Below, piece after piece: positions 1 through 50,545 of a DNA stretch of 50,545 nt (position 1 is its first letter; the number at the start of each line of letters is the position of its first letter). Source of the DNA: a virus. Both the position numbers and the translations under genes were made by a program. The stretch lies in the IMG/VR virus record IMGVR_UViG_3300037493_004972, positions 1-50,545 of that record; one strand, 5' to 3'. The notes under the pieces are model-generated. The model saw only the letters and a list, made by a program, of their open reading frames with translations, was not told where the DNA came from and did not search any database.

Positions 1-5
1 ATCTA

Positions 6-764
6 ATGAATTGGTTAGACGAAAACAACATTCCGCATTACAAAGACGATTATAACAATGTTTATGCAACTAAACAAGAAACTGAAGAATTGCCTGAGGA
101 TTTTTATTTTCCTTGCGTTATATCTCACACTGATACTGTGCACGAAATTTGCCATCTAAACATTAGAGAAGAATTTTTACAAAACGCACAAAAAGAAGAA
201 AAGTTATCACTCAAAGCATACGACAATATTGGACTACCAGTTGGAATTGGTGGTGACGATAAATGTGGTGTTTTTGCTTGTTTGACTTTATTGAAAGAAC
301 TTCCTTATTTGAAGGCGGCTTTCTTTGTATCTGAAGAAACAGGTTGTCACGGTTCTAGTAAATCAGACCCCGAGTTTTTTAAAAATGTTGGATATGGTAT
401 TCAATTTGACGCACCTGAAAACTGGATGATTACTGAGAAATGTTTTGGACAAGTATTGTTTGACAGAGAATCAGAATTCTTTGAGGTTTGTGATAAAGTT
501 CTCAGTGAGGGAATGATTAAAGAAGATATGGACTACATGGTTCACCCTTATACCGATGTGTATGCTCTTAGAGGAAAGTTTGATTTCTCTTGTATAAATT
601 TCTCAATTGGATATTATGAATATCACAGTAGAAATGAATATGTTGTTGTAGAGGACGTATTCAACGGTATTGATATGGGTAAAAAAATGATTGAACTTTT
701 GGGTAATAAATTACATTATAAAAAGGCTAAACAATATGATTGGAAAACAAGACAGGTCTTCTAA
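6..764 (+). CDS. M20/PepT-like zinc aminopeptidase, probably 5'-partial
   Basis: This looks like a di-zinc peptidase of the M20 (PepT-like) group. Visible metal or catalytic positions are SHTDTV (H41, D43), GIGGDDKCG (D84/D85), SEETG (E110/E111), D135 in IQFDAP, and H207 in YEYHSRNEY. These come in the family order. Family members usually have some 20-40 residues before the 'NNVYATK' segment, and the frame is open to the left edge of the window, so the true start may lie upstream. It converges with the next gene, overlapping it by 4 nt tail to tail. Phage peptidases of this kind may degrade peptides or serve as accessory metabolic enzymes; the role here is unknown. The family call is good, the substrate is not known. 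Confidence 0.75.
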   Translation: MNWLDENNIPHYKDDYNNVYATKQETEELPEDFYFPCVISHTDTVHEICHLNIREEFLQNAQKEEKLSLKAYDNIGLPVGIGGDDKCGVFACLTLLKELPYLKAAFFVSEETGCHGSSKSDPEFFKNVGYGIQFDAPENWMITEKCFGQVLFDRESEFFEVCDKVLSEGMIKEDMDYMVHPYTDVYALRGKFDFSCINFSIGYYEYHSRNEYVVVEDVFNGIDMGKKMIELLGNKLHYKKAKQYDWKTRQVF

Positions 765-1519
765 ATAAAGTCTTCCAACTTATCAATATAACGTTTAACT
801 ATCGGGTGGTCTTGAATATCAGTAAATTCGCCACCCGATTTTTTTATGTCCTTAATTCCCATCACAACTTGTTCTAAATAGGTTTTAATCATTTTGGACA
901 TTGATGGGTATTTTTCAATATAGGGAGAAAGTTGAAAATTTGGCTTTGCAATTTCCATAGGTATACCTGATTTTATCACAAGTTTTGCGAGCATTTGTTT
1001 TGCAAAATTGTCGGCATCCATTTCCATCTTCCAGTATTGTTCTGATAATTTTTCAAAATCATCTAAATCATAATCAGTCAGTGGATTATCCATTTTCAAC
1101 TGACTAATCTGGTCTTCGTGCCTAATTTCGTGGAATATTGTGTAAATAAAATCACCCAAAGTAGACATTTGATTTGGAGAACAAATGATGATACTGTCCT
1201 TTGTCCTAACACCGGAAAATCCTGTAGAACAAGAGTTTAAGAATTTAATTTTTAAGTTGTGGTCTGTAATATAATCAATAACAAACTTTGTAATCTCATC
1301 AATTTTTGGTTGGAACTTTTCTGGAAATTTTGTTTTGAATCCATCCATAAGTCTACCAAGATTTGATTGAGTTTTCGGTGTGTTATCATGACCACACTTG
1401 TGACAAATATATTTGTCATCTCCACCATCAGATAAATCCCATGACCATCCACAACCGTCACAAATAACTTTGCCGTTCTTGATTTCTTCTTTCAATATTC
1501 TCCTGATAAGATTTTTCAC
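761..1519 (-). CDS. Zinc-ribbon plus HExxH gluzincin-like protein with putative head-targeting tag
   Basis: The start is a GTG at 1519; there is no in-frame ATG nearby. Residues 1-12 form a short basic amphipathic helix ending LKEE, similar to tags on two other proteins in this window. A four-Cys zinc ribbon follows (C20, C23, C39, C42). A metallopeptidase-like core has HEIRH (H130, E131, H134) and, about 30 residues on, EMDADNFA (E166-A173), the pattern expected for a gluzincin third ligand. No signal peptide or membrane segment is seen. The combination suggests a DNA- or protein-binding zinc ribbon fused to a minimal protease that may be packaged in the virion. Protease activity is inferred from motifs only. 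Confidence 0.6.
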   Translation of the reverse strand: MKNLIRRILKEEIKNGKVICDGCGWSWDLSDGGDDKYICHKCGHDNTPKTQSNLGRLMDGFKTKFPEKFQPKIDEITKFVIDYITDHNLKIKFLNSCSTGFSGVRTKDSIIICSPNQMSTLGDFIYTIFHEIRHEDQISQLKMDNPLTDYDLDDFEKLSEQYWKMEMDADNFAKQMLAKLVIKSGIPMEIAKPNFQLSPYIEKYPSMSKMIKTYLEQVVMGIKDIKKSGGEFTDIQDHPIVKRYIDKLEDFI

Positions 1520-1522
1520 ATA

Positions 1523-1530
1523 TATAAATA
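1523..1530 (-). promoter_or_regulatory. TATTTATA late-promoter-like octamer
   Basis: On the minus strand the octamer reads TATTTATA and ends 3 nt before the GTG start at 1519. The spacing would allow only a leaderless or nearly leaderless transcript. Confidence 0.4.
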
Positions 1531-1531
1531 C

Positions 1532-1558
1532 AAAAAAAGGGGGAATAAATTCCCCCCT
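1532..1558 (-). terminator. Rho-independent terminator after the clp gene
   Basis: On the minus strand a G-run, AAT, a short loop, ATT and a C-run form a GC-rich hairpin, followed by seven T residues (the A-run at 1532-1538 on the plus strand). It lies just beyond the stop of the leftward clp gene and separates it from the next leftward gene. Confidence 0.8.
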
Positions 1559-1561
1559 TAA

Positions 1562-3577
1562 TTATCTACCCTTTTTTGTGACTTTGACTTCCTCTCCGTC
1601 AACTTTGATTTGATAGGATTTGTTTTCAACCATCTTACCTGTCAATACTTCTTCAGATAAAAGGTCTTCAACCTTGTCTTGAATTGCCCTTTTTAAAGGA
1701 CGAGCTCCATACAATTCATCGAATCCAATTTTAGCTAAATAATTAACTAATGTTTCATCGTAACTGATTGTGTATTTCATCTCATCAAGACGAGCTACAA
1801 GTTTCTTCAATTCAATCTCAGTGATTTTCTTGATGTCTTCAGGACTTAATGAGTTGAATACGATTGTATCGTCGATACGATTCAAGAACTCAGGAGAGAA
1901 GAAATTCTTCATCTCTTTCATTAATACCTGTTTTTTAGCCTCCTCGTTTCCGTAAGTGTTGTTAGAGAAACCAATACCAGTTCCGAAGTCCTGAAGTTTC
2001 TTAACACCCAAGTTAGAAGTAAGGATAATCAACGTATTCTTGAAGTTAATCTTACGTCCAAGACTATCGGTAACATGACCATCGTCTAAGATTTGGAGTA
2101 AAATTGTGAATACATCTTTGTGAGCTTTTTCAACCTCATCAAATAGGATAACAGAATATGGTTTGTTTTTAACCTTTTCAGTTAATTGTCCACCTTCTTC
2201 GTATCCAATATAACCTGGAGGAGCTCCAACCAATTTAGATATGGTATGTTTTTCCTGATATTCAGACATATCCACACGGATAAGTGAATCTACAGAGCCA
2301 AACATTTCTTTCGCTAATTGTTTGGCCAAGTGAGTTTTACCCACACCTGTTGAACCAAGGAATACGAATGAACCGATTGGACGATTGGGGTCTTTGATAC
2401 CAAGACGATTTCTCTTAATTGCTTTTGCAATCTTGATAACTGCAGCGTCTTGACCAATTACTTTACCAATCAACTCCTTATCTAAATTGATAAGTGCTTT
2501 TGAATCATCAAGACTCATTTTGTTGACAGGGATTTTTGTCATGTTAGAAACAACATCATAAACATCTTCAAGAGTAATCTTTTGTTTGTCTTTGATAAGT
2601 TGTTCTTCAAACTTAGTCTTTTCAGTCTCAAGTTTATCTAACAATTTCTTTTCCTTGTCACGAAGTTGTGCGGCCTGTTCGTAGTTTTGCATCTTAACAA
2701 CATCAATTTTCTGTTGTTTGATTTCAGAAGCTTTCTTCTTAAGGTCTTCGATTACAGGTGGAACTTTAAGTTCGGTCTGCATACGAGCTCCAACTTCATC
2801 CAAGATGTCGAATGCCTTATCAGGGAATTCACGGTCGGTGATATATCGGTCAGCGAGTTTAACACACGTTTCAATAATCTCATCCGTATATGAAACCTTA
2901 TGATAAGATTCATATTTGTCTCGAACATTCTTGAGGATTTGGATTGTTTCCGCAACTGATGAAGGTTCAACCAAAACCTTTTGGAATCTACGTTCCAATG
3001 CTCCATCCTTCTCAATGTTCTTACGGAACTCATCGAGAGTGGTTGCTCCAATACATTGGAGTTCACCACGAGAAAGAGCTGGTTTGAAAATGTTTGAACC
3101 ATCCATAGAACCTGCTGAGTTACCAGAACCAACAAGGGTATGAATTTCATCAATGAATATGATGATATTGGGATTTGCTTGAAGCTCTTCAATAATAACC
3201 TTCATTCTTTCTTCAAACTGACCACGGTATTTAGTTCCCGCAACCACAGAAGTTAAATCAAGGTTTACAATTCTTTTGTCCACGAGATTTCTTGGACATT
3301 CACCATTCACAATTTTGATTGCGAGACCTTCAACAAGTGCGGTCTTACCACAACCAGGTTCCCCAACGATAATTGGGTTGTTTTTCTTACGACGGGAAAG
3401 AATCTGAGCGATACGTAGTATTTCTCTATCTCTACCAATAACAGGGTCCAACTTACCTTGTTCTGCAAGTTTATTTAAATCTCTACTGAAATTATCCAAG
3501 ACAGGAGTGCTACTGTCTGAATTCTGTTTTTGTTTTTTACTCTTCATTGTTTCGTCGTCGTCCATTAAATCATTCAT
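1562..3577 (-). CDS. ClpC-like Hsp100 AAA+ unfoldase lacking the N-domain
   Basis: A two-ring AAA+ unfoldase. D1 has GEPGCGKT (72-79), Walker B FIDE (141-144) and the pore-type motif [11 protein letters not shown] (114-124). D2 has GSTGVGKT (408-415), Walker B LFDE (478-481) and C-terminal [10 protein letters not shown]. Between them, residues about 285-330 form a short coiled coil with a UVR-like [11 protein letters not shown] stretch, as in ClpC and unlike the long ClpB middle domain. A GIGF sequence (534-537) sits where Clp ATPases carry the ClpP-docking loop. The usual N-terminal Clp_N repeats are absent: D1 begins after only about 30 polar residues, so adaptor recognition must differ. 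At 671 aa it is shorter than bacterial ClpC. It is transcribed divergently from hsp20, which suggests a shared proteostasis module. No clpP is seen in the window. Confidence 0.9.
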
Positions 3578-3600
3578 AATGTATAATTTTTACAAAGGTG

Positions 3601-3675
3601 TGTCAAAAATTGGACACTGCCAAATATTTTGACAAATTGTCAGGGTTTATTTTTTTATATGTCATTATGACATAT
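3601..3675. promoter_or_regulatory. Divergent clp/hsp20 control region with three TGTC/GACA inverted repeats
   Basis: The spacer between clp and hsp20 (3578-3774) contains TGTC-N8-GACA at 3601-3616, the palindrome TGACAAATTGTCA at 3630-3642, and the perfect 19-nt palindrome ATATGTCATTATGACATAT at 3657-3675. All share TGTC/GACA half-sites, as expected for a dimeric repressor or activator acting on both genes. The binding protein is unknown. Apart from these and the octamer at 3741, nothing else is recognised in the spacer. Confidence 0.55.
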
Positions 3676-3740
3676 TGTTAAGAAAAGAACTGAAAATATT
3701 ACAGAGATGTGCCAACGGCACCGAACTTGATTATTACAAA

Positions 3741-3748
3741 TATAAATA
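3741..3748 (+). promoter_or_regulatory. TATAAATA octamer upstream of hsp20
   Basis: TATAAATA on the coding strand, 26 nt before the hsp20 ATG, identical to the T4 late -10 octamer. Most other copies in this window read TATTTATA on the coding strand, so orientation is a caveat. Confidence 0.35.
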
Positions 3749-3774
3749 ATAAATTTTAAAAAAACTAAAAAATT

Positions 3775-4176
3775 ATGATTTACGGAAATTCAGAATTGAA
3801 TGATTTATTTGACACAATTTTCAACAACAAAGGAAGGTCAAACTACAACTACACCACCACTCTTGTAAATAGTGATTCAGGAAGTGAACTTTATGAAATT
3901 AACCACACCAAAGACGGAGCTTACCTCTTCTTCGACGCACCCGGATTCAACAAGTCAAACTTAAAAGTTGAGATGGAAGGCGGTGTTATTCATATTGAAG
4001 GCAAAAGAACCTATAAGTTGAATAATGAAGAAAAAAATAAATCTATTTCCCAACAATTTAAAATCGGAGATGATTATAATGCTTCATCAATCGAAGCAAC
4101 AATAGAAGATGGTTTACTAACCGTGTTTGTTCCTAATTACAAAAAACAAGAAAAGAAAAGAATCAATCTCCTTTAA
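3775..4176 (+). CDS. Hsp20 / alpha-crystallin small heat-shock protein
   Basis: A 133-residue ATP-independent holdase. After a variable N-terminal arm of about 40 residues comes a beta-rich alpha-crystallin domain (about 40-125) with 'DAPGF', 'VIHIEGKR' and the diagnostic A-x-x-E-D-G-L-L-T-V-F-V-P signature near the end. The short tail INLL may act as the I-x-I/V-type motif that docks between subunits. The gene stands alone between the divergent clp gene and a terminator. Such proteins are known in large phages and cyanophages, where they are thought to help virion protein folding. With the Clp ATPase next door it could form a hold-and-unfold pair; that is an inference from position. Confidence 0.9.
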   Translation: MIYGNSELNDLFDTIFNNKGRSNYNYTTTLVNSDSGSELYEINHTKDGAYLFFDAPGFNKSNLKVEMEGGVIHIEGKRTYKLNNEEKNKSISQQFKIGDDYNASSIEATIEDGLLTVFVPNYKKQEKKRINLL

Positions 4177-4181
4177 AAATT

Positions 4182-4206
4182 AACCCTCACTTCGGTGGGG
4201 GTTTTT
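4182..4206. terminator. Bidirectional rho-independent terminator
   Basis: A 9-bp stem (4182-4190 with 4195-4203, one G-T pair) closes a TTCG loop and is followed by T residues; A/T-runs flank both sides. It lies directly after hsp20 and overlaps the stop codon of the convergent phosphoesterase gene. Confidence 0.85.
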
Positions 4207-4828
4207 ACATTATAAAATCAAAAGGTTTACCACCTAATGTTTTTTGAGTAAGTCTGTCAACAATCGATGCGTTAGAAAATATTGTAATACCATCGGTAAA
4301 TGTTCCTTTGGAATGATGTGCATGTCCAAAAAGATGGTATTTTGGTTTATATTTTTTTACATATTCTAATAAACTAAATGAACCGACACTTTTACCTAAT
4401 TTGTTGTCAAGAATGTCTTTTGGAGGGCCATGAGTTATTAATACATCACATTCTATGTCTTTTAATTCGTTTTGAATATCAATGTCCGATAATTCCCCAA
4501 AGGGATAACGTGTATTAAATTCCTTTAAGGTCCCTGTTAATCCATAAAAAGTTATGTTACGAATTTTGAGTGATGAGTTTTGTAGTAATACAATATTTTC
4601 AGGTAATTTATAATTTAATAATTCTTCATCATGATTACCTAAAACAATAATTTTAAAATCGTAAGGTGTTCTATCAATCCAATCCACAATTTTTTCAATA
4701 GGTATTTTGTTTTCGAAGTCTAATATATCACCAGAATGAATCAGAATATCACCTCCAAGCAGAGTTAGAGTATCGTGATATCCATGGGTATCAGAAATGT
4801 GTGTTATCTTACAACTATTATCTATCAT
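4205..4828 (-). CDS. Calcineurin-like metallophosphoesterase
   Basis: A compact binuclear metallophosphoesterase. All family motifs are present in order: SDTHGYH, GDILIHSGD, GNHDE, LITHGPP and GHAH. I chose the ATG at 4828 because the SDTHG motif normally lies about ten residues from the start. The longer frame back to 4903 would run deep into the sulfotransferase gene. With this start the gene overlaps the upstream one by 11 nt, indicating co-translation. It is the last gene of the hydroxylase-sulfotransferase-phosphoesterase string. One attractive role is removal of the 3'-phosphate from PAP, the by-product of a sulfotransferase, but known PAP phosphatases are of a different fold, so this is only a guess. 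The substrate could equally be a cyclic nucleotide or a nucleic-acid end. Confidence 0.85.
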   Translation of the reverse strand: MIDNSCKITHISDTHGYHDTLTLLGGDILIHSGDILDFENKIPIEKIVDWIDRTPYDFKIIVLGNHDEELLNYKLPENIVLLQNSSLKIRNITFYGLTGTLKEFNTRYPFGELSDIDIQNELKDIECDVLITHGPPKDILDNKLGKSVGSFSLLEYVKKYKPKYHLFGHAHHSKGTFTDGITIFSNASIVDRLTQKTLGGKPFDFIM

Positions 4829-5483
4829 ATCCAAGAACTTTGAAATCAGAGATAAAATTTTTGTATATGATTTCCTTGGATTCTGAGTCCAAAAGATTAT
4901 CATAATTGATTTCTATTGGATTTCTATTCAAATTATATACAGGACCAATTTCTGATGAGATAAGGTTTGAAACTATTTTTAGATTATTTGATAAATCTTC
5001 GATTTTGAAGTAATGAATTTTTACACCTAAGTCATTGTGTGCTATTTGTTCGTCAAACATTCTTACACCCGACCAACTTTTTTTCGTCCGTAAATTTTCA
5101 TAATAATGAGAATCATCTCCAAAAAAATTTTTTATAAAATTTTCAGATGATTTACATTTGTCTACGTGAAAAACAAATTCTTTAAAATTCATTCCGTGAA
5201 ATGTAATTTTTTCATTGTTTGGGCTTATTCTAATTAGTTGATAGTAAGATGATACAAATCTATAATATGGATTTCTTGTAAATTGTAATATTGTATACTC
5301 TTCAGGATTTACTATGTCGTGTAGTTCACAAATTTCTGAAAGTTTCGGATGAAATACGGGATATCCAACAATTTTGGTTGATACATTAAAATTTATTTGA
5401 GCTCTTCTAAACACATCTTCGAGGGATGTTGATGCTGTTTTTGGTGGGGATAAAATAATTATTTTTTTTTCTGTGGATATCAT
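4818..5483 (-). CDS. PAPS-dependent sulfotransferase
   Basis: The N-terminal SPPKTASTS (12-20, K15) matches the loop that binds the 5'-phosphosulfate of PAPS. FTRNPYYRFVSSYY (68-81; R70, S78/S79) matches the 3'-phosphate-binding segment of sulfotransferases that modify carbohydrates or proteins. Total length is 221 aa, in the family range. I take ATG 5483 because it gives an ATGA overlap with the preceding hydroxylase gene; a further in-frame start at 5510 is less likely. It acts in the cytoplasm on an unknown acceptor, with host PAPS. Sulfotransferases are uncommon in phages; likely acceptors are a glycan made by the phage's own transferases or a protein side chain. The family call rests on both cofactor motifs. 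Confidence 0.8.
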   Translation of the reverse strand: MISTEKKIIILSPPKTASTSLEDVFRRAQINFNVSTKIVGYPVFHPKLSEICELHDIVNPEEYTILQFTRNPYYRFVSSYYQLIRISPNNEKITFHGMNFKEFVFHVDKCKSSENFIKNFFGDDSHYYENLRTKKSWSGVRMFDEQIAHNDLGVKIHYFKIEDLSNNLKIVSNLISSEIGPVYNLNRNPIEINYDNLLDSESKEIIYKNFISDFKVLGYDR

Positions 5484-6034
5484 GATTTTAATAAAGATGA
5501 TTGAACCCAATCAACAATTAAATGAATTCTATCATTATCACCAAAATTATCAACAGAATGTTTTTTCTTATCGTTATTAATTTCCCAAAGCTCACCCAAC
5601 ATTAAATTTTTCTTTTCATCACCAACTGTGAAAAAACAATTTTCGTTTGTTTGAATTGCAACATGTATTCTTCTACAATCAACTAAAGTTAGACCCGTGT
5701 CAACATGAGATGGAATTGATTTTTTTGCTGGTAAATTAACGAGTATTGCTCTCATTATTTTACCGTCTTCATTTGTGTTTTTTTGAATAATATTTTCCAA
5801 TTTCGAAATTTCAGATTCAAAAAGAGAATAAAGATTAGTTAAATGAATTTTGAAAGAATCAAAATTTAAATTTTTATCAAAAATAATTGGTATTGTTTTA
5901 GTGTTGGAGTGGACAATATATTTTAACTGTCTATCAATAAATTCATCCCAATTCAAATTATTATTTTTGATGATTTTTATTATAGGTTCAACATCAATTT
6001 TTCCATGAAATAAAAACGTCTCATTAAGTTCCAT
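5480..6034 (-). CDS. Aspartyl/asparaginyl beta-hydroxylase-like 2OG-Fe(II) oxygenase
   Basis: The C-terminal half carries a cupin-type 2-oxoglutarate oxygenase core: the iron ligands lie in SHVDTG (H110, D112) and KKHSVDN (H159), with R169 in DRIHLIVDW placed to bind 2-oxoglutarate. The R-x-H pair and ELWEINN stretch between them are typical of the Asp/Asn/Arg hydroxylase family. The N-terminal 90 residues are helical and not recognised. Numbering uses ATG 6034 (MELNETF); an in-frame ATG at 6052 would overlap the previous gene by 16 nt. It is followed by the sulfotransferase with an ATGA overlap. Hydroxylation could create or prepare the acceptor that is then sulfated; this is an inference from gene order. 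Confidence 0.78.
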   Translation of the reverse strand: MELNETFLFHGKIDVEPIIKIIKNNNLNWDEFIDRQLKYIVHSNTKTIPIIFDKNLNFDSFKIHLTNLYSLFESEISKLENIIQKNTNEDGKIMRAILVNLPAKKSIPSHVDTGLTLVDCRRIHVAIQTNENCFFTVGDEKKNLMLGELWEINNDKKKHSVDNFGDNDRIHLIVDWVQSSLLKS

Positions 6035-6036
6035 AG

Positions 6037-6630
6037 TTATATGTCCAAACATTTTAATTTACCGTCAGAACTGTATCCAAAGTTGTAACGGTGTGCATCA
6101 ACCAAAGTTTCGTGACCAACAACTTTTTCGATTGCTTTTTCACAATCTTTAAAAAGTTTAAAATACTTGATGAAAAGATTATAAGCATCTTTATCGTAAT
6201 CGTTTAATTTATTTGCAATCTCAGAGATTGTTTTTTGGTCATGCCCATGGTTTGTATATATGTCAGTGATATCTCTACCAAATGATTCGTCTTCAGAATC
6301 TATAACTCCTATCTCCTCCAACTTATCCTCTATTTGTTGCCACTCACTTAATACTCTATCTGTTTGTAATTTTTCGATTTCTGCATAATAAGTCCCACGA
6401 ACTTCACTATCATTTATTTTACCTGTTCTAAAAACTTCGGCAAAAATATTAGGATTTGAACGGAATACTTTAACCCAATGTAAAACACCCTCGTCACCCA
6501 CTTTGAATAATCTATTGGGGTTGTTTCTCGAAGAATAGATTCTATGTTCCATCCCACGATTGAATTCGTTTTTTTGTTGCGTTCTTACTTCAATCAAAAA
6601 GTTTTTTATAATTTGTTCAATAGATTTCAT
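6037..6630 (-). CDS. Uncharacterised phage protein with weak kinase-like C-terminus
   Basis: 197 residues from ATG 6630 (MKSIEQIIKNFLIEV); the in-frame ATG at 6675 is less likely because it lies within the divergent leader. The first 15 residues form an amphipathic helix ending in L-I-E, similar to candidate head-targeting tags elsewhere in the window. An 'EHRIYSSRNNPNRLFKVGDEG' region and a terminal H-R-Y-N-F-G-Y...G-K-L-K-C-L-D-I resemble the beta-lid and the HxxNFG...D metal-binding segment of protein-kinase-like folds. No full kinase motif set is visible. It could be a packaged kinase-like effector or simply a structural accessory. It sits just upstream of the hydroxylase cassette and reads in the same direction. 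Confidence 0.6.
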   Translation of the reverse strand: MKSIEQIIKNFLIEVRTQQKNEFNRGMEHRIYSSRNNPNRLFKVGDEGVLHWVKVFRSNPNIFAEVFRTGKINDSEVRGTYYAEIEKLQTDRVLSEWQQIEDKLEEIGVIDSEDESFGRDITDIYTNHGHDQKTISEIANKLNDYDKDAYNLFIKYFKLFKDCEKAIEKVVGHETLVDAHRYNFGYSSDGKLKCLDI

Positions 6631-6678
6631 GATACTATTAAATAGTAAAAAGGTTTGAAATTCTTTTAATAACAAATC

Positions 6679-6686
6679 TATTTATG
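6679..6686 (+). promoter_or_regulatory. TATTTATG octamer, 3 nt before a gene start
   Basis: TATTTATG overlaps the first possible ATG (6684) of the next gene and ends 3 nt before the second (6690), which favours 6690 as the true start. Confidence 0.4.
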
Positions 6687-6689
6687 ATT

Positions 6690-6992
6690 ATGGAAACTTG
6701 GAAAAAATTTATTGAAGAGACTTCGAGTATGCAAGAACTCTTAGAGAAGTATTTGGAAATTAGATTACTTCTGAAAGAATTGGGTCACACTGAAGAAACC
6801 GTAACTAGAATTAAATCAGGGCCTAACAAATTATTCGAATTGAGAGCAGAAATTGCTTATTTATTTGACCACCTTAAAAAACATTTACGTAAATATGGGT
6901 TTGATATTCCTGATTCAGAAGTTAATCTTTATTTACAATCAAAAATGGATAAAATTGATTCATTAATACCATTGAACAATGCCAATAACTAG
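6690..6992 (+). CDS. Small helical hypothetical protein
   Basis: About 100 residues, predicted almost wholly helical, beginning METWKKFIEETSS. I prefer ATG 6690 over 6684 because the earlier ATG lies inside the TATTTATG octamer. The N-terminal 'W-K-K-F-I-E-E' is like the short N-terminal tags of T4-like internal head proteins (for example M-K-T-x-x-E-F-I-x-E), but the resemblance is short. No domain is recognised. It overlaps the following KTSC gene by 14 nt and starts the long rightward unit that leads to the head genes. Confidence 0.6.
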   Translation: METWKKFIEETSSMQELLEKYLEIRLLLKELGHTEETVTRIKSGPNKLFELRAEIAYLFDHLKKHLRKYGFDIPDSEVNLYLQSKMDKIDSLIPLNNANN

Positions 6993-7221
6993 AGAAGAAA
7001 TCAAAGGAACGAAGATTATCAACGAAATAAAGTCTTCAAACATTAAGAAAACTGAATACGACACTGAAACAAAAAAATTAGTGGTTGAATTTAACAACGG
7101 ACTAAAATACGAGTATGATGAAGTTCCCCACCAATCATATACTCAATTCAGAAAATCGGAATCACAAGGTAAATTTTTTACAACCGAAATCTCAAAAAAA
7201 TTCAAATATAAAAAACTATAG
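6979..7221 (+). CDS. KTSC-domain protein
   Basis: An 80-residue protein that is essentially one KTSC domain. The diagnostic features are the 'SSNIKKTEYD' opening, alternating strands 'KLVVEFNNGLKYEYDEVP', and a closing 'F-R-K-S-E-S-Q-G-K-F-F' helix followed by 'ISKKFKYKK'. KTSC is a small fold named from lysyl-tRNA synthetase-associated proteins; it also occurs as stand-alone genes in phages and plasmids. Its biochemical role is unknown, with nucleic-acid binding suggested by its basic surface. It overlaps the gene before it and sits 21 nt before the lysozyme fusion gene, so all three are probably one transcript. Confidence 0.85.
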   Translation: MPITREEIKGTKIINEIKSSNIKKTEYDTETKKLVVEFNNGLKYEYDEVPHQSYTQFRKSESQGKFFTTEISKKFKYKKL

Positions 7222-7230
7222 GTATCCAAC

Positions 7231-7238
7231 TATTTATT
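7231..7238 (+). promoter_or_regulatory. TATTTATT octamer, 4 nt before a gene start
   Basis: TATTTATT followed by AAGG and then the ATG at 7243; the AAGG is one of the few purine-rich leaders in the window. Confidence 0.35.
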
Positions 7239-7242
7239 AAGG

Positions 7243-9027
7243 ATGGATAGTTACAAAAAAATTCTTGATAGTTTTTCGATTAAAGAAACACTTAACCCAA
7301 AGGTTTGGGAAAATCCGAGCGACCCTGAAAAAGCAACCTTGATAACCAAAATCAGAAAGGCTCTTTTGCGTATTGCAGATGAGTTTGTTGATGATTTGGG
7401 AGAGGATGTTTTTGTTGAAGATATCTACCTGATGGGTTCGTTAGCGAATTTCAATTGGTCTGAGTTTTCCGATTTTGATTTACACGTTATCATCGATTTC
7501 GAAAGATATGGTAAACAAGAAAAATTATACGAAGAATTATTCGACCTTAAAAAGAAATTATTTAATGACAAACACAACATCAGGATTTTTGGATATGATG
7601 TTGAAGTATATGCTCAGGGAGAATCTGCCGAATCCCACAGCGATGGAGTTTATTCTATAATGAATAATGAGTGGGTTCACGTTCCAACAAAAACACATAA
7701 GAACATTGATATGTCAGTTCTGAAAAAGAAAATTAAATGTTGGACTGATAAGATAGATGATGCAGTTGAAATTGCCAAGTCTGAAGGTAATGCTGAAAAA
7801 CTTAAATCTCTTAAAGAAAAATTAAAAGATTATAGACAGTCTGGTTTGAGTAAAGATGGTGAATTTTCTTATGAGAATTTGGTATTCAAATTCCTAAGAA
7901 GGTCAGGACATATTGGTAAGTTGTTTGATGAAAAGACAAAGATTAAAGATAAAGAATTATCAATTGAGAACAAACTGAAAGAAAATCTTTCAATTAAAAA
8001 AGTAGTTTTTGAAGATGCAGAAAGTCATCCATTTATTGATATGTTGAAACAATTGACAATTGCTGTCGGAGGAACTCCTGAAGTTTCAGACGCAATTGCT
8101 AACTCAAAATATCTAACTAATTTGAATGGACTATTAGATAACAATGTGAAATATGAATATACACCAGGTCAAAAAGTTCCATATTTTGCAGATGTCGAAG
8201 AAATACAAAAGGGATTACAACTTTTAGGACACTCATTACCGAAATCTGGCGTTGATGGAAAATTTGGTCAAGAAACAGAAGAAGCAACCAAAAAGTTTCA
8301 AGAAAAAAATAACATGACTGAAACAGGTGTTTTTGGAAAAGAAGAAATAAAAACCCTTATCGAAAATCTAATTTCTCAAAATTTTAAAGATAGTGATTTA
8401 GGTAAAGTTCAAACAGAACGTCAATATAGTGATAGTAGTGTAAAATCTAGTTTAAAGTTTAGAGATGCTGTTGACACCATTACAAACAAATTAGAAGGAG
8501 GATATTTTCATCCCTATATGAAAGCAGCAAACCAAAGTAAATTTGGGGTGATGGGTGATAGTGGAGAAACTATGTTTGGTATGGATAGAAAACATGGTAG
8601 ACAAGAAAGTAATTCATCGGCAGGGGTTGAGTTTTGGAGATTAATTGATGCTGAAGACGCAAAAAGTAATTGGAAGTATGGATATGCTTTAGAAGATAAT
8701 CCTACCTTAAGAGACAAATTGTTAGATTTGGTTTCACAAATTATGGAACCACATTTTTTAGATTTTTCTGAAAGATATCTTTCTGATGAGGCTAAGAACA
8801 TTATTATGAGTGACCCCAAACTATATTTTAACTTCGCTTACGCGGCATATCAGGGGTCTGGATGGTTTCAAAAATTTGCCAAAAAATTTAATCAGAAAGT
8901 AGAAGAAGGTGTTACAAATATAGATGAACTCAGAGATTATGTTCTCCAAATAAGAAAAGAAAGTGGAAATCCAATAATTTCAGGTTCAGGAAACAAGATA
9001 AATAGGATATTTGATACAATGCCATAA
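7243..9027 (+). CDS. Three-part protein: nucleotidyltransferase, peptidoglycan-binding domain, GH108-like lysozyme
   Basis: 594 residues with an unusual order of domains. Residues about 20-160 form a MNT-type nucleotidyltransferase: G65-S66, then S76-D77-F78-D79 and a third acidic position near D119/E121, the full catalytic pattern. About 160-260 is a charged helical linker. About 317-374 is a peptidoglycan-binding repeat ('IQKGLQLLG...GVDGKFGQETEEATKKFQ'). About 405-590 resembles GH108-type phage muramidases: L-E418-G-G-Y, then S-G-E-T-M-F-G-M. The cell-wall half implies a virion or lysis enzyme that cuts peptidoglycan. What a nucleotidyltransferase does on the same chain is unclear; it could be a packaged toxin or a tRNA/protein modifier. 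The first 20 residues (ILDSFSIKE) could be a head-targeting tag. Confidence 0.8.
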   Translation: MDSYKKILDSFSIKETLNPKVWENPSDPEKATLITKIRKALLRIADEFVDDLGEDVFVEDIYLMGSLANFNWSEFSDFDLHVIIDFERYGKQEKLYEELFDLKKKLFNDKHNIRIFGYDVEVYAQGESAESHSDGVYSIMNNEWVHVPTKTHKNIDMSVLKKKIKCWTDKIDDAVEIAKSEGNAEKLKSLKEKLKDYRQSGLSKDGEFSYENLVFKFLRRSGHIGKLFDEKTKIKDKELSIENKLKENLSIKKVVFEDAESHPFIDMLKQLTIAVGGTPEVSDAIANSKYLTNLNGLLDNNVKYEYTPGQKVPYFADVEEIQKGLQLLGHSLPKSGVDGKFGQETEEATKKFQEKNNMTETGVFGKEEIKTLIENLISQNFKDSDLGKVQTERQYSDSSVKSSLKFRDAVDTITNKLEGGYFHPYMKAANQSKFGVMGDSGETMFGMDRKHGRQESNSSAGVEFWRLIDAEDAKSNWKYGYALEDNPTLRDKLLDLVSQIMEPHFLDFSERYLSDEAKNIIMSDPKLYFNFAYAAYQGSGWFQKFAKKFNQKVEEGVTNIDELRDYVLQIRKESGNPIISGSGNKINRIFDTMP

Positions 9028-9059
9028 AAATAATAATGAGATTATTTACTCAATTCATA

Positions 9060-9067
9060 TATTTATA
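9060..9067 (+). promoter_or_regulatory. TATTTATA late-promoter-like octamer
   Basis: TATTTATA, ending 10 nt before the ATG of the Pro-Thr-rich gene, in the 50-nt spacer after the lysozyme fusion. Confidence 0.5.
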
Positions 9068-9077
9068 AAGAAAAAAA

Positions 9078-10172
9078 ATGGCGTTAGTTACATATCTCGT
9101 TGGTAGTTGCTCTGGAGGTCCGGCAATATTAGTTGATTTTGATAGTGTTTCGTTACCTGCGGTTAACGGTAATTATTATTTAACTTTTGTGGGTGCGACT
9201 GCACCTGGTTGTTATGATATCATAGACAATGCAGAGCCAGCAACTGGGGTAGATAGAGTGGCAACCTTATCTACAGATTATGGTGATTGTGTTACCTGTC
9301 TTGCGGCTAATCCCACACCAACCCCGACACCAACTCAAACAGTTACTCCAACAACTACACCGACAAATACACCCACACCATCAATAACGCCAACAAACAC
9401 ACAAACCCCAACACCAAGTATTACAACATCTGTCACACCGACTAAAACACCTACACCAACTCAAACACCAACGACAACAGTAACACCAACAGTGACGCAA
9501 ACAAAAACACCAACCCAAACGCCAACAACAACTCCGACAAGAACAGTTACTCCAACAATAACTCCGACAAATACACAAACTCCAACTATTACTCCAACAA
9601 GAACATCAACTCCAACAATTACACCAACACCGACTATCACACCAAGTATAACTCCAACAATCACTGTCACACCATCTGTGACAAGAACTTTAACCCCTAC
9701 ACCAACAATAACTCCAACAACAACAATTACACCAAGTGTAACTCCTACATTAACACCAACACCAACTGTAACTCCATCATCGGCTCCATACTGGTTAATC
9801 AGAAATTGTGGTGGAGGTGGATTATTTAGTGTTGAGATAGACGGAGTAGTCACGTTAGGTCAAACAATATTGGCAACTTTTGGAAATCAAACACCTTATG
9901 GATGTTACATTGTTGAGGGTCATAGTTTCGGACCAATTATAGATACTGCAACTGTTGTAGATGCTTATGAAACTTGTGAAGAGTGTGGTGTTTATTATAC
10001 AGGAACGACCGTTGATACTTTTTATGAATATAATGGATTCTGTTGTGACCCTGTAAGTGGTTATACAGGTTCAGGAACTACATATCCTCATCCAGAATAT
10101 GGCACTGACGGTGGAATTGCGATTCAATCAATGTCAGTTAAATTAGGTGGATTCAACGGATTAAACAATTAA
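9078..10172 (+). CDS. Mucin-like Pro-Thr-rich virion-type protein with duplicated Cys domain
   Basis: A 364-residue protein of three parts. Residues about 5-75 and about 237-310 are two related modules: each opens Y-L/W with a C-x-G-G turn, has a central G-C-Y-(D/I) and ends in C-x-x-C. Between them, residues 79-234 are almost only Thr, Pro and a few Ser, Ile, Val, Gln, an extended mucin-like stalk. The C-terminal 50 residues add another Cys pair and a Gly-rich tail. No signal peptide is visible. The organisation suits a fibre or decoration protein with two small heads joined by a rigid rod. The Thr-rich rod is a plausible O-glycosylation substrate for the transferases encoded downstream, but this is inference. 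Confidence 0.7.
   Translation: MALVTYLVGSCSGGPAILVDFDSVSLPAVNGNYYLTFVGATAPGCYDIIDNAEPATGVDRVATLSTDYGDCVTCLAANPTPTPTPTQTVTPTTTPTNTPTPSITPTNTQTPTPSITTSVTPTKTPTPTQTPTTTVTPTVTQTKTPTQTPTTTPTRTVTPTITPTNTQTPTITPTRTSTPTITPTPTITPSITPTITVTPSVTRTLTPTPTITPTTTITPSVTPTLTPTPTVTPSSAPYWLIRNCGGGGLFSVEIDGVVTLGQTILATFGNQTPYGCYIVEGHSFGPIIDTATVVDAYETCEECGVYYTGTTVDTFYEYNGFCCDPVSGYTGSGTTYPHPEYGTDGGIAIQSMSVKLGGFNGLNN
9312..9780 (+). repeat. Low-complexity ACN-CCN repeat tract encoding the Pro-Thr stalk
   Basis: The coding strand is nearly free of G for about 470 nt and rich in A and C, with degenerate units such as ACACCAACA and ACTCCAACA. Units vary in third positions, so the tract is under protein-level selection rather than being a recent simple-repeat expansion. 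Confidence 0.85.
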
Positions 10173-10194
10173 AAATTAAATAAAAAATATAAAA

Positions 10195-11430
10195 ATGGCA
10201 GATTTAAAACCCCTAGGTAGTGAAAAACTCGAAGGACAAGATAAAATAAGAAGAATCATGGAAATCGCTCGTTTTAACGAAGCTCTTACTGAACTTGTTA
10301 ACGAAACCTCAAAATCTCAATATTCAGTTTCTTTAGCCGATGGTAACAATTATGAAATTGTTAAAGAAAGACAAGGATATATTATTAAGAAAAATATATC
10401 TGAATCTGAAACAGATTATATTGAGCCTATGAAAAATAGGAAATACTATAATTCATATTCTCAGGCACTTAAAAGATTAAATCTTTTAGCTGGCGAGTTA
10501 AACAGAGTAAACGAAAACGAAGAAGAAGTTTCACTTTATGGTGAACAAAAGAAATTCGTTTTGAAAACTCCGAAACCAGAAGTTGAGGCGCCTGCAGCAC
10601 CTGCGGCACCAGCTCCTATGGCTCCACCAGCAGTTCCATCACCAGAATTACCTCCATCACCAGTTCCAACCGGAGATGAAGGTAGCGATGTTGAAGACAT
10701 GAGTGTTGATATGGACGCTGAAGGTGATATGGGTGGGGAAGAAGTTAGTATGGATGCTGAGATGGATACCGAAATGGGTTCTGAACCATCTGAAGAAAAA
10801 GTAACTTTCAAAACTATTCAAAAACTTACAGGTAAGTTAACTCAAAAGGTTAGAGTATTAGATAACGAAGAAGGAATGACTTCTGAAAATATCAAATACG
10901 TAATCAACATGGTTTTATCATCTTTAAATTTAGGTGAACTTTCTGAAGAAGATAAAGAAGACATTATGTCTAAATTTGAAGGTGACTCTGAAGATTTAGG
11001 TGGTGACGATATGGACGGTGAAGATATGACTGACGATACAGAAGTAGAAGATATTCAATCTGATATGGATGTTGAAATCGACCAAACTCAACCTGAAATG
11101 GGTGAAAGTAACGGAGCAATCTTCGATAGCATCTTTAAAGAATCAAAAGTTGACAAAGTAATTTCAAAATATTTCGAAGTTTCTAAGAAAGAAATTTTAG
11201 AAAACAGAGAAAGAAAGACAAACAAACAACAACAAATTAAGGAAAATGTTAGAACAAAAATGAAAGATGTTGTGAAAATGACAGAAACATTTGAACAAGA
11301 ATTATCTGCTAAAAAGTTTTTAGAAGAAAATCTAAGTTTCCAATTTGTTGGAATTACTAATAAGAAAAATTTGGTGTTTGAAAATAAAACAAAACAAATT
11401 AAGATTTCACCAGAAGGATTAGTAATATGA
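10195..11430 (+). CDS. Acidic, proline-linker head-associated protein (unknown)
   Basis: 411 residues in clear segments. The N-terminal 120 residues are a mixed helical/strand domain. A Pro/Ala linker follows (about 128-160), then a very acidic stretch rich in D, E, M and G (about 160-205). A small helical domain comes next (about 205-265), a second acidic stretch (about 265-305), and a basic helical C-terminus. The repeated D-M-D/E-M pattern is like that of the scaffold protein at 20465, so the two may share a function such as prohead core or chaperoning. It opens the pre-terminase gene run, and its stop overlaps the next start (ATGA). No family is recognised with confidence. Confidence 0.65.
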   Translation: MADLKPLGSEKLEGQDKIRRIMEIARFNEALTELVNETSKSQYSVSLADGNNYEIVKERQGYIIKKNISESETDYIEPMKNRKYYNSYSQALKRLNLLAGELNRVNENEEEVSLYGEQKKFVLKTPKPEVEAPAAPAAPAPMAPPAVPSPELPPSPVPTGDEGSDVEDMSVDMDAEGDMGGEEVSMDAEMDTEMGSEPSEEKVTFKTIQKLTGKLTQKVRVLDNEEGMTSENIKYVINMVLSSLNLGELSEEDKEDIMSKFEGDSEDLGGDDMDGEDMTDDTEVEDIQSDMDVEIDQTQPEMGESNGAIFDSIFKESKVDKVISKYFEVSKKEILENRERKTNKQQQIKENVRTKMKDVVKMTETFEQELSAKKFLEENLSFQFVGITNKKNLVFENKTKQIKISPEGLVI

Positions 11431-11822
11431 GTTATTTGATTTACGTAAATGGATTAGGGCCTAACTATAAAGGTGATAACCTTTACGAATTCATATTCTC
11501 AGATAGTTTAGATGTGTGGGGTGAAGCGTGGGAAAGTAAACCATCAAATGGTTACCCAACTCCACCTGAATTAAAATATATTAAAAAGGTAGGAGTTCTG
11601 AAAAAGACTGATGTAAAGTTGGAATTGATTCAGAACTCCGATTTTTTTTGTATGATAGACGCAATGGATGATGTAGTTGCGTTATCCTGGGAGAGTGAGG
11701 AAGAACAAGGACAAAAAAGACTTGTATTCCGATTCGGAGAAGAGGAACAAAAAATAAAAGACAAACTCTATGAAAGAGATTTGATATTAGAATTTGAAAA
11801 GAAAGTTGTATATGAAAACTAA
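11427..11822 (+). CDS. Conserved-looking hypothetical protein upstream of terminase
   Basis: 131 residues, mixed strand and helix, with many aromatic residues in the first 60 ('YVNGLGPNYKGDNLYEFIF', 'WGEAWES') and a charged helical C-terminus. No signal peptide or membrane segment. No domain is recognised. It overlaps the preceding gene by an ATGA and the next start lies 11 nt inside its end, so the three genes are translationally coupled. Its position in the acidic-protein/terminase run suggests a virion or packaging role, which cannot be refined from sequence alone. Confidence 0.6.
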   Translation: MSYLIYVNGLGPNYKGDNLYEFIFSDSLDVWGEAWESKPSNGYPTPPELKYIKKVGVLKKTDVKLELIQNSDFFCMIDAMDDVVALSWESEEEQGQKRLVFRFGEEEQKIKDKLYERDLILEFEKKVVYEN

Positions 11823-12624
11823 TTTAAAAGCACTTCAATTAATAGAAAAAGGATTATCAGCAAAAACTGTTCATAAATTAACGGAATCTCAAGTTAATAC
11901 TCTACATTCGAGATTAATAATTGCTGAGAAAAAAGAAACTAAAGAAGCTGTTACAGTTACAAAAAAAGAGACAACATATCCTGCAACAGAAGTTGATGCA
12001 ATGAAAGCCAAGGGTCAATCAATTCCAGGTGGAAGCAGTGTTAGAGTAAATGCTGATGATAGTGTTACCGTAACCGCTGAAGGAGAAGTTAGTGAAGAGG
12101 AAGAAGTAACTATGGACCCAAACAAAGAAACCGAAACTCAAGACCCGAAACAAGTGGGTCCATCATCTGATGATGGATTTGGTGACGAAACTGACGGAAT
12201 GGGAATGTTTGAAGGAAAATCAAATGCATTTTCTATTTGTCATTCTCAAGTTGGACCTAAAAAGTCAAGAAAATGGGAAAGATGTGTTAGAGAAGTAAAA
12301 AAACAATTGGGAGAAGGAAAAAATCCTGTATCTTTGTTTTTAGAAAATCAGATTATGAAAATTGTAGAAAGAAATTTACCTCCAAAAATTACTAAAGGGG
12401 AGTTATTAAAATATTTGGCAGAAGCAGGTCCTGCAACTGCACCATCAAAACCAAAAACTTCACCAACGACAAAACCAGGAAAACCTGCAACTAAACCAAG
12501 ACCAAGTCATCCAGGAAAAAATCCAAACCCAGGTGAAAAAGAATCACCAAAGGCAAAAAAAGTTTCACCTGAGCAAGCGAAAGACGAAGTTCTTGACCTT
12601 ATTATTAATTTATTACAGAAATAG
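11812..12624 (+). CDS. Pro-Lys-rich hypothetical protein with Cys motif
   Basis: 270 residues from ATG 11812 (MKTNLKALQ), preferred over 11794 because it gives only an 11-nt overlap with the gene before. The N-terminal 40 residues are helical, followed by an acidic disordered stretch. Residues about 140-175 contain F-S-I-C-H-S-x-x-G...K-W-E-R-C-V-R-E-V-K-K, a short two-Cys basic helical motif I recall from other large phages (A-x-x-I-C...K-Y-E-x-C-V). The C-terminus has a Pro/Lys/Thr-rich linker ('KPGKPATKPRPSHPGKNPNP') and ends in a hydrophobic helix. It may bind nucleic acid or be an internal head protein; no function can be assigned. Confidence 0.6.
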   Translation: MKTNLKALQLIEKGLSAKTVHKLTESQVNTLHSRLIIAEKKETKEAVTVTKKETTYPATEVDAMKAKGQSIPGGSSVRVNADDSVTVTAEGEVSEEEEVTMDPNKETETQDPKQVGPSSDDGFGDETDGMGMFEGKSNAFSICHSQVGPKKSRKWERCVREVKKQLGEGKNPVSLFLENQIMKIVERNLPPKITKGELLKYLAEAGPATAPSKPKTSPTTKPGKPATKPRPSHPGKNPNPGEKESPKAKKVSPEQAKDEVLDLIINLLQK

Positions 12625-12626
12625 TC

Positions 12627-13940
12627 ATGGCAAAAAAATTGAAAGAACAAATAGATTACGGAAATACACCAGAAAGAATGGACCCAAGTTTGGAAAGAAA
12701 GTTGGCTAGCCCTGAGAATTTATATGCATCAAATCCTGCCATGAAAAAGGGAGTTGCTGATGTTCAAAGACTTGTTAGTAATAGATTCCAAAAAGTTGCT
12801 AATAAATTAAGAGAGGTTACTGGAATTGAGAATCTGAACTCAAAACAAGTTCAAGGAATGGTTTATGGTGAAATGATGAGAAAACTTCCTAACATCATGA
12901 GAATCGAGGCGGCACATAAAGACGAACTAAAACAATTAGCTATAGACGCTTCTTTGGATGAGGGTGAAGTTCCTGAAGGGTGGTATGAAATTGAAGCACA
13001 TTTAGGTGAACAACCTGATACTTCAGATTTTAGATATCAACCTGAAGAACCTGAAGATGAAGAGGAAGAAGATGATGAAAAGGAAAACTTAGAACTTCCT
13101 TCATTTGATATCGAAGATTTAACGGACGAAGAAGAATTAGAATTAGAAAAACACAAGAGAAATATAATCAATGCAATCATCCAAGGTGCTGCGAAAAAAG
13201 GACATTACATTTTCCAAAAACCTGATGTTAAAGCAAGATTAGACGCAATCGACCCTTCTTTATACAGAGACTATTTGGGTATTATGGCAATCAATGATTT
13301 CATGTATTTTACAATGGAACAAATGATTGAAATGATGAGTCAGACAGGACAAGGTGTTGCAGGAAAAGTATCTTTAGAAGATGCTGATGATGATGGTGAA
13401 GAAGGCGGAGAAGGTGGTGGTGGAGAAGAACAACCTGATACAAAAATAGTTGCTACAGGTATGATTTTCCCTATTTTATGTCACGAGATTATCAAAGGAT
13501 TAGAAGAGGCTAAAGGTAGACATGGTCATTCTAAAAACCCTGATGTTCGTGAAAAAGTTAGAGGTGCTGTTGATGTATTATCAAACGAACCGATGCAATT
13601 GAGAATAGGCCCTGAAATTGTAGAAAAAATAAGATTTGCCTTACCCGATGAAATGTTTGATGAATCAAACAAAGGCCTAATAAACTGGTTCCATATCTTG
13701 TTATACCAAGTGCCAGCTCAGGAATTTTTGGAAATTATAGGTAATGCTATTTCCGAAGACCAATCTAAAATCAGTAGAGCAACTTCAAGATTTGAAGAAA
13801 TCATGAAGGAAGCGATGCAGATGAAAGAAGAGTTTGAGAATTACAAAGAAGAGAATGACACAGAATCGGACAGTGATGACGATGATGAAGATGACTTAGA
13901 TGATTTCTTAGGTAGTTTGGGCATATCGAGACCCAAATAA
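12627..13940 (+). CDS. Acidic pre-terminase hypothetical protein
   Basis: 437 residues, beginning MAKKLKEQIDYGNTPER. Helical domains are separated by acidic low-complexity linkers at about 137-155 (E/D-rich), 253-270 (D, E and G) and 412-428 (D-rich). The central part (about 165-245) and the part after the Gly-rich linker (about 275-400) are predicted globular helical domains with conserved-looking aromatic residues. The gene ends 6 nt before the terminase GTG. In many T4-like phages the position before the large terminase is held by the small terminase, but this protein is much longer than gp16 and lacks a recognisable HTH. A packaging or head-vertex role is possible, not shown. Confidence 0.6.
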   Translation: MAKKLKEQIDYGNTPERMDPSLERKLASPENLYASNPAMKKGVADVQRLVSNRFQKVANKLREVTGIENLNSKQVQGMVYGEMMRKLPNIMRIEAAHKDELKQLAIDASLDEGEVPEGWYEIEAHLGEQPDTSDFRYQPEEPEDEEEEDDEKENLELPSFDIEDLTDEEELELEKHKRNIINAIIQGAAKKGHYIFQKPDVKARLDAIDPSLYRDYLGIMAINDFMYFTMEQMIEMMSQTGQGVAGKVSLEDADDDGEEGGEGGGGEEQPDTKIVATGMIFPILCHEIIKGLEEAKGRHGHSKNPDVREKVRGAVDVLSNEPMQLRIGPEIVEKIRFALPDEMFDESNKGLINWFHILLYQVPAQEFLEIIGNAISEDQSKISRATSRFEEIMKEAMQMKEEFENYKEENDTESDSDDDDEDDLDDFLGSLGISRPK

Positions 13941-13946
13941 TCATTT

Positions 13947-15704
13947 GTGACTAAAGAACAATTAATTATAGAAGTAACGAAGTGTATGAGGAATACTCCT
14001 TATGCACTTCGAACTTATTTACAGACATACGATAACACAGTTTCAAAGTATGTTCCCTTAGACCTTTTTCCTGACCAAGTAAGTTTGATTGAAGACTACG
14101 ATAGTCACAATGAAAATATTGCATTGAAATATCGTCAGGCGGGTGTATCAACAGTAACCGCTGCTTGGGCTTCAAAAAAATTGGTATTTGCCAAAAAACA
14201 AAAACCTGAAAAGATTCTAATAATTGCCAATAAGTTAGATACATCTGTCGAGATGGCTAACAAGATTAGAAGTTTTACAGAACAGTGGCCTGCATGGGTC
14301 GGTGTTGGATTTTCAAAAGAAAAAAACTCTCAAAGACACTTCAAACTTACAAATGATTGTGAAGTTAAATCTGTTGCAACATCTAAAGATGCTCTGAGAG
14401 GTTATACCCCAACCATCCTTATTTTTGATGAGGCGGCGTTCATTGAGGCTGACGGAGATTTCTGGTCAGCGTGTATGGCCTCACTATCCACGGGTGGTAA
14501 GGTTATTGTTGTTTCAACTCCTAACGGATACGACCAAATCTATTATGAAATCTATGACCAATCTTTGAGAAACATGAACGATTTCAAAATATCTGAAATG
14601 TTTTGGTATCGTGACCCTCGTTATACAAAAGACCTTTTCATGGTAAAAACAAACGATTTGGTTCATTATCTTCTTAACAGAGAGGAATATTCCAAAGATT
14701 TGATTATTGATTTATCGATTGAAAATCCATATGAGAGAGACCATGCAGTTACAACAGATTATATAGAACAAGGATATAAACCATGTTCGGCTTGGTTTGA
14801 AGGAATGGTAAAGAAATTGAAATACGATAGACGTAAGGTCGCTCAGGAATTGGAATGTAACTTCTTGGGTTCAGGTGATAACGTGTTCGAATCTGAACTT
14901 ATGCAGAATATTTCCAAGAATATGTTAAGAGAACCATCTGCTAAGTTGATGGGAGGGTCTCTGTGGATATTTAAAGAACCCGTAAACGGTCACAAATATG
15001 TTATGGGTGTCGATGTATCACGTGGAGATTCGGAGGACTTCTCGTGTATCCAAATTATTGATTTCGATGAAAGAGAACAGGTGCTAGAATATGTTGGGAA
15101 AGTTCCACCAGATGTTATTGCAGAAATTGCGTATAAGTGGGGAACGATGTATAACGCTTATTGTGTTGTGGATATCACAGGAGGTATGGGAGTTTCAACC
15201 GCAAGAAAAATGCAAGAAATGTCTTATGGAGGTGGTTTGTATGTTGATAATGTTGACACAAGTAATAAATGGAAGTGGGACCCCAAATTAAATGAAAAGA
15301 TACCAGGTATTAACTTCAATAGTAAAAGAGTTCAAATTATTGCGGCGTTTGAAGAAGGTATGAGACATGACTTCAGAGTGTATTCAAATAGATTATACAA
15401 CGAAATGAATACTTTCATTTATATCAATGGAAGACCTGACCACCAAAAAAATCATCATGACGACTGTATAATGGGGATTTCTATGGCAATCTATGTTGCT
15501 GAGAAATCTTTCCAATCTTTAAATAAAGTTGCAAATCATACAAAAGCCATGCTAAATTCTTGGACAAGTAATGTTCATGAAAATAGAAATACTTCTGATT
15601 TCTTTAATCCAATGGTTCCACAGATGGGCCAAGATTCAAGAGTATGGAATAATGGGGCTTCAAAAAAAGACTACGAAACATATAAGTGGTTATTCGGGGG
15701 TTGA
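13947..15704 (+). CDS. Terminase large subunit (T4 gp17-like)
   Basis: The DNA-packaging motor. The ATPase half has Walker A-like YRQAGVST (62-69), Walker B ILIFDEAAF (157-165) and the coupling motif VVSTPNG (188-194). The RNase H-like nuclease half has D356 in MGVDVSRGD and D505/D506 in NHHDDCIMG. At 585 aa it is close to T4 gp17. The start is a GTG at 13947, 6 nt after the previous stop; the first ATG would be at residue 14 and would remove little. The C-terminal 40 residues are polar and probably contact the portal. Directly followed by the portal gene, as in many T4-like phages. Confidence 0.95.
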   Translation: MTKEQLIIEVTKCMRNTPYALRTYLQTYDNTVSKYVPLDLFPDQVSLIEDYDSHNENIALKYRQAGVSTVTAAWASKKLVFAKKQKPEKILIIANKLDTSVEMANKIRSFTEQWPAWVGVGFSKEKNSQRHFKLTNDCEVKSVATSKDALRGYTPTILIFDEAAFIEADGDFWSACMASLSTGGKVIVVSTPNGYDQIYYEIYDQSLRNMNDFKISEMFWYRDPRYTKDLFMVKTNDLVHYLLNREEYSKDLIIDLSIENPYERDHAVTTDYIEQGYKPCSAWFEGMVKKLKYDRRKVAQELECNFLGSGDNVFESELMQNISKNMLREPSAKLMGGSLWIFKEPVNGHKYVMGVDVSRGDSEDFSCIQIIDFDEREQVLEYVGKVPPDVIAEIAYKWGTMYNAYCVVDITGGMGVSTARKMQEMSYGGGLYVDNVDTSNKWKWDPKLNEKIPGINFNSKRVQIIAAFEEGMRHDFRVYSNRLYNEMNTFIYINGRPDHQKNHHDDCIMGISMAIYVAEKSFQSLNKVANHTKAMLNSWTSNVHENRNTSDFFNPMVPQMGQDSRVWNNGASKKDYETYKWLFGG

Positions 15705-15707
15705 TAG

Positions 15708-15715
15708 TATTTATA
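15708..15715 (+). promoter_or_regulatory. TATTTATA late-promoter-like octamer
   Basis: TATTTATA in the 39-nt terminase/portal spacer, 28 nt before the portal ATG. Confidence 0.5.
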
Positions 15716-15743
15716 TTATCGAAGTATTAAGTAAAATTGTATC

Positions 15744-17600
15744 ATGGCAGAACAGAATTTAACAGTTTGGCAACGATTATCCAAAACCTTTGGTCCGAAT
15801 TCCCTTTTGGGTCAAGACTATCCAACTTTCAAGTTTGATAAGAAAGAAATATTACGCACAAAAAGTAGAGAAGAATACGAGAAGGAAAAACTTCAAGCTC
15901 AACAATCATTCTATTTAGCGGGTCAATGGACAAAAGTTGAAAATAATTTATATTCTCAAGCCATCTACTATGAGCCATCGAGATTATCTGCTCAGTATGA
16001 TTACGAATCAATGGAGTATACTCCTGAAATTTCTGCAGCTTTAGATATCTACGCTGAAGAGTCAACAACAACAAACGAAGATGGATTTATTCTTCAGATT
16101 TATTCTGAATCGAAAAGAATCAAATCCGTATTAGCTGACTTATTCAATAACGCACTTGATATCAACACTAACCTCCCGATGTGGACAAGAAACACCTGTA
16201 AGTATGGTGATAACTTCATTTACTTGAAGTTAGACCCTGAGAAAGGAATCGTTGGATGTCAGCAATTACCGACAATTGAAATTGAAAGGCATGAGGTAGG
16301 TGCGAGTCAAAAGATTTCAGTTCAGATTGAAAAGACTGAACCGAACAAAGCCTTAACATTTACTTGGAAGAACAAAAACATGGAATTCCAAACTTGGGAG
16401 ATTGCTCACTTCAGATTATTGGGTGACGATAGAAAGCTTCCTTACGGAACATCTATGTTAGAAAAAGCAAGAAGAATTTGGAAACAATTATTACTTTCTG
16501 AAGATGCGATGTTGATTTATAGAACATCAAGAGCTCCTGAAAGAAGAGTCTTCAAAGTATTCGTCGGAAACATGAATGATGACGATGTTGAAGCATATGT
16601 TCAACGTGTTGCCAATAAGTTCAAAAGAGAACAAATTGTAGACAGTAAGACAGGTAACGTAGATATGAGATTCAACCAAATGGCGGTTGACCAAGACTAC
16701 TTTGTTCCAGTTCGTGACCCAGCGGCACCAACGCCGATTGACACATTACCAGGAGCAACTAACCTATCTGAGATTGCGGATATCGAATATATCCAAAAGA
16801 AATTGTTAACAGCACTTCGTGTTCCAAAGGCATTCTTAGGATTTGAAGAAGTTGTTGGTGATGGTAAGAATTTATCTCTTCAAGATATTAGATTTGCTAG
16901 AACAATTAATAGGATTCAAAAAAGTATGTTGCAAGAACTAAATAAAATTGCAATTGTCCATTTATTCTTATTAGGTTTCGAAGATGAATTATCAAACTTT
17001 ACTTTGGGTCTTTCAAACCCATCTACACAAGCCGACCTATTAAAAATCGATGTTTGGAAAGAAAAAGTATTATTATACAAAGATTTAGTTTCAGACCCAG
17101 GTAATGGTATTCAAGCAACTTCATCTACATGGGCTAAGAAACATATCTTTGGTTGGTCTGATGAAGAAGTTAAACTTGACTTACAACAACAAAGAATTGA
17201 AAGAGCAGTTGGTGAAGAATTGAAAGCAACTGCAACTGTTATCACTAAGACAGGATTCTTTGATAACATCGACAAACTTTACGGAACAACAACAGGAACC
17301 ACAACAACACAAGGTGCTGAAACAGAAACGGAAAGTCCACTACCATCATTTGGAGGAGGAGGAGGTGAACCATCTGGACTACCTGAACCAGCAGGAGGAG
17401 AATTAGGCGGAGGTGAAGCTCCATCACCAGCAGAAGCGGGAGGAGGTGAAGCTGAAGTAACACCTGAATCAAGAATGAAGGACTTTAATATTTTAATTGA
17501 AAATAACATGATTGAGGGCGATGAATTCCTCGATTTAGGAAAAGCTAGAGAATCTTTAGGAGAAATTTCGAAAGAATTGGATAAGTTATTAAATTCATAA
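15744..17600 (+). CDS. Portal protein (T4 gp20-like)
   Basis: 618 residues of the T4 gp20 portal type. Recognisable segments include the N-terminal 'YTPEISAALDIYAEES', the wing region 'WTRNTCKYGDNFIYLKLD', 'LPYGTSMLEKARRIWKQLLLSEDAMLIYR', and the core 'LPGATNLSEIADIEYIQKKLLTALRVPK', followed by 'RFARTINRIQ' and the crown helices. The last 110 residues include a Gly/Glu/Pro-rich linker (about 530-570) and a helical tail not found in T4, which may be an attachment for internal proteins. It forms the dodecameric vertex through which DNA passes and on which the prohead core assembles. Follows terminase after a short spacer with a late-promoter-like octamer. Confidence 0.93.
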   Translation: MAEQNLTVWQRLSKTFGPNSLLGQDYPTFKFDKKEILRTKSREEYEKEKLQAQQSFYLAGQWTKVENNLYSQAIYYEPSRLSAQYDYESMEYTPEISAALDIYAEESTTTNEDGFILQIYSESKRIKSVLADLFNNALDINTNLPMWTRNTCKYGDNFIYLKLDPEKGIVGCQQLPTIEIERHEVGASQKISVQIEKTEPNKALTFTWKNKNMEFQTWEIAHFRLLGDDRKLPYGTSMLEKARRIWKQLLLSEDAMLIYRTSRAPERRVFKVFVGNMNDDDVEAYVQRVANKFKREQIVDSKTGNVDMRFNQMAVDQDYFVPVRDPAAPTPIDTLPGATNLSEIADIEYIQKKLLTALRVPKAFLGFEEVVGDGKNLSLQDIRFARTINRIQKSMLQELNKIAIVHLFLLGFEDELSNFTLGLSNPSTQADLLKIDVWKEKVLLYKDLVSDPGNGIQATSSTWAKKHIFGWSDEEVKLDLQQQRIERAVGEELKATATVITKTGFFDNIDKLYGTTTGTTTTQGAETETESPLPSFGGGGGEPSGLPEPAGGELGGGEAPSPAEAGGGEAEVTPESRMKDFNILIENNMIEGDEFLDLGKARESLGEISKELDKLLNS

Positions 17601-17608
17601 TATTTATA
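17601..17608 (+). promoter_or_regulatory. TATTTATA late-promoter-like octamer
   Basis: TATTTATA immediately after the portal stop, 15 nt before the next ATG. Confidence 0.5.
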
Positions 17609-17623
17609 TTCAAATACCAAAAA

Positions 17624-18322
17624 ATGACTTTCGGACAAGTAAAATCCATTATTGAAAAAAATCTTATTGAATCGTATAGAAACGAGAAAGAATTTAAAAA
17701 ATCTTTAAGAGAATTTAAGGAAAATGTTCTCAACAGTAAGTCGTTGTCCAAGGTTTATAACTTGTATGACCAACTATCAACTTCTCAAGGTCTTAGCGCT
17801 TCTGATGCGAACGAATATCTTAATGAAGGTGTTAGTCTTATTCAAAGATTATTACCAACAATTAAAATGCCAAAAAGTATATCTGAAAGTAATTCCAATT
17901 TATACTCAGATATCGACACTTTAGTTTATATAAACAAACTTAATATCCACGAAAGATTACAATCTAGGAAAAACATTATTAAAGTTTTGACTTCAGAAAA
18001 CAAAATTGTAAAAGAGTCTATAAAAATTCCAATTAGCTCGATGGTGAAAATTGCGAATCAAACTTTGGAGAATTATGTTGATACAATGGATGAGCAATCT
18101 AAGAAAACTTTTATTGAAATTCTAAAATCTGATGGTGAAAATCTGAAAGAAGATTTTTCTGTATTAAAAGAAAAAACTATCGAAAAATTGAATTTAGTTC
18201 TTGGTGAGCAAAAAGAAAGTGATATTATTGAAAAAATAACTGAAACAATTAACAAATTAAAAGGAGAAGAATTCAATCAAATTAACTATTTTAAATTAGT
18301 TAATTTAGAAAAGAATTTATAA
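17624..18322 (+). CDS. Helical head-region hypothetical protein
   Basis: 232 residues, predicted almost entirely helical, with a charged N-terminal segment (VKSIIEKNLIESYRNEKEF) and long heptad-like stretches near 150-215. No known domain. It lies between portal and prohead protease, where T4 encodes the small prohead core proteins gp67 and gp68; length and composition do not match them well, but a core or inner-head role is the simplest guess. The L-I-E at residues 14-16 could be a prohead-protease site. It converges with the bS21 gene, with a 6-nt tail overlap. Confidence 0.6.
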   Translation: MTFGQVKSIIEKNLIESYRNEKEFKKSLREFKENVLNSKSLSKVYNLYDQLSTSQGLSASDANEYLNEGVSLIQRLLPTIKMPKSISESNSNLYSDIDTLVYINKLNIHERLQSRKNIIKVLTSENKIVKESIKIPISSMVKIANQTLENYVDTMDEQSKKTFIEILKSDGENLKEDFSVLKEKTIEKLNLVLGEQKESDIIEKITETINKLKGEEFNQINYFKLVNLEKNL

Positions 18323-18505
18323 TTCGTTAACTTTTCTTTGTTTATAAATTGCTTTTAACTTCTGAGCTCTTTTCTCAACAGAGTTTTTTGTGAATTTTTT
18401 TCTATTCATCAACTGTTGATTCTGTTTGGTCTTGATAACTTTAGACTTCAAAGTCTTAAGAGCTTTCTCAATGTTTTCGTTGTTTTTAATTTCTATAATT
18501 AACAT
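18317..18505 (-). CDS. rpsU: Ribosomal protein bS21 homologue
   Basis: A 62-residue basic protein that matches bacterial bS21 along its whole length: MLIIEIKNNENIEKALK aligns with the family's M-x-I-x-V-x-x-x-E-N-I-E-x-A-L-K opening. 'KFTKNSVEKRAQKLKAIYK' aligns with the F-x-K-P-S-x-x-R-x-x-K-x-K-A-x-Y helix. Residue 54 is Tyr. Bacterial bS21 binds the 30S platform near the anti-Shine-Dalgarno end of 16S rRNA. In Bacteroidota it helps to hide that sequence. Phage-borne bS21 has been reported in marine and jumbo phages and probably replaces the host copy. The leader has no clear Shine-Dalgarno. It is a lone reverse-strand gene inside the head operon and probably has its own promoter in 18506-18601. 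Confidence 0.9.
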   Translation of the reverse strand: MLIIEIKNNENIEKALKTLKSKVIKTKQNQQLMNRKKFTKNSVEKRAQKLKAIYKQRKVNEL

Positions 18506-18542
18506 ATTCTGAAATAAATATTAATGTTTTTTGTAATTTTTT

Positions 18543-18562
18543 GACATTAAGTTTTATATGTC
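18543..18562. promoter_or_regulatory. Inverted repeat GACAT-N10-ATGTC in the bS21 divergent spacer
   Basis: GACAT (18543-18547) and ATGTC (18558-18562) face each other between the bS21 gene and the gene at 18602. The 11-mer TTTTATATGTC here (18552-18562) also occurs at 3653-3663, within the clp/hsp20 control region, suggesting one regulator for both. Confidence 0.4.
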
Positions 18563-18601
18563 TTATTTTTATTAAAATAAACTATAATAACATGAAATTT
18601 A

Positions 18602-19030
18602 ATGAAAAAAGGAAAAAGTGTAAAGTTGAATCTTTACAGTCCAATTAAATCAGTATATGGTACTGTCGATTCAAAAAATTTGAAATCAATTTACATTAAT
18701 ATCCAATCTTGGGTATGTCCCAAAAACGACCACGATAACTGGCATAGGGTCGTGTGTAATCTCAATCGTGAAATAAAACATTCAGTATTCAATTCAATAT
18801 CACAAACAGTTTTTATGGATAAAAGCATTGTTGATTTAGATTTAAGAACGAGTGGGATTTCAGTAGGAAAAAAATCTTTTTTTAATTTAGAAGTAAATTT
18901 ATACACGAATGAAGAATTAGACTTTAAATCTCAGGAATTAAAAGACTCGGTTAAAAGAATCGTTAAAAACATTTTTACAAATAACCTTACAAACAATTCT
19001 TATTTTGATTTTTATAAAACCAAAAAGTAA
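18602..19030 (+). CDS. Hypothetical protein between bS21 and prohead protease
   Basis: 142 residues, beta-strand-rich in the first 100 (including 'SIYINIQSWVCPKNDHDNWHRVVCNLNREIK' in two parts), with a helical C-terminus. Two Cys, two His and a Trp cluster around residues 38-52 and could bind metal, but the spacing is not a standard finger. No family is recognised. An overlapping ATG at 18592 is in another frame and gives no long product. It is transcribed away from bS21, with the inverted repeat in the shared spacer, so the two may be co-regulated. Confidence 0.6.
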   Translation: MKKGKSVKLNLYSPIKSVYGTVDSKNLKSIYINIQSWVCPKNDHDNWHRVVCNLNREIKHSVFNSISQTVFMDKSIVDLDLRTSGISVGKKSFFNLEVNLYTNEELDFKSQELKDSVKRIVKNIFTNNLTNNSYFDFYKTKK

Positions 19031-19058
19031 AATAACAACTAAACTTACTCATTCAGTA

Positions 19059-19066
19059 TATTTATT
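19059..19066 (+). promoter_or_regulatory. TATTTATT late-promoter-like octamer
   Basis: TATTTATT, ending 12 nt before the prohead protease ATG. Confidence 0.45.
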
Positions 19067-19078
19067 TCTAAAAGAGTT

Positions 19079-19795
19079 ATGAAGAAATTAAGAATTCTTG
19101 AGGCAAATGAATCAGGTCATGGGATTTTGATTGAAATGGATGCAGGTTATGTGTCTCCTCGTGAAGATATGAATGCCGCTTTTTTAAAAGAGGCTGTCAA
19201 AATGGATTATAAAAATCCTTTTGAATTTTTTGCTGTTCTACAAAAATATGACACTCCAAATAGAAATGGTAGATTCTATCCTGAAAGAATACTCAAGAGA
19301 GAGGCTGAAAGATATAAGAAGATGATTGCTAAAGGTTTATCAACTTCAGAATTAAACCATCCAGAATCTTCTTTAATTGACCTCGATAGAGTTTCACACA
19401 TAATAACAGACGTATGGTGGGATAAGAATATATTGATGGGTAAATTGAAATTACTCACTTCACCAGGTTTCCATGAAAGAGGTATCGTTTCAACAAAAGG
19501 TGACCAAGCGGCCAATCTAATGAGACAAGGAGTTACTATGGGTGTTTCATCAAGAGGTGTAGGTTCCTTGAAAAAAGTTGGAGAAAGAAATGAGGTTCAA
19601 GATGACTTCGAGTTAATTTGTTTCGACTTAGTATCTTCACCTTCAACACCAGGTGCTTATCTTTTCTCAGATGTAAATGAAAGAGAAAAATATGAAGAAA
19701 ATCTTGAAGAAGAAAAGAAAGTTTCTCAACCTGAAAAGAATTTAGACAAGTCTATTGATTTGATGAAAAAACTTACCGATTTTTTGGGTAAATAA
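19079..19795 (+). CDS. Prohead core protease (T4 gp21-like)
   Basis: The maturation protease of the head. The herpesvirus-assemblin-like core has H94 in SELNHPESS and the serine in MGVSSRGVGS (S157/S158). A third conserved segment, CFDLVSSPSTPGAY (181-194), closes the active site. The preceding 'KYDTPNRNGRFYPERIL' is also typical of gp21. Length is 238 aa against about 212 in T4. The N-terminus MKKLRILEANESG has an I-L-E/A that could be a self-cleavage site. It is made as a zymogen inside the prohead, cleaves after (L/I)-x-E, and is then lost. Located three genes before the scaffold gene, as expected. Confidence 0.92.
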   Translation: MKKLRILEANESGHGILIEMDAGYVSPREDMNAAFLKEAVKMDYKNPFEFFAVLQKYDTPNRNGRFYPERILKREAERYKKMIAKGLSTSELNHPESSLIDLDRVSHIITDVWWDKNILMGKLKLLTSPGFHERGIVSTKGDQAANLMRQGVTMGVSSRGVGSLKKVGERNEVQDDFELICFDLVSSPSTPGAYLFSDVNEREKYEENLEEEKKVSQPEKNLDKSIDLMKKLTDFLGK

Positions 19796-19806
19796 AAATT
19801 AAAATT

Positions 19807-20016
19807 ATGGACGAAAAGTATTTTGTTGCAAAAATCACCTATGACCTTCCTGATGAAAACTCTGGGAAAATTAAAAAAATCAGAGAAGAAAAATTAGTAA
19901 AAGGTTTTTCAGTAACTGATGTTGAAGCGAAAGTTACAAAAAAATATGAAGGATTCTCACACGATTGGAGAATTACCTCAGTTTCAGAGAGTAAAATCGA
20001 TGAAGTAATTGATTAA
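19807..20016 (+). CDS. DUF4494-like small protein
   Basis: 69 residues: a strand (YFVAKITYDLP), a charged turn, and 'EEKLVKGFSVTDVEAKVTKKYEGF' followed by 'WRITSVSES'. The pattern of strand, K-x-x-E-x-x-L-V-x-x-F-S-x-x-x-A/V-E-A-x and a final strand resembles DUF4494, a family mostly found in Bacteroidota and their phages. Its function is unknown. It lies 11 nt after the protease gene and before a strong terminator, so it ends that transcript. The family link supports the proposed host phylum. Confidence 0.65.
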   Translation: MDEKYFVAKITYDLPDENSGKIKKIREEKLVKGFSVTDVEAKVTKKYEGFSHDWRITSVSESKIDEVID

Positions 20017-20022
20017 AAATCT

Positions 20023-20049
20023 AAAGTGGTCCTAACGACCACTTTTTTT
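20023..20049 (+). terminator. Rho-independent terminator after the protease unit
   Basis: A 9-bp perfect stem AAAGTGGTC/GACCACTTT (20023-20031 with 20037-20045), loop CTAAC, followed by T residues. Confidence 0.9.
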
Positions 20050-20061
20050 ATTTTATTGAAC

Positions 20062-20069
20062 TATTTATA
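20062..20069 (+). promoter_or_regulatory. TATTTATA late-promoter-like octamer
   Basis: TATTTATA just after the terminator and 14 nt before the next ATG, where a new promoter is expected. Confidence 0.55.
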
Positions 20070-20083
20070 ATAAACTTTTTAAA

Positions 20084-20404
20084 ATGATTTTTATTATAAA
20101 TTACAGAGACCAAAGTTCTACACTTTTAAGTGCAACTACGTGGTCAGAAGCTACTGCATATGCAGAGGGAACGGGAAAACAATTCGGTTCCATCAATGAA
20201 CCTGTAAACCCAATTTTGGTTTTAAATTCTCCTCTGACTGACAATTTTTATCAAATAACTTTGAAGAACACAACTACAGGTGCTCTCACACTCTATTTTG
20301 TATTCGAAGAGGATTACCAATCTTTGAATACTTGGATTGAGTCCCAAACATCTATGGAACTTTTAAATCTACAAAATATTCAAAGAAATTACGTTTCACT
20401 ATAG
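20084..20404 (+). CDS. Small hypothetical protein before the scaffold gene
   Basis: 106 residues. A beta-strand opening (MIFIINYRDQSSTLLSATT), a Ser/Thr-rich centre, 'YQITLKNTTTGALTLYFVFEEDYQSLNTW' in two strands, and a helical end. It could be a small virion decoration or chaperone, but no family is recognised. The gene sits between a terminator and the scaffold gene, with its own octamer upstream and another octamer downstream, so it may be transcribed alone as well as with scaffold. Confidence 0.6.
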   Translation: MIFIINYRDQSSTLLSATTWSEATAYAEGTGKQFGSINEPVNPILVLNSPLTDNFYQITLKNTTTGALTLYFVFEEDYQSLNTWIESQTSMELLNLQNIQRNYVSL

Positions 20405-20434
20405 GTGAAATAATACTTTTTTCTTAATTGACAC

Positions 20435-20442
20435 TATTTATA
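20435..20442 (+). promoter_or_regulatory. TATTTATA late-promoter-like octamer
   Basis: TATTTATA, 22 nt before the scaffold ATG. Confidence 0.5.
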
Positions 20443-20464
20443 AGTTAAATTAAACAATTTTTCT

Positions 20465-22126
20465 ATGCAAGAAAATAAAGACGTAGTACAAGAGGCACTA
20501 ATTCGAATGAAACAAGTCGAAGATGTAATCGCCGAAAATGCAAAAGGAATACTTGCTTCAACTATGAAGGAAGAAATCAACCAATTAGTAAAAGAATCTC
20601 TATCTGAACAAGATGATGACGAGGTTGAATTAGATGTAGACATGGACGATGACACTGAAGAAGTGGATATGGACATGGATATTGATAACGAAGACGAAGT
20701 CGAAATGGATATGGACTTAGACATGACTGACATGGATTCAGAATCTCCTATTGATTTAACAAACGCTTCTGACGAAGAAATTCTAAAAGTTTTCAAAGCT
20801 ATGGGTGAAGAAGACGGTATCATTGTAAAGAAGGATGGCAAAGACATTCATCTTACTGATAACAATTCTGACAATGAATACTTAGTAAAACTTGGTGAAT
20901 CTATGGAAGAAGAAATGGACGAACAAGAAGAAGACGAATACGAAGAAGAAGAAATGGACGAATCATCACATTATGGTGGTAAAAAAGGTGACATTTCTAA
21001 ATCTCGTAAAGACTACATGGAAGAAGACGAAGATGTAGATGCGGTTATTGAAAAGTTATTCTCATCGGATTCAGATGACAGCGAAGGTATGGATGTTGAA
21101 GATGAAGATGAAGAGATTATGTATGAAATCGAATTTGACGAACAAGACGATGACGACATGGATAGTGGTGAAGAACTATATCCAAGTTTTTCTTCAGATG
21201 GAGAATTTATGGGAATGTCAAAATCTAATGGAGATATGAATGATGTTGACGAAATGGAAATGGACGAGCAAAATTGGGAAGAAAGCTTAGATGAGGCTTA
21301 CAGTCACAAAAAAGCACCAGGAATTACAGGAAACGGACCTAAGTTCTCTTATAACAAATCTGCTAAAGGTGGATTTAAAGAAGATAAGAAAGTAGGACCT
21401 AAATCTGTAGGAACTGGTAAAGCTAAGTTTGAATACAAGAAAGGCGCGAACATGGAAGGAAAGTCTAAAGTAGTTAAAGCTGAAACGAAAGAAGGTAAAT
21501 TCGGAGGCAACAAAGGAGACGATTCTCGTTCTAAAAGAGACTACGAACAAAAGTTTGGTGGCAACAAAGGTGACAAATCTAAAACTCATAGTGGAAAAGA
21601 TTATGAGAAGACTGAAACTAAAGAAGCTGCAAGAACTTATGGTATGGGTTCTAAAGAAGGAAGAGGTCTTAGAAAAGGCATCACTAATAACAGAAACTAT
21701 GTTTATGGTAAAAATGGTGTAAAAGTTGAATCTCTTGAATCAGAAGTTAGTATGTTGAGAGAAAAGAATGAAGAGTATAGAAAGGCATTAAATGTGTTTA
21801 GAGAAAAATTAAATGAAGTAGCAATCTTCAACTCTAATTTAGCATATGCAACTAGACTTTTCACTGAACATTCAACAACTAAGAAAGAAAAAATAAATAT
21901 CCTGAGAAGATTTGACGGAGTAGAAACACTTAAAGAGTCTAAATATCTCTATAAGTCTATCAAAGACGAATTAGGTCAGGTTGATTCAAAATCAATTAAC
22001 GAATCAGTTGGAAACAAGATAAACAATACAGTTTCAACTGGTTCATCAACAACATTGATTGAATCAAAAACTTATGAAAATCCACAATTCTTAAGAATGA
22101 AGGATTTGATGACAAAAATTAAATAA
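20465..22126 (+). CDS. Prohead scaffold / core protein (T4 gp22-like), extended
   Basis: 553 residues between the protease and the capsid gene, the place of gp22. Residues 1-50 are helical. About 50-270 is extremely acidic, with repeated D-M-D and E-E-D runs. About 280-425 is basic, Gly/Lys-rich and holds short repeats. About 425-505 is a coiled coil ('ESEVSMLREKNEEYRKAL', then 'NEVAIFNSNLAYATRLF') that resembles the conserved gp22 C-terminal region. T4 gp22 is only about 270 aa, so the acidic and basic arms are additions. It would form the inner core around which the capsid shell assembles, then be cut by the protease. Function is inferred from position and the coiled coil. Confidence 0.8.
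   Translation: MQENKDVVQEALIRMKQVEDVIAENAKGILASTMKEEINQLVKESLSEQDDDEVELDVDMDDDTEEVDMDMDIDNEDEVEMDMDLDMTDMDSESPIDLTNASDEEILKVFKAMGEEDGIIVKKDGKDIHLTDNNSDNEYLVKLGESMEEEMDEQEEDEYEEEEMDESSHYGGKKGDISKSRKDYMEEDEDVDAVIEKLFSSDSDDSEGMDVEDEDEEIMYEIEFDEQDDDDMDSGEELYPSFSSDGEFMGMSKSNGDMNDVDEMEMDEQNWEESLDEAYSHKKAPGITGNGPKFSYNKSAKGGFKEDKKVGPKSVGTGKAKFEYKKGANMEGKSKVVKAETKEGKFGGNKGDDSRSKRDYEQKFGGNKGDKSKTHSGKDYEKTETKEAARTYGMGSKEGRGLRKGITNNRNYVYGKNGVKVESLESEVSMLREKNEEYRKALNVFREKLNEVAIFNSNLAYATRLFTEHSTTKKEKINILRRFDGVETLKESKYLYKSIKDELGQVDSKSINESVGNKINNTVSTGSSTTLIESKTYENPQFLRMKDLMTKIK
20969..21604 (+). repeat. Three copies of a (Y/F)GG(K/N)KGDxS...DY motif in the scaffold gene
   Basis: Copies at 20969-21016, 21497-21544 and 21551-21604 each encode an aromatic residue, G-G, K/N, K-G-D, x-S and a basic run ending in D-Y. 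Copies two and three are almost adjacent; copy one lies within the acidic arm. A second short pair (P-K-F-S-Y-N-K and A-K-F-E-Y-K-K) lies between them. Confidence 0.7.
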
Positions 22127-22155
22127 ACAAAATAAAACAAAACAAATATTTTAAA

Positions 22156-23958
22156 ATGGGAGCATTATTAGAATCAGGTCTTGTTGGTAACATCGGTCTT
22201 AAGCACCTTAAAGTTATCAAAGAAGACACAATCGGAAAATGGGACAAATTAGGATTCTTAGAGGGTCTTAAAGGTCACATGAGAGAGAACGTAGCTCAAC
22301 TTTACGAAAACCAAGCGTCATACCTTATCAACGAAGCTTCAACAACTTCAGATACAGGTGCTTTCGAAACTGTGGTTTTCCCTATCGTTAGAAGAGTTTT
22401 CTCTAAATTATTAGCAAACGATATCGTATCAGTACAAGCTATGAACTTACCAATCGGTAAATTATTCTACTTCGTACCTAACATCCAGAATTATGAAACA
22501 GGTGGTGACCCAACTTCAGATACTGGTATCCATTACGCACCTTATGGAGCACCTAATGGACCTGCATCTCCAAACGCTGGATATAACTACAACACTGGTA
22601 GAACATTGTATGACAAGTTCTATGAGGGTGAAGAACCAGCATTAGACCCACCAGGTTTATATGACTATTCTAAAGGTCAGTTCTCAGCTGTAACAGGTTC
22701 TGCAGTGACTGCACAATGGAATAACGTAACATTAAACCTTGACCCTTACGCATACGCAACTGCTGACTATAGAAAAGTATTACTTATCATGTCAGGTTTT
22801 GCATCTGCTGGTGCTGGTAAATTAATCGGTCCTGATGGTCAACCAATCGATAATGAATCATTCTTATCTGATTTAACTATCTACGGAACGTCTTCTAACC
22901 CAACAACAGCGGGTGGTGGTCCTTACTTATTCAGAGTTGTAACTCAAAGATATGGTAAAGGTATCGTTCAATACGGTAACAACAACGCTACTTTAGCATT
23001 CCCTACATCAAAAACAGGTGGTGGTCAATACGACGACATCTGTGACGTTGATGGTCAAATCTATCTTGAAGTAGACCTTCAGGTTCCTGCATGTATCTCT
23101 TGCGGTGGTTCAATCGACGGTTACACAGGTTCTACGTTCTCTTCTACAACAGCAGTAAACCAAGCGTTTATCCCTGTTTACAGAATCTACAAGAACTTAG
23201 AATTCGAAGATAGAATCGGTGAGGTATCATTCGACCTTCAATCAGTAACAGTTTCTGTAACTGAAAGAAAATTAAGAGCACAATGGTCTCCAGAAATGGC
23301 ACAAGACGTTGCGGCATTCCACAACATCGATGCTGAAGCTGAATTAACAGCTTTATTATCTGAGCAAGTTGCGGCTGAAATCGATAGAGAAATCTTAAGA
23401 GACCTTAGAAAAGGTGCAGCTTGGAACTTAAGATGGGATTACAACGGTTGGAAGAGATTAGGTACTAACGCAGTTCCTTACACTCAAAAAGACTGGAACC
23501 AAACGCTTATCACAGCAATCAACCAAGTTTCTGCTCAAATCCATAAGTCTACTTTAAGAGGTGGTGCTAACTGGATTGTTGTTTCTTCTGAAATCAGTGC
23601 AATTTTTGATGATTTGGAATATTTCCACGTATCAAACGCAGCTCCTGAACAAGACCAATACAACATGGGTATTGAAAGAGTTGGTACTTTAGCTGGTAGA
23701 TATCAAGTGTATAGAGACCCTTACTTCCCACCAAACCAAGTGTTATTGGGACACAAAGGAACGTCTTTACTTGACACAGGTTATATCTACGCACCATACG
23801 TTCCATTACAACTTACTCCTACAATGTACAATCCGTTCAACTTCACTCCAATCAAAGGTATCATGACTAGATACGCTAAGAAGATGGTGAACAACAGATT
23901 CTACGGTAGAATCACAGTTGATGGCGTAAGAACATTCGACTTAAAAGAATTGAGATAA
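22156..23958 (+). CDS. Major capsid protein (T4 gp23-like)
   Basis: 600 residues of the HK97-fold gp23 family. The N-terminal 60 residues form the delta-type arm, ending Y-L-I-N-E60/A61-S-T. T4 gp23 is cut after an (I/L)-x-E at residue 65, so cleavage after E60 is expected. The following 'FETVVFPIVRRVFSKLLANDIVSVQAMNLPIGKLFYF' is the most conserved part of the family. Typical 'KLRAQWSPEMAQDV' and 'AEIDREILRDLRKGA' helices follow. An inserted region of about 150 residues (110-330) with Gly/Tyr-rich loops probably forms surface domains. Codon use looks more C-rich at third positions than in neighbours, consistent with high expression. A strong bidirectional terminator follows. Confidence 0.95.
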   Translation: MGALLESGLVGNIGLKHLKVIKEDTIGKWDKLGFLEGLKGHMRENVAQLYENQASYLINEASTTSDTGAFETVVFPIVRRVFSKLLANDIVSVQAMNLPIGKLFYFVPNIQNYETGGDPTSDTGIHYAPYGAPNGPASPNAGYNYNTGRTLYDKFYEGEEPALDPPGLYDYSKGQFSAVTGSAVTAQWNNVTLNLDPYAYATADYRKVLLIMSGFASAGAGKLIGPDGQPIDNESFLSDLTIYGTSSNPTTAGGGPYLFRVVTQRYGKGIVQYGNNNATLAFPTSKTGGGQYDDICDVDGQIYLEVDLQVPACISCGGSIDGYTGSTFSSTTAVNQAFIPVYRIYKNLEFEDRIGEVSFDLQSVTVSVTERKLRAQWSPEMAQDVAAFHNIDAEAELTALLSEQVAAEIDREILRDLRKGAAWNLRWDYNGWKRLGTNAVPYTQKDWNQTLITAINQVSAQIHKSTLRGGANWIVVSSEISAIFDDLEYFHVSNAAPEQDQYNMGIERVGTLAGRYQVYRDPYFPPNQVLLGHKGTSLLDTGYIYAPYVPLQLTPTMYNPFNFTPIKGIMTRYAKKMVNNRFYGRITVDGVRTFDLKELR

Positions 23959-23976
23959 TCTATTCTTTGACGATAC

Positions 23977-24007
23977 AAAAAAGGTCCCTTTTGGGGACCT
24001 TTTTTTA
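23977..24007. terminator. Bidirectional terminator after the capsid gene
   Basis: GGTCCC/GGGACC stem (23983-23988 with 23994-23999) extended by A-T pairs, with an A-run on the left and T-run on the right. It also overlaps the stop codon of the convergent gene at 24005. Confidence 0.9.
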
Positions 24008-24229
24008 TTTGGATAATCGAGTTGAGTTTAATACACGTAAAGACTTTGAGATTATTTCAGACTCTTCCAGAGTGAATAAATTTTTTTGATAACACATGTT
24101 GATTGCCAATCCAATCATATAAACAGATTGTTCTTCATTAAGTCCATCAATAAGATTTGATATGTCGGTTGGTGAAAAGTATGAAATTGTTTCAAATAAT
24201 TCTCCAATTGGTTGTTTTTTGTCTTCCAT
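24005..24229 (-). CDS. Small helical hypothetical protein
   Basis: 74 residues, helical, acidic at the start (MEDKKQPIGELFE). The rest ('SNLIDGLNEEQSVYMIGLAINMC...LEESEIISKSLRVL') looks like a small helical bundle. It may be a regulator or inhibitor; nothing diagnostic is seen. It is convergent with the capsid gene across a shared terminator, and divergent from the next rightward gene across 34 nt that contain a TATTTATA octamer. Confidence 0.6.
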   Translation of the reverse strand: MEDKKQPIGELFETISYFSPTDISNLIDGLNEEQSVYMIGLAINMCYQKNLFTLEESEIISKSLRVLNSTRLSK

Positions 24230-24244
24230 AATAAAATGTGTTGA

Positions 24245-24252
24245 TATTTATA
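24245..24252 (+). promoter_or_regulatory. TATTTATA octamer in a divergent spacer
   Basis: TATTTATA on the plus strand, 11 nt before the ATG at 24264. On the minus strand it reads TATAAATA, 15 nt from the divergent start at 24229. Confidence 0.45.
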
Positions 24253-24263
24253 CAAAGGTAATC

Positions 24264-24980
24264 ATGTTAAAAAGAAAACAAATAAAAGAAGCTACAGGCT
24301 CTGGTAGTTCAGGAAAATTCAAAGTTCCTATTGTGTTAGCACCACAAGATTGGGAGGAGGACCAATTAGGTCCGTTTGTTGAGCCTGTATATCATTACAC
24401 GAATGCTGAGTTAGCATATGAAGAGGCTGATGGAGATTTTAAAGAAAATCCTGCTAAAAGAGCTGCGATAGAAAAAAGAACAAAAAAATTATCTAAGATT
24501 GATGATTACCTAAAAAAGTTCTATACAGGTCAAAATGATGAGGACGGTAGTAATATCGGTCAGATTGGAAATCCTGAAGAAATTATAAAACAAGCCGTGG
24601 GTCCTTTAAAAGAAGAGTTTCTTAATGAAGATTTAGCGGTATGGTTTGGAACTAAAAATAAACCGAAAGGAAGTAAACAACCTAAGGGTCCTTGGGTTAA
24701 TATTTGTAGAAAAGAAGATGGTAAACATCCTCCGTGTGGTAGACCTGAGGCTAAAGATAAAGGATATCCAAAATGTAGAGCTGTTGGTGTTGCATCCAAA
24801 ATGAGTGCATCAGAAAAAAAGTCTGCATGTCAACAAAAGAGAAAAGCAGAAAAATCTGAACCAAAAACAGGAACAGGTAACGCACCTACGATGACAAGTT
24901 ATAAACCGAGAAACGAGGGAATTAAGAACTTGATTAGAAAAGTATTGAGAGAAAACACTAATCCAACTTCTTCAAAATAG
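24264..24980 (+). CDS. Basic Cys-motif protein with putative head-targeting tags
   Basis: 238 residues from ATG 24264; the frame is open for 34 codons upstream but those cover the divergent gene's start. The N-terminus MLKRKQIKEATGSG has an I-K-E/A site. Residues about 125-200 hold a basic short-Cys domain ('PWVNICRKEDGKHPPCGRP', 'GYPKCRAVGVASKMS', then S-A-C-Q-Q-K-R-K) of a kind I recall from large phages and giant DNA viruses, where it is thought to bind DNA. The C-terminus has NLIRKVLRE/N, almost the same as the N-terminal tags of the proteins at 761 and 25397. A DNA-binding protein packaged with the genome is a good fit, but unproven. Confidence 0.65.
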   Translation: MLKRKQIKEATGSGSSGKFKVPIVLAPQDWEEDQLGPFVEPVYHYTNAELAYEEADGDFKENPAKRAAIEKRTKKLSKIDDYLKKFYTGQNDEDGSNIGQIGNPEEIIKQAVGPLKEEFLNEDLAVWFGTKNKPKGSKQPKGPWVNICRKEDGKHPPCGRPEAKDKGYPKCRAVGVASKMSASEKKSACQQKRKAEKSEPKTGTGNAPTMTSYKPRNEGIKNLIRKVLRENTNPTSSK

Positions 24981-25368
24981 TTTGGAGAGAATGTTGAATA
25001 TTATTTTTAATTTCATCTTCTAAAAGTTGTCTCTGACGTTCTAAAACTTTATCAAAACTTTCAATAATTTGTTTAAAACCATTATTATCTGATAAATAAA
25101 CTGAGTAACTATAAACATGGTTTATCAGGTTTATTGTATGATTTTCGATAACAATAAACATATTTTTGTTTTCATTTTTGATAAACCTTTTGTTGGAAAT
25201 TGGCGCAAACGTCAGTTTGGAATCGGGGTCAGAAATTAATTTCTTACAAATCTCAACAGTTATTTTTTCCTCTTCAGGTATTGGGAACGAAGGGTCAAAT
25301 CTTTCTTTTAAAGTCAGATATATTTTAAACAATAGACGAGGGATATATCCCACAACTTTATTTTCCAT
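24958..25368 (-). CDS. Hypothetical protein
   Basis: 136 residues. A basic start (VVGYIPRLLFKIYLTLKERF) is followed by a mixed alpha/beta middle ('KLTFAPISNKRFIKNENKN', 'MFIVIENHTINLINHVYSYSVYL') and a long C-terminal helix with coiled-coil character (about 100-135). No family is recognised. The last 23 nt overlap the end of the convergent gene. It is the first in the long leftward gene run counted from this side, that is, the last to be transcribed. Confidence 0.6.
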   Translation of the reverse strand: MENKVVGYIPRLLFKIYLTLKERFDPSFPIPEEEKITVEICKKLISDPDSKLTFAPISNKRFIKNENKNMFIVIENHTINLINHVYSYSVYLSDNNGFKQIIESFDKVLERQRQLLEDEIKNNIQHSLQTILKKLD

Positions 25369-25396
25369 GTGACAAATATAAGGAACTATTTAAAAA

Positions 25397-25861
25397 TTAA
25401 CAATAGGCACCTGAACAATGTTTTTTACCATCTAAACCAGGCATTCTTCCTTTACACACTTGAACTGCATATCCGTTTGCATAAGCACTTGGATAAACCT
25501 TAAACTTTGATTTTGCTGCGGATTTGCCTCTTTCACATAATTTTGTTCCAGTTTTTTTTCTTCCCTCCTGAATATCTTCATAATCTACATATGATTCTTG
25601 TTTATTTGTTTCATTCATCATGAAATCAAAAACTTGGTCCATACTAGTTTTGGCTTCACTAACATGGTCGTCAGCCCAATCGTGACCGTCTTGTATTATC
25701 CCATCAACTACTTCAGGGTCTAATTTCAACAACATTTCACATTGTCTTTTTATTTGTTCTAAATTACCGAAGAACATATAATTTGTTGTTCGTTCTTCTT
25801 TCAATACTTTTTTCACTAAGTTTGAAATGTCCTTTTCTGTTAGTTTAATTATCTTACTCAT
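25397..25861 (-). CDS. Small protein with head-targeting-like tag and Cys-terminal domain
   Basis: 154 residues. The N-terminus contains NLVKKVLKEER (14-24), a near copy of the tags at 761 and 24264. After a helical middle, residues about 105-154 form a compact domain: 'KLCERGKSAAKSKFKVYPSAYANGYAVQVC' (two parts) and C-S-G-A-Y-C at the end, four Cys in all. The A-A-K-x-K-F-x-V-(Y/W)-P-S-A-Y-A motif is shared with a short domain I recall from cyanophages and giant viruses (DUF5872-like). Its function is unknown; DNA or lipid binding has been guessed. It shares an ATGA overlap with the structural gene upstream, which supports a virion role. Confidence 0.65.
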   Translation of the reverse strand: MSKIIKLTEKDISNLVKKVLKEERTTNYMFFGNLEQIKRQCEMLLKLDPEVVDGIIQDGHDWADDHVSEAKTSMDQVFDFMMNETNKQESYVDYEDIQEGRKKTGTKLCERGKSAAKSKFKVYPSAYANGYAVQVCKGRMPGLDGKKHCSGAYC

Positions 25862-27360
25862 TTTCTATTTACGATTTGGAATGTTAATTGTTTTTTATAA
25901 GTATCTTTCTCCCCACTAGTATTCACCTGTATGTCAACATAATATTGATTTGGAATTTTGTCTCTCATACTAAACATAAAGTAATACTCATTAGGGGTTC
26001 TATTAATTGGAGTCCAATCTTGAACCTGAACCTCAGTAGTTCCTTCTTTAACGTAAACTCTGTAGAATGCAGAAACGTCTAAAAGAACTTGTTGTGCAGT
26101 GTAAGCCTTTTTGATTGTAATACCTACCTTTCTAATATCTGAAGATAATATGTTCTCGTTCTGTAGAATACCATAGAATTCAAATCCATATTTTTGAGGT
26201 TCTTTCGAGATAGAACCAATCTGAACTCCAGCACTATAATTCTGTAATGTGAATTGATTTGTTACATTTGGTAAGTATTGACCATTAATTGAAAGATTTT
26301 CCCAAACATCATAAAAGTTACATGGGACAGGACAAGACAAAAACGCATTTGGAACAATTACCTCATAAACACCTTTTGTTCTCAAACAAGTTGTTAATGC
26401 TGATAAACCATCCCAAAGTTCTCCATCTCTACCCTCAATCCTAACAGTTGGATTGTAATCTAAATTAACTAAATCACCATTCTGATAAACATAAAGATAA
26501 AGTTTGTTTACTTGATTCTTTAAGAATTGATTTCTGTCATCTTCAATTAAATCATCATATGTTGTTAATAGATATGGTTGATAGAATGTCTGTGTGTATT
26601 TTGAGAAGAATGCAACACTATAACTGTCAGTCAAACCTGTTATATTTTCGACTGCAGGAACGTATGCCACTCCCCAACCTGTAACACCTGTAATACTACC
26701 ACTTAGGATACCGTTTATTTCATTGGTCATATCCATGTTAAGGTCTTCATTACCAAGGTCAAAGTGTTGAGCTGAAATGATTGTAAGACCTGAATAGTTC
26801 ACAAGTCCCGTATTTCGGTTGTCATAGACCCCTGGTTGAGACCAATTCCTTATCGTGGTAGTTTGATACCAATTGGAAGGACGAGTCGAAAATGCCCTAC
26901 TATCTACGTAAGTTAGGGGGGCCATACCACCTGTGGCAGATGTTTTGTTGATGTTAAAGTCATTGTAGTCGTATCCAACACCTTCATCCCAAAATTGTGG
27001 GTTTCCTGTATCACCTGAAGTTTTTGGAATTCTGAATAATATTAAATCGAATGATGTAGCTCTTCTTCTTTCATCTGACATGAATGAATTAAGTAACTCA
27101 TTATCAAAAGATGATGTGTTTGTCATCTTTAAAGTGTGAGTCATTGCGCTTGTGCAGCCTGTTGAGATTATACCTTGTTGAATATCATCGATTAATAGAG
27201 CTAAGTCTAAATCAAACAGATATCTTGTATAACCATAGTTAGGAACTACGAAATCTGATGCTCCGAAGTTTAATTGAACTACAGGATTTCTTGCAGTGTT
27301 GACATACGAATTTGAGGTAATCGTATTGTTCTTATCGATATATGACCTTAAAATTGACAT
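25858..27360 (-). CDS. Putative baseplate/tail structural protein
   Basis: 500 residues, almost wholly beta-rich with many N, T, S, G and aromatic residues and few Lys, typical of tail and baseplate proteins. Segments such as 'GWGVAYVPAVENITGLTDSY', 'VAFFSKYTQTFYQPYLLTTYDD' and 'LYLYVYQNGDLVNLDYNPTV' recur in form as extended strands. A C-terminal 'VDIQVNTSGEKDTYKKQLTFQIV' looks like an Ig-like strand set. No named family is recognised. It lies directly next to the gp5-like gene and has a TATTTATT octamer 10 nt upstream of its start. Baseplate wedge or fibre-attachment protein is the best guess. Confidence 0.65.
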   Translation of the reverse strand: MSILRSYIDKNNTITSNSYVNTARNPVVQLNFGASDFVVPNYGYTRYLFDLDLALLIDDIQQGIISTGCTSAMTHTLKMTNTSSFDNELLNSFMSDERRRATSFDLILFRIPKTSGDTGNPQFWDEGVGYDYNDFNINKTSATGGMAPLTYVDSRAFSTRPSNWYQTTTIRNWSQPGVYDNRNTGLVNYSGLTIISAQHFDLGNEDLNMDMTNEINGILSGSITGVTGWGVAYVPAVENITGLTDSYSVAFFSKYTQTFYQPYLLTTYDDLIEDDRNQFLKNQVNKLYLYVYQNGDLVNLDYNPTVRIEGRDGELWDGLSALTTCLRTKGVYEVIVPNAFLSCPVPCNFYDVWENLSINGQYLPNVTNQFTLQNYSAGVQIGSISKEPQKYGFEFYGILQNENILSSDIRKVGITIKKAYTAQQVLLDVSAFYRVYVKEGTTEVQVQDWTPINRTPNEYYFMFSMRDKIPNQYYVDIQVNTSGEKDTYKKQLTFQIVNRK

Positions 27361-27370
27361 CTACTTTATC

Positions 27371-27378
27371 AATAAATA
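27371..27378 (-). promoter_or_regulatory. TATTTATT late-promoter-like octamer
   Basis: Reads TATTTATT on the minus strand, 10 nt before the start of the structural gene at 27360. Confidence 0.45.
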
Positions 27379-28926
27379 TCAATTCAAACGAATATTTTGA
27401 TTTAAGATTTTTTTAACTGCTTGTTGTAGTTCTGTGAGGATATTGTCGACAGTGGTTCCGTCTTGTGTAACGGGAACTGGAGGTAAACCAGGGTATGCGT
27501 GAGTGTGTGTTACAAGGTATCTGACAATTAGATTAATAAGTTCTAAAAGTTCTTCACCTCTTACCATACTTGATGTGTTTGGAATGATTTCGTCAAAGAA
27601 TGTTTCACCTGATATTCCATAAAGTGTTCCGTCAAAGTTGATTACTTTTTTACCTGGTATTGATGATTTGTGTGAAAGTAAAAATACATTATCAGAACCA
27701 AGGGCTCCGAATGTTGTTGGACCGGCTTCGTATGATTGTTGTTCAATTTCTTCAATCTCTGTTTTGGTTGGTATACCTACGGTATTGTTTTTCCAAATCA
27801 AACCAAAACCTGGTTCATCGTTTGGATTCAATTTGATACCAGCATAAATCTCTGATAGGTTTTTTTGTATTATATCAGTATTCCCTGTTGGACAAACTGC
27901 GGATGGAACAGATTGGAAGTTTGCAATATCCAATGCTGGATTAAGTTGTTCTGTTGTGATGTTACTTGGTCTGAAATAAATTGGGAATTTGTTAGTGTTT
28001 TCACTGAATAATCTTGTTCCCGTTCTTGTTGTTGTTCCATCATTACATGCTCTAATAAAATTATTGATAATTTGAATTGTTTCTAATTTTGATTTTAAGT
28101 TGAATGATTCAGATGCAACTAAGTTTTTTAAGTTTTCAGGTAACACCGAAGATGAAGTTAATTGTTTCGAATTTGTTCGAGAATCAGGTTTTAATTGGTA
28201 TAGGTAAACTGCCCCACAGAATTTTTCTGCATTGTTCTCAGGGTTTGTAATAACCCATTCAATCAAATATTTTACTTGAACAGTAACTTCAAATGTTTTT
28301 GTAACTGTTTTGTTTGGTGCAGTTTTTTTAACTCTATCAAATTGTGATAACTGTAAAAAGGCTCTTTTGTCGTTTGCGGTGAAGTTGATATTGGATTGCG
28401 GAATCGATTTGTATTTTCCTGCTCTTAACAATACATCTTGTTTCTTTACAATTAAGTCAGCATTTCCTCTACCTAAAATGGCATTGTCACCTGGTTCAGG
28501 ATATAATCCAACCTCTGATTTGTTTGGATAACTTCCATCTTGGTTTTTAATATTACGTGGGGACTTAAGTTGCATTCCCGTTCCCGTAAACTTATCACCA
28601 CCTACGTTGTATTGGTCGAATAAAGCATTCGGTGAATAGAAATTATTTTGAACGTAATATTGGTTCTGATATTTGAAATCTCTATTGACGTAGATTATTT
28701 GAATAATCTCGTTGATTTCAGGAACTTGGTAAATGAAATAAGGTAAAAGAGGATTGAATACAAATGGGTCTCTTGCAGTCCATGGGTCTTTTTGTGGATT
28801 CCAATTTTCAACTGACTTGATAATATCTTCATAGTTATCAATTCTCAATCTAGCACGAACACGTCCCAACATCAATGGGTCTTGGTTATCGATAACCACA
28901 CACTGAAAAAATATAGGTCTACTCAT
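27379..28926 (-). CDS. Baseplate hub/spike protein with gp5-type OB-fold
   Basis: 515 residues. The N-terminal 110 residues match the OB-fold of T4 gp5 and related spike proteins: F-F-Q-C-V-V-I-D-N-Q-D-P-L-M-L-G-R-V-R-A-R, then 'DPFVFNPLLPYFIYQVPEINEIIQIIYVN'. That domain sits under the tail tube in known baseplates. The middle is a set of beta domains and helices without recognisable lysozyme motifs. The C-terminus ('YLVTHTHAYPGLPPVPV', then a helix) contains H-T-H-x-Y-P of the kind seen in spike-associated regions. The lysozyme activity of T4 gp5 is missing here and may be supplied by the separate fusion protein at 7243. It starts 1 nt inside the stop of the small gene upstream. Confidence 0.75.
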   Translation of the reverse strand: MSRPIFFQCVVIDNQDPLMLGRVRARLRIDNYEDIIKSVENWNPQKDPWTARDPFVFNPLLPYFIYQVPEINEIIQIIYVNRDFKYQNQYYVQNNFYSPNALFDQYNVGGDKFTGTGMQLKSPRNIKNQDGSYPNKSEVGLYPEPGDNAILGRGNADLIVKKQDVLLRAGKYKSIPQSNINFTANDKRAFLQLSQFDRVKKTAPNKTVTKTFEVTVQVKYLIEWVITNPENNAEKFCGAVYLYQLKPDSRTNSKQLTSSSVLPENLKNLVASESFNLKSKLETIQIINNFIRACNDGTTTRTGTRLFSENTNKFPIYFRPSNITTEQLNPALDIANFQSVPSAVCPTGNTDIIQKNLSEIYAGIKLNPNDEPGFGLIWKNNTVGIPTKTEIEEIEQQSYEAGPTTFGALGSDNVFLLSHKSSIPGKKVINFDGTLYGISGETFFDEIIPNTSSMVRGEELLELINLIVRYLVTHTHAYPGLPPVPVTQDGTTVDNILTELQQAVKKILNQNIRLN

Positions 28927-29129
28927 TATTTACGTGAATCAAATTCTTTTAAAATCCTATTATAAGTTTCTTCAACTTTGTCTAAGTGGTATGTTGATGC
29001 AATTATATTTGCTTTGATTTCATCAAACTCAACACTCAGTTTGTCCATCATTTCAATCAATTTGGCGTTAGGTAAATTTTTTAATTCACCTAAAATCATG
29101 GTAATATTTTCTAACTCTTGTTTTTCCAT
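28926..29129 (-). CDS. Small coiled-coil protein between tail genes
   Basis: 67 residues, one long helical hairpin with heptad spacing ('ITMILGELKNLPNAKLIEMMDKL', then 'EIKANIIASTYHLDKVEETYNRIL'). It is acidic at both ends. It lies between the large structural gene and the gp5-like gene with 1-5 nt spacing on each side, so its expression is locked to theirs. A tail chaperone or small baseplate subunit is likely from context; no family is recognised. Confidence 0.6.
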   Translation of the reverse strand: MEKQELENITMILGELKNLPNAKLIEMMDKLSVEFDEIKANIIASTYHLDKVEETYNRILKEFDSRK

Positions 29130-29133
29130 AATC

Positions 29134-31260
29134 TTATCTTGGAAGTGTTACCCATCTTGGAACACTGCCGGTTTTGTCAGGAACAATGAATGTATCAGAT
29201 ACACCATTTTCGGCTTGTTCATCTTTATCACCTTTTTGCATTGCTAAAAATGCCTGTAGGTTTATATTTGGTGACCCATCAGGTAATGTTCCTGTTGGTA
29301 TACCTAATTCCTGCATATATTTTATACCATTAATGGTTGCTCTTTCAGGAGATTCTCCTGGTAAAAAATCAGATAGAATTGCTAAGACTACAGGTATTTT
29401 AGACCTTGGTCTTGGTAATCCGTTCAGAATGTTAATAATATTATTGATGTTATCTAATAGAGATTTACACTTTCGATAATCTTCTAATCCTTTGATAATT
29501 TCACCAGCAAGTTGAGTTGCAATACCAACTAATCTTAATATTTTCTTATATCTTTTCTTACGTTCCGAATTTGATATATCCTCAATTATTGCACCTAACA
29601 AACCAAGGATATCTTTCTTAAGTAATTCGAAAAGTGTTCTAATGAATATCGCACCAATTTTAGAAATAACTTCAATACTGAATTTTTTAAATTTTTTCAG
29701 AAAAGATGTTGCGTCTGTAATAATGTTATTAACTTGGCTATTAGTTGTGGTTGCAGATTGAATTTGTGTGTTTGCACTTCCAACTGCGGTATTATAATTG
29801 TTTACGGCTGTTTTTTCTAACACGTTTGTCATTACCATAATAGGTAATAAAGTCTTAGGGCTTAAGGCTGCACTTGCAACCGCTAAAGCAATATTTTGAA
29901 TTAGATTATTTCCAATAGAACCCGCTGCGTTGAAATTATTATTTGTGTATATTTTCCAGTTAGGGTTTTGGGTTACACTGTCAATGATGTTCTCAATAGA
30001 TTTAACTTGTTGGTCTATTGTTAGACCACTTAACTTAGCACCCAAATCTACAAGTTGTGCTGTTATGTTTGCAGAATTTATTGGAAGCTTTACGTTATCA
30101 CAATCTACAAGTTCGATAACCCCGTTTTGAACATTTGATACTTGTAAATCGATATTTCTTAAATCAGCTTCTGTTAGTTCAAAGAAACTATCGTCAATAC
30201 CATCAAGTTCTGCTACTTTGGATACACCACTTATATCAATTTCTCTTCTTGAATCGAAACACAACCCTAAAATTCTCTGAGCTATCAAATAGAATCTTGA
30301 ACCTTGAGAAATTTCACCCGCACCTAATCCTGCTTGACTACTAACAAAATTAAATAGAAACTGCATGATTTGGGTTCCTAAGTTTTGTGTGTCAAATAAT
30401 TTTATGGTGGAAAAATAATCATTAAGAAACTCACCAACAGTGTTTCCTGTTGTTGATAGTTGATTTGGTATTTGACTACCAGTTCTATCAATTAAGGCAA
30501 CTTTGAAAAAATCACCGAATACTCCAAATTCATTTGTTCTTTGGTATTGGATATCCATTAGATATTGTCCGCTAGTTCCTTGATAAAATTTTTGATATGT
30601 TTGTTGAAATGATTGGTTGGGTTGTGATATCAATTCGTTCAACTGTTTGTTCATTGGAAAGTATTTTGGACCAGCGTAAGGTTTGAAAACACCATCTGTA
30701 ACTTCTGGTTTATCTTGTTCGTAGAAAATTGAACCAACTGGTCTATCAACCTGTTGTTTTAACATACCACTTGCTAAACTAACCAAATCCAAGTTTTGAA
30801 CTGGTATTGTAATTGTGCTACCTGATGGTAGTAAATCTAATGGTGTTACTTGAAAAGTGGATGCGGGGACTCCTTGATATTTTTGTTCTGAGGTGCAACC
30901 TAAGCTCTTGAGAGCAGCTTCTTGTATAATTGATTTAATCTCAGGTTCCGATTTTATTGCGGTCTGTAAAATTAAATCTCTAACAAAATTTTGTGTATTA
31001 CCACCACCGCTTGTCAATGATATTAAGTCCAACATGTTTCCCATTGATGTTGGAGCATTTCTCTGAAATCTTTTTTGTTGTTTGGATATCTTATCTAGTT
31101 GTTCAGATACTTTTTGAGATGCTGGTTGTTTCGAATTTGCAGCTTGTCTTCTAAGTTTTTTTTGAGATTTCGAAGTTTCAGCATAAGTGTTTATTGCAGA
31201 CAAATTACTGTTTGCCTGTTTCGCAGCACTTGATACATCAACAGATTGACTTTGTTGCAT
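29134..31260 (-). CDS. Large putative tail/baseplate protein with hydrophobic helices
   Basis: 708 residues. The N-terminal 70 residues are polar and disordered (Ser, Gln, Lys-rich). About 70-400 is mixed alpha/beta. About 440-600 contains hydrophobic helices ('NIALAVASAALSPKTLLPIMVM' in two parts and 'IGAIFIRTLFELLKKDILGLLGAII' in two parts) broken by charged stretches. They might insert into a membrane or pack as a channel, as tape-measure or hub proteins do. The C-terminus is proline-containing with short turns. No family is recognised. Located next to gp5-like and other tail genes in one tight operon, so it is most likely a tail component involved in DNA passage; that is an inference. Confidence 0.6.
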   Translation of the reverse strand: MQQSQSVDVSSAAKQANSNLSAINTYAETSKSQKKLRRQAANSKQPASQKVSEQLDKISKQQKRFQRNAPTSMGNMLDLISLTSGGGNTQNFVRDLILQTAIKSEPEIKSIIQEAALKSLGCTSEQKYQGVPASTFQVTPLDLLPSGSTITIPVQNLDLVSLASGMLKQQVDRPVGSIFYEQDKPEVTDGVFKPYAGPKYFPMNKQLNELISQPNQSFQQTYQKFYQGTSGQYLMDIQYQRTNEFGVFGDFFKVALIDRTGSQIPNQLSTTGNTVGEFLNDYFSTIKLFDTQNLGTQIMQFLFNFVSSQAGLGAGEISQGSRFYLIAQRILGLCFDSRREIDISGVSKVAELDGIDDSFFELTEADLRNIDLQVSNVQNGVIELVDCDNVKLPINSANITAQLVDLGAKLSGLTIDQQVKSIENIIDSVTQNPNWKIYTNNNFNAAGSIGNNLIQNIALAVASAALSPKTLLPIMVMTNVLEKTAVNNYNTAVGSANTQIQSATTTNSQVNNIITDATSFLKKFKKFSIEVISKIGAIFIRTLFELLKKDILGLLGAIIEDISNSERKKRYKKILRLVGIATQLAGEIIKGLEDYRKCKSLLDNINNIINILNGLPRPRSKIPVVLAILSDFLPGESPERATINGIKYMQELGIPTGTLPDGSPNINLQAFLAMQKGDKDEQAENGVSDTFIVPDKTGSVPRWVTLPR

Positions 31261-31261
31261 A

Positions 31262-31627
31262 TTATCTCAATTTATAAGTTTCTTCATCCGAAGAAACATC
31301 TTTCTCAATTAAGTTTTGTATTAAATCATCATCCAAATCAGAAAGTGTAAATGACTCTGTATTTGCATTAGATTTCTCCCAAATACTTGATTGTAATTTG
31401 GAAAGACTGATTTTCTTTTCAACACACTCGTTTACGATTTTTTGTTGTTTTTCAATCACTGGTCCAATTGTTGTCATGTCTTCTGCGTCCTTTAACATGG
31501 CCAACATTTTATTTTGTATTCTAATAGCAGTGTTTCTCTGCTCTACTAACTCATTATAAATCTCTTGCATTAAAGCAAGAATCGATTCTTTACTGAAATT
31601 TATTTCTTTTCTCTGTGGTCTAGGCAT
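31262..31627 (-). CDS. Helical hypothetical protein in the tail operon
   Basis: 121 residues, mainly helical. A basic start (MPRPQRKEINFSKES) is followed by a long helix with coiled-coil pattern (about 15-90) and an acidic C-terminus ('LSDLDDDLIQNLIEKDVSSDEE'). Such small acidic-tailed helical proteins often act as assembly chaperones for the gene next to them. It starts 3 nt after a TATTTATA octamer and is followed 1 nt later by the large tail gene. No family is recognised. Confidence 0.6.
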   Translation of the reverse strand: MPRPQRKEINFSKESILALMQEIYNELVEQRNTAIRIQNKMLAMLKDAEDMTTIGPVIEKQQKIVNECVEKKISLSKLQSSIWEKSNANTESFTLSDLDDDLIQNLIEKDVSSDEETYKLR

Positions 31628-31630
31628 ATC

Positions 31631-31638
31631 TATAAATA
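31631..31638 (-). promoter_or_regulatory. TATTTATA late-promoter-like octamer
   Basis: Reads TATTTATA on the minus strand, between the sigma-factor gene and the start at 31627, leaving only 3 nt to the ATG. Confidence 0.45.
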
Positions 31639-31643
31639 GTTTT

Positions 31644-32393
31644 TTATTGATTTTTCATCCTAGTCTGAATTCCGATGTATAGTTTTTTGAATTTTTTGAT
31701 AGACCCACGAATTTCTTTTGTGCTAAGATTGGTCATCTCTCTTAAGGATAATAGAATTATGTTTTTGTTGAATTTGTTATTTTCGTTACCACTAAAAATA
31801 GTTTCATAGTTGTCAAACAAATCAACTAAGGCAAATCCTAATTTTTTTTCGTTTTCATTCAAATTTTCACCATCAATAAATTCTTTCAATTCTGAAACAT
31901 ACTCAGTTAGAATTAAATTAGTATCAACAACATCATCATCAATTCTGTAAATCATGTCAGGTCTTTCTTGAATTGATGTTGATATGTCTTCGTATGATAC
32001 TTTTCTGTTTGTTTCTTTTTGGTCTTTGATGATTTGACCCATCAAATAGTTTTTACATATTGTTCCAAAATAGGAATATGCCTTTTTGTTCTTTGAAGGT
32101 TTGAATTTGTCTACCTTCGTCATTAAAAATGAGTGAGTATCGCAATGAATCTCTTCAAAGTTCATGTCCTTACGATATAGTTTATATCGTCTTATGATTG
32201 ATGAAATCATCTTGTCCAAAGGGGCTCTAAGGAATTCGTTATAAATTTTGTTCCGTTCCATAGAGTCCTCTGTTATCAAAAATTTTCTGACAGCATTTTC
32301 TTCTCTGACATCAAAATAATTTTCTTTTACAGCCTTTCTACCCCTTTTTTTTGATGAAACATCTTCTGTTGTTGCAGTAAGAGTTTCTGACAT
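31644..32393 (-). CDS. Late-transcription sigma factor (T4 gp55-like)
   Basis: 249 residues. After a basic, disordered N-terminus comes a sigma region 2-like helical core: 'LDKMISSIIRRYKLYRKDMNF', E-E-I-H-C-D-T-H-S-F-L-M-T-K-V-D-K-F-K-P, then 'KKAYSYFGTICKNYLMGQIIK'. The A-Y-S-Y-F-G-T-I-x-K-N segment is the part that reads the -10 element in gp55-type proteins. A short C-terminal helix-turn-helix ('LREMTNLSTKEIRGSIKKFKK') could be a reduced region 4. It would direct host RNA polymerase to late promoters; in T4 the target is TATAAATA. The TATTTATA octamers in this window are good candidates for its sites. It lies next to the first glycosyltransferase gene (1-nt overlap). Confidence 0.8.
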   Translation of the reverse strand: MSETLTATTEDVSSKKRGRKAVKENYFDVREENAVRKFLITEDSMERNKIYNEFLRAPLDKMISSIIRRYKLYRKDMNFEEIHCDTHSFLMTKVDKFKPSKNKKAYSYFGTICKNYLMGQIIKDQKETNRKVSYEDISTSIQERPDMIYRIDDDVVDTNLILTEYVSELKEFIDGENLNENEKKLGFALVDLFDNYETIFSGNENNKFNKNIILLSLREMTNLSTKEIRGSIKKFKKLYIGIQTRMKNQ

Positions 32394-33199
32394 TAGTCAT
32401 TTTCTGGTTGATATTTTATGACTCTGTCGTCAGTGAAAAAGTATTCTCTCTTAGCAGACGCAATCCAAAATTTTACTTCATCTTCTAAAATTTTATCATC
32501 ACCATATCTATATCCCCAGAATATTGAACCTTCTCTTAAGTTTGAGTGTCTATATCCGAGACGAGGAATTGTCATAATTGAAACTGAGTTATACGTTAAT
32601 CTTAAAAGAAGTTCGTAGACGAAAGTTAATTTCATTGAAGGTTTGAATCCTCCGAAATCTTGTAAAACTTCTTTCTTAATAACAGAACCTGCTGTTTGGA
32701 AGTTTTGATATTCTTGTAATGTATCGTTGGTTAGGTATCCGATTTCTTGTGAAAAGTTTGCTGCGAATGTTGCTTCATTTGTGAAACCTGCGAAAGCATC
32801 TTTTTCGTCAGTGTCTACTACGACAGGTAAAAATATTTGAACCTCAGGATATGCTTCCATGTATTTCTTAACATTCTTAAACCAAATTAACGAATACTCG
32901 TCGTCAAATTCGAATAAAGATACCCATTTACCTTTAGCGTTTTCAACACCAAAGTTAACTTGAGCACAATAGTTTGGTTCTTTATCCCAAAGTAATTTTG
33001 TTACATTTATATTTCCGAAATCGTATTCATTCAATAAAGTTACTAATGTTTCTTCTTGAGTATGAACGATAACAAGTTCTTCGAATTCGACTTGTTGTGT
33101 TTGAAGTGATTTGATAGCCTTTTCAAAATATTCATTAAAATCTTTTGCTAATGCAGACTTGATTGGTAATATTACCGAAAGTGATAGTTTGTTATCCAT
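32393..33199 (-). CDS. Family 2 (GT-A) glycosyltransferase
   Basis: 268 residues. The N-terminus 'LSVILPIKSALAKDFNEYFE' and 'ELVIVHTQEE' are the usual opening strands of GT-A/GT2 enzymes. 'WVSLFEFDDEYSL' supplies the D-D-x nucleotide-sugar/metal site. 'NFQTAGSVIKKEVLQDFGGFK' and 'YELLLRL' match the acceptor side. No membrane helix, so it is a cytoplasmic enzyme. The donor and acceptor are unknown. It heads a set of about ten transferases; its 1-nt overlap with the late sigma gene suggests late expression along with virion proteins. Confidence 0.8.
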   Translation of the reverse strand: MDNKLSLSVILPIKSALAKDFNEYFEKAIKSLQTQQVEFEELVIVHTQEETLVTLLNEYDFGNINVTKLLWDKEPNYCAQVNFGVENAKGKWVSLFEFDDEYSLIWFKNVKKYMEAYPEVQIFLPVVVDTDEKDAFAGFTNEATFAANFSQEIGYLTNDTLQEYQNFQTAGSVIKKEVLQDFGGFKPSMKLTFVYELLLRLTYNSVSIMTIPRLGYRHSNLREGSIFWGYRYGDDKILEDEVKFWIASAKREYFFTDDRVIKYQPEND

Positions 33200-33200
33200 A

Positions 33201-34253
33201 TTATAATTCAGTTTTTGTGATTTGTTCTTCGAATGAATCTGCTCTTGTTGTTAAAAATGTTTCAAATAAATTAACGACACTAGTTTCAAATTCTTGTTTA
33301 TTTTGGTATTTTACCACAGTTTCTTTCATGTGGTCAAACAATTCAGGTTTGATACCGTCTTCTAACCAATTTTGAATAAAATCAGCGATGAAGTCTGACA
33401 TAAGTGTTACATCAGTAACCCATATACCGTTGTCTTCAGTCATCCACTCAGGTTGTAAATCAGGGATTTTACCGATTGTTGGAACACCACAGGCCATTGA
33501 TTCTAATGGGAATGTTCCAAATCCACTTTTATCGTCAATCCAAATACTTAAGAAACATTCTTTCAAAGACTTTGCAAAATCTTTTTCAGATAAACCTCTT
33601 AAATCTCTGAATGTAAACCATCTGTATTGTGGAAACTTCAAATAGAATGTTTTGATTAAATTAACCGCATCGCTTTGTTCTTTTGTATGAACAGCAACTA
33701 TTGGCATTGGAGGTGTAGGTTTTGGTGAAAAGCTCTCTCCGATATATGGTTTAACAATATCAAAGGTTGATTGTCTCATTACTCTTTCGATATAATCTTT
33801 TTGAAGATTTGAAGTTGTAATACATTTGTAGAATCCAAACTGAGCCCATCCTTGACCTGGTTGTAACGTTTCTAACATGTTGGAATATTGTTGTGTTAAA
33901 ACAATTTTCGCACAAGGTAGTTTTGAAACTTGTTCCATAATGAAACCAAAAATTTCAGGAATGATTAAAAAATCTTCAGGAGATATTTCTAAGTTTTGAC
34001 CTTCGATTGCTTTGTGAGGTAATGTCATATATTCTTCACCTAACCATGAGGCGACACCTACATAGTCATTCTTTTCGTGAAGCATAATTGGATTAAATCC
34101 GTCTTTTCTAAGAGCATCTGCCATTTGATAAATTAATCTAATAGATGCCTTAGCATTACCTTTTGTGTCTTGAACAAAAAAGTAAATTCTTGCTTTTTTC
34201 TCTCTTAAATTTTGAATTGAGAGTTGAACTTTTTCTGTTGCTAAATTTCCCAT
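33201..34253 (-). CDS. GT-B (family 4-like) glycosyltransferase
   Basis: 350 residues of two Rossmann-like halves. The N-terminal half begins after a charged tail with 'ARIYFFVQDTKGNAKASIRLIYQMADALR', a glycogen-synthase-like acceptor loop. The C-terminal half contains 'FLSIWIDDKSGFGTFPLESMACGVPTIG', the classic E-x-M-A-x-G-x-P donor-binding signature with a preceding G-F-G loop. No transmembrane segment is present. The product is unknown. It follows the small gene at 34255 and precedes the GT2 gene with 1-nt spacing. Confidence 0.8.
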   Translation of the reverse strand: MGNLATEKVQLSIQNLREKKARIYFFVQDTKGNAKASIRLIYQMADALRKDGFNPIMLHEKNDYVGVASWLGEEYMTLPHKAIEGQNLEISPEDFLIIPEIFGFIMEQVSKLPCAKIVLTQQYSNMLETLQPGQGWAQFGFYKCITTSNLQKDYIERVMRQSTFDIVKPYIGESFSPKPTPPMPIVAVHTKEQSDAVNLIKTFYLKFPQYRWFTFRDLRGLSEKDFAKSLKECFLSIWIDDKSGFGTFPLESMACGVPTIGKIPDLQPEWMTEDNGIWVTDVTLMSDFIADFIQNWLEDGIKPELFDHMKETVVKYQNKQEFETSVVNLFETFLTTRADSFEEQITKTEL

Positions 34254-34254
34254 A

Positions 34255-34536
34255 TTAATAGTGATTGATAAGTTTTTTGTTTAATAATGAATTGAATGCT
34301 AGTTTGAATGGAATCGTAGTTTGTGCTGCTGATTTGATACCTAATTTATCGTCAATATCATCATTTTCGGAGAGAACTACCTCAAGTAACATTTTTACAA
34401 GTTCGAACTTAATTACGTTAATTCTCATTTCTGTTGCACCTGTCATTGGTTCTGAAGAAGGACTATCTGACATATCGAGATACCTTTCAACTTCATCCAA
34501 GTCGACAAAGTAATTTTCATTTAAAAATTTAATCAT
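34255..34536 (-). CDS. Small hypothetical protein
   Basis: 93 residues. An acidic N-terminal helix (MIKFLNENYFVDLDEVERYLD), a Ser/Pro/Gly turn, then two helices rich in Leu, Val and Lys. No domain is recognised. It overlaps the preceding HAD-like gene by an ATGA and sits 1 nt before the GT-B gene, so it is translated with both. Its role, perhaps as a partner of one of them, cannot be told from sequence. Confidence 0.55.
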   Translation of the reverse strand: MIKFLNENYFVDLDEVERYLDMSDSPSSEPMTGATEMRINVIKFELVKMLLEVVLSENDDIDDKLGIKSAAQTTIPFKLAFNSLLNKKLINHY

Positions 34537-35123
34537 TTTATTTCTTTAATTTTTTCTTCAAGTTCTTTCAATTTTGAGATTGAATACTTTGTTTTAATGT
34601 CTGAGTTGTATGTTGTGTCGTATTTAACCACAACTTTTCCTTCAGGATGGTTTAATAATAATTGTGGATTTGCTGTAAGTAAAATGTCTACGGAATCCCA
34701 AAGAGAATTAATTGTGGATTCACTGTAAAATTTTACAGTTTCAACCAAACACCCAAATTTAGATATGAAAAATAAAGATGCTGGTTTAGATTTACCCATT
34801 TCATCTGAAACAACAAGAATGTCGTGTTCGTCACGCATGTTTAAATAAAAATCGTTGAAATCCATCATTGATGAAGTTTCAACAGAACCAGCGTGTCCAA
34901 AAATTTCCATCGTATGTTCTTTGTATAGGAGATTATATACATCATCTTCATCTTTAAATGCGAGATGTTCTGAAATATTCAAGGTAGTCAAATCGGAAAT
35001 AACTTTGTATTCAAATTCAGTTTCTTCTTTAAACGGATTTTCTATATACCACTTTTCATATTCCTGTTGTATTTTTCTTAATGTGTCTCTTAAAACGCCA
35101 TTAAGTTCAATTCCTATTTTCAT
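34533..35123 (-). CDS. HAD-like nucleotidase fold with degenerate active site
   Basis: 196 residues with the outline of a 5'(3')-deoxyribonucleotidase-type HAD protein. The first strand reads MKIGIELNGVLRDT. In active enzymes this is D-x-D-G-V-L-x-D; here the nucleophile Asp is Glu6 and the second Asp is Asn8. 'HDILVVSDEMG' fits motif II, K in 'GKSKPASLFFISK' motif III, and D-S-V-D-I-L-L-T-A-N-P motif IV. Loss of both motif I carboxylates suggests no phosphatase activity; a binding or regulatory role is more likely. It overlaps the PhoH gene by an ATGA. Confidence 0.7.
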   Translation of the reverse strand: MKIGIELNGVLRDTLRKIQQEYEKWYIENPFKEETEFEYKVISDLTTLNISEHLAFKDEDDVYNLLYKEHTMEIFGHAGSVETSSMMDFNDFYLNMRDEHDILVVSDEMGKSKPASLFFISKFGCLVETVKFYSESTINSLWDSVDILLTANPQLLLNHPEGKVVVKYDTTYNSDIKTKYSISKLKELEEKIKEIK

Positions 35124-35854
35124 TCTTCGTATCTTTTTAAAATTCCAGTAATCAAAGGATTTCTTACAATATCTTGTCCACCAAATTCAAAAGTTCCGAT
35201 ATCATTCATATCCTGAAACTTTTGCAATGCATCCCAAAGACCCGTATGTGTTTTATCTTTGTGTCTATCAAATTGTTCTAAGTCTCCTGAAATAAAGAAT
35301 TTAGAGTTGAATCCAATTCTTGTTAAAAGAAGTTTCATTTGACTTGGAGTAGAATTTTGTGCTTCTTCAAAGATTAAAATTGAATTGTCAATATTCATAC
35401 CTCTCATGTAAGCTAAAGCAAAAACTTCAATAGCTTCGATGTCTTTTAATTTTTCTCTTACATCTTTACCAATAATTTTATTCAAAAGATAATAAGATGG
35501 GAAAATATAAGGGTCTAATTTTTCTTCCACATTACCAGGGAGACTTCCTAATTTTTCTTCTGCTTCAACTGCTGGTCTTACGATTATTATTTTCTCATAA
35601 GGAGTTTCTGGGTCTACCAATAAGTCTACAGCACATTTCATAGCTATATAACTTTTACCGACACCTGCAGGACCTGAACATATTGTTATTTGATTGTTTG
35701 TGAGAATGTCATAATAATGTTTCTGACTCTCTGATAAAAATTTTTGTTTGGTTTTCTTTTTTACGATTGAACAAATTAAATCTTTTTTACTTTTAAAATT
35801 ACCCTCACTTACAGTGGGAGTTGGTTGTGGACTTCTTCTCGTCAATTTACTCAT
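35120..35854 (-). CDS. phoH: PhoH-like ATPase
   Basis: 244 residues. Walker A is GPAGVGKS (61-68), Walker B ILIFEEAQN, and the family signatures 'IIIVRPAVEAEEKLGSLPGNVEEKLDPY' and 'RIGFNSKFFISGDLEQFDR' are intact. PhoH proteins are RNA/DNA helicase-like ATPases that are very common in marine and other large phages; their exact phage role is debated (RNA handling, phosphate stress, recombination). The short basic N-terminus with PQPTPT is variable. It lies between the epimerase gene (5-nt gap) and the HAD-like gene (4-nt overlap), thus inside the sugar-gene run. Confidence 0.92.
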   Translation of the reverse strand: MSKLTRRSPQPTPTVSEGNFKSKKDLICSIVKKKTKQKFLSESQKHYYDILTNNQITICSGPAGVGKSYIAMKCAVDLLVDPETPYEKIIIVRPAVEAEEKLGSLPGNVEEKLDPYIFPSYYLLNKIIGKDVREKLKDIEAIEVFALAYMRGMNIDNSILIFEEAQNSTPSQMKLLLTRIGFNSKFFISGDLEQFDRHKDKTHTGLWDALQKFQDMNDIGTFEFGGQDIVRNPLITGILKRYEE

Positions 35855-35859
35855 TGTTT

Positions 35860-36951
35860 CTATTTTATTTTTATCCGACCTACTTCACCTGATTTTCTCT
35901 TGAATATAGTATTTCCATCGGGGCTTTCATAAATCCATATTGTATTTTTGTCAACGTTGTCAACTTCAGACTTAATCCAATTATAAGTTAACTTCATGCC
36001 CATGTCCAATGGAAAGGATACATTGCTACCTATTTTTTCTTGATATAGTTTATTATCTGAATTTCTACCATTAACTCCTAAGGGACATTTAAAACCATAT
36101 TTTTGTATGAAGTCATCACCCTGTAAGTTTTTGATTGTTAGTTTCTTACCTGAAAGTGCAATTGCAATTTCAGCAAGTTTGTTTATAGTAACCATTTCTT
36201 CACTACCAATATTAACTGGTCCTGAGAAATTACTATCCATAAGTTCTAAGATTGCTCTTACACACTCATCAACATATAAAAATGAACGAGTTTGATTACC
36301 ATCACCCCAAACTTCAATCTCATCTCCATCTTTAGATTCAACAACTTTTCTACACATTGCTGCAGGAGCCTTTTCTCTTCCACCAGTCCACGTTCCTTGT
36401 GGTCCATATATGTTATGGAATCTGGCAATTTTGACATCTAACCGATAATTTTTTTGGAATGCCAAGTATAATCTTTCAGAGAATAATTTTTCCCATCCGT
36501 ATTCTGAATCTGGATTTGCGGGGTATGCCGAACTTTCTTCACAGTTAGGGTTTAATGGGTCTAACTGATTGTGTTCAGGATACATACATGCAGATGAAGA
36601 ATAAAATATTTTCTTAACCTTTTTGATAACACATTCTTTTGCAACATTGAGATTAATGGTTGCTGAGTTGTGCATTACGTCTGCGTCGTGTTGACCTGTG
36701 AATATATACATTGCTCCGCCCATGTCAGCGGCTAGTTGATATACTTCATCTACATCTTCTTCGATAACTAACTTAACAACATTGGGGTCAGTTAAATCAC
36801 CAACAATAAATTCGTCACAGATTTCATCTTGGAAGAAATATTCGTGTTTTTTTAAATCACAGATTCTAACGTGATTCCCTTGTTCTTTTAGTTTTTTTGC
36901 GAGATGACCTCCGATGAAACCACCTCCACCTAATACAACTATTTTTTTCAT
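35860..36951 (-). CDS. GDP-mannose 3,5-epimerase-like NDP-sugar epimerase
   Basis: 363 residues of the extended SDR family. GGGGFIGG (8-15) binds NAD; Y151 and K155 (YGWEK) form the catalytic pair. 'ADMGGAMYIF', SSSACMYPE, FHNIYGPQGTWTGGREKAPAA and 'DGNQTRSFLYVDEC' closely follow plant GDP-mannose 3,5-epimerase. The two acid/base residues of that enzyme, C145 and K217 in Arabidopsis, correspond to C122 and K194 here, with the same spacing of 72. The reaction would give GDP-L-galactose or GDP-gulose. The C-terminal 25 residues ('WIYESPDGNTIFKRKSGEVG') are an addition. It overlaps the methyltransferase gene by 4 nt. Confidence 0.85.
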   Translation of the reverse strand: MKKIVVLGGGGFIGGHLAKKLKEQGNHVRICDLKKHEYFFQDEICDEFIVGDLTDPNVVKLVIEEDVDEVYQLAADMGGAMYIFTGQHDADVMHNSATINLNVAKECVIKKVKKIFYSSSACMYPEHNQLDPLNPNCEESSAYPANPDSEYGWEKLFSERLYLAFQKNYRLDVKIARFHNIYGPQGTWTGGREKAPAAMCRKVVESKDGDEIEVWGDGNQTRSFLYVDECVRAILELMDSNFSGPVNIGSEEMVTINKLAEIAIALSGKKLTIKNLQGDDFIQKYGFKCPLGVNGRNSDNKLYQEKIGSNVSFPLDMGMKLTYNWIKSEVDNVDKNTIWIYESPDGNTIFKRKSGEVGRIKIK

Positions 36952-37541
36952 ATTATGTAAGATTTGTTTTTCAATACTGTTAACCCATTATTGTTTTTGT
37001 AGACACGAAACAATTCCCAACTTTGTCCAAGTTCTGTTGATAAAAAATCCTCGACCGCTGTCATAAGTCCTGTTTTTGTCGATGGGGTTTCCTTTATAAC
37101 GTTACTTGCATGTTGATATACATCCTCATCGGTTCTGCCAAAATGTTCTGTATCGTGTAGGACAATATATTTCGAAACTTTGTTCGAATGTATTTCTAAT
37201 TCTTTGATTAATTGATTATAAGTGTGTAAGGTATCAATAAAAAGAAGTTCTGTTGGTTCAATTTCTAATTGAAGAACATCTTTTTCTTCAAAAGAATAAT
37301 TGATGGAATATTCGTTACAAAGATTTATAACCTCGGTAATGTTTGGGTTTTTTAAGATATCGTAACTAATCATTTTCTTTGGGTTAGAATAAACTAAGGG
37401 CCAAGTTGATGATACCCATCTAACCCCCATTTCTGTGATATGAGAACATTCTTTACCTAAATTATATAAGGTTTCTAAATGTTCATTGATGTCTGAGTAG
37501 GTGCTTTTGTGTTGGTTGTATTTTTCTAAAATTTTTTCCAT
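36948..37541 (-). CDS. Class I SAM-dependent methyltransferase-like protein
   Basis: 197 residues. A Rossmann-type order is visible: 'ECSHITEMGVRWVSSTW' (motif I region, E-x-G), 'KKMISYDI' (acidic end of strand two), 'PTELLFIDTLHTYNQLIKEL' (motif with D-x-x-H-x-Y) and 'KYIVLHDTEHFGRT'. The D-x-x-H-(T/S)-Y and H-D-T pattern is like cephalosporin-hydroxylase/rhamnosyl O-methyltransferase-type enzymes that methylate sugars. In the sugar cluster an O-methyltransferase capping a glycan is likely. A 15-bp hairpin covers its start codon. The next gene follows with a 4-nt overlap. Confidence 0.72.
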   Translation of the reverse strand: MEKILEKYNQHKSTYSDINEHLETLYNLGKECSHITEMGVRWVSSTWPLVYSNPKKMISYDILKNPNITEVINLCNEYSINYSFEEKDVLQLEIEPTELLFIDTLHTYNQLIKELEIHSNKVSKYIVLHDTEHFGRTDEDVYQHASNVIKETPSTKTGLMTAVEDFLSTELGQSWELFRVYKNNNGLTVLKNKSYII

Positions 37542-37582
37542 AATTTTGAATTATATCTAATGATAAGATAATTCAAAATTAT
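37540..37582 (-). promoter_or_regulatory. 15-bp perfect inverted repeat over a stop/start junction
   Basis: ATAATTTTGAATTAT at 37540-37554 pairs with its exact complement at 37568-37582; the spacer is 13 nt. In the leftward mRNA the first arm contains the UAA of the gene at 37579 and the second arm runs into the AUG at 37541. It could couple or attenuate translation. No T-run follows, so it is not a typical terminator. Confidence 0.6.
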
Positions 37583-38226
37583 TTGTAGGATAATTTCTTC
37601 AGTTCAAAGATAGACTTCATGTATTGACAATCTTTTTCTCTATTGGATGTTTTGATTCTATAATGGTAGTGATTCATGGGGGTATTTTCATTCACTGTTT
37701 CAACATCAAATCTTGGTGCCAACACTGGATTAACCCTTAAACTTCTTAATAAAAACCCTAATGCAACATCATCTATAAATCTGTGTTCCCAATATTCTTT
37801 TTTGAGAAGAACTAAATCAACAACATTTTTAGAAACAATAAATCCTGAACCTGAGGCGAAATGAATTCCGTGGTGATTTCCAATTATTCCTGAATAAAAA
37901 TTGGTTTTTGGTTTATCTTGTAAATAATCCTTTAACATTTGCTTGTCGACGTAAGAACTAGAATTTGTTCTGAATATGTAATCATATTCATAATCCTTCA
38001 ACAATTCGAATGCCTTTATTGTTTTATGCCCACAATTGTATAAAGACTCACGAACATTCGTTTTTATTAGATTTCCATCAATTGTGTCCTCATTATTGTT
38101 TCCAACCATAAAGAAGGTGTCAACACCTTCGACCTCAATAGAATTCCATGATTCATTTTGAGTCTCAAAAAATTTTGTATATATGCCTCCGTCTAAATAA
38201 CTTAGAACTACTATGAGAATTTTCAT
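37579..38226 (-). CDS. GT31-like (beta-1,3-galactosyltransferase-type) glycosyltransferase
   Basis: 215 residues. The opening 'MKILIVVLSYLDGG' and the following strand order resemble bacterial relatives of family 31. The place of the D-D-D metal motif reads 'YDYIFRTNSSSYVD' (R86, T87, N88), without the acidic triplet. The later segment 'FASGSGFIVSKNVVDLVLL' and 'FIDDVALGFLLR' matches the G-x-G-Y-x-x-S and E/D-D-V-x-x-G signatures. The missing D-x-D may be a subfamily feature rather than decay, since the rest is intact. It overlaps the next upstream gene by 1 nt. Acceptor unknown. Confidence 0.65.
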   Translation of the reverse strand: MKILIVVLSYLDGGIYTKFFETQNESWNSIEVEGVDTFFMVGNNNEDTIDGNLIKTNVRESLYNCGHKTIKAFELLKDYEYDYIFRTNSSSYVDKQMLKDYLQDKPKTNFYSGIIGNHHGIHFASGSGFIVSKNVVDLVLLKKEYWEHRFIDDVALGFLLRSLRVNPVLAPRFDVETVNENTPMNHYHYRIKTSNREKDCQYMKSIFELKKLSYK

Positions 38227-39053
38227 TAAAAATTAAATTTTGGTATGTTATTGATAATAGTTTCAATTTTACTTTGATGTGCTGAGTAATTTTTAGTTGT
38301 TAACTCTGAATAATATCCTTCTTGTAACCGATTGATATTAAAATTTTTATTAATATTACCACAAAAGTCTATTCTATTTTTCACCCAATAATCCCAAAAA
38401 ATATCGAAATAAATTATTTCTTCAGGATTTTTATAAATTGATATTTTTTCAGACGCATAACATTCATCTAAACCCCATAATTTTCCAGGATAAAAATTAT
38501 TATTCAGATGATATCTATTTCTACTGTTGTATACTTTTAATATTTCATCTTGCCATTCGTCATTTATTTCAAAAATTTCTTTGAATTTTTTTCCTTTACC
38601 TACTAAATGTGACGATGGGAATAAGACGTTGGTTGCAGTGTTGAAATATCCTAATTTATTTTTGTCGTACCCCTTATAAGCGTCCGAAAATCCTATGATA
38701 AACTTATCATCGGAAAATTCTGACACTTTCTTGAAAAATAAATCACCCAAAGGTATTTGGTCGATACCTGATAACATACATGTATCATTTGGAAATTGAG
38801 ATGCCCCCCAAAAAAAAGACCATGTAACACTCCAATCAGGACTAGATTCCGAAACTTCAGGAACCGTGTTTACGATAATATAGTCTTCAGGAGCTATACC
38901 AAAATTATTACCATCAAACTCACTTTGAGTTCCATTGAAAATTAACGTTGGTGTTATATTGAAATTATCTTTCCAAACTTTACTTACAACTTTCCAAAAA
39001 TGAGTATAAGAAGGATTGTTGTTCAAAACTAATATTACTCTATCTATTTTCAT
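38226..39053 (-). CDS. Putative glycosyltransferase, paralogue A
   Basis: 275 residues. It is a clear paralogue of the gene at 40540: both begin MKIDRVIL-x-x-N-N-N-P, share F-W-x-x-x-S-K-x-x-K, I-T-P-T-x-I-F-x-G-x-Q, and L-x-G-I-D-Q-I-P-x-G, and both end in a N-x-P-K-F motif. The G-I-D-Q-I-P segment is followed by a D-D-K/D-A-Y region that could bind a nucleotide sugar. The fold is probably GT-A, but no named family is recognised. Its start overlaps the acetyltransferase stop by 4 nt. Confidence 0.6.
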   Translation of the reverse strand: MKIDRVILVLNNNPSYTHFWKVVSKVWKDNFNITPTLIFNGTQSEFDGNNFGIAPEDYIIVNTVPEVSESSPDWSVTWSFFWGASQFPNDTCMLSGIDQIPLGDLFFKKVSEFSDDKFIIGFSDAYKGYDKNKLGYFNTATNVLFPSSHLVGKGKKFKEIFEINDEWQDEILKVYNSRNRYHLNNNFYPGKLWGLDECYASEKISIYKNPEEIIYFDIFWDYWVKNRIDFCGNINKNFNINRLQEGYYSELTTKNYSAHQSKIETIINNIPKFNF

Positions 39054-39517
39054 TTTTCTCTTATTACTTTACAAGGATTACCATAACATACGGAATTAGG
39101 TGGCATATTTTTTGTGACAACAGAGCCAGCACCAATCAAAGTGTTTTCTCCAATTTCGTTTCCACACACAATTGTTGTGTTTGCGCTAACGCTACAACCT
39201 TTTCTTAAAAAGGTTTTTCTAAACCTGTCTTTCCAATCATTATTTACATCAGGAAAAATATCATTGGTTGTTATTACGTTTGGTCCAATAAAAACATCGT
39301 CTTCAATAACCACACCATCATATATTAACGAATGGTTTTGAATTTTACAACCATCACCGATGACTACGTTTGGTCCTATGTATACGCCTTCACCAATGAC
39401 TACGTTATTACCAATTTTAGCATTTTTACAGATGTGTGAGAAAGCCCAAATTTTACAATTATCTCCGATTGATTCTGACTCAACAATTGAGGTTGGGTGA
39501 ATAAAAGTATTTTCCAT
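39050..39517 (-). CDS. Left-handed beta-helix N-acetyltransferase (WbpD/WlbB-like)
   Basis: 155 residues made of hexapeptide turns: 'IVESESIGDNCKIWAFSHIC', 'KIGNNVVIGEGVYIGPNVVIG', and so on. 'KIQNHSLIYDGVVIEDDVFIGPNVITTND' then R-K-T-F-L-R-K-G and 'SANTTIVCGNEIGENTLIGAGSVV' follow WbpD/WlbB, which acetylate the 3-amino group of a UDP-2-acetamido-3-amino uronic acid. The conserved Asn of the 'KIQN' turn and the Asp of 'YD' are present. It is a trimer in known cases and acts in the cytoplasm with acetyl-CoA. Directly followed by paralogue A and preceded by the WlbA-like dehydrogenase, which supports a shared pathway. Confidence 0.82.
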   Translation of the reverse strand: MENTFIHPTSIVESESIGDNCKIWAFSHICKNAKIGNNVVIGEGVYIGPNVVIGDGCKIQNHSLIYDGVVIEDDVFIGPNVITTNDIFPDVNNDWKDRFRKTFLRKGCSVSANTTIVCGNEIGENTLIGAGSVVTKNMPPNSVCYGNPCKVIREK

Positions 39518-39528
39518 CTGATTCTTAA

Positions 39529-40539
39529 TTATTTCGTATATTTTATATTTGCTTTTGAGTATACCTCATCAATAAGTTTAATAACATTCAAAGTCTCTTT
39601 CAATTCAAACTCGTTCAAATTTTTATAGACGAATGGATGATTTGGACAAGAACCTTGATAAGAACCATAACTATTAGGTTCGGAATTAATATAAAATTTT
39701 TTTTCTAATTTATCAAAAATAACTTGGGAACCATGAGATAAAAATGTTGCTGACTCAATAATGTTGAGAGCTTTCCCCCCAACTTTTACATAACCATTTG
39801 CACCCAAAATAGATATCGAACACTCAATGTTTTGAGGTTCGGATGCAATTGTAACTTCACAAGTTCCACCATAATTTCCAAAATCAAATATAGAATAAAT
39901 CGTATCTTCAATACCTACATTTTTATGTTTGATTTCATATGTTTTTGTTCCAACTATAGATGGTTTACCAAACAAATATTGTAACACATCTAAGTAATGA
40001 ATACCACATTCGTAAAGAGTTCCACCACCAACTGAAGGTTCTGCTCTCCATCCGGTAAAATATTCTAATGGTCGTTGCCAACGTTGAACAAAATTTACCC
40101 CTCTAATTTGACCTAATAAGTTTTGTTTTAAAACTTCTTTGATTAATTGAACTGTTGGATTCAATCTAACTTGTAAGACACAATACGCCTTTCTATTATT
40201 TTTCTCAGCTTCTTTTAATATGTCATAAACCTCTTCGTCTGTAAACGCAACAGGTTTTTCTATCAATACATCACATCCATTTCTCAATGCAAAAATTGCT
40301 TGTTCGTGATGTAATGAGTTTGGTGTGCAAATTGTAACAAAATCTACCTGTTTAGATAATATCATTTCTTTATAATCAGTGTATGCACTGACATTCAGAC
40401 GTTTAGATAAACTCTTAACTAATACTTCTTGAATATCACAAACTGATTTTAATTCAAAGTCATCGTTGAAATCGATGGCTTCCAAATGTCTTGGTAGGAT
40501 TGCACCACATCCAATAATCCCTACTTTATATTTTTTCAT
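39529..40539 (-). CDS. Gfo/Idh/MocA oxidoreductase (WlbA/WbpB-like)
   Basis: 336 residues. The N-terminal Rossmann domain has GIIGCGAI (7-14), 'CTPNSLHHEQA' and E94-K95-P96, whose lysine is catalytic in the family. 'GWRAEPSVGGGTLYECGIHYLD' places H181 where WlbA has its active-site His. WlbA/WbpB oxidise C3 of UDP-GlcNAcA ahead of amination. The acetyltransferase of the same pathway (WbpD-like) is the next gene, 11 nt away. The aminotransferase (WbpE) and UDP-GlcNAc dehydrogenase (WbpA) are not in this window; they may lie elsewhere or come from the host. Family is sure, substrate is inferred. Confidence 0.82.
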   Translation of the reverse strand: MKKYKVGIIGCGAILPRHLEAIDFNDDFELKSVCDIQEVLVKSLSKRLNVSAYTDYKEMILSKQVDFVTICTPNSLHHEQAIFALRNGCDVLIEKPVAFTDEEVYDILKEAEKNNRKAYCVLQVRLNPTVQLIKEVLKQNLLGQIRGVNFVQRWQRPLEYFTGWRAEPSVGGGTLYECGIHYLDVLQYLFGKPSIVGTKTYEIKHKNVGIEDTIYSIFDFGNYGGTCEVTIASEPQNIECSISILGANGYVKVGGKALNIIESATFLSHGSQVIFDKLEKKFYINSEPNSYGSYQGSCPNHPFVYKNLNEFELKETLNVIKLIDEVYSKANIKYTK

Positions 40540-41328
40540 TTAAACGAATTTAGGAACGTTATCAAAAATACTATCTAAGTATTTTTTATGGTTTAAGTAT
40601 GGTCTACATGAATGACATTCAATGTATCCATTATTTTTTAATGTATCTAAATTAAATGGTATTTCAAGACTTCTATGACAATCAATTCTTCCTCCGTTTA
40701 ATATTTCACCAAACTTAGAAAGACATTCAATATCTATTTCTTTATTCTTTTTATATAAAACCTGACTTGAATATGCCTCGTCCATGCCCCAAGTTCCCCA
40801 CATAGAATCTAATTTAATTGATTCAATTTTTTTGATTTCATCCTCAAATGTATCTTCAAAAGAATAAACCTTATTAAATGTTTCACCTTTAGCGATATGA
40901 TATGCTGATGGTGAGTGACCACCTTCAGACCAGTCTTTACGACCCATCATTAGTTTATATGCGTCATCGATTAACATCACATATTTGTTTTCATTTATTT
41001 CTTTAATGTAATCAATTAAAAATTTACTACCCATTGGAATTTGGTCGATTCCATTTATCAAACAAACTTCATTTGGAAAATTCTTTGTGAAATAAAAGAG
41101 AGCCCACGTTGTTGTCCAAGATACATCTTTACTTGGAACAATATCTTGTCTTATGATATCACCAAACTCTCTTGATAATGGTAAACTATCTAATTCTTCT
41201 TGGCTACCTAAAAAGATTATTGTTGGAGTGATACCAAAATTTTCTTTATAAAGTTTAGATAATGGATTCCAAAATTGATAATAAGTTGGATTGTTATTTG
41301 TGCTTAATATTACTCTATCTATTTTCAT
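40540..41328 (-). CDS. Putative glycosyltransferase, paralogue B
   Basis: 262 residues; paralogue of the gene at 38226, with the same MKIDRVIL opening, I-T-P-T-I-I-F and L-I-N-G-I-D-Q-I-P-M-G motifs. A later G-M-D-E-A-Y segment matches G-L-D-E-C-Y of paralogue A, and could be a second acidic site. The C-terminus has a C-H-S-C-R pair of Cys that A lacks. The two copies flank the dehydrogenase/acetyltransferase pair, so one probably arose by duplication within the cluster and they may add related sugars. No family name is certain. Confidence 0.6.
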   Translation of the reverse strand: MKIDRVILSTNNNPTYYQFWNPLSKLYKENFGITPTIIFLGSQEELDSLPLSREFGDIIRQDIVPSKDVSWTTTWALFYFTKNFPNEVCLINGIDQIPMGSKFLIDYIKEINENKYVMLIDDAYKLMMGRKDWSEGGHSPSAYHIAKGETFNKVYSFEDTFEDEIKKIESIKLDSMWGTWGMDEAYSSQVLYKKNKEIDIECLSKFGEILNGGRIDCHRSLEIPFNLDTLKNNGYIECHSCRPYLNHKKYLDSIFDNVPKFV

Positions 41329-41333
41329 ATAAT

Positions 41334-41990
41334 TTATTTAATTGCTTTCCAATCGTCATTAACAGGAAGTTCATCAATACCAATTCTTTCTCCAACAAAT
41401 CTCATGTTGTCTCTTTTAGTTGGAAAAGGTTTTTTCTCAAAAAAATCATCGTGAACAACTTTATCAAGTTCGAATGCATTATAGACCATTTTTAAAAAGG
41501 TTTGGTCAATACCATATTTGTTTTCTTTACCAACAACAAATTTCTTAATCATTTGTGTAAGTGGTAATTGTTTTCCTTTGATTCCCCACATACCAGCTAG
41601 TATCCCCAATTTGTTATTACCGTAAGGAATACCGTGAGCTGGATGGTCTCTCATAACGTGTAGAGATTTTCCAGTTTCAATCCAAGCATTTACTGCGTCT
41701 CTTTCTCTTAAATTAATTCTTGAGTCAGTGTCTCTGAAGATTACAAGTTCACAGTCATCTATGTCCGCAGCAAAGAATCTCCAAAAACATCCATATTCAA
41801 AGTCATCGACTTTAATAAGAATGCAGTCAAGTGTTTCCAATTTGGAAATAGTTTCAGATGGAACTGAATTGTCATAATACAATATCATTTTCCAATCAGG
41901 ATAAATTTCCACCATAAGTTCGGCATTTCTTATTGCCCCAACATTATAGAGTGGTTTATCTCCCCACAAACTAAAGCTAACGTATTTCAT
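41334..41990 (-). CDS. GT-A-type glycosyltransferase-like protein
   Basis: 218 residues. 'MKYVSFSLWGDKPLYNVGAIRNAEL' and the strand 'DWKMILYYDNSVP' open a GT-A-like fold; 'LVIFRDTDSRIN' carries a clear D-x-D. 'GILAGMWGIKG' and 'YGIDQTFLKMV' resemble the acceptor loop and D-Q motif of small bacterial and viral transferases. No membrane helix. It overlaps the stop of the next upstream gene by 1 nt. The acceptor is unknown; the presence of D-x-D points to a metal-dependent retaining or inverting enzyme. Confidence 0.7.
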   Translation of the reverse strand: MKYVSFSLWGDKPLYNVGAIRNAELMVEIYPDWKMILYYDNSVPSETISKLETLDCILIKVDDFEYGCFWRFFAADIDDCELVIFRDTDSRINLRERDAVNAWIETGKSLHVMRDHPAHGIPYGNNKLGILAGMWGIKGKQLPLTQMIKKFVVGKENKYGIDQTFLKMVYNAFELDKVVHDDFFEKKPFPTKRDNMRFVGERIGIDELPVNDDWKAIK

Positions 41991-43402
41991 TACAGAACCA
42001 CCTCCTTTGTCACTGTGTGACCTTGTGTCTTATGTGAATCCGCTTGGACGTGTTCAATCAATCCAGGGAAGAATGATACAGGAACTTGATGTAACAAACA
42101 GTAGAACGTAACAGCTCTTTCTTGAGCGTGCCCACAGTTTACATCATCTTTAAGATACCCAATAAGTGGAGATACCCATTTCATGTATTTTTCAAATGTG
42201 GTATATTCGAATGTCACATTGTTTGTTGTTCCCCAAACTGGTTCTCTACCAACTCTGAGATTCTCGGAAATAACCTGTCTAAGATATGGTTCGATATCAA
42301 TCTTGTAGTGAGATTTGATTGCTTCGAATAACGTTTTGACCCAATCAGGATTATCAATAAAATGATAATTTCTCATACTGAATGGGAAATAACTGATAAT
42401 CTTCGGATTGTGTTTTAACAAGTTATTAAGGAAGAATGTAAATCCGTCTTGTGGGTTTGTATCATATTCCAAAAGTTGGATATATTTTGTTTTACACATT
42501 TGGTGTCTCCAAATGGAATACCAAGCGGTAAAGGCTGTGAATTTTGGATATTGTTCGATGTTGTGTTTGAGGTCTCTTACGATGATTACGTTAGGGTAGT
42601 TTTCAATGTCTGTGAATTCTCCTTTTCCTACATACATAAAAACCAAATGTCCCATCCCATCGTATTTTCCTGACTTGATGTTGGATTTAATGATGTCTTG
42701 GTCGTGACACATTACGTATGTTGTAAGATTATTAATTTCTTCTTCTAAAAGAACCGGTAATATATCCTCATATTTTTCTGCAAAGATTTCTCTGTTCTTA
42801 TCCCACTGTTCGTTTGTTTCACCAATAGAAAGGTGAGTTACCCTCACATCATATGTTACACCAACATTTACATCTTCCAAATAATTTTCAAATGAAAATG
42901 TTACATCATAGAAATGGAATCCATCTACTTCTTCATTAAAGTTCTTTTTGATTTTTCTTTTGTCTAAAGAAATGAATAAACCATCAACCATTGTGGTTGG
43001 GGAAATCTTTCCTTCGTTTGTTGAATACTTTGATTCCCATTTTTTTCCATCTTTGGAATGGTTTACAATTCCTCTCATGGTGATTGGTTTTTCCCACCAT
43101 CTACCTGTTGGAGGCATGTATGTGCTACCAGCTAAACCAATGATTCCATAATCGGTGGTTTGGAAATTAGATAATAATCTCTTACCCCATTTCTTTGTTT
43201 CAAATAACAAATCGTCATGACACAAAACAATTATGTCAGTTTTTGATTCTTCTAAGATTTCATTATAAACTTGTGATAATGATTTTTCTCCGTTGTTAAT
43301 CTTTTGGATTATATCAACGTCAACACCACATGTCTTTTTTATTTGTTCTATAAATTTTGGATTATCTTCTCTTGTTGAAAATCCTACAGTTATTTGTCCC
43401 AT
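41990..43402 (-). CDS. Two-domain glycosyltransferase (GT2/StrF-like N-terminus)
   Basis: 470 residues. Residues 1-210 resemble the StrF-type GT2 group: 'ITVGFSTREDNPKFIEQIKK', D-I-I-V-L-C-H-D-D (metal site), 'IIGLAGSTYMPPTGRWWEK', 'VDGLFISLDKRKI', then F-H-F-Y-D-V-T-F-S. Residues about 220-470 form a second domain with 'TTYVMCHDQDII', 'LLEYDTNPQ' and a C-terminal 'GHAQERAVTFY', perhaps a second transferase that has its own D-x-D-like site (E-Y-D). Fusion of two transferases would add two sugars in sequence. Its first 13 nt overlap the small gene upstream. Confidence 0.7.
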   Translation of the reverse strand: MGQITVGFSTREDNPKFIEQIKKTCGVDVDIIQKINNGEKSLSQVYNEILEESKTDIIVLCHDDLLFETKKWGKRLLSNFQTTDYGIIGLAGSTYMPPTGRWWEKPITMRGIVNHSKDGKKWESKYSTNEGKISPTTMVDGLFISLDKRKIKKNFNEEVDGFHFYDVTFSFENYLEDVNVGVTYDVRVTHLSIGETNEQWDKNREIFAEKYEDILPVLLEEEINNLTTYVMCHDQDIIKSNIKSGKYDGMGHLVFMYVGKGEFTDIENYPNVIIVRDLKHNIEQYPKFTAFTAWYSIWRHQMCKTKYIQLLEYDTNPQDGFTFFLNNLLKHNPKIISYFPFSMRNYHFIDNPDWVKTLFEAIKSHYKIDIEPYLRQVISENLRVGREPVWGTTNNVTFEYTTFEKYMKWVSPLIGYLKDDVNCGHAQERAVTFYCLLHQVPVSFFPGLIEHVQADSHKTQGHTVTKEVVL

Positions 43403-43560
43403 TTATTTTTGGCGGTTTTTATTATTTCATGTTGCTTCATCTCAGGATTTTTTTTAGATATGGTAATACATTCTAAAATAAACTCCGCAACGAGCCTTTT
43501 TTTCTCAAGTTTTTTTATGAGTTCGATAATATCATCTAAATTTTCGTAATACTTTCCCAT
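43390..43560 (-). CDS. 56-residue hypothetical protein
   Basis: A short frame fills the gap between the glycosyltransferase and dUTPase genes: ATG 43560, TAA at 43390-43392. The product starts MGKYYENLDDIIELIKKLEK and is one basic helical hairpin ending in KTAKNKWDK. It follows the dUTPase stop by 10 nt and overlaps the next gene by 13 nt, like other coupled genes here. The composition is like neighbouring real genes. No family recognised. Confidence 0.6.
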   Translation of the reverse strand: MGKYYENLDDIIELIKKLEKKRLVAEFILECITISKKNPEMKQHEIIKTAKNKWDK

Positions 43561-43570
43561 GTGAATTTAG

Positions 43571-44176
43571 TTAAATACCAGTGCTTCCGAATCCATTGTC
43601 ACCTCTATCTTGTTCATCAAAATTATCAGTTTCGATTAGTTGAATGAACTTTCCGTTCATTACAGGACAGATAACACCTTGAGCTATTTTCATTCCTTTT
43701 TCGATTTTGACAGGAGATAATGTTGAATTGAATACGATTACTTTGACTTCACCTGAATATCCTTGGTCTACAGTTCCTGGTGTGTTTAACACGGTTAAAC
43801 CCATCTTGAGGGCTAACCCACTTTTAGGTCTAACTTGTAGTTCATATCCCATTTCAAATTGGAAAGAAAGTCCTGTTGGAACTAATACTCTTCCGAGTGA
43901 TGGAATCTCAACACTCTCAGTTGAGTGAAGGTCGAATCCTGAATCTGATGGATAATTGTATGATGGCATTACCGCATCATCGTTAAGTTTTTTTACCTTG
44001 ACAACTTTCATTTGCATGGAGTCATATAACTGTTTCTCCATTTCATCCCATTCCTCATCTGTTATGTTGTCTACTATTTCAGAATAGTTTTCAGTTGGTT
44101 CGTAACCAGCTTCTTCTTTAAGTTTTTCGAATAAACTTTTTAGTTCTTCGATTTGGTTGTTGTCTAATACACTCAT
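43571..44176 (-). CDS. dut: dUTPase with N-terminal extension
   Basis: 201 residues. All five trimeric dUTPase motifs are present: SDSGFDLH (77-84), RPKSGLALK (116-124), TPGTVDQGYSGEV (132-144, D137 catalytic), K-I-A-Q-G-V (163-168) and RGDNGFGSTG (191-200). The first 55 residues are an acidic helical extension not found in cellular enzymes; translation could also begin at M54 or M56. It hydrolyses dUTP to dUMP, which keeps uracil out of phage DNA and feeds thymidylate synthesis. Overlaps the exonuclease gene by an ATGA. Confidence 0.93.
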   Translation of the reverse strand: MSVLDNNQIEELKSLFEKLKEEAGYEPTENYSEIVDNITDEEWDEMEKQLYDSMQMKVVKVKKLNDDAVMPSYNYPSDSGFDLHSTESVEIPSLGRVLVPTGLSFQFEMGYELQVRPKSGLALKMGLTVLNTPGTVDQGYSGEVKVIVFNSTLSPVKIEKGMKIAQGVICPVMNGKFIQLIETDNFDEQDRGDNGFGSTGI

Positions 44177-44874
44177 GATAATGTCATTAATTTTGATACT
44201 ACGTCTATTAATACTGATACGTCTTTTTCACAATATTTTACAATTCCTTCGTAATCTTTTTTTACCCAAAACGCCTCATGAACTTTGTTCCCAGTAACCT
44301 CCATAGTCTTTGAAGATTCAACACCTAAACATACACACATTAATTCTAATGAAGCGATTGAACCATATCCACCGTATTGCCACAACTCTTTTGTGTCTAA
44401 AGCTTTTATCTCCCATGGTTTTGTGTCATGACCAGGAAGTATCTTTGGCGGAAGTAATCCGTTCATAATCATTCTTTTTGCTAACACAGGAATATCAAAA
44501 CCTTTGACGTTGTGTCCACAGAGATAAAAACCTAAATTTCCAATCCTATGCAATAGTTTTTGAACGTCTTTTAAAAGTTTCTTTTCATTAGGGTCACTGA
44601 AGGATTGCATTTTTGTTTCACCACCATCTGTTACGAATGCGACTGAAACACAAGCAATTCTTGAAAACTCAGGAACAAGGGCCGCTCTGTTTACGAACAT
44701 TTGTTCAACACCCTTATCTGCATCTTCAGGAAATCTTTTTTGAAACCAATCAAAATAGTGTTCGAATTGAAATGAAAGAGGCTCTCTGTTTTTTTTCAGA
44801 GAGTCCCAATCAGGTTCAACACCAACGGTCTCAATGTCTAAGAATAAAAATTTAGTTAGTGGTATTGATATCAT
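44173..44874 (-). CDS. DEDD 3'-5' exonuclease
   Basis: 233 residues with an RNase H-like fold. Catalytic set: D13 and E15 (FLDIET), D127 in CGHNVKGFDIPVL, and Y214...D218 in 'YCEKDVSVLID', so the DEDDy type. The region 'ALDTKELWQYGGYGSIASLEL' is like exonucleases fused to or associated with family B polymerases. It is a single domain here, not fused to a polymerase. Possible roles are proofreading in trans, repair, or processing of DNA ends. It overlaps dUTPase and the GT-B gene (4 nt each), an odd placing of nucleotide enzymes within a sugar cluster. Confidence 0.85.
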   Translation of the reverse strand: MISIPLTKFLFLDIETVGVEPDWDSLKKNREPLSFQFEHYFDWFQKRFPEDADKGVEQMFVNRAALVPEFSRIACVSVAFVTDGGETKMQSFSDPNEKKLLKDVQKLLHRIGNLGFYLCGHNVKGFDIPVLAKRMIMNGLLPPKILPGHDTKPWEIKALDTKELWQYGGYGSIASLELMCVCLGVESSKTMEVTGNKVHEAFWVKKDYEGIVKYCEKDVSVLIDVVSKLMTLS

Positions 44875-46082
44875 ACTATAGATTTATAAAATTCTGCTCT
44901 TTCTTTTGTTACAACATTTAAGTCGTATTTGTCTTTTACTGTCTCGTAAAGTCTTTCACCCATATCTTTAACCATATTCGGATTCTTCACAAGTTTTTCG
45001 ATAAACTTAGCCCAATCAGAGTGATTTCTATTTTCATCAACTAAAAGAGCGTTCCCATCAACAAAGTTACCATTTTCTAAACAATGTTTCAAGTCTATTG
45101 TGTATGGACCTAAATTTGATGCGATAAGTGCTTTCTTGTAAAAACCAGATTCAATAACTTTTAATTGAGATTTCATTCTATTGAACATATGGTTTTTAAT
45201 TGGTGCTAAAGATACGTCAAATTTTGAATAGTTTTTTGCATATGATTGAACAGGTTTTGTCCATACACGAAGATATGATTCTGAATTTTCGTTTGAGAAT
45301 TCTTCTTGGGTATAATTTAAAAGATATTTTTTATAATCTTCTGAAACTATAGAATAATTTTGTGTGAAGATTTTTTCATATTGTGCCCACACAGTTTCGT
45401 GAGGTAGAATGTTTCTTTTCTTATGTTCTTTGGTTTGAGCATTGATTTCAGTAACGGTTCCTCTCGTATCGAAACCACAAAGAACGTATTGTAACTTGTC
45501 TGAATATTTTGTTAATTTACTGAATGATTGGTCCAACAACTGTAAGTCGTGTAAGTGAGATGAACCTCCTAACCAACCAATTCTGATTCTGTCTGATTCA
45601 GGTGTTGGTTCCTTAAATTGAGATTCTTTTGGATTGATTGCGTTTGGAAACACAACAACATTTTTATTGAATTTACTGATTTCGTCAGCAAACAACGGTG
45701 TTGTTGTTGAAACATATTTTGCCGCTTTTAGATTTGCAACAATTTTTTCATTGATTTTATTCACAACAATCATGTCATGAATAGGATGCTCTTTTCCTGG
45801 CATCCAATAGTCATCGATATCTGCAACAGTTGCAATACCACTTTCGTTAAGTTTTTGTATTAACTCAAGTGACTTTTCAAAGTCAGGACTAATATTCCTA
45901 TGGAATGAAACAATTTGATAATCTTTGAAAAAATTCAAATCATTCATAGGAACATCATAAACGATATCTACATGGAAATCATCAGGATATTGAGTTTGTA
46001 AAAAAATGTGAGGGTCTACTGACCTGAATTTGCCCACCCCTGTTCTGTCAGAGGGAACTACTAGAATTTTAATTTTTGCCAT
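44871..46082 (-). CDS. GT-B glycosyltransferase-like protein
   Basis: 403 residues. The N-terminal half begins 'KIKILVVPSDRTGVGKFRSV' and has 'ATVADIDDYWMP' and 'ADEISKFNKNVVVFPNAI'; the C-terminal half 'RIRIGWLGGSSHLHDLQLL' starts a second Rossmann fold, followed by 'KFDVSLAPIKNHMFNRMKSQLKVIESGFYKKALIAS', where the donor-binding E-x-G-x-x-x-x-x-x-I-A-S pattern replaces the usual E-A-x-A-x-G. A helical insert lies at about 240-285. This is the most upstream gene of the sugar cluster. A 53-nt spacer separates it from the gene at 46136, in which nothing definite was seen. Confidence 0.75.
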   Translation of the reverse strand: MAKIKILVVPSDRTGVGKFRSVDPHIFLQTQYPDDFHVDIVYDVPMNDLNFFKDYQIVSFHRNISPDFEKSLELIQKLNESGIATVADIDDYWMPGKEHPIHDMIVVNKINEKIVANLKAAKYVSTTTPLFADEISKFNKNVVVFPNAINPKESQFKEPTPESDRIRIGWLGGSSHLHDLQLLDQSFSKLTKYSDKLQYVLCGFDTRGTVTEINAQTKEHKKRNILPHETVWAQYEKIFTQNYSIVSEDYKKYLLNYTQEEFSNENSESYLRVWTKPVQSYAKNYSKFDVSLAPIKNHMFNRMKSQLKVIESGFYKKALIASNLGPYTIDLKHCLENGNFVDGNALLVDENRNHSDWAKFIEKLVKNPNMVKDMGERLYETVKDKYDLNVVTKERAEFYKSIV

Positions 46083-46135
46083 TAAATTGTATTATATTGG
46101 GAAATATAACACTTTAAAACAAATAAGAAAAGTCG

Positions 46136-46756
46136 TTAGGATAATTTTTTAACTTTAGTAACTCTACCTTCAAATTGGTGTTTTCCAACTTTGAATAGGA
46201 ACATCTCGTTAGTTTTTTCAGTAGATTCTGTGATTAAACCATTTTCTTTCAACGCACTTCTAACTGCTTCGTTAATCATTTTTTGAATTACTTTGTAATC
46301 AATACCTTGAGATTGAATTTGTGGTTGAGATTGTGAAGTTTGTTGTTTTGGTTTTGCAGATTCAGGAACATAATTACCATTACCCTCTTTCATTAATCTC
46401 GAAGCCTTTTCAATCAATTCACTAGATAATGTCATTTGAGGTTGTTGGGGTTGAGAAATTGGATGTTCCATCATTAACTTTTTGATTTCGTCAGGTAGTT
46501 TTGAATTTTTAATCGCATCTACTGAAGGAACTCCAACTGGTTTTGTGTTCGGAACTTGAGACAAATAAGGTTGTTGAACTTGTTGTTCTTGTAAAAATTC
46601 CTGAGGAATATTGTATTTGGCTTGAGGGATGTCCAAATCCCGAGCCATTGGCATTGATGAATATGATGATTCAGATATTGAATTACTTCTTTTCATTTCA
46701 TCATGTCTGTCCATGATAGCTTTTGATTTGATAAGTTTGTCCATTAATTGGTCCAT
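46136..46756 (-). CDS. Gln/Pro-rich putative virion protein
   Basis: 206 residues. N-terminal helix (MDQLMDKLIKSKAIMDRHDEM), a long disordered stretch rich in Gln, Pro and Ser, then a helix 'YKVIQKMINEAVRSALKENGL' and a short final beta unit ('MFLFKVGKHQFEGRVTKVKKL'). That last unit is repeated in style in many T4-like phages as a small beta-hairpin, but I cannot name the family. The low-complexity linker suggests a virion tether or core component. It is separated by only 3 nt from the next gene. Confidence 0.6.
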   Translation of the reverse strand: MDQLMDKLIKSKAIMDRHDEMKRSNSISESSYSSMPMARDLDIPQAKYNIPQEFLQEQQVQQPYLSQVPNTKPVGVPSVDAIKNSKLPDEIKKLMMEHPISQPQQPQMTLSSELIEKASRLMKEGNGNYVPESAKPKQQTSQSQPQIQSQGIDYKVIQKMINEAVRSALKENGLITESTEKTNEMFLFKVGKHQFEGRVTKVKKLS

Positions 46757-46759
46757 AGA

Positions 46760-47140
46760 TTAAAATTTTGAATTAATAATAACGCTAACCATGCTTTTGT
46801 CACCATTTATATTGTATCCAGGCTTCATTTCTGTAAAATTTTCTCCTGTTGGTTTCAAAGATAGAATTTTATCCAGTCTGAAAAGTCTCCATCCAGGTAA
46901 TGGTTGTTCACCTTTGTAGGCTGTGTGAGAAGAACCTTCGTTATCCCACGCCCTTACAACTTTATTTCCCGCTTTACTAACTCCCAAACAGACAAGTTCA
47001 ATATCTCTTAAACCACGTCCACCTGGTTCATCACCATCATAGTATATAACGCACTTCTTTTTGTTCTTGATACAATCAACAACATCATCTATCGATGCAA
47101 GTTCGCAAATTAAACCTTTGAGTGATTCTTGGAGTTTCAT
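46760..47140 (-). CDS. WYL-like domain protein
   Basis: 126 residues. After a short helical N-terminus (MKLQESLKGLICEL) with an I-C-E, the rest resembles a WYL/Sm-like beta-barrel: 'KKCVIYYDGDEPGGRGLRDIELVCLGVSKAGNKVVRAWDNEG' in order, then 'WRLFRLDKILSLKPTG'. The Y-Y-D, G-L-R-D-I-E, R-A-W and F-R-L-D-K-I positions match the conserved pattern. WYL domains bind ligands or nucleic acid in bacterial regulators. Stand-alone copies occur in T4-like and cyanophage genomes with unknown function. It lies in a small virion-type operon, so a structural role is possible. Confidence 0.65.
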   Translation of the reverse strand: MKLQESLKGLICELASIDDVVDCIKNKKKCVIYYDGDEPGGRGLRDIELVCLGVSKAGNKVVRAWDNEGSSHTAYKGEQPLPGWRLFRLDKILSLKPTGENFTEMKPGYNINGDKSMVSVIINSKF

Positions 47141-47442
47141 TAAGATATAGGAAAATTAGGGTAAGGTTTAGAAGAGTTAAATTTGTTTATTTTGATTTCA
47201 TTTTTTCTCTCTATCACATCATCAATAGTTCCAGCCGCTGAATTGTAAACATCCAAGAATACACCAGTTCCTCTACCGAGTCTGTCTCCGTCAGCTAAAG
47301 CATCTTCGTTCGTTGATGAATATGGATTACCTGCTGCGTTGTAATCGTTTCTTGGAATTAGTTTTGCTCTTTCAGCATCTGCAAAGGCAGTAAGTGCGTT
47401 TGGAACGTTTTGTGATAAGTCGACTGTAATTTCGTTTGCCAT
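47140..47442 (-). CDS. Small hypothetical protein, putative virion component
   Basis: 100 residues. 'ITVDLSQNVPNALTAFADAERAKLI' is a strand and helix, followed by a Gly/Asn/Ser-rich loop and a helical segment 'GTIDDVIERKNEIKINKF'. Mildly acidic, no Cys, no signal peptide. Its gene shares one nucleotide with the WYL-like gene and follows the gene at 47447 after 4 nt. Composition resembles small head or neck proteins, but no family is recognised. Confidence 0.55.
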   Translation of the reverse strand: MANEITVDLSQNVPNALTAFADAERAKLIPRNDYNAAGNPYSSTNEDALADGDRLGRGTGVFLDVYNSAAGTIDDVIERKNEIKINKFNSSKPYPNFPIS

Positions 47443-47446
47443 GTTT

Positions 47447-47914
47447 TTATAATTTTGAAATTATTTCGTTTATTCTTTTAAGGCTTTCAGTAACCGCTGC
47501 ATCATATTTTTGCATTGTTGTAGCGTGTTTTTGAGAAGGTCTTACATTTGTAAAATCTTTCTTTTCATGTGAATCGATAAATTGGTTTTGCATACCTGCG
47601 TCCATTTTATTTCTGTTTGTAAGATGACCATATTCTCTCATCTTTCTCAACTCATCTTTTACCCAATTCTTCATTTGAAATCCACCATTCAATATAAATT
47701 CAGGGTCAGCTTGTTTTCCTTTGAAACTATCGAAAAAGTTTTTTATTCTCTTTAATTGAGGATATCCAATGAACTTTTGATTCTGAAGTTCTTGGTTTCT
47801 TTTGTAACCTTCCCCATGTTTGTCAGGGTTTTTTACTTTCTGAAAACAATCTTTCATATGTTTCCTATAGTTCTCAGGAAATTCAATTTCTTTATCGTAT
47901 ATCTCACTGTTCAC
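47447..47914 (-). CDS. Basic hypothetical protein
   Basis: 155 residues, basic, helical, with many Lys, Asn and Gln; for example 'YRKHMKDCFQKVKNPDKHG' and 'QLKRIKNFFDSFKGKQADPEF'. The C-terminus (AAVTESLKRINEIISKL) is an amphipathic helix. It could be a nucleic-acid-associated head protein. Its start overlaps the end of the preceding gene by 11 nt. No domain recognised. Confidence 0.6.
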   Translation of the reverse strand: MNSEIYDKEIEFPENYRKHMKDCFQKVKNPDKHGEGYKRNQELQNQKFIGYPQLKRIKNFFDSFKGKQADPEFILNGGFQMKNWVKDELRKMREYGHLTNRNKMDAGMQNQFIDSHEKKDFTNVRPSQKHATTMQKYDAAVTESLKRINEIISKL

Positions 47915-48725
47915 TAGATAACATTTTAATTAAGTCCTTTTTAGAAAAACCTTGTTTCTCCATTTGTTTTATTAAAGATTTCATATTCTTTTTTATAAAT
48001 GAAGGAATTTCTTCATCATTTTTCTTTTTAGTGACTTCAGAGTTGTTTGAATTTTTCTTACCCATCAAAATATCTTCAACTACCTTAATCATTTTTTGTT
48101 TTTGAATTTCAGATAAAGTTGCTCTTGTTACAAAATTCTTGTCTTTTTTAAATTTTGAATTTTCATCTTTTTTTCCTGATGGGTCTTTACCTTGTTCTAA
48201 AGTTCTTTCCCAAGCATCTGGTTCAGCCATTTTTAATTCGTCTCTAAAATATTCAAAAGTTTCTTGACCATTCATATCTTTTGTTTCCTCAAATCCAAAA
48301 GCACCCGACATGTCTTCTTCTTTAACTTCGTCAACAGATTCACCGTAATAAGTTCTGTAACCACGAGAAATTGGGTCGTTTGTAATTCTTGCGGCGGCAA
48401 CTGTTTGGTCCATAGTTTTTTTCGGATGTAATTTTGGGTCTAATATTGGAATTTTAGAATTTGAAAATGCTCCGTCTATGTTAACCAATTCTTCTAACTC
48501 ACCTGTAATTTCTTTCGATGATTTTTTCTTTTTTGATTTAGCACATTTATTCAAATATTTTTTGATTACCTCAACTTTGTCTTTTGGTATTTTCATCATT
48601 ACATCTTTTTTTCTTGCTTCAGTTAAAGTTTCTTCCACAGAATAGTATAATGAATAATCATTTCCCTTATCTCTAAGGAAAAAATAATATGGTGATGAAT
48701 AAAATTCTTTGTCTATAGTAATCAT
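47904..48725 (-). CDS. Lys-rich hypothetical protein
   Basis: 273 residues. The first 30 residues are strand-rich with aromatic residues (YYFFLRDKGNDYSLYYSVEE), then E-T-L-T-E-A-R-K, a possible (L/I)-x-E prohead-protease site. The rest is charged and mostly helical, with Lys runs at about 62-70 and 235-245 and several acidic patches. The short C-terminal helix pair ('IKKNMKSLIKQMEKQGFSKKDLIKML') resembles helical adaptor segments. It leads the leftward run, with a TATTTATA octamer 16 nt upstream. A head-internal or neck-associated protein is a guess from position. Confidence 0.6.
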   Translation of the reverse strand: MITIDKEFYSSPYYFFLRDKGNDYSLYYSVEETLTEARKKDVMMKIPKDKVEVIKKYLNKCAKSKKKKSSKEITGELEELVNIDGAFSNSKIPILDPKLHPKKTMDQTVAAARITNDPISRGYRTYYGESVDEVKEEDMSGAFGFEETKDMNGQETFEYFRDELKMAEPDAWERTLEQGKDPSGKKDENSKFKKDKNFVTRATLSEIQKQKMIKVVEDILMGKKNSNNSEVTKKKNDEEIPSFIKKNMKSLIKQMEKQGFSKKDLIKMLSSEQ

Positions 48726-48741
48726 CTGTTTCTTTTTAATC

Positions 48742-48749
48742 TATAAATA
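48742..48749 (-). promoter_or_regulatory. TATTTATA octamer, leftward
   Basis: Reads TATTTATA on the minus strand, 16 nt before the start at 48725. With the octamer at 48763 it forms an inverted pair (ATAAATAC and GTATTTAT) in the 53-nt divergent spacer. Confidence 0.5.
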
Positions 48750-48762
48750 CTAAGAGATAAGG

Positions 48763-48770
48763 TATTTATC
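48763..48770 (+). promoter_or_regulatory. TATTTATC octamer, rightward
   Basis: TATTTATC, ending 8 nt before the ATG at 48779 of the large structural gene; mirror image of the leftward octamer. Confidence 0.5.
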
Positions 48771-48778
48771 ATTAGTTT

Positions 48779-50545
48779 ATGTCATATCAGAATATTAATC
48801 AATACAATTATAGAAGGTGGGCGTTAATTCCATTCAATGAAATCACCGACATTTGCCTTGCATCAGATGAAAAAGACTATGACCAAGAGGTAGTTTTTTC
48901 TCCTTTGTTGATTGGTGAAAATGATGGGAATCGTATGCCGTTTAAGTTTGATATCAATCATTCGGCAACAACTTTATGTCAATCGGCAACATGTTCTTTT
49001 GATAATCAAACAATTGTTTCTGAAAACTATTGGAACCCAACTGATACTGACCCGAACTTTTGTCCGATAATTACGGACTTATGTGATGTTGGTTTAACAG
49101 GTATAGATAATGGACTTGTTAAAAAAATGTCTGGTGAAACAATTCAAATTAATACAGGTTTATATTCAAGTATCTCAGACAAATACAGTAGATACAAATA
49201 TGATAGGAGAATGAAAATGCATCCTATCACAGGTTTCACTACAACATCGAATAGACTTTGGAATGATGACTCATACTCATATGACTTATCCTATTCAAAT
49301 GAAAATAATAGTGTAGGATGGTTTGCTAAATTGAATGGTGGATTCTTCCAAGGATTTTATAAAATAGCCGGATATGATTACCAAGTTTTTCCTGAAAGAG
49401 TTAATTTGGGATGGACAAGTGAATTCTTATTAAGATATAGATGGACTGGTGATACTTCAGTAGGTTTGAATAACAGATACCCTGATAATAAAGGAACATT
49501 CTTTTTCATGGGTGCGAGAGCTGAAAATAAATTCTACCACTATGCCGAAGGAAGTCCACCACAAGATACAGGATATACAAGAGTAACATCAGGTTTGACC
49601 TGTATGCATACTTGTGGTTGCACAAGTAGTGCTAACACAGCCTCTACTTGTTATTCGGTTTATCAATTATCAGGAATTACAAACACAACTTGTGGTTGTA
49701 GCTGTTCTTGTAATTGCTCTTCGTCGGCACAATTTCCTGAAAAGGACCCATTGTATGATGGTGTTTCGAACGGATTATCTCTGAGGTTGAGTGGTGATAC
49801 TGGTAACCCGAGATTATGTATTAAGACATATAGGATTACAGGTGGTTGCGAATCTACAGGAACTTGTTTGACAGGATTGACATATGTTACTGGAACTTCA
49901 GTAACAGAATGGTGTTCTACGAGAGGTATTTTTGATGATTGTAGAAATACAACATACATCAATGTTGAACACTGGGTTCAAATCGATGCCGTGTTCCAAC
50001 GTAATGAATATTTTTCAGGATGTGACCTTTGGGATAAAGGTGGTCTTGGATTAATTGTGTCGGATGAATATACCGCTACCACAGCCAATAACAGTTTAAG
50101 TTTAATTAAACCTCCAATAACTCACGCAGATGTTTATGACCCTGAAACAACTGAAGTTGTTACATTCACAGACATTTGGATGGAGGAGAAAAAATACAGA
50201 TTGGGTAAGTTGAAACTATTCGTGAATGGAAGACTGTTCATGGTTGTTGAAAACTTCGAAGAAATTATTCCACACTTAGTTAATGTTGAAAAGGAAAAAC
50301 AAATTGGTGTTGGTTATAACATTTCATTAGGTGGGGGAACACAAGGTCTGAAGGATAACTTAACATTCTCAGGAACTTGTCCAGCTACGGTTGATGAGAT
50401 AGTATATCAACAAGACCCAGAATGTTTAACGACACATGATTTAGATAATACAATTTACTCAGGATTAACAACTCATATCAGACTTGAGGAAATTTTCGGT
50501 GGAAGTATGATAGGTGACATCAGTGCGTTTAGAATGTATACTGAA
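48779..50545 (+). CDS. Large Cys-rich structural protein, 3'-partial
   Basis: An open frame of 589 codons from ATG 48779 to the right edge with no stop. It starts MSYQNINQYNYRRWALIPFN. Strand-rich with many Asn, Thr, Ser, Gly and aromatic residues, as in tail-fibre, neck or baseplate proteins. Residues about 275-317 hold a dense Cys cluster, including C-G-C, C-G-C-S-C-S-C and N-C. A later portion, 'YRLGKLKLFVNGRLFMVVENFEE' followed by 'IGVGYNISLGGGTQGL', looks like a concanavalin/LamG-type beta-sandwich, a carbohydrate-binding fold. The true length and C-terminus are unknown. It is transcribed divergently from the gene at 48725. Confidence 0.65.
   Translation, partial: MSYQNINQYNYRRWALIPFNEITDICLASDEKDYDQEVVFSPLLIGENDGNRMPFKFDINHSATTLCQSATCSFDNQTIVSENYWNPTDTDPNFCPIITDLCDVGLTGIDNGLVKKMSGETIQINTGLYSSISDKYSRYKYDRRMKMHPITGFTTTSNRLWNDDSYSYDLSYSNENNSVGWFAKLNGGFFQGFYKIAGYDYQVFPERVNLGWTSEFLLRYRWTGDTSVGLNNRYPDNKGTFFFMGARAENKFYHYAEGSPPQDTGYTRVTSGLTCMHTCGCTSSANTASTCYSVYQLSGITNTTCGCSCSCNCSSSAQFPEKDPLYDGVSNGLSLRLSGDTGNPRLCIKTYRITGGCESTGTCLTGLTYVTGTSVTEWCSTRGIFDDCRNTTYINVEHWVQIDAVFQRNEYFSGCDLWDKGGLGLIVSDEYTATTANNSLSLIKPPITHADVYDPETTEVVTFTDIWMEEKKYRLGKLKLFVNGRLFMVVENFEEIIPHLVNVEKEKQIGVGYNISLGGGTQGLKDNLTFSGTCPATVDEIVYQQDPECLTTHDLDNTIYSGLTTHIRLEEIFGGSMIGDISAFRMYTE

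Follow-up and report, generated by a model that had tools for sequence, protein, structure and literature searches.

There are reports of phage 2OG oxygenases, of phage Asp/Asn beta-hydroxylases and of phage sulfotransferases (PMC3037559, PMC10580990, PMC12195039), and the function of the phage sulfotransferases was described in 2023 as remaining unclear (PMC10580990). Among the accessory genes of aquatic phages, those for sulfotransferases and 2OG oxygenases recur without explanation, and no description of a hydroxylase-sulfotransferase pair or fusion was found in the open-access literature. Phage DNA hypermodification combines a TET/JBP-type hydroxylase with a glycosyltransferase. The pair described here would follow the same logic, a 2OG enzyme making a hydroxyl that a transferase caps, but the likeness is one of analogy only: the oxygenase belongs to another family, and the cap is a sugar there while a sulfate is proposed here. 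Two characterized hydroxylases serve as further references. Animal AspH has a TPR domain and a two-His iron site without an Asp ligand, and L-proline cis-4-hydroxylase, an enzyme of free L-proline, is not known to pair with a sulfotransferase.

The stretch of DNA analysed (the window) is a 50,545-base virus record of IMG/VR from a T4-like phage, whose terminase matches those of T4-type phages with 25-28% identity at best (uncultured, Microcystis and Flavobacterium phages). Its minus strand codes for a 2OG/Fe(II) hydroxylase (positions 5480-6034, ATG at 6034 and stop at 5480; 184 amino acids), a PAPS-type sulfotransferase (4818-5483, ATG at 5483 and stop at 4818; 221 amino acids) and an MPPED2-like metallophosphoesterase (4205-4828, ATG at 4828 and stop at 4205; 207 amino acids), the last being a variable passenger outside the conserved core. 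The hydroxylase stop and the sulfotransferase start overlap by 4 nt in the motif ATGA (5480-5483), and the sulfotransferase and phosphoesterase genes overlap by 11 nt (4818-4828). An earlier reading made from the sequence alone had given the three genes at 4205-6034, their order and the two overlaps, all of which were confirmed. Its three family assignments hold as well, the Pfam scores exceeding the gathering threshold in each case, and all three start codons are supported by homologue alignments that begin at the same starts. A codirectional gene coding for a 197-amino-acid protein (6037-6630, minus strand), absent from that reading, ends 2 nt upstream of the hydroxylase start. Its product found no family match in Pfam or NCBIfam searches, and its position differs among relatives.

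The hydroxylase matches PF05118 Asp_Arg_Hydrox (7e-13, 49.1 bits for a gathering threshold of 22.6). Its predicted ligands H110, D112 and H159 and the 2OG-binding R169 are invariant in 18 of 18 diverse members, and the predicted model is confident (pLDDT 94). The nearest solved fold is that of L-proline cis-4-hydroxylase (PDB 4p7w/4p7x; 4e-10), which is also the only sensible sequence match in the PDB (E 0.002) and whose HxD...H motif and following R lie within the region aligned to the phage protein. The two enzymes differ in sequence (17% identity) and in length (~280 residues versus 184). Another near fold is a hydroxylase from a nucleoside-antibiotic pathway. The predicted fold favours an amino-acid-type substrate. 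Human aspartyl/asparaginyl beta-hydroxylase (AspH) shares the Pfam family and matches the predicted fold with about 1e-6, whereas the phage protein is a single domain without TPR and with the invariant D112, and thus does not have the hallmarks of animal AspH.

The sulfotransferase matches PF03567 Sulfotransfer_2 (1e-6, 29.5 bits for a threshold of 22; diverse homologues reach 41-46 bits). It features the motifs for PAPS binding, namely the 5'-phosphosulfate loop PPKTASTS (residues 13-20) and the 3'-phosphate motif R70...S78; K15, S18, S20, P72 and S78 are invariant in 17 sequences and R70 is nearly so. The predicted model (pLDDT 91) recovered only the general fold in structure searches. The motifs and the fold (5e-4) are shared with Sulfotransfer_2 members, heparan sulfate 6-O-sulfotransferase and SULT, while the phage enzyme is very divergent, with low TM-scores, and its fold gives no substrate. 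NCBIfam held no match for the hydroxylase or the sulfotransferase, and a tblastn search of annotated phages returned no relative of the sulfotransferase and a single distant match for the hydroxylase (Limnohabitans phage DC33). Membership of a known defence system was also considered and rejected, PADLOC giving for these two proteins nothing beyond a weak, implausible Cas11 match.

Profile searches of virus contigs with the hydroxylase and with the sulfotransferase yielded 29 contigs each, in mostly identical sets. In nearly all of them the hydroxylase gene followed by the sulfotransferase gene sits at one place, flanked by the KTSC/102-aa genes on one side and Hsp20/ClpB on the other. The deviating cases are a clade phage with the sulfotransferase and no hydroxylase (L059), a contig that terminates within the hydroxylase (L029), a locus where an opposite-strand gene separates the two (L021), and two loci that carry the ClpB of the window's clade and a hydroxylase without detectable sulfotransferase (L187, L192). 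An opposite-strand gene for a protein of 171-176 amino acids is found near the pair in several relatives (L002 at 7845-8360, L059 at 6619-7149, also L003 and L021). In the L059 copy a motif like the HxD of a further 2OG oxygenase can be seen by eye, but Pfam gives no match.

Divergence of the hydroxylase correlates with that of the sulfotransferase (Mantel r 0.70 for 17 non-redundant pairs, 0 of 2000 permutations; 0.76 within the clade). Between the window and its relative L003 the flanking and neighbouring genes are 89-99% identical, in contrast to 73% for the hydroxylase and 40% for the sulfotransferase. This difference suggests that the cassette was exchanged by recombination, apparently with retention of the pair. 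The dN/dS of close pairs is 0.07-0.18, a sign of purifying selection showing that both genes are maintained.

The association extends well beyond the window's clade. The best 80 of 522 virus stretches matched in a broad hydroxylase search, together with two loci found through the sulfotransferase (L267, L289), were reduced at 90% identity to 51 loci. Six of these code for a fused protein, 21 have a sulfotransferase gene at 60 nt or less on the same strand, 16 more have one within 3.5 kb and eight have none, counts in which about nine loci belong to the window's own clade, redundancy having been removed by identity and not by phylogeny. When L267 and L289 are left out, a same-strand sulfotransferase lies within 3.5 kb at 41 of the 49 non-redundant loci from the best 80 of 522 (19 abutting, six fused), as detected with profiles that were partly seeded from the same hydroxylase loci. 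The same profiles found no sulfotransferase at any of 58 control phosphoesterase loci (606 kb). The fused proteins have an amino-terminal sulfotransferase and a carboxyl-terminal hydroxylase in a single chain at all six loci; Pfam confirms this for L202, L243 and L261 (Sulfotransfer_3/1 plus Asp_Arg_Hydrox). Each fusion architecture is represented by several contigs, so the fusions are not single frameshifts.

In the phage of L058, which is T4-like and distant (terminase 29-31% identical to that of the window), the order is reversed and the sulfotransferase gene overlaps the hydroxylase gene that follows it. The reversed, overlapping arrangement is also found in a bacterium of the Cyclobacteriaceae related to Lunatimonas (L173), where the sulfotransferase is intact. 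In Lunatimonas lonarensis (L121) this gene is broken by one stop codon, and in a third bacterial genome it is reduced to fragments. The bacterial pair occupies a single chromosomal site, where it is intact, interrupted by the stop codon or reduced to sulfotransferase fragments (L121 at 5283-6507, L173 at 4916-6086, L174 and L178). The conserved unit is therefore the hydroxylase-sulfotransferase pair, found together or fused across unrelated genomes.

APS kinase carries out the last step in making PAPS, the sulfate donor. L185 and L259 each have a gene resembling it in the vicinity of the hydroxylase (PF01583, 1.5e-17 and 6e-16), and other loci have weaker, ambiguous kinase-like matches. No APS kinase was found in 11 records of the window's clade and L058, on which ground viral PAPS synthesis was rejected for that clade; in these phages PAPS must be host-derived.

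The recurrence of the pair in many phages and a few bacteria, also in fused form, indicates at the level of gene content that the two enzymes very probably act in one pathway. Classically, gene fusion and repeated overlap point to steps that follow one another or to a shared substrate. It is probable that they form a two-enzyme module. The 2OG/Fe(II) enzyme would oxidise a C-H bond of an amino-acid-type substrate, most likely a residue in a protein or peptide made by the phage and less likely a free metabolite, and the sulfotransferase would then transfer sulfate from PAPS, normally made by the host, to the product, the hydroxyl just created being the most likely acceptor. The module has intact catalytic motifs, a pair that travels together, purifying selection, fusions elsewhere and an APS-kinase-like gene at two loci on its side; counting against it are the eight of 51 hydroxylase loci (best 80 of 522 plus L267 and L289) without detectable sulfotransferase. 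From these data we infer which step comes first, which hydroxyl accepts the sulfate and what kind of substrate is used. The data are read most simply as sulfation of the hydroxyl just made, but the sulfate may instead go to another position on the same molecule. The recurrent pairs and the fusions replace two vague annotations with a single two-step reaction that can be tested, and provide ready-made single-chain enzymes.

A phage-made protein is the favoured target because the pair adjoins tail or head genes in L188, L193 and L219, while the bacterial copies, which come without phage genes, speak for a target that is also available from a cell. In nearly all relatives a Thr/Pro-rich repeat protein (PTPTPT...; window 9078-10172) is encoded next to the cassette. 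It does not adjoin the pair in L004 and L005; for this reason it was dropped as the fixed target and counts only as a candidate. A wider proposal is made tentatively: aquatic phages may have a dedicated pathway in which a 2OG enzyme hydroxylates an amino-acid side chain in a protein made by the phage and the new group is sulfated by a sulfotransferase, either a separate partner or fused to the hydroxylase, some of these phages supplying an APS kinase for the donor. If so, viral protein modification would include a type not described so far, with a sulfotransferase that is swapped between nearly identical phages.

The two enzymes might instead modify different positions of one molecule: the sulfotransferase would sulfate a glycan of the virion or surface at one of its sugars, and the hydroxylase would act on another part of the carrier. 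This is the strongest of the alternatives, albeit an unlikely one. Sulfotransfer_2 enzymes act mostly on carbohydrates, so that the acceptor could be a sugar, and the window protein has a weak match to the galactose-3-O-sulfotransferase group phrog_3347 (1.2e-5). As read from the list of ORFs, several glycosyltransferase-like and sugar-enzyme-like genes also lie at 33201-46082 of the window, which suggests that the phage decorates something with glycans. Against a glycan acceptor, partner sulfotransferases span at least two Pfam groups, Sulfotransfer_2 and Sulfotransfer_1/3, the latter also supplying fused or abutting partners, and the bacterial copies stand alone with no obvious glycan locus around them.

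That the adjacency is accidental, the two genes being unrelated cargo transferred together, appears improbable. Accessory islands that gather such enzymes make chance adjacency more likely. The L058 pair is surrounded by an array of genes for 2OG oxygenases, other sulfotransferase-like proteins and a radical SAM enzyme, islands of this type with many 2OG enzymes, sulfotransferases and a radical SAM gene are also found in L226 and L260, and some hydroxylases and sulfotransferases occur alone. Counting against an accident are the fusions, overlaps in both gene orders, correlated divergence, persistence of the pair after allele replacement and the absence of sulfotransferases from all 58 control loci.

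The sequence-only reading had joined the phosphoesterase to the other two enzymes in one cassette. Its interpretation stands for two genes in so far as they very probably belong to one pathway, is a proposal as regards the chemistry, and errs in counting the phosphoesterase as core: joint conservation holds for the pair, in both orders and as fusions, and fails for the three-gene unit. The phosphoesterase matches PF00149 Metallophos (5e-14, above the gathering score) and the metallophosphodiesterase MPPED2 (PDB 3rl3/3rl4/3rl5; E 2e-25, 1.6e-25 for 3rl4), having His where 3rl4 reads FGHIH and 3rl3 FGGIH, and differs from MPPED2 in its phage context. Residues D13, H15, D34, N65, H66, H133, H169 and H171 are invariant in three homologues. 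Within the clade only four lineages carry the gene (window, L002, L001/L006 and L008). Removal of the by-product PAP by this enzyme is possible, but a true three-step pathway, in which it would clear PAP or a blocking phosphate, is very improbable. It was rejected since the gene, while overlapping the sulfotransferase gene in L001, L002 and the window, is not kept together with the pair: it is absent from most clade members, lies apart from the pair in L008, has relatives at 58 other virus loci with neither hydroxylase nor sulfotransferase, and codes for a protein that resembles MPPED2, not PAP phosphatases, and matches a stand-alone candidate defence family. That match, to PADLOC family PDC-S10 (1.3e-52), is its strongest outside Pfam. 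The phosphoesterase is probably independent cargo and might act on its own in anti-phage defence or competition.

Enzymes of the islands in L058, L226, L230, L260 and L184, as well as the hydroxylases of L185 and L259, end in a common tetrapeptide such as KTLL, KSLL or NKLI. Its carriers are otherwise unrelated and include 2OG oxygenases, sulfotransferase-like and radical SAM proteins and a Cys-rich protein of ~100 amino acids. The tetrapeptide terminates 33 of 69 island ORFs, versus 4 of 773 ORFs at control loci and 0 of 120 in the window's clade, and none was found in 40 kb of the L058 contig outside the island. Since its codons vary, it looks like a peptide address tag. Three of the islands start with a gene for a protein of ~500 amino acids without known family (L058 at 773-2275, L230 at 1818-3308 and L260 at 1165-2661). 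Its amino-terminal part is conserved and its carboxyl terminus is a variable Cys-rich tail; the island enzymes may use this protein as a substrate.
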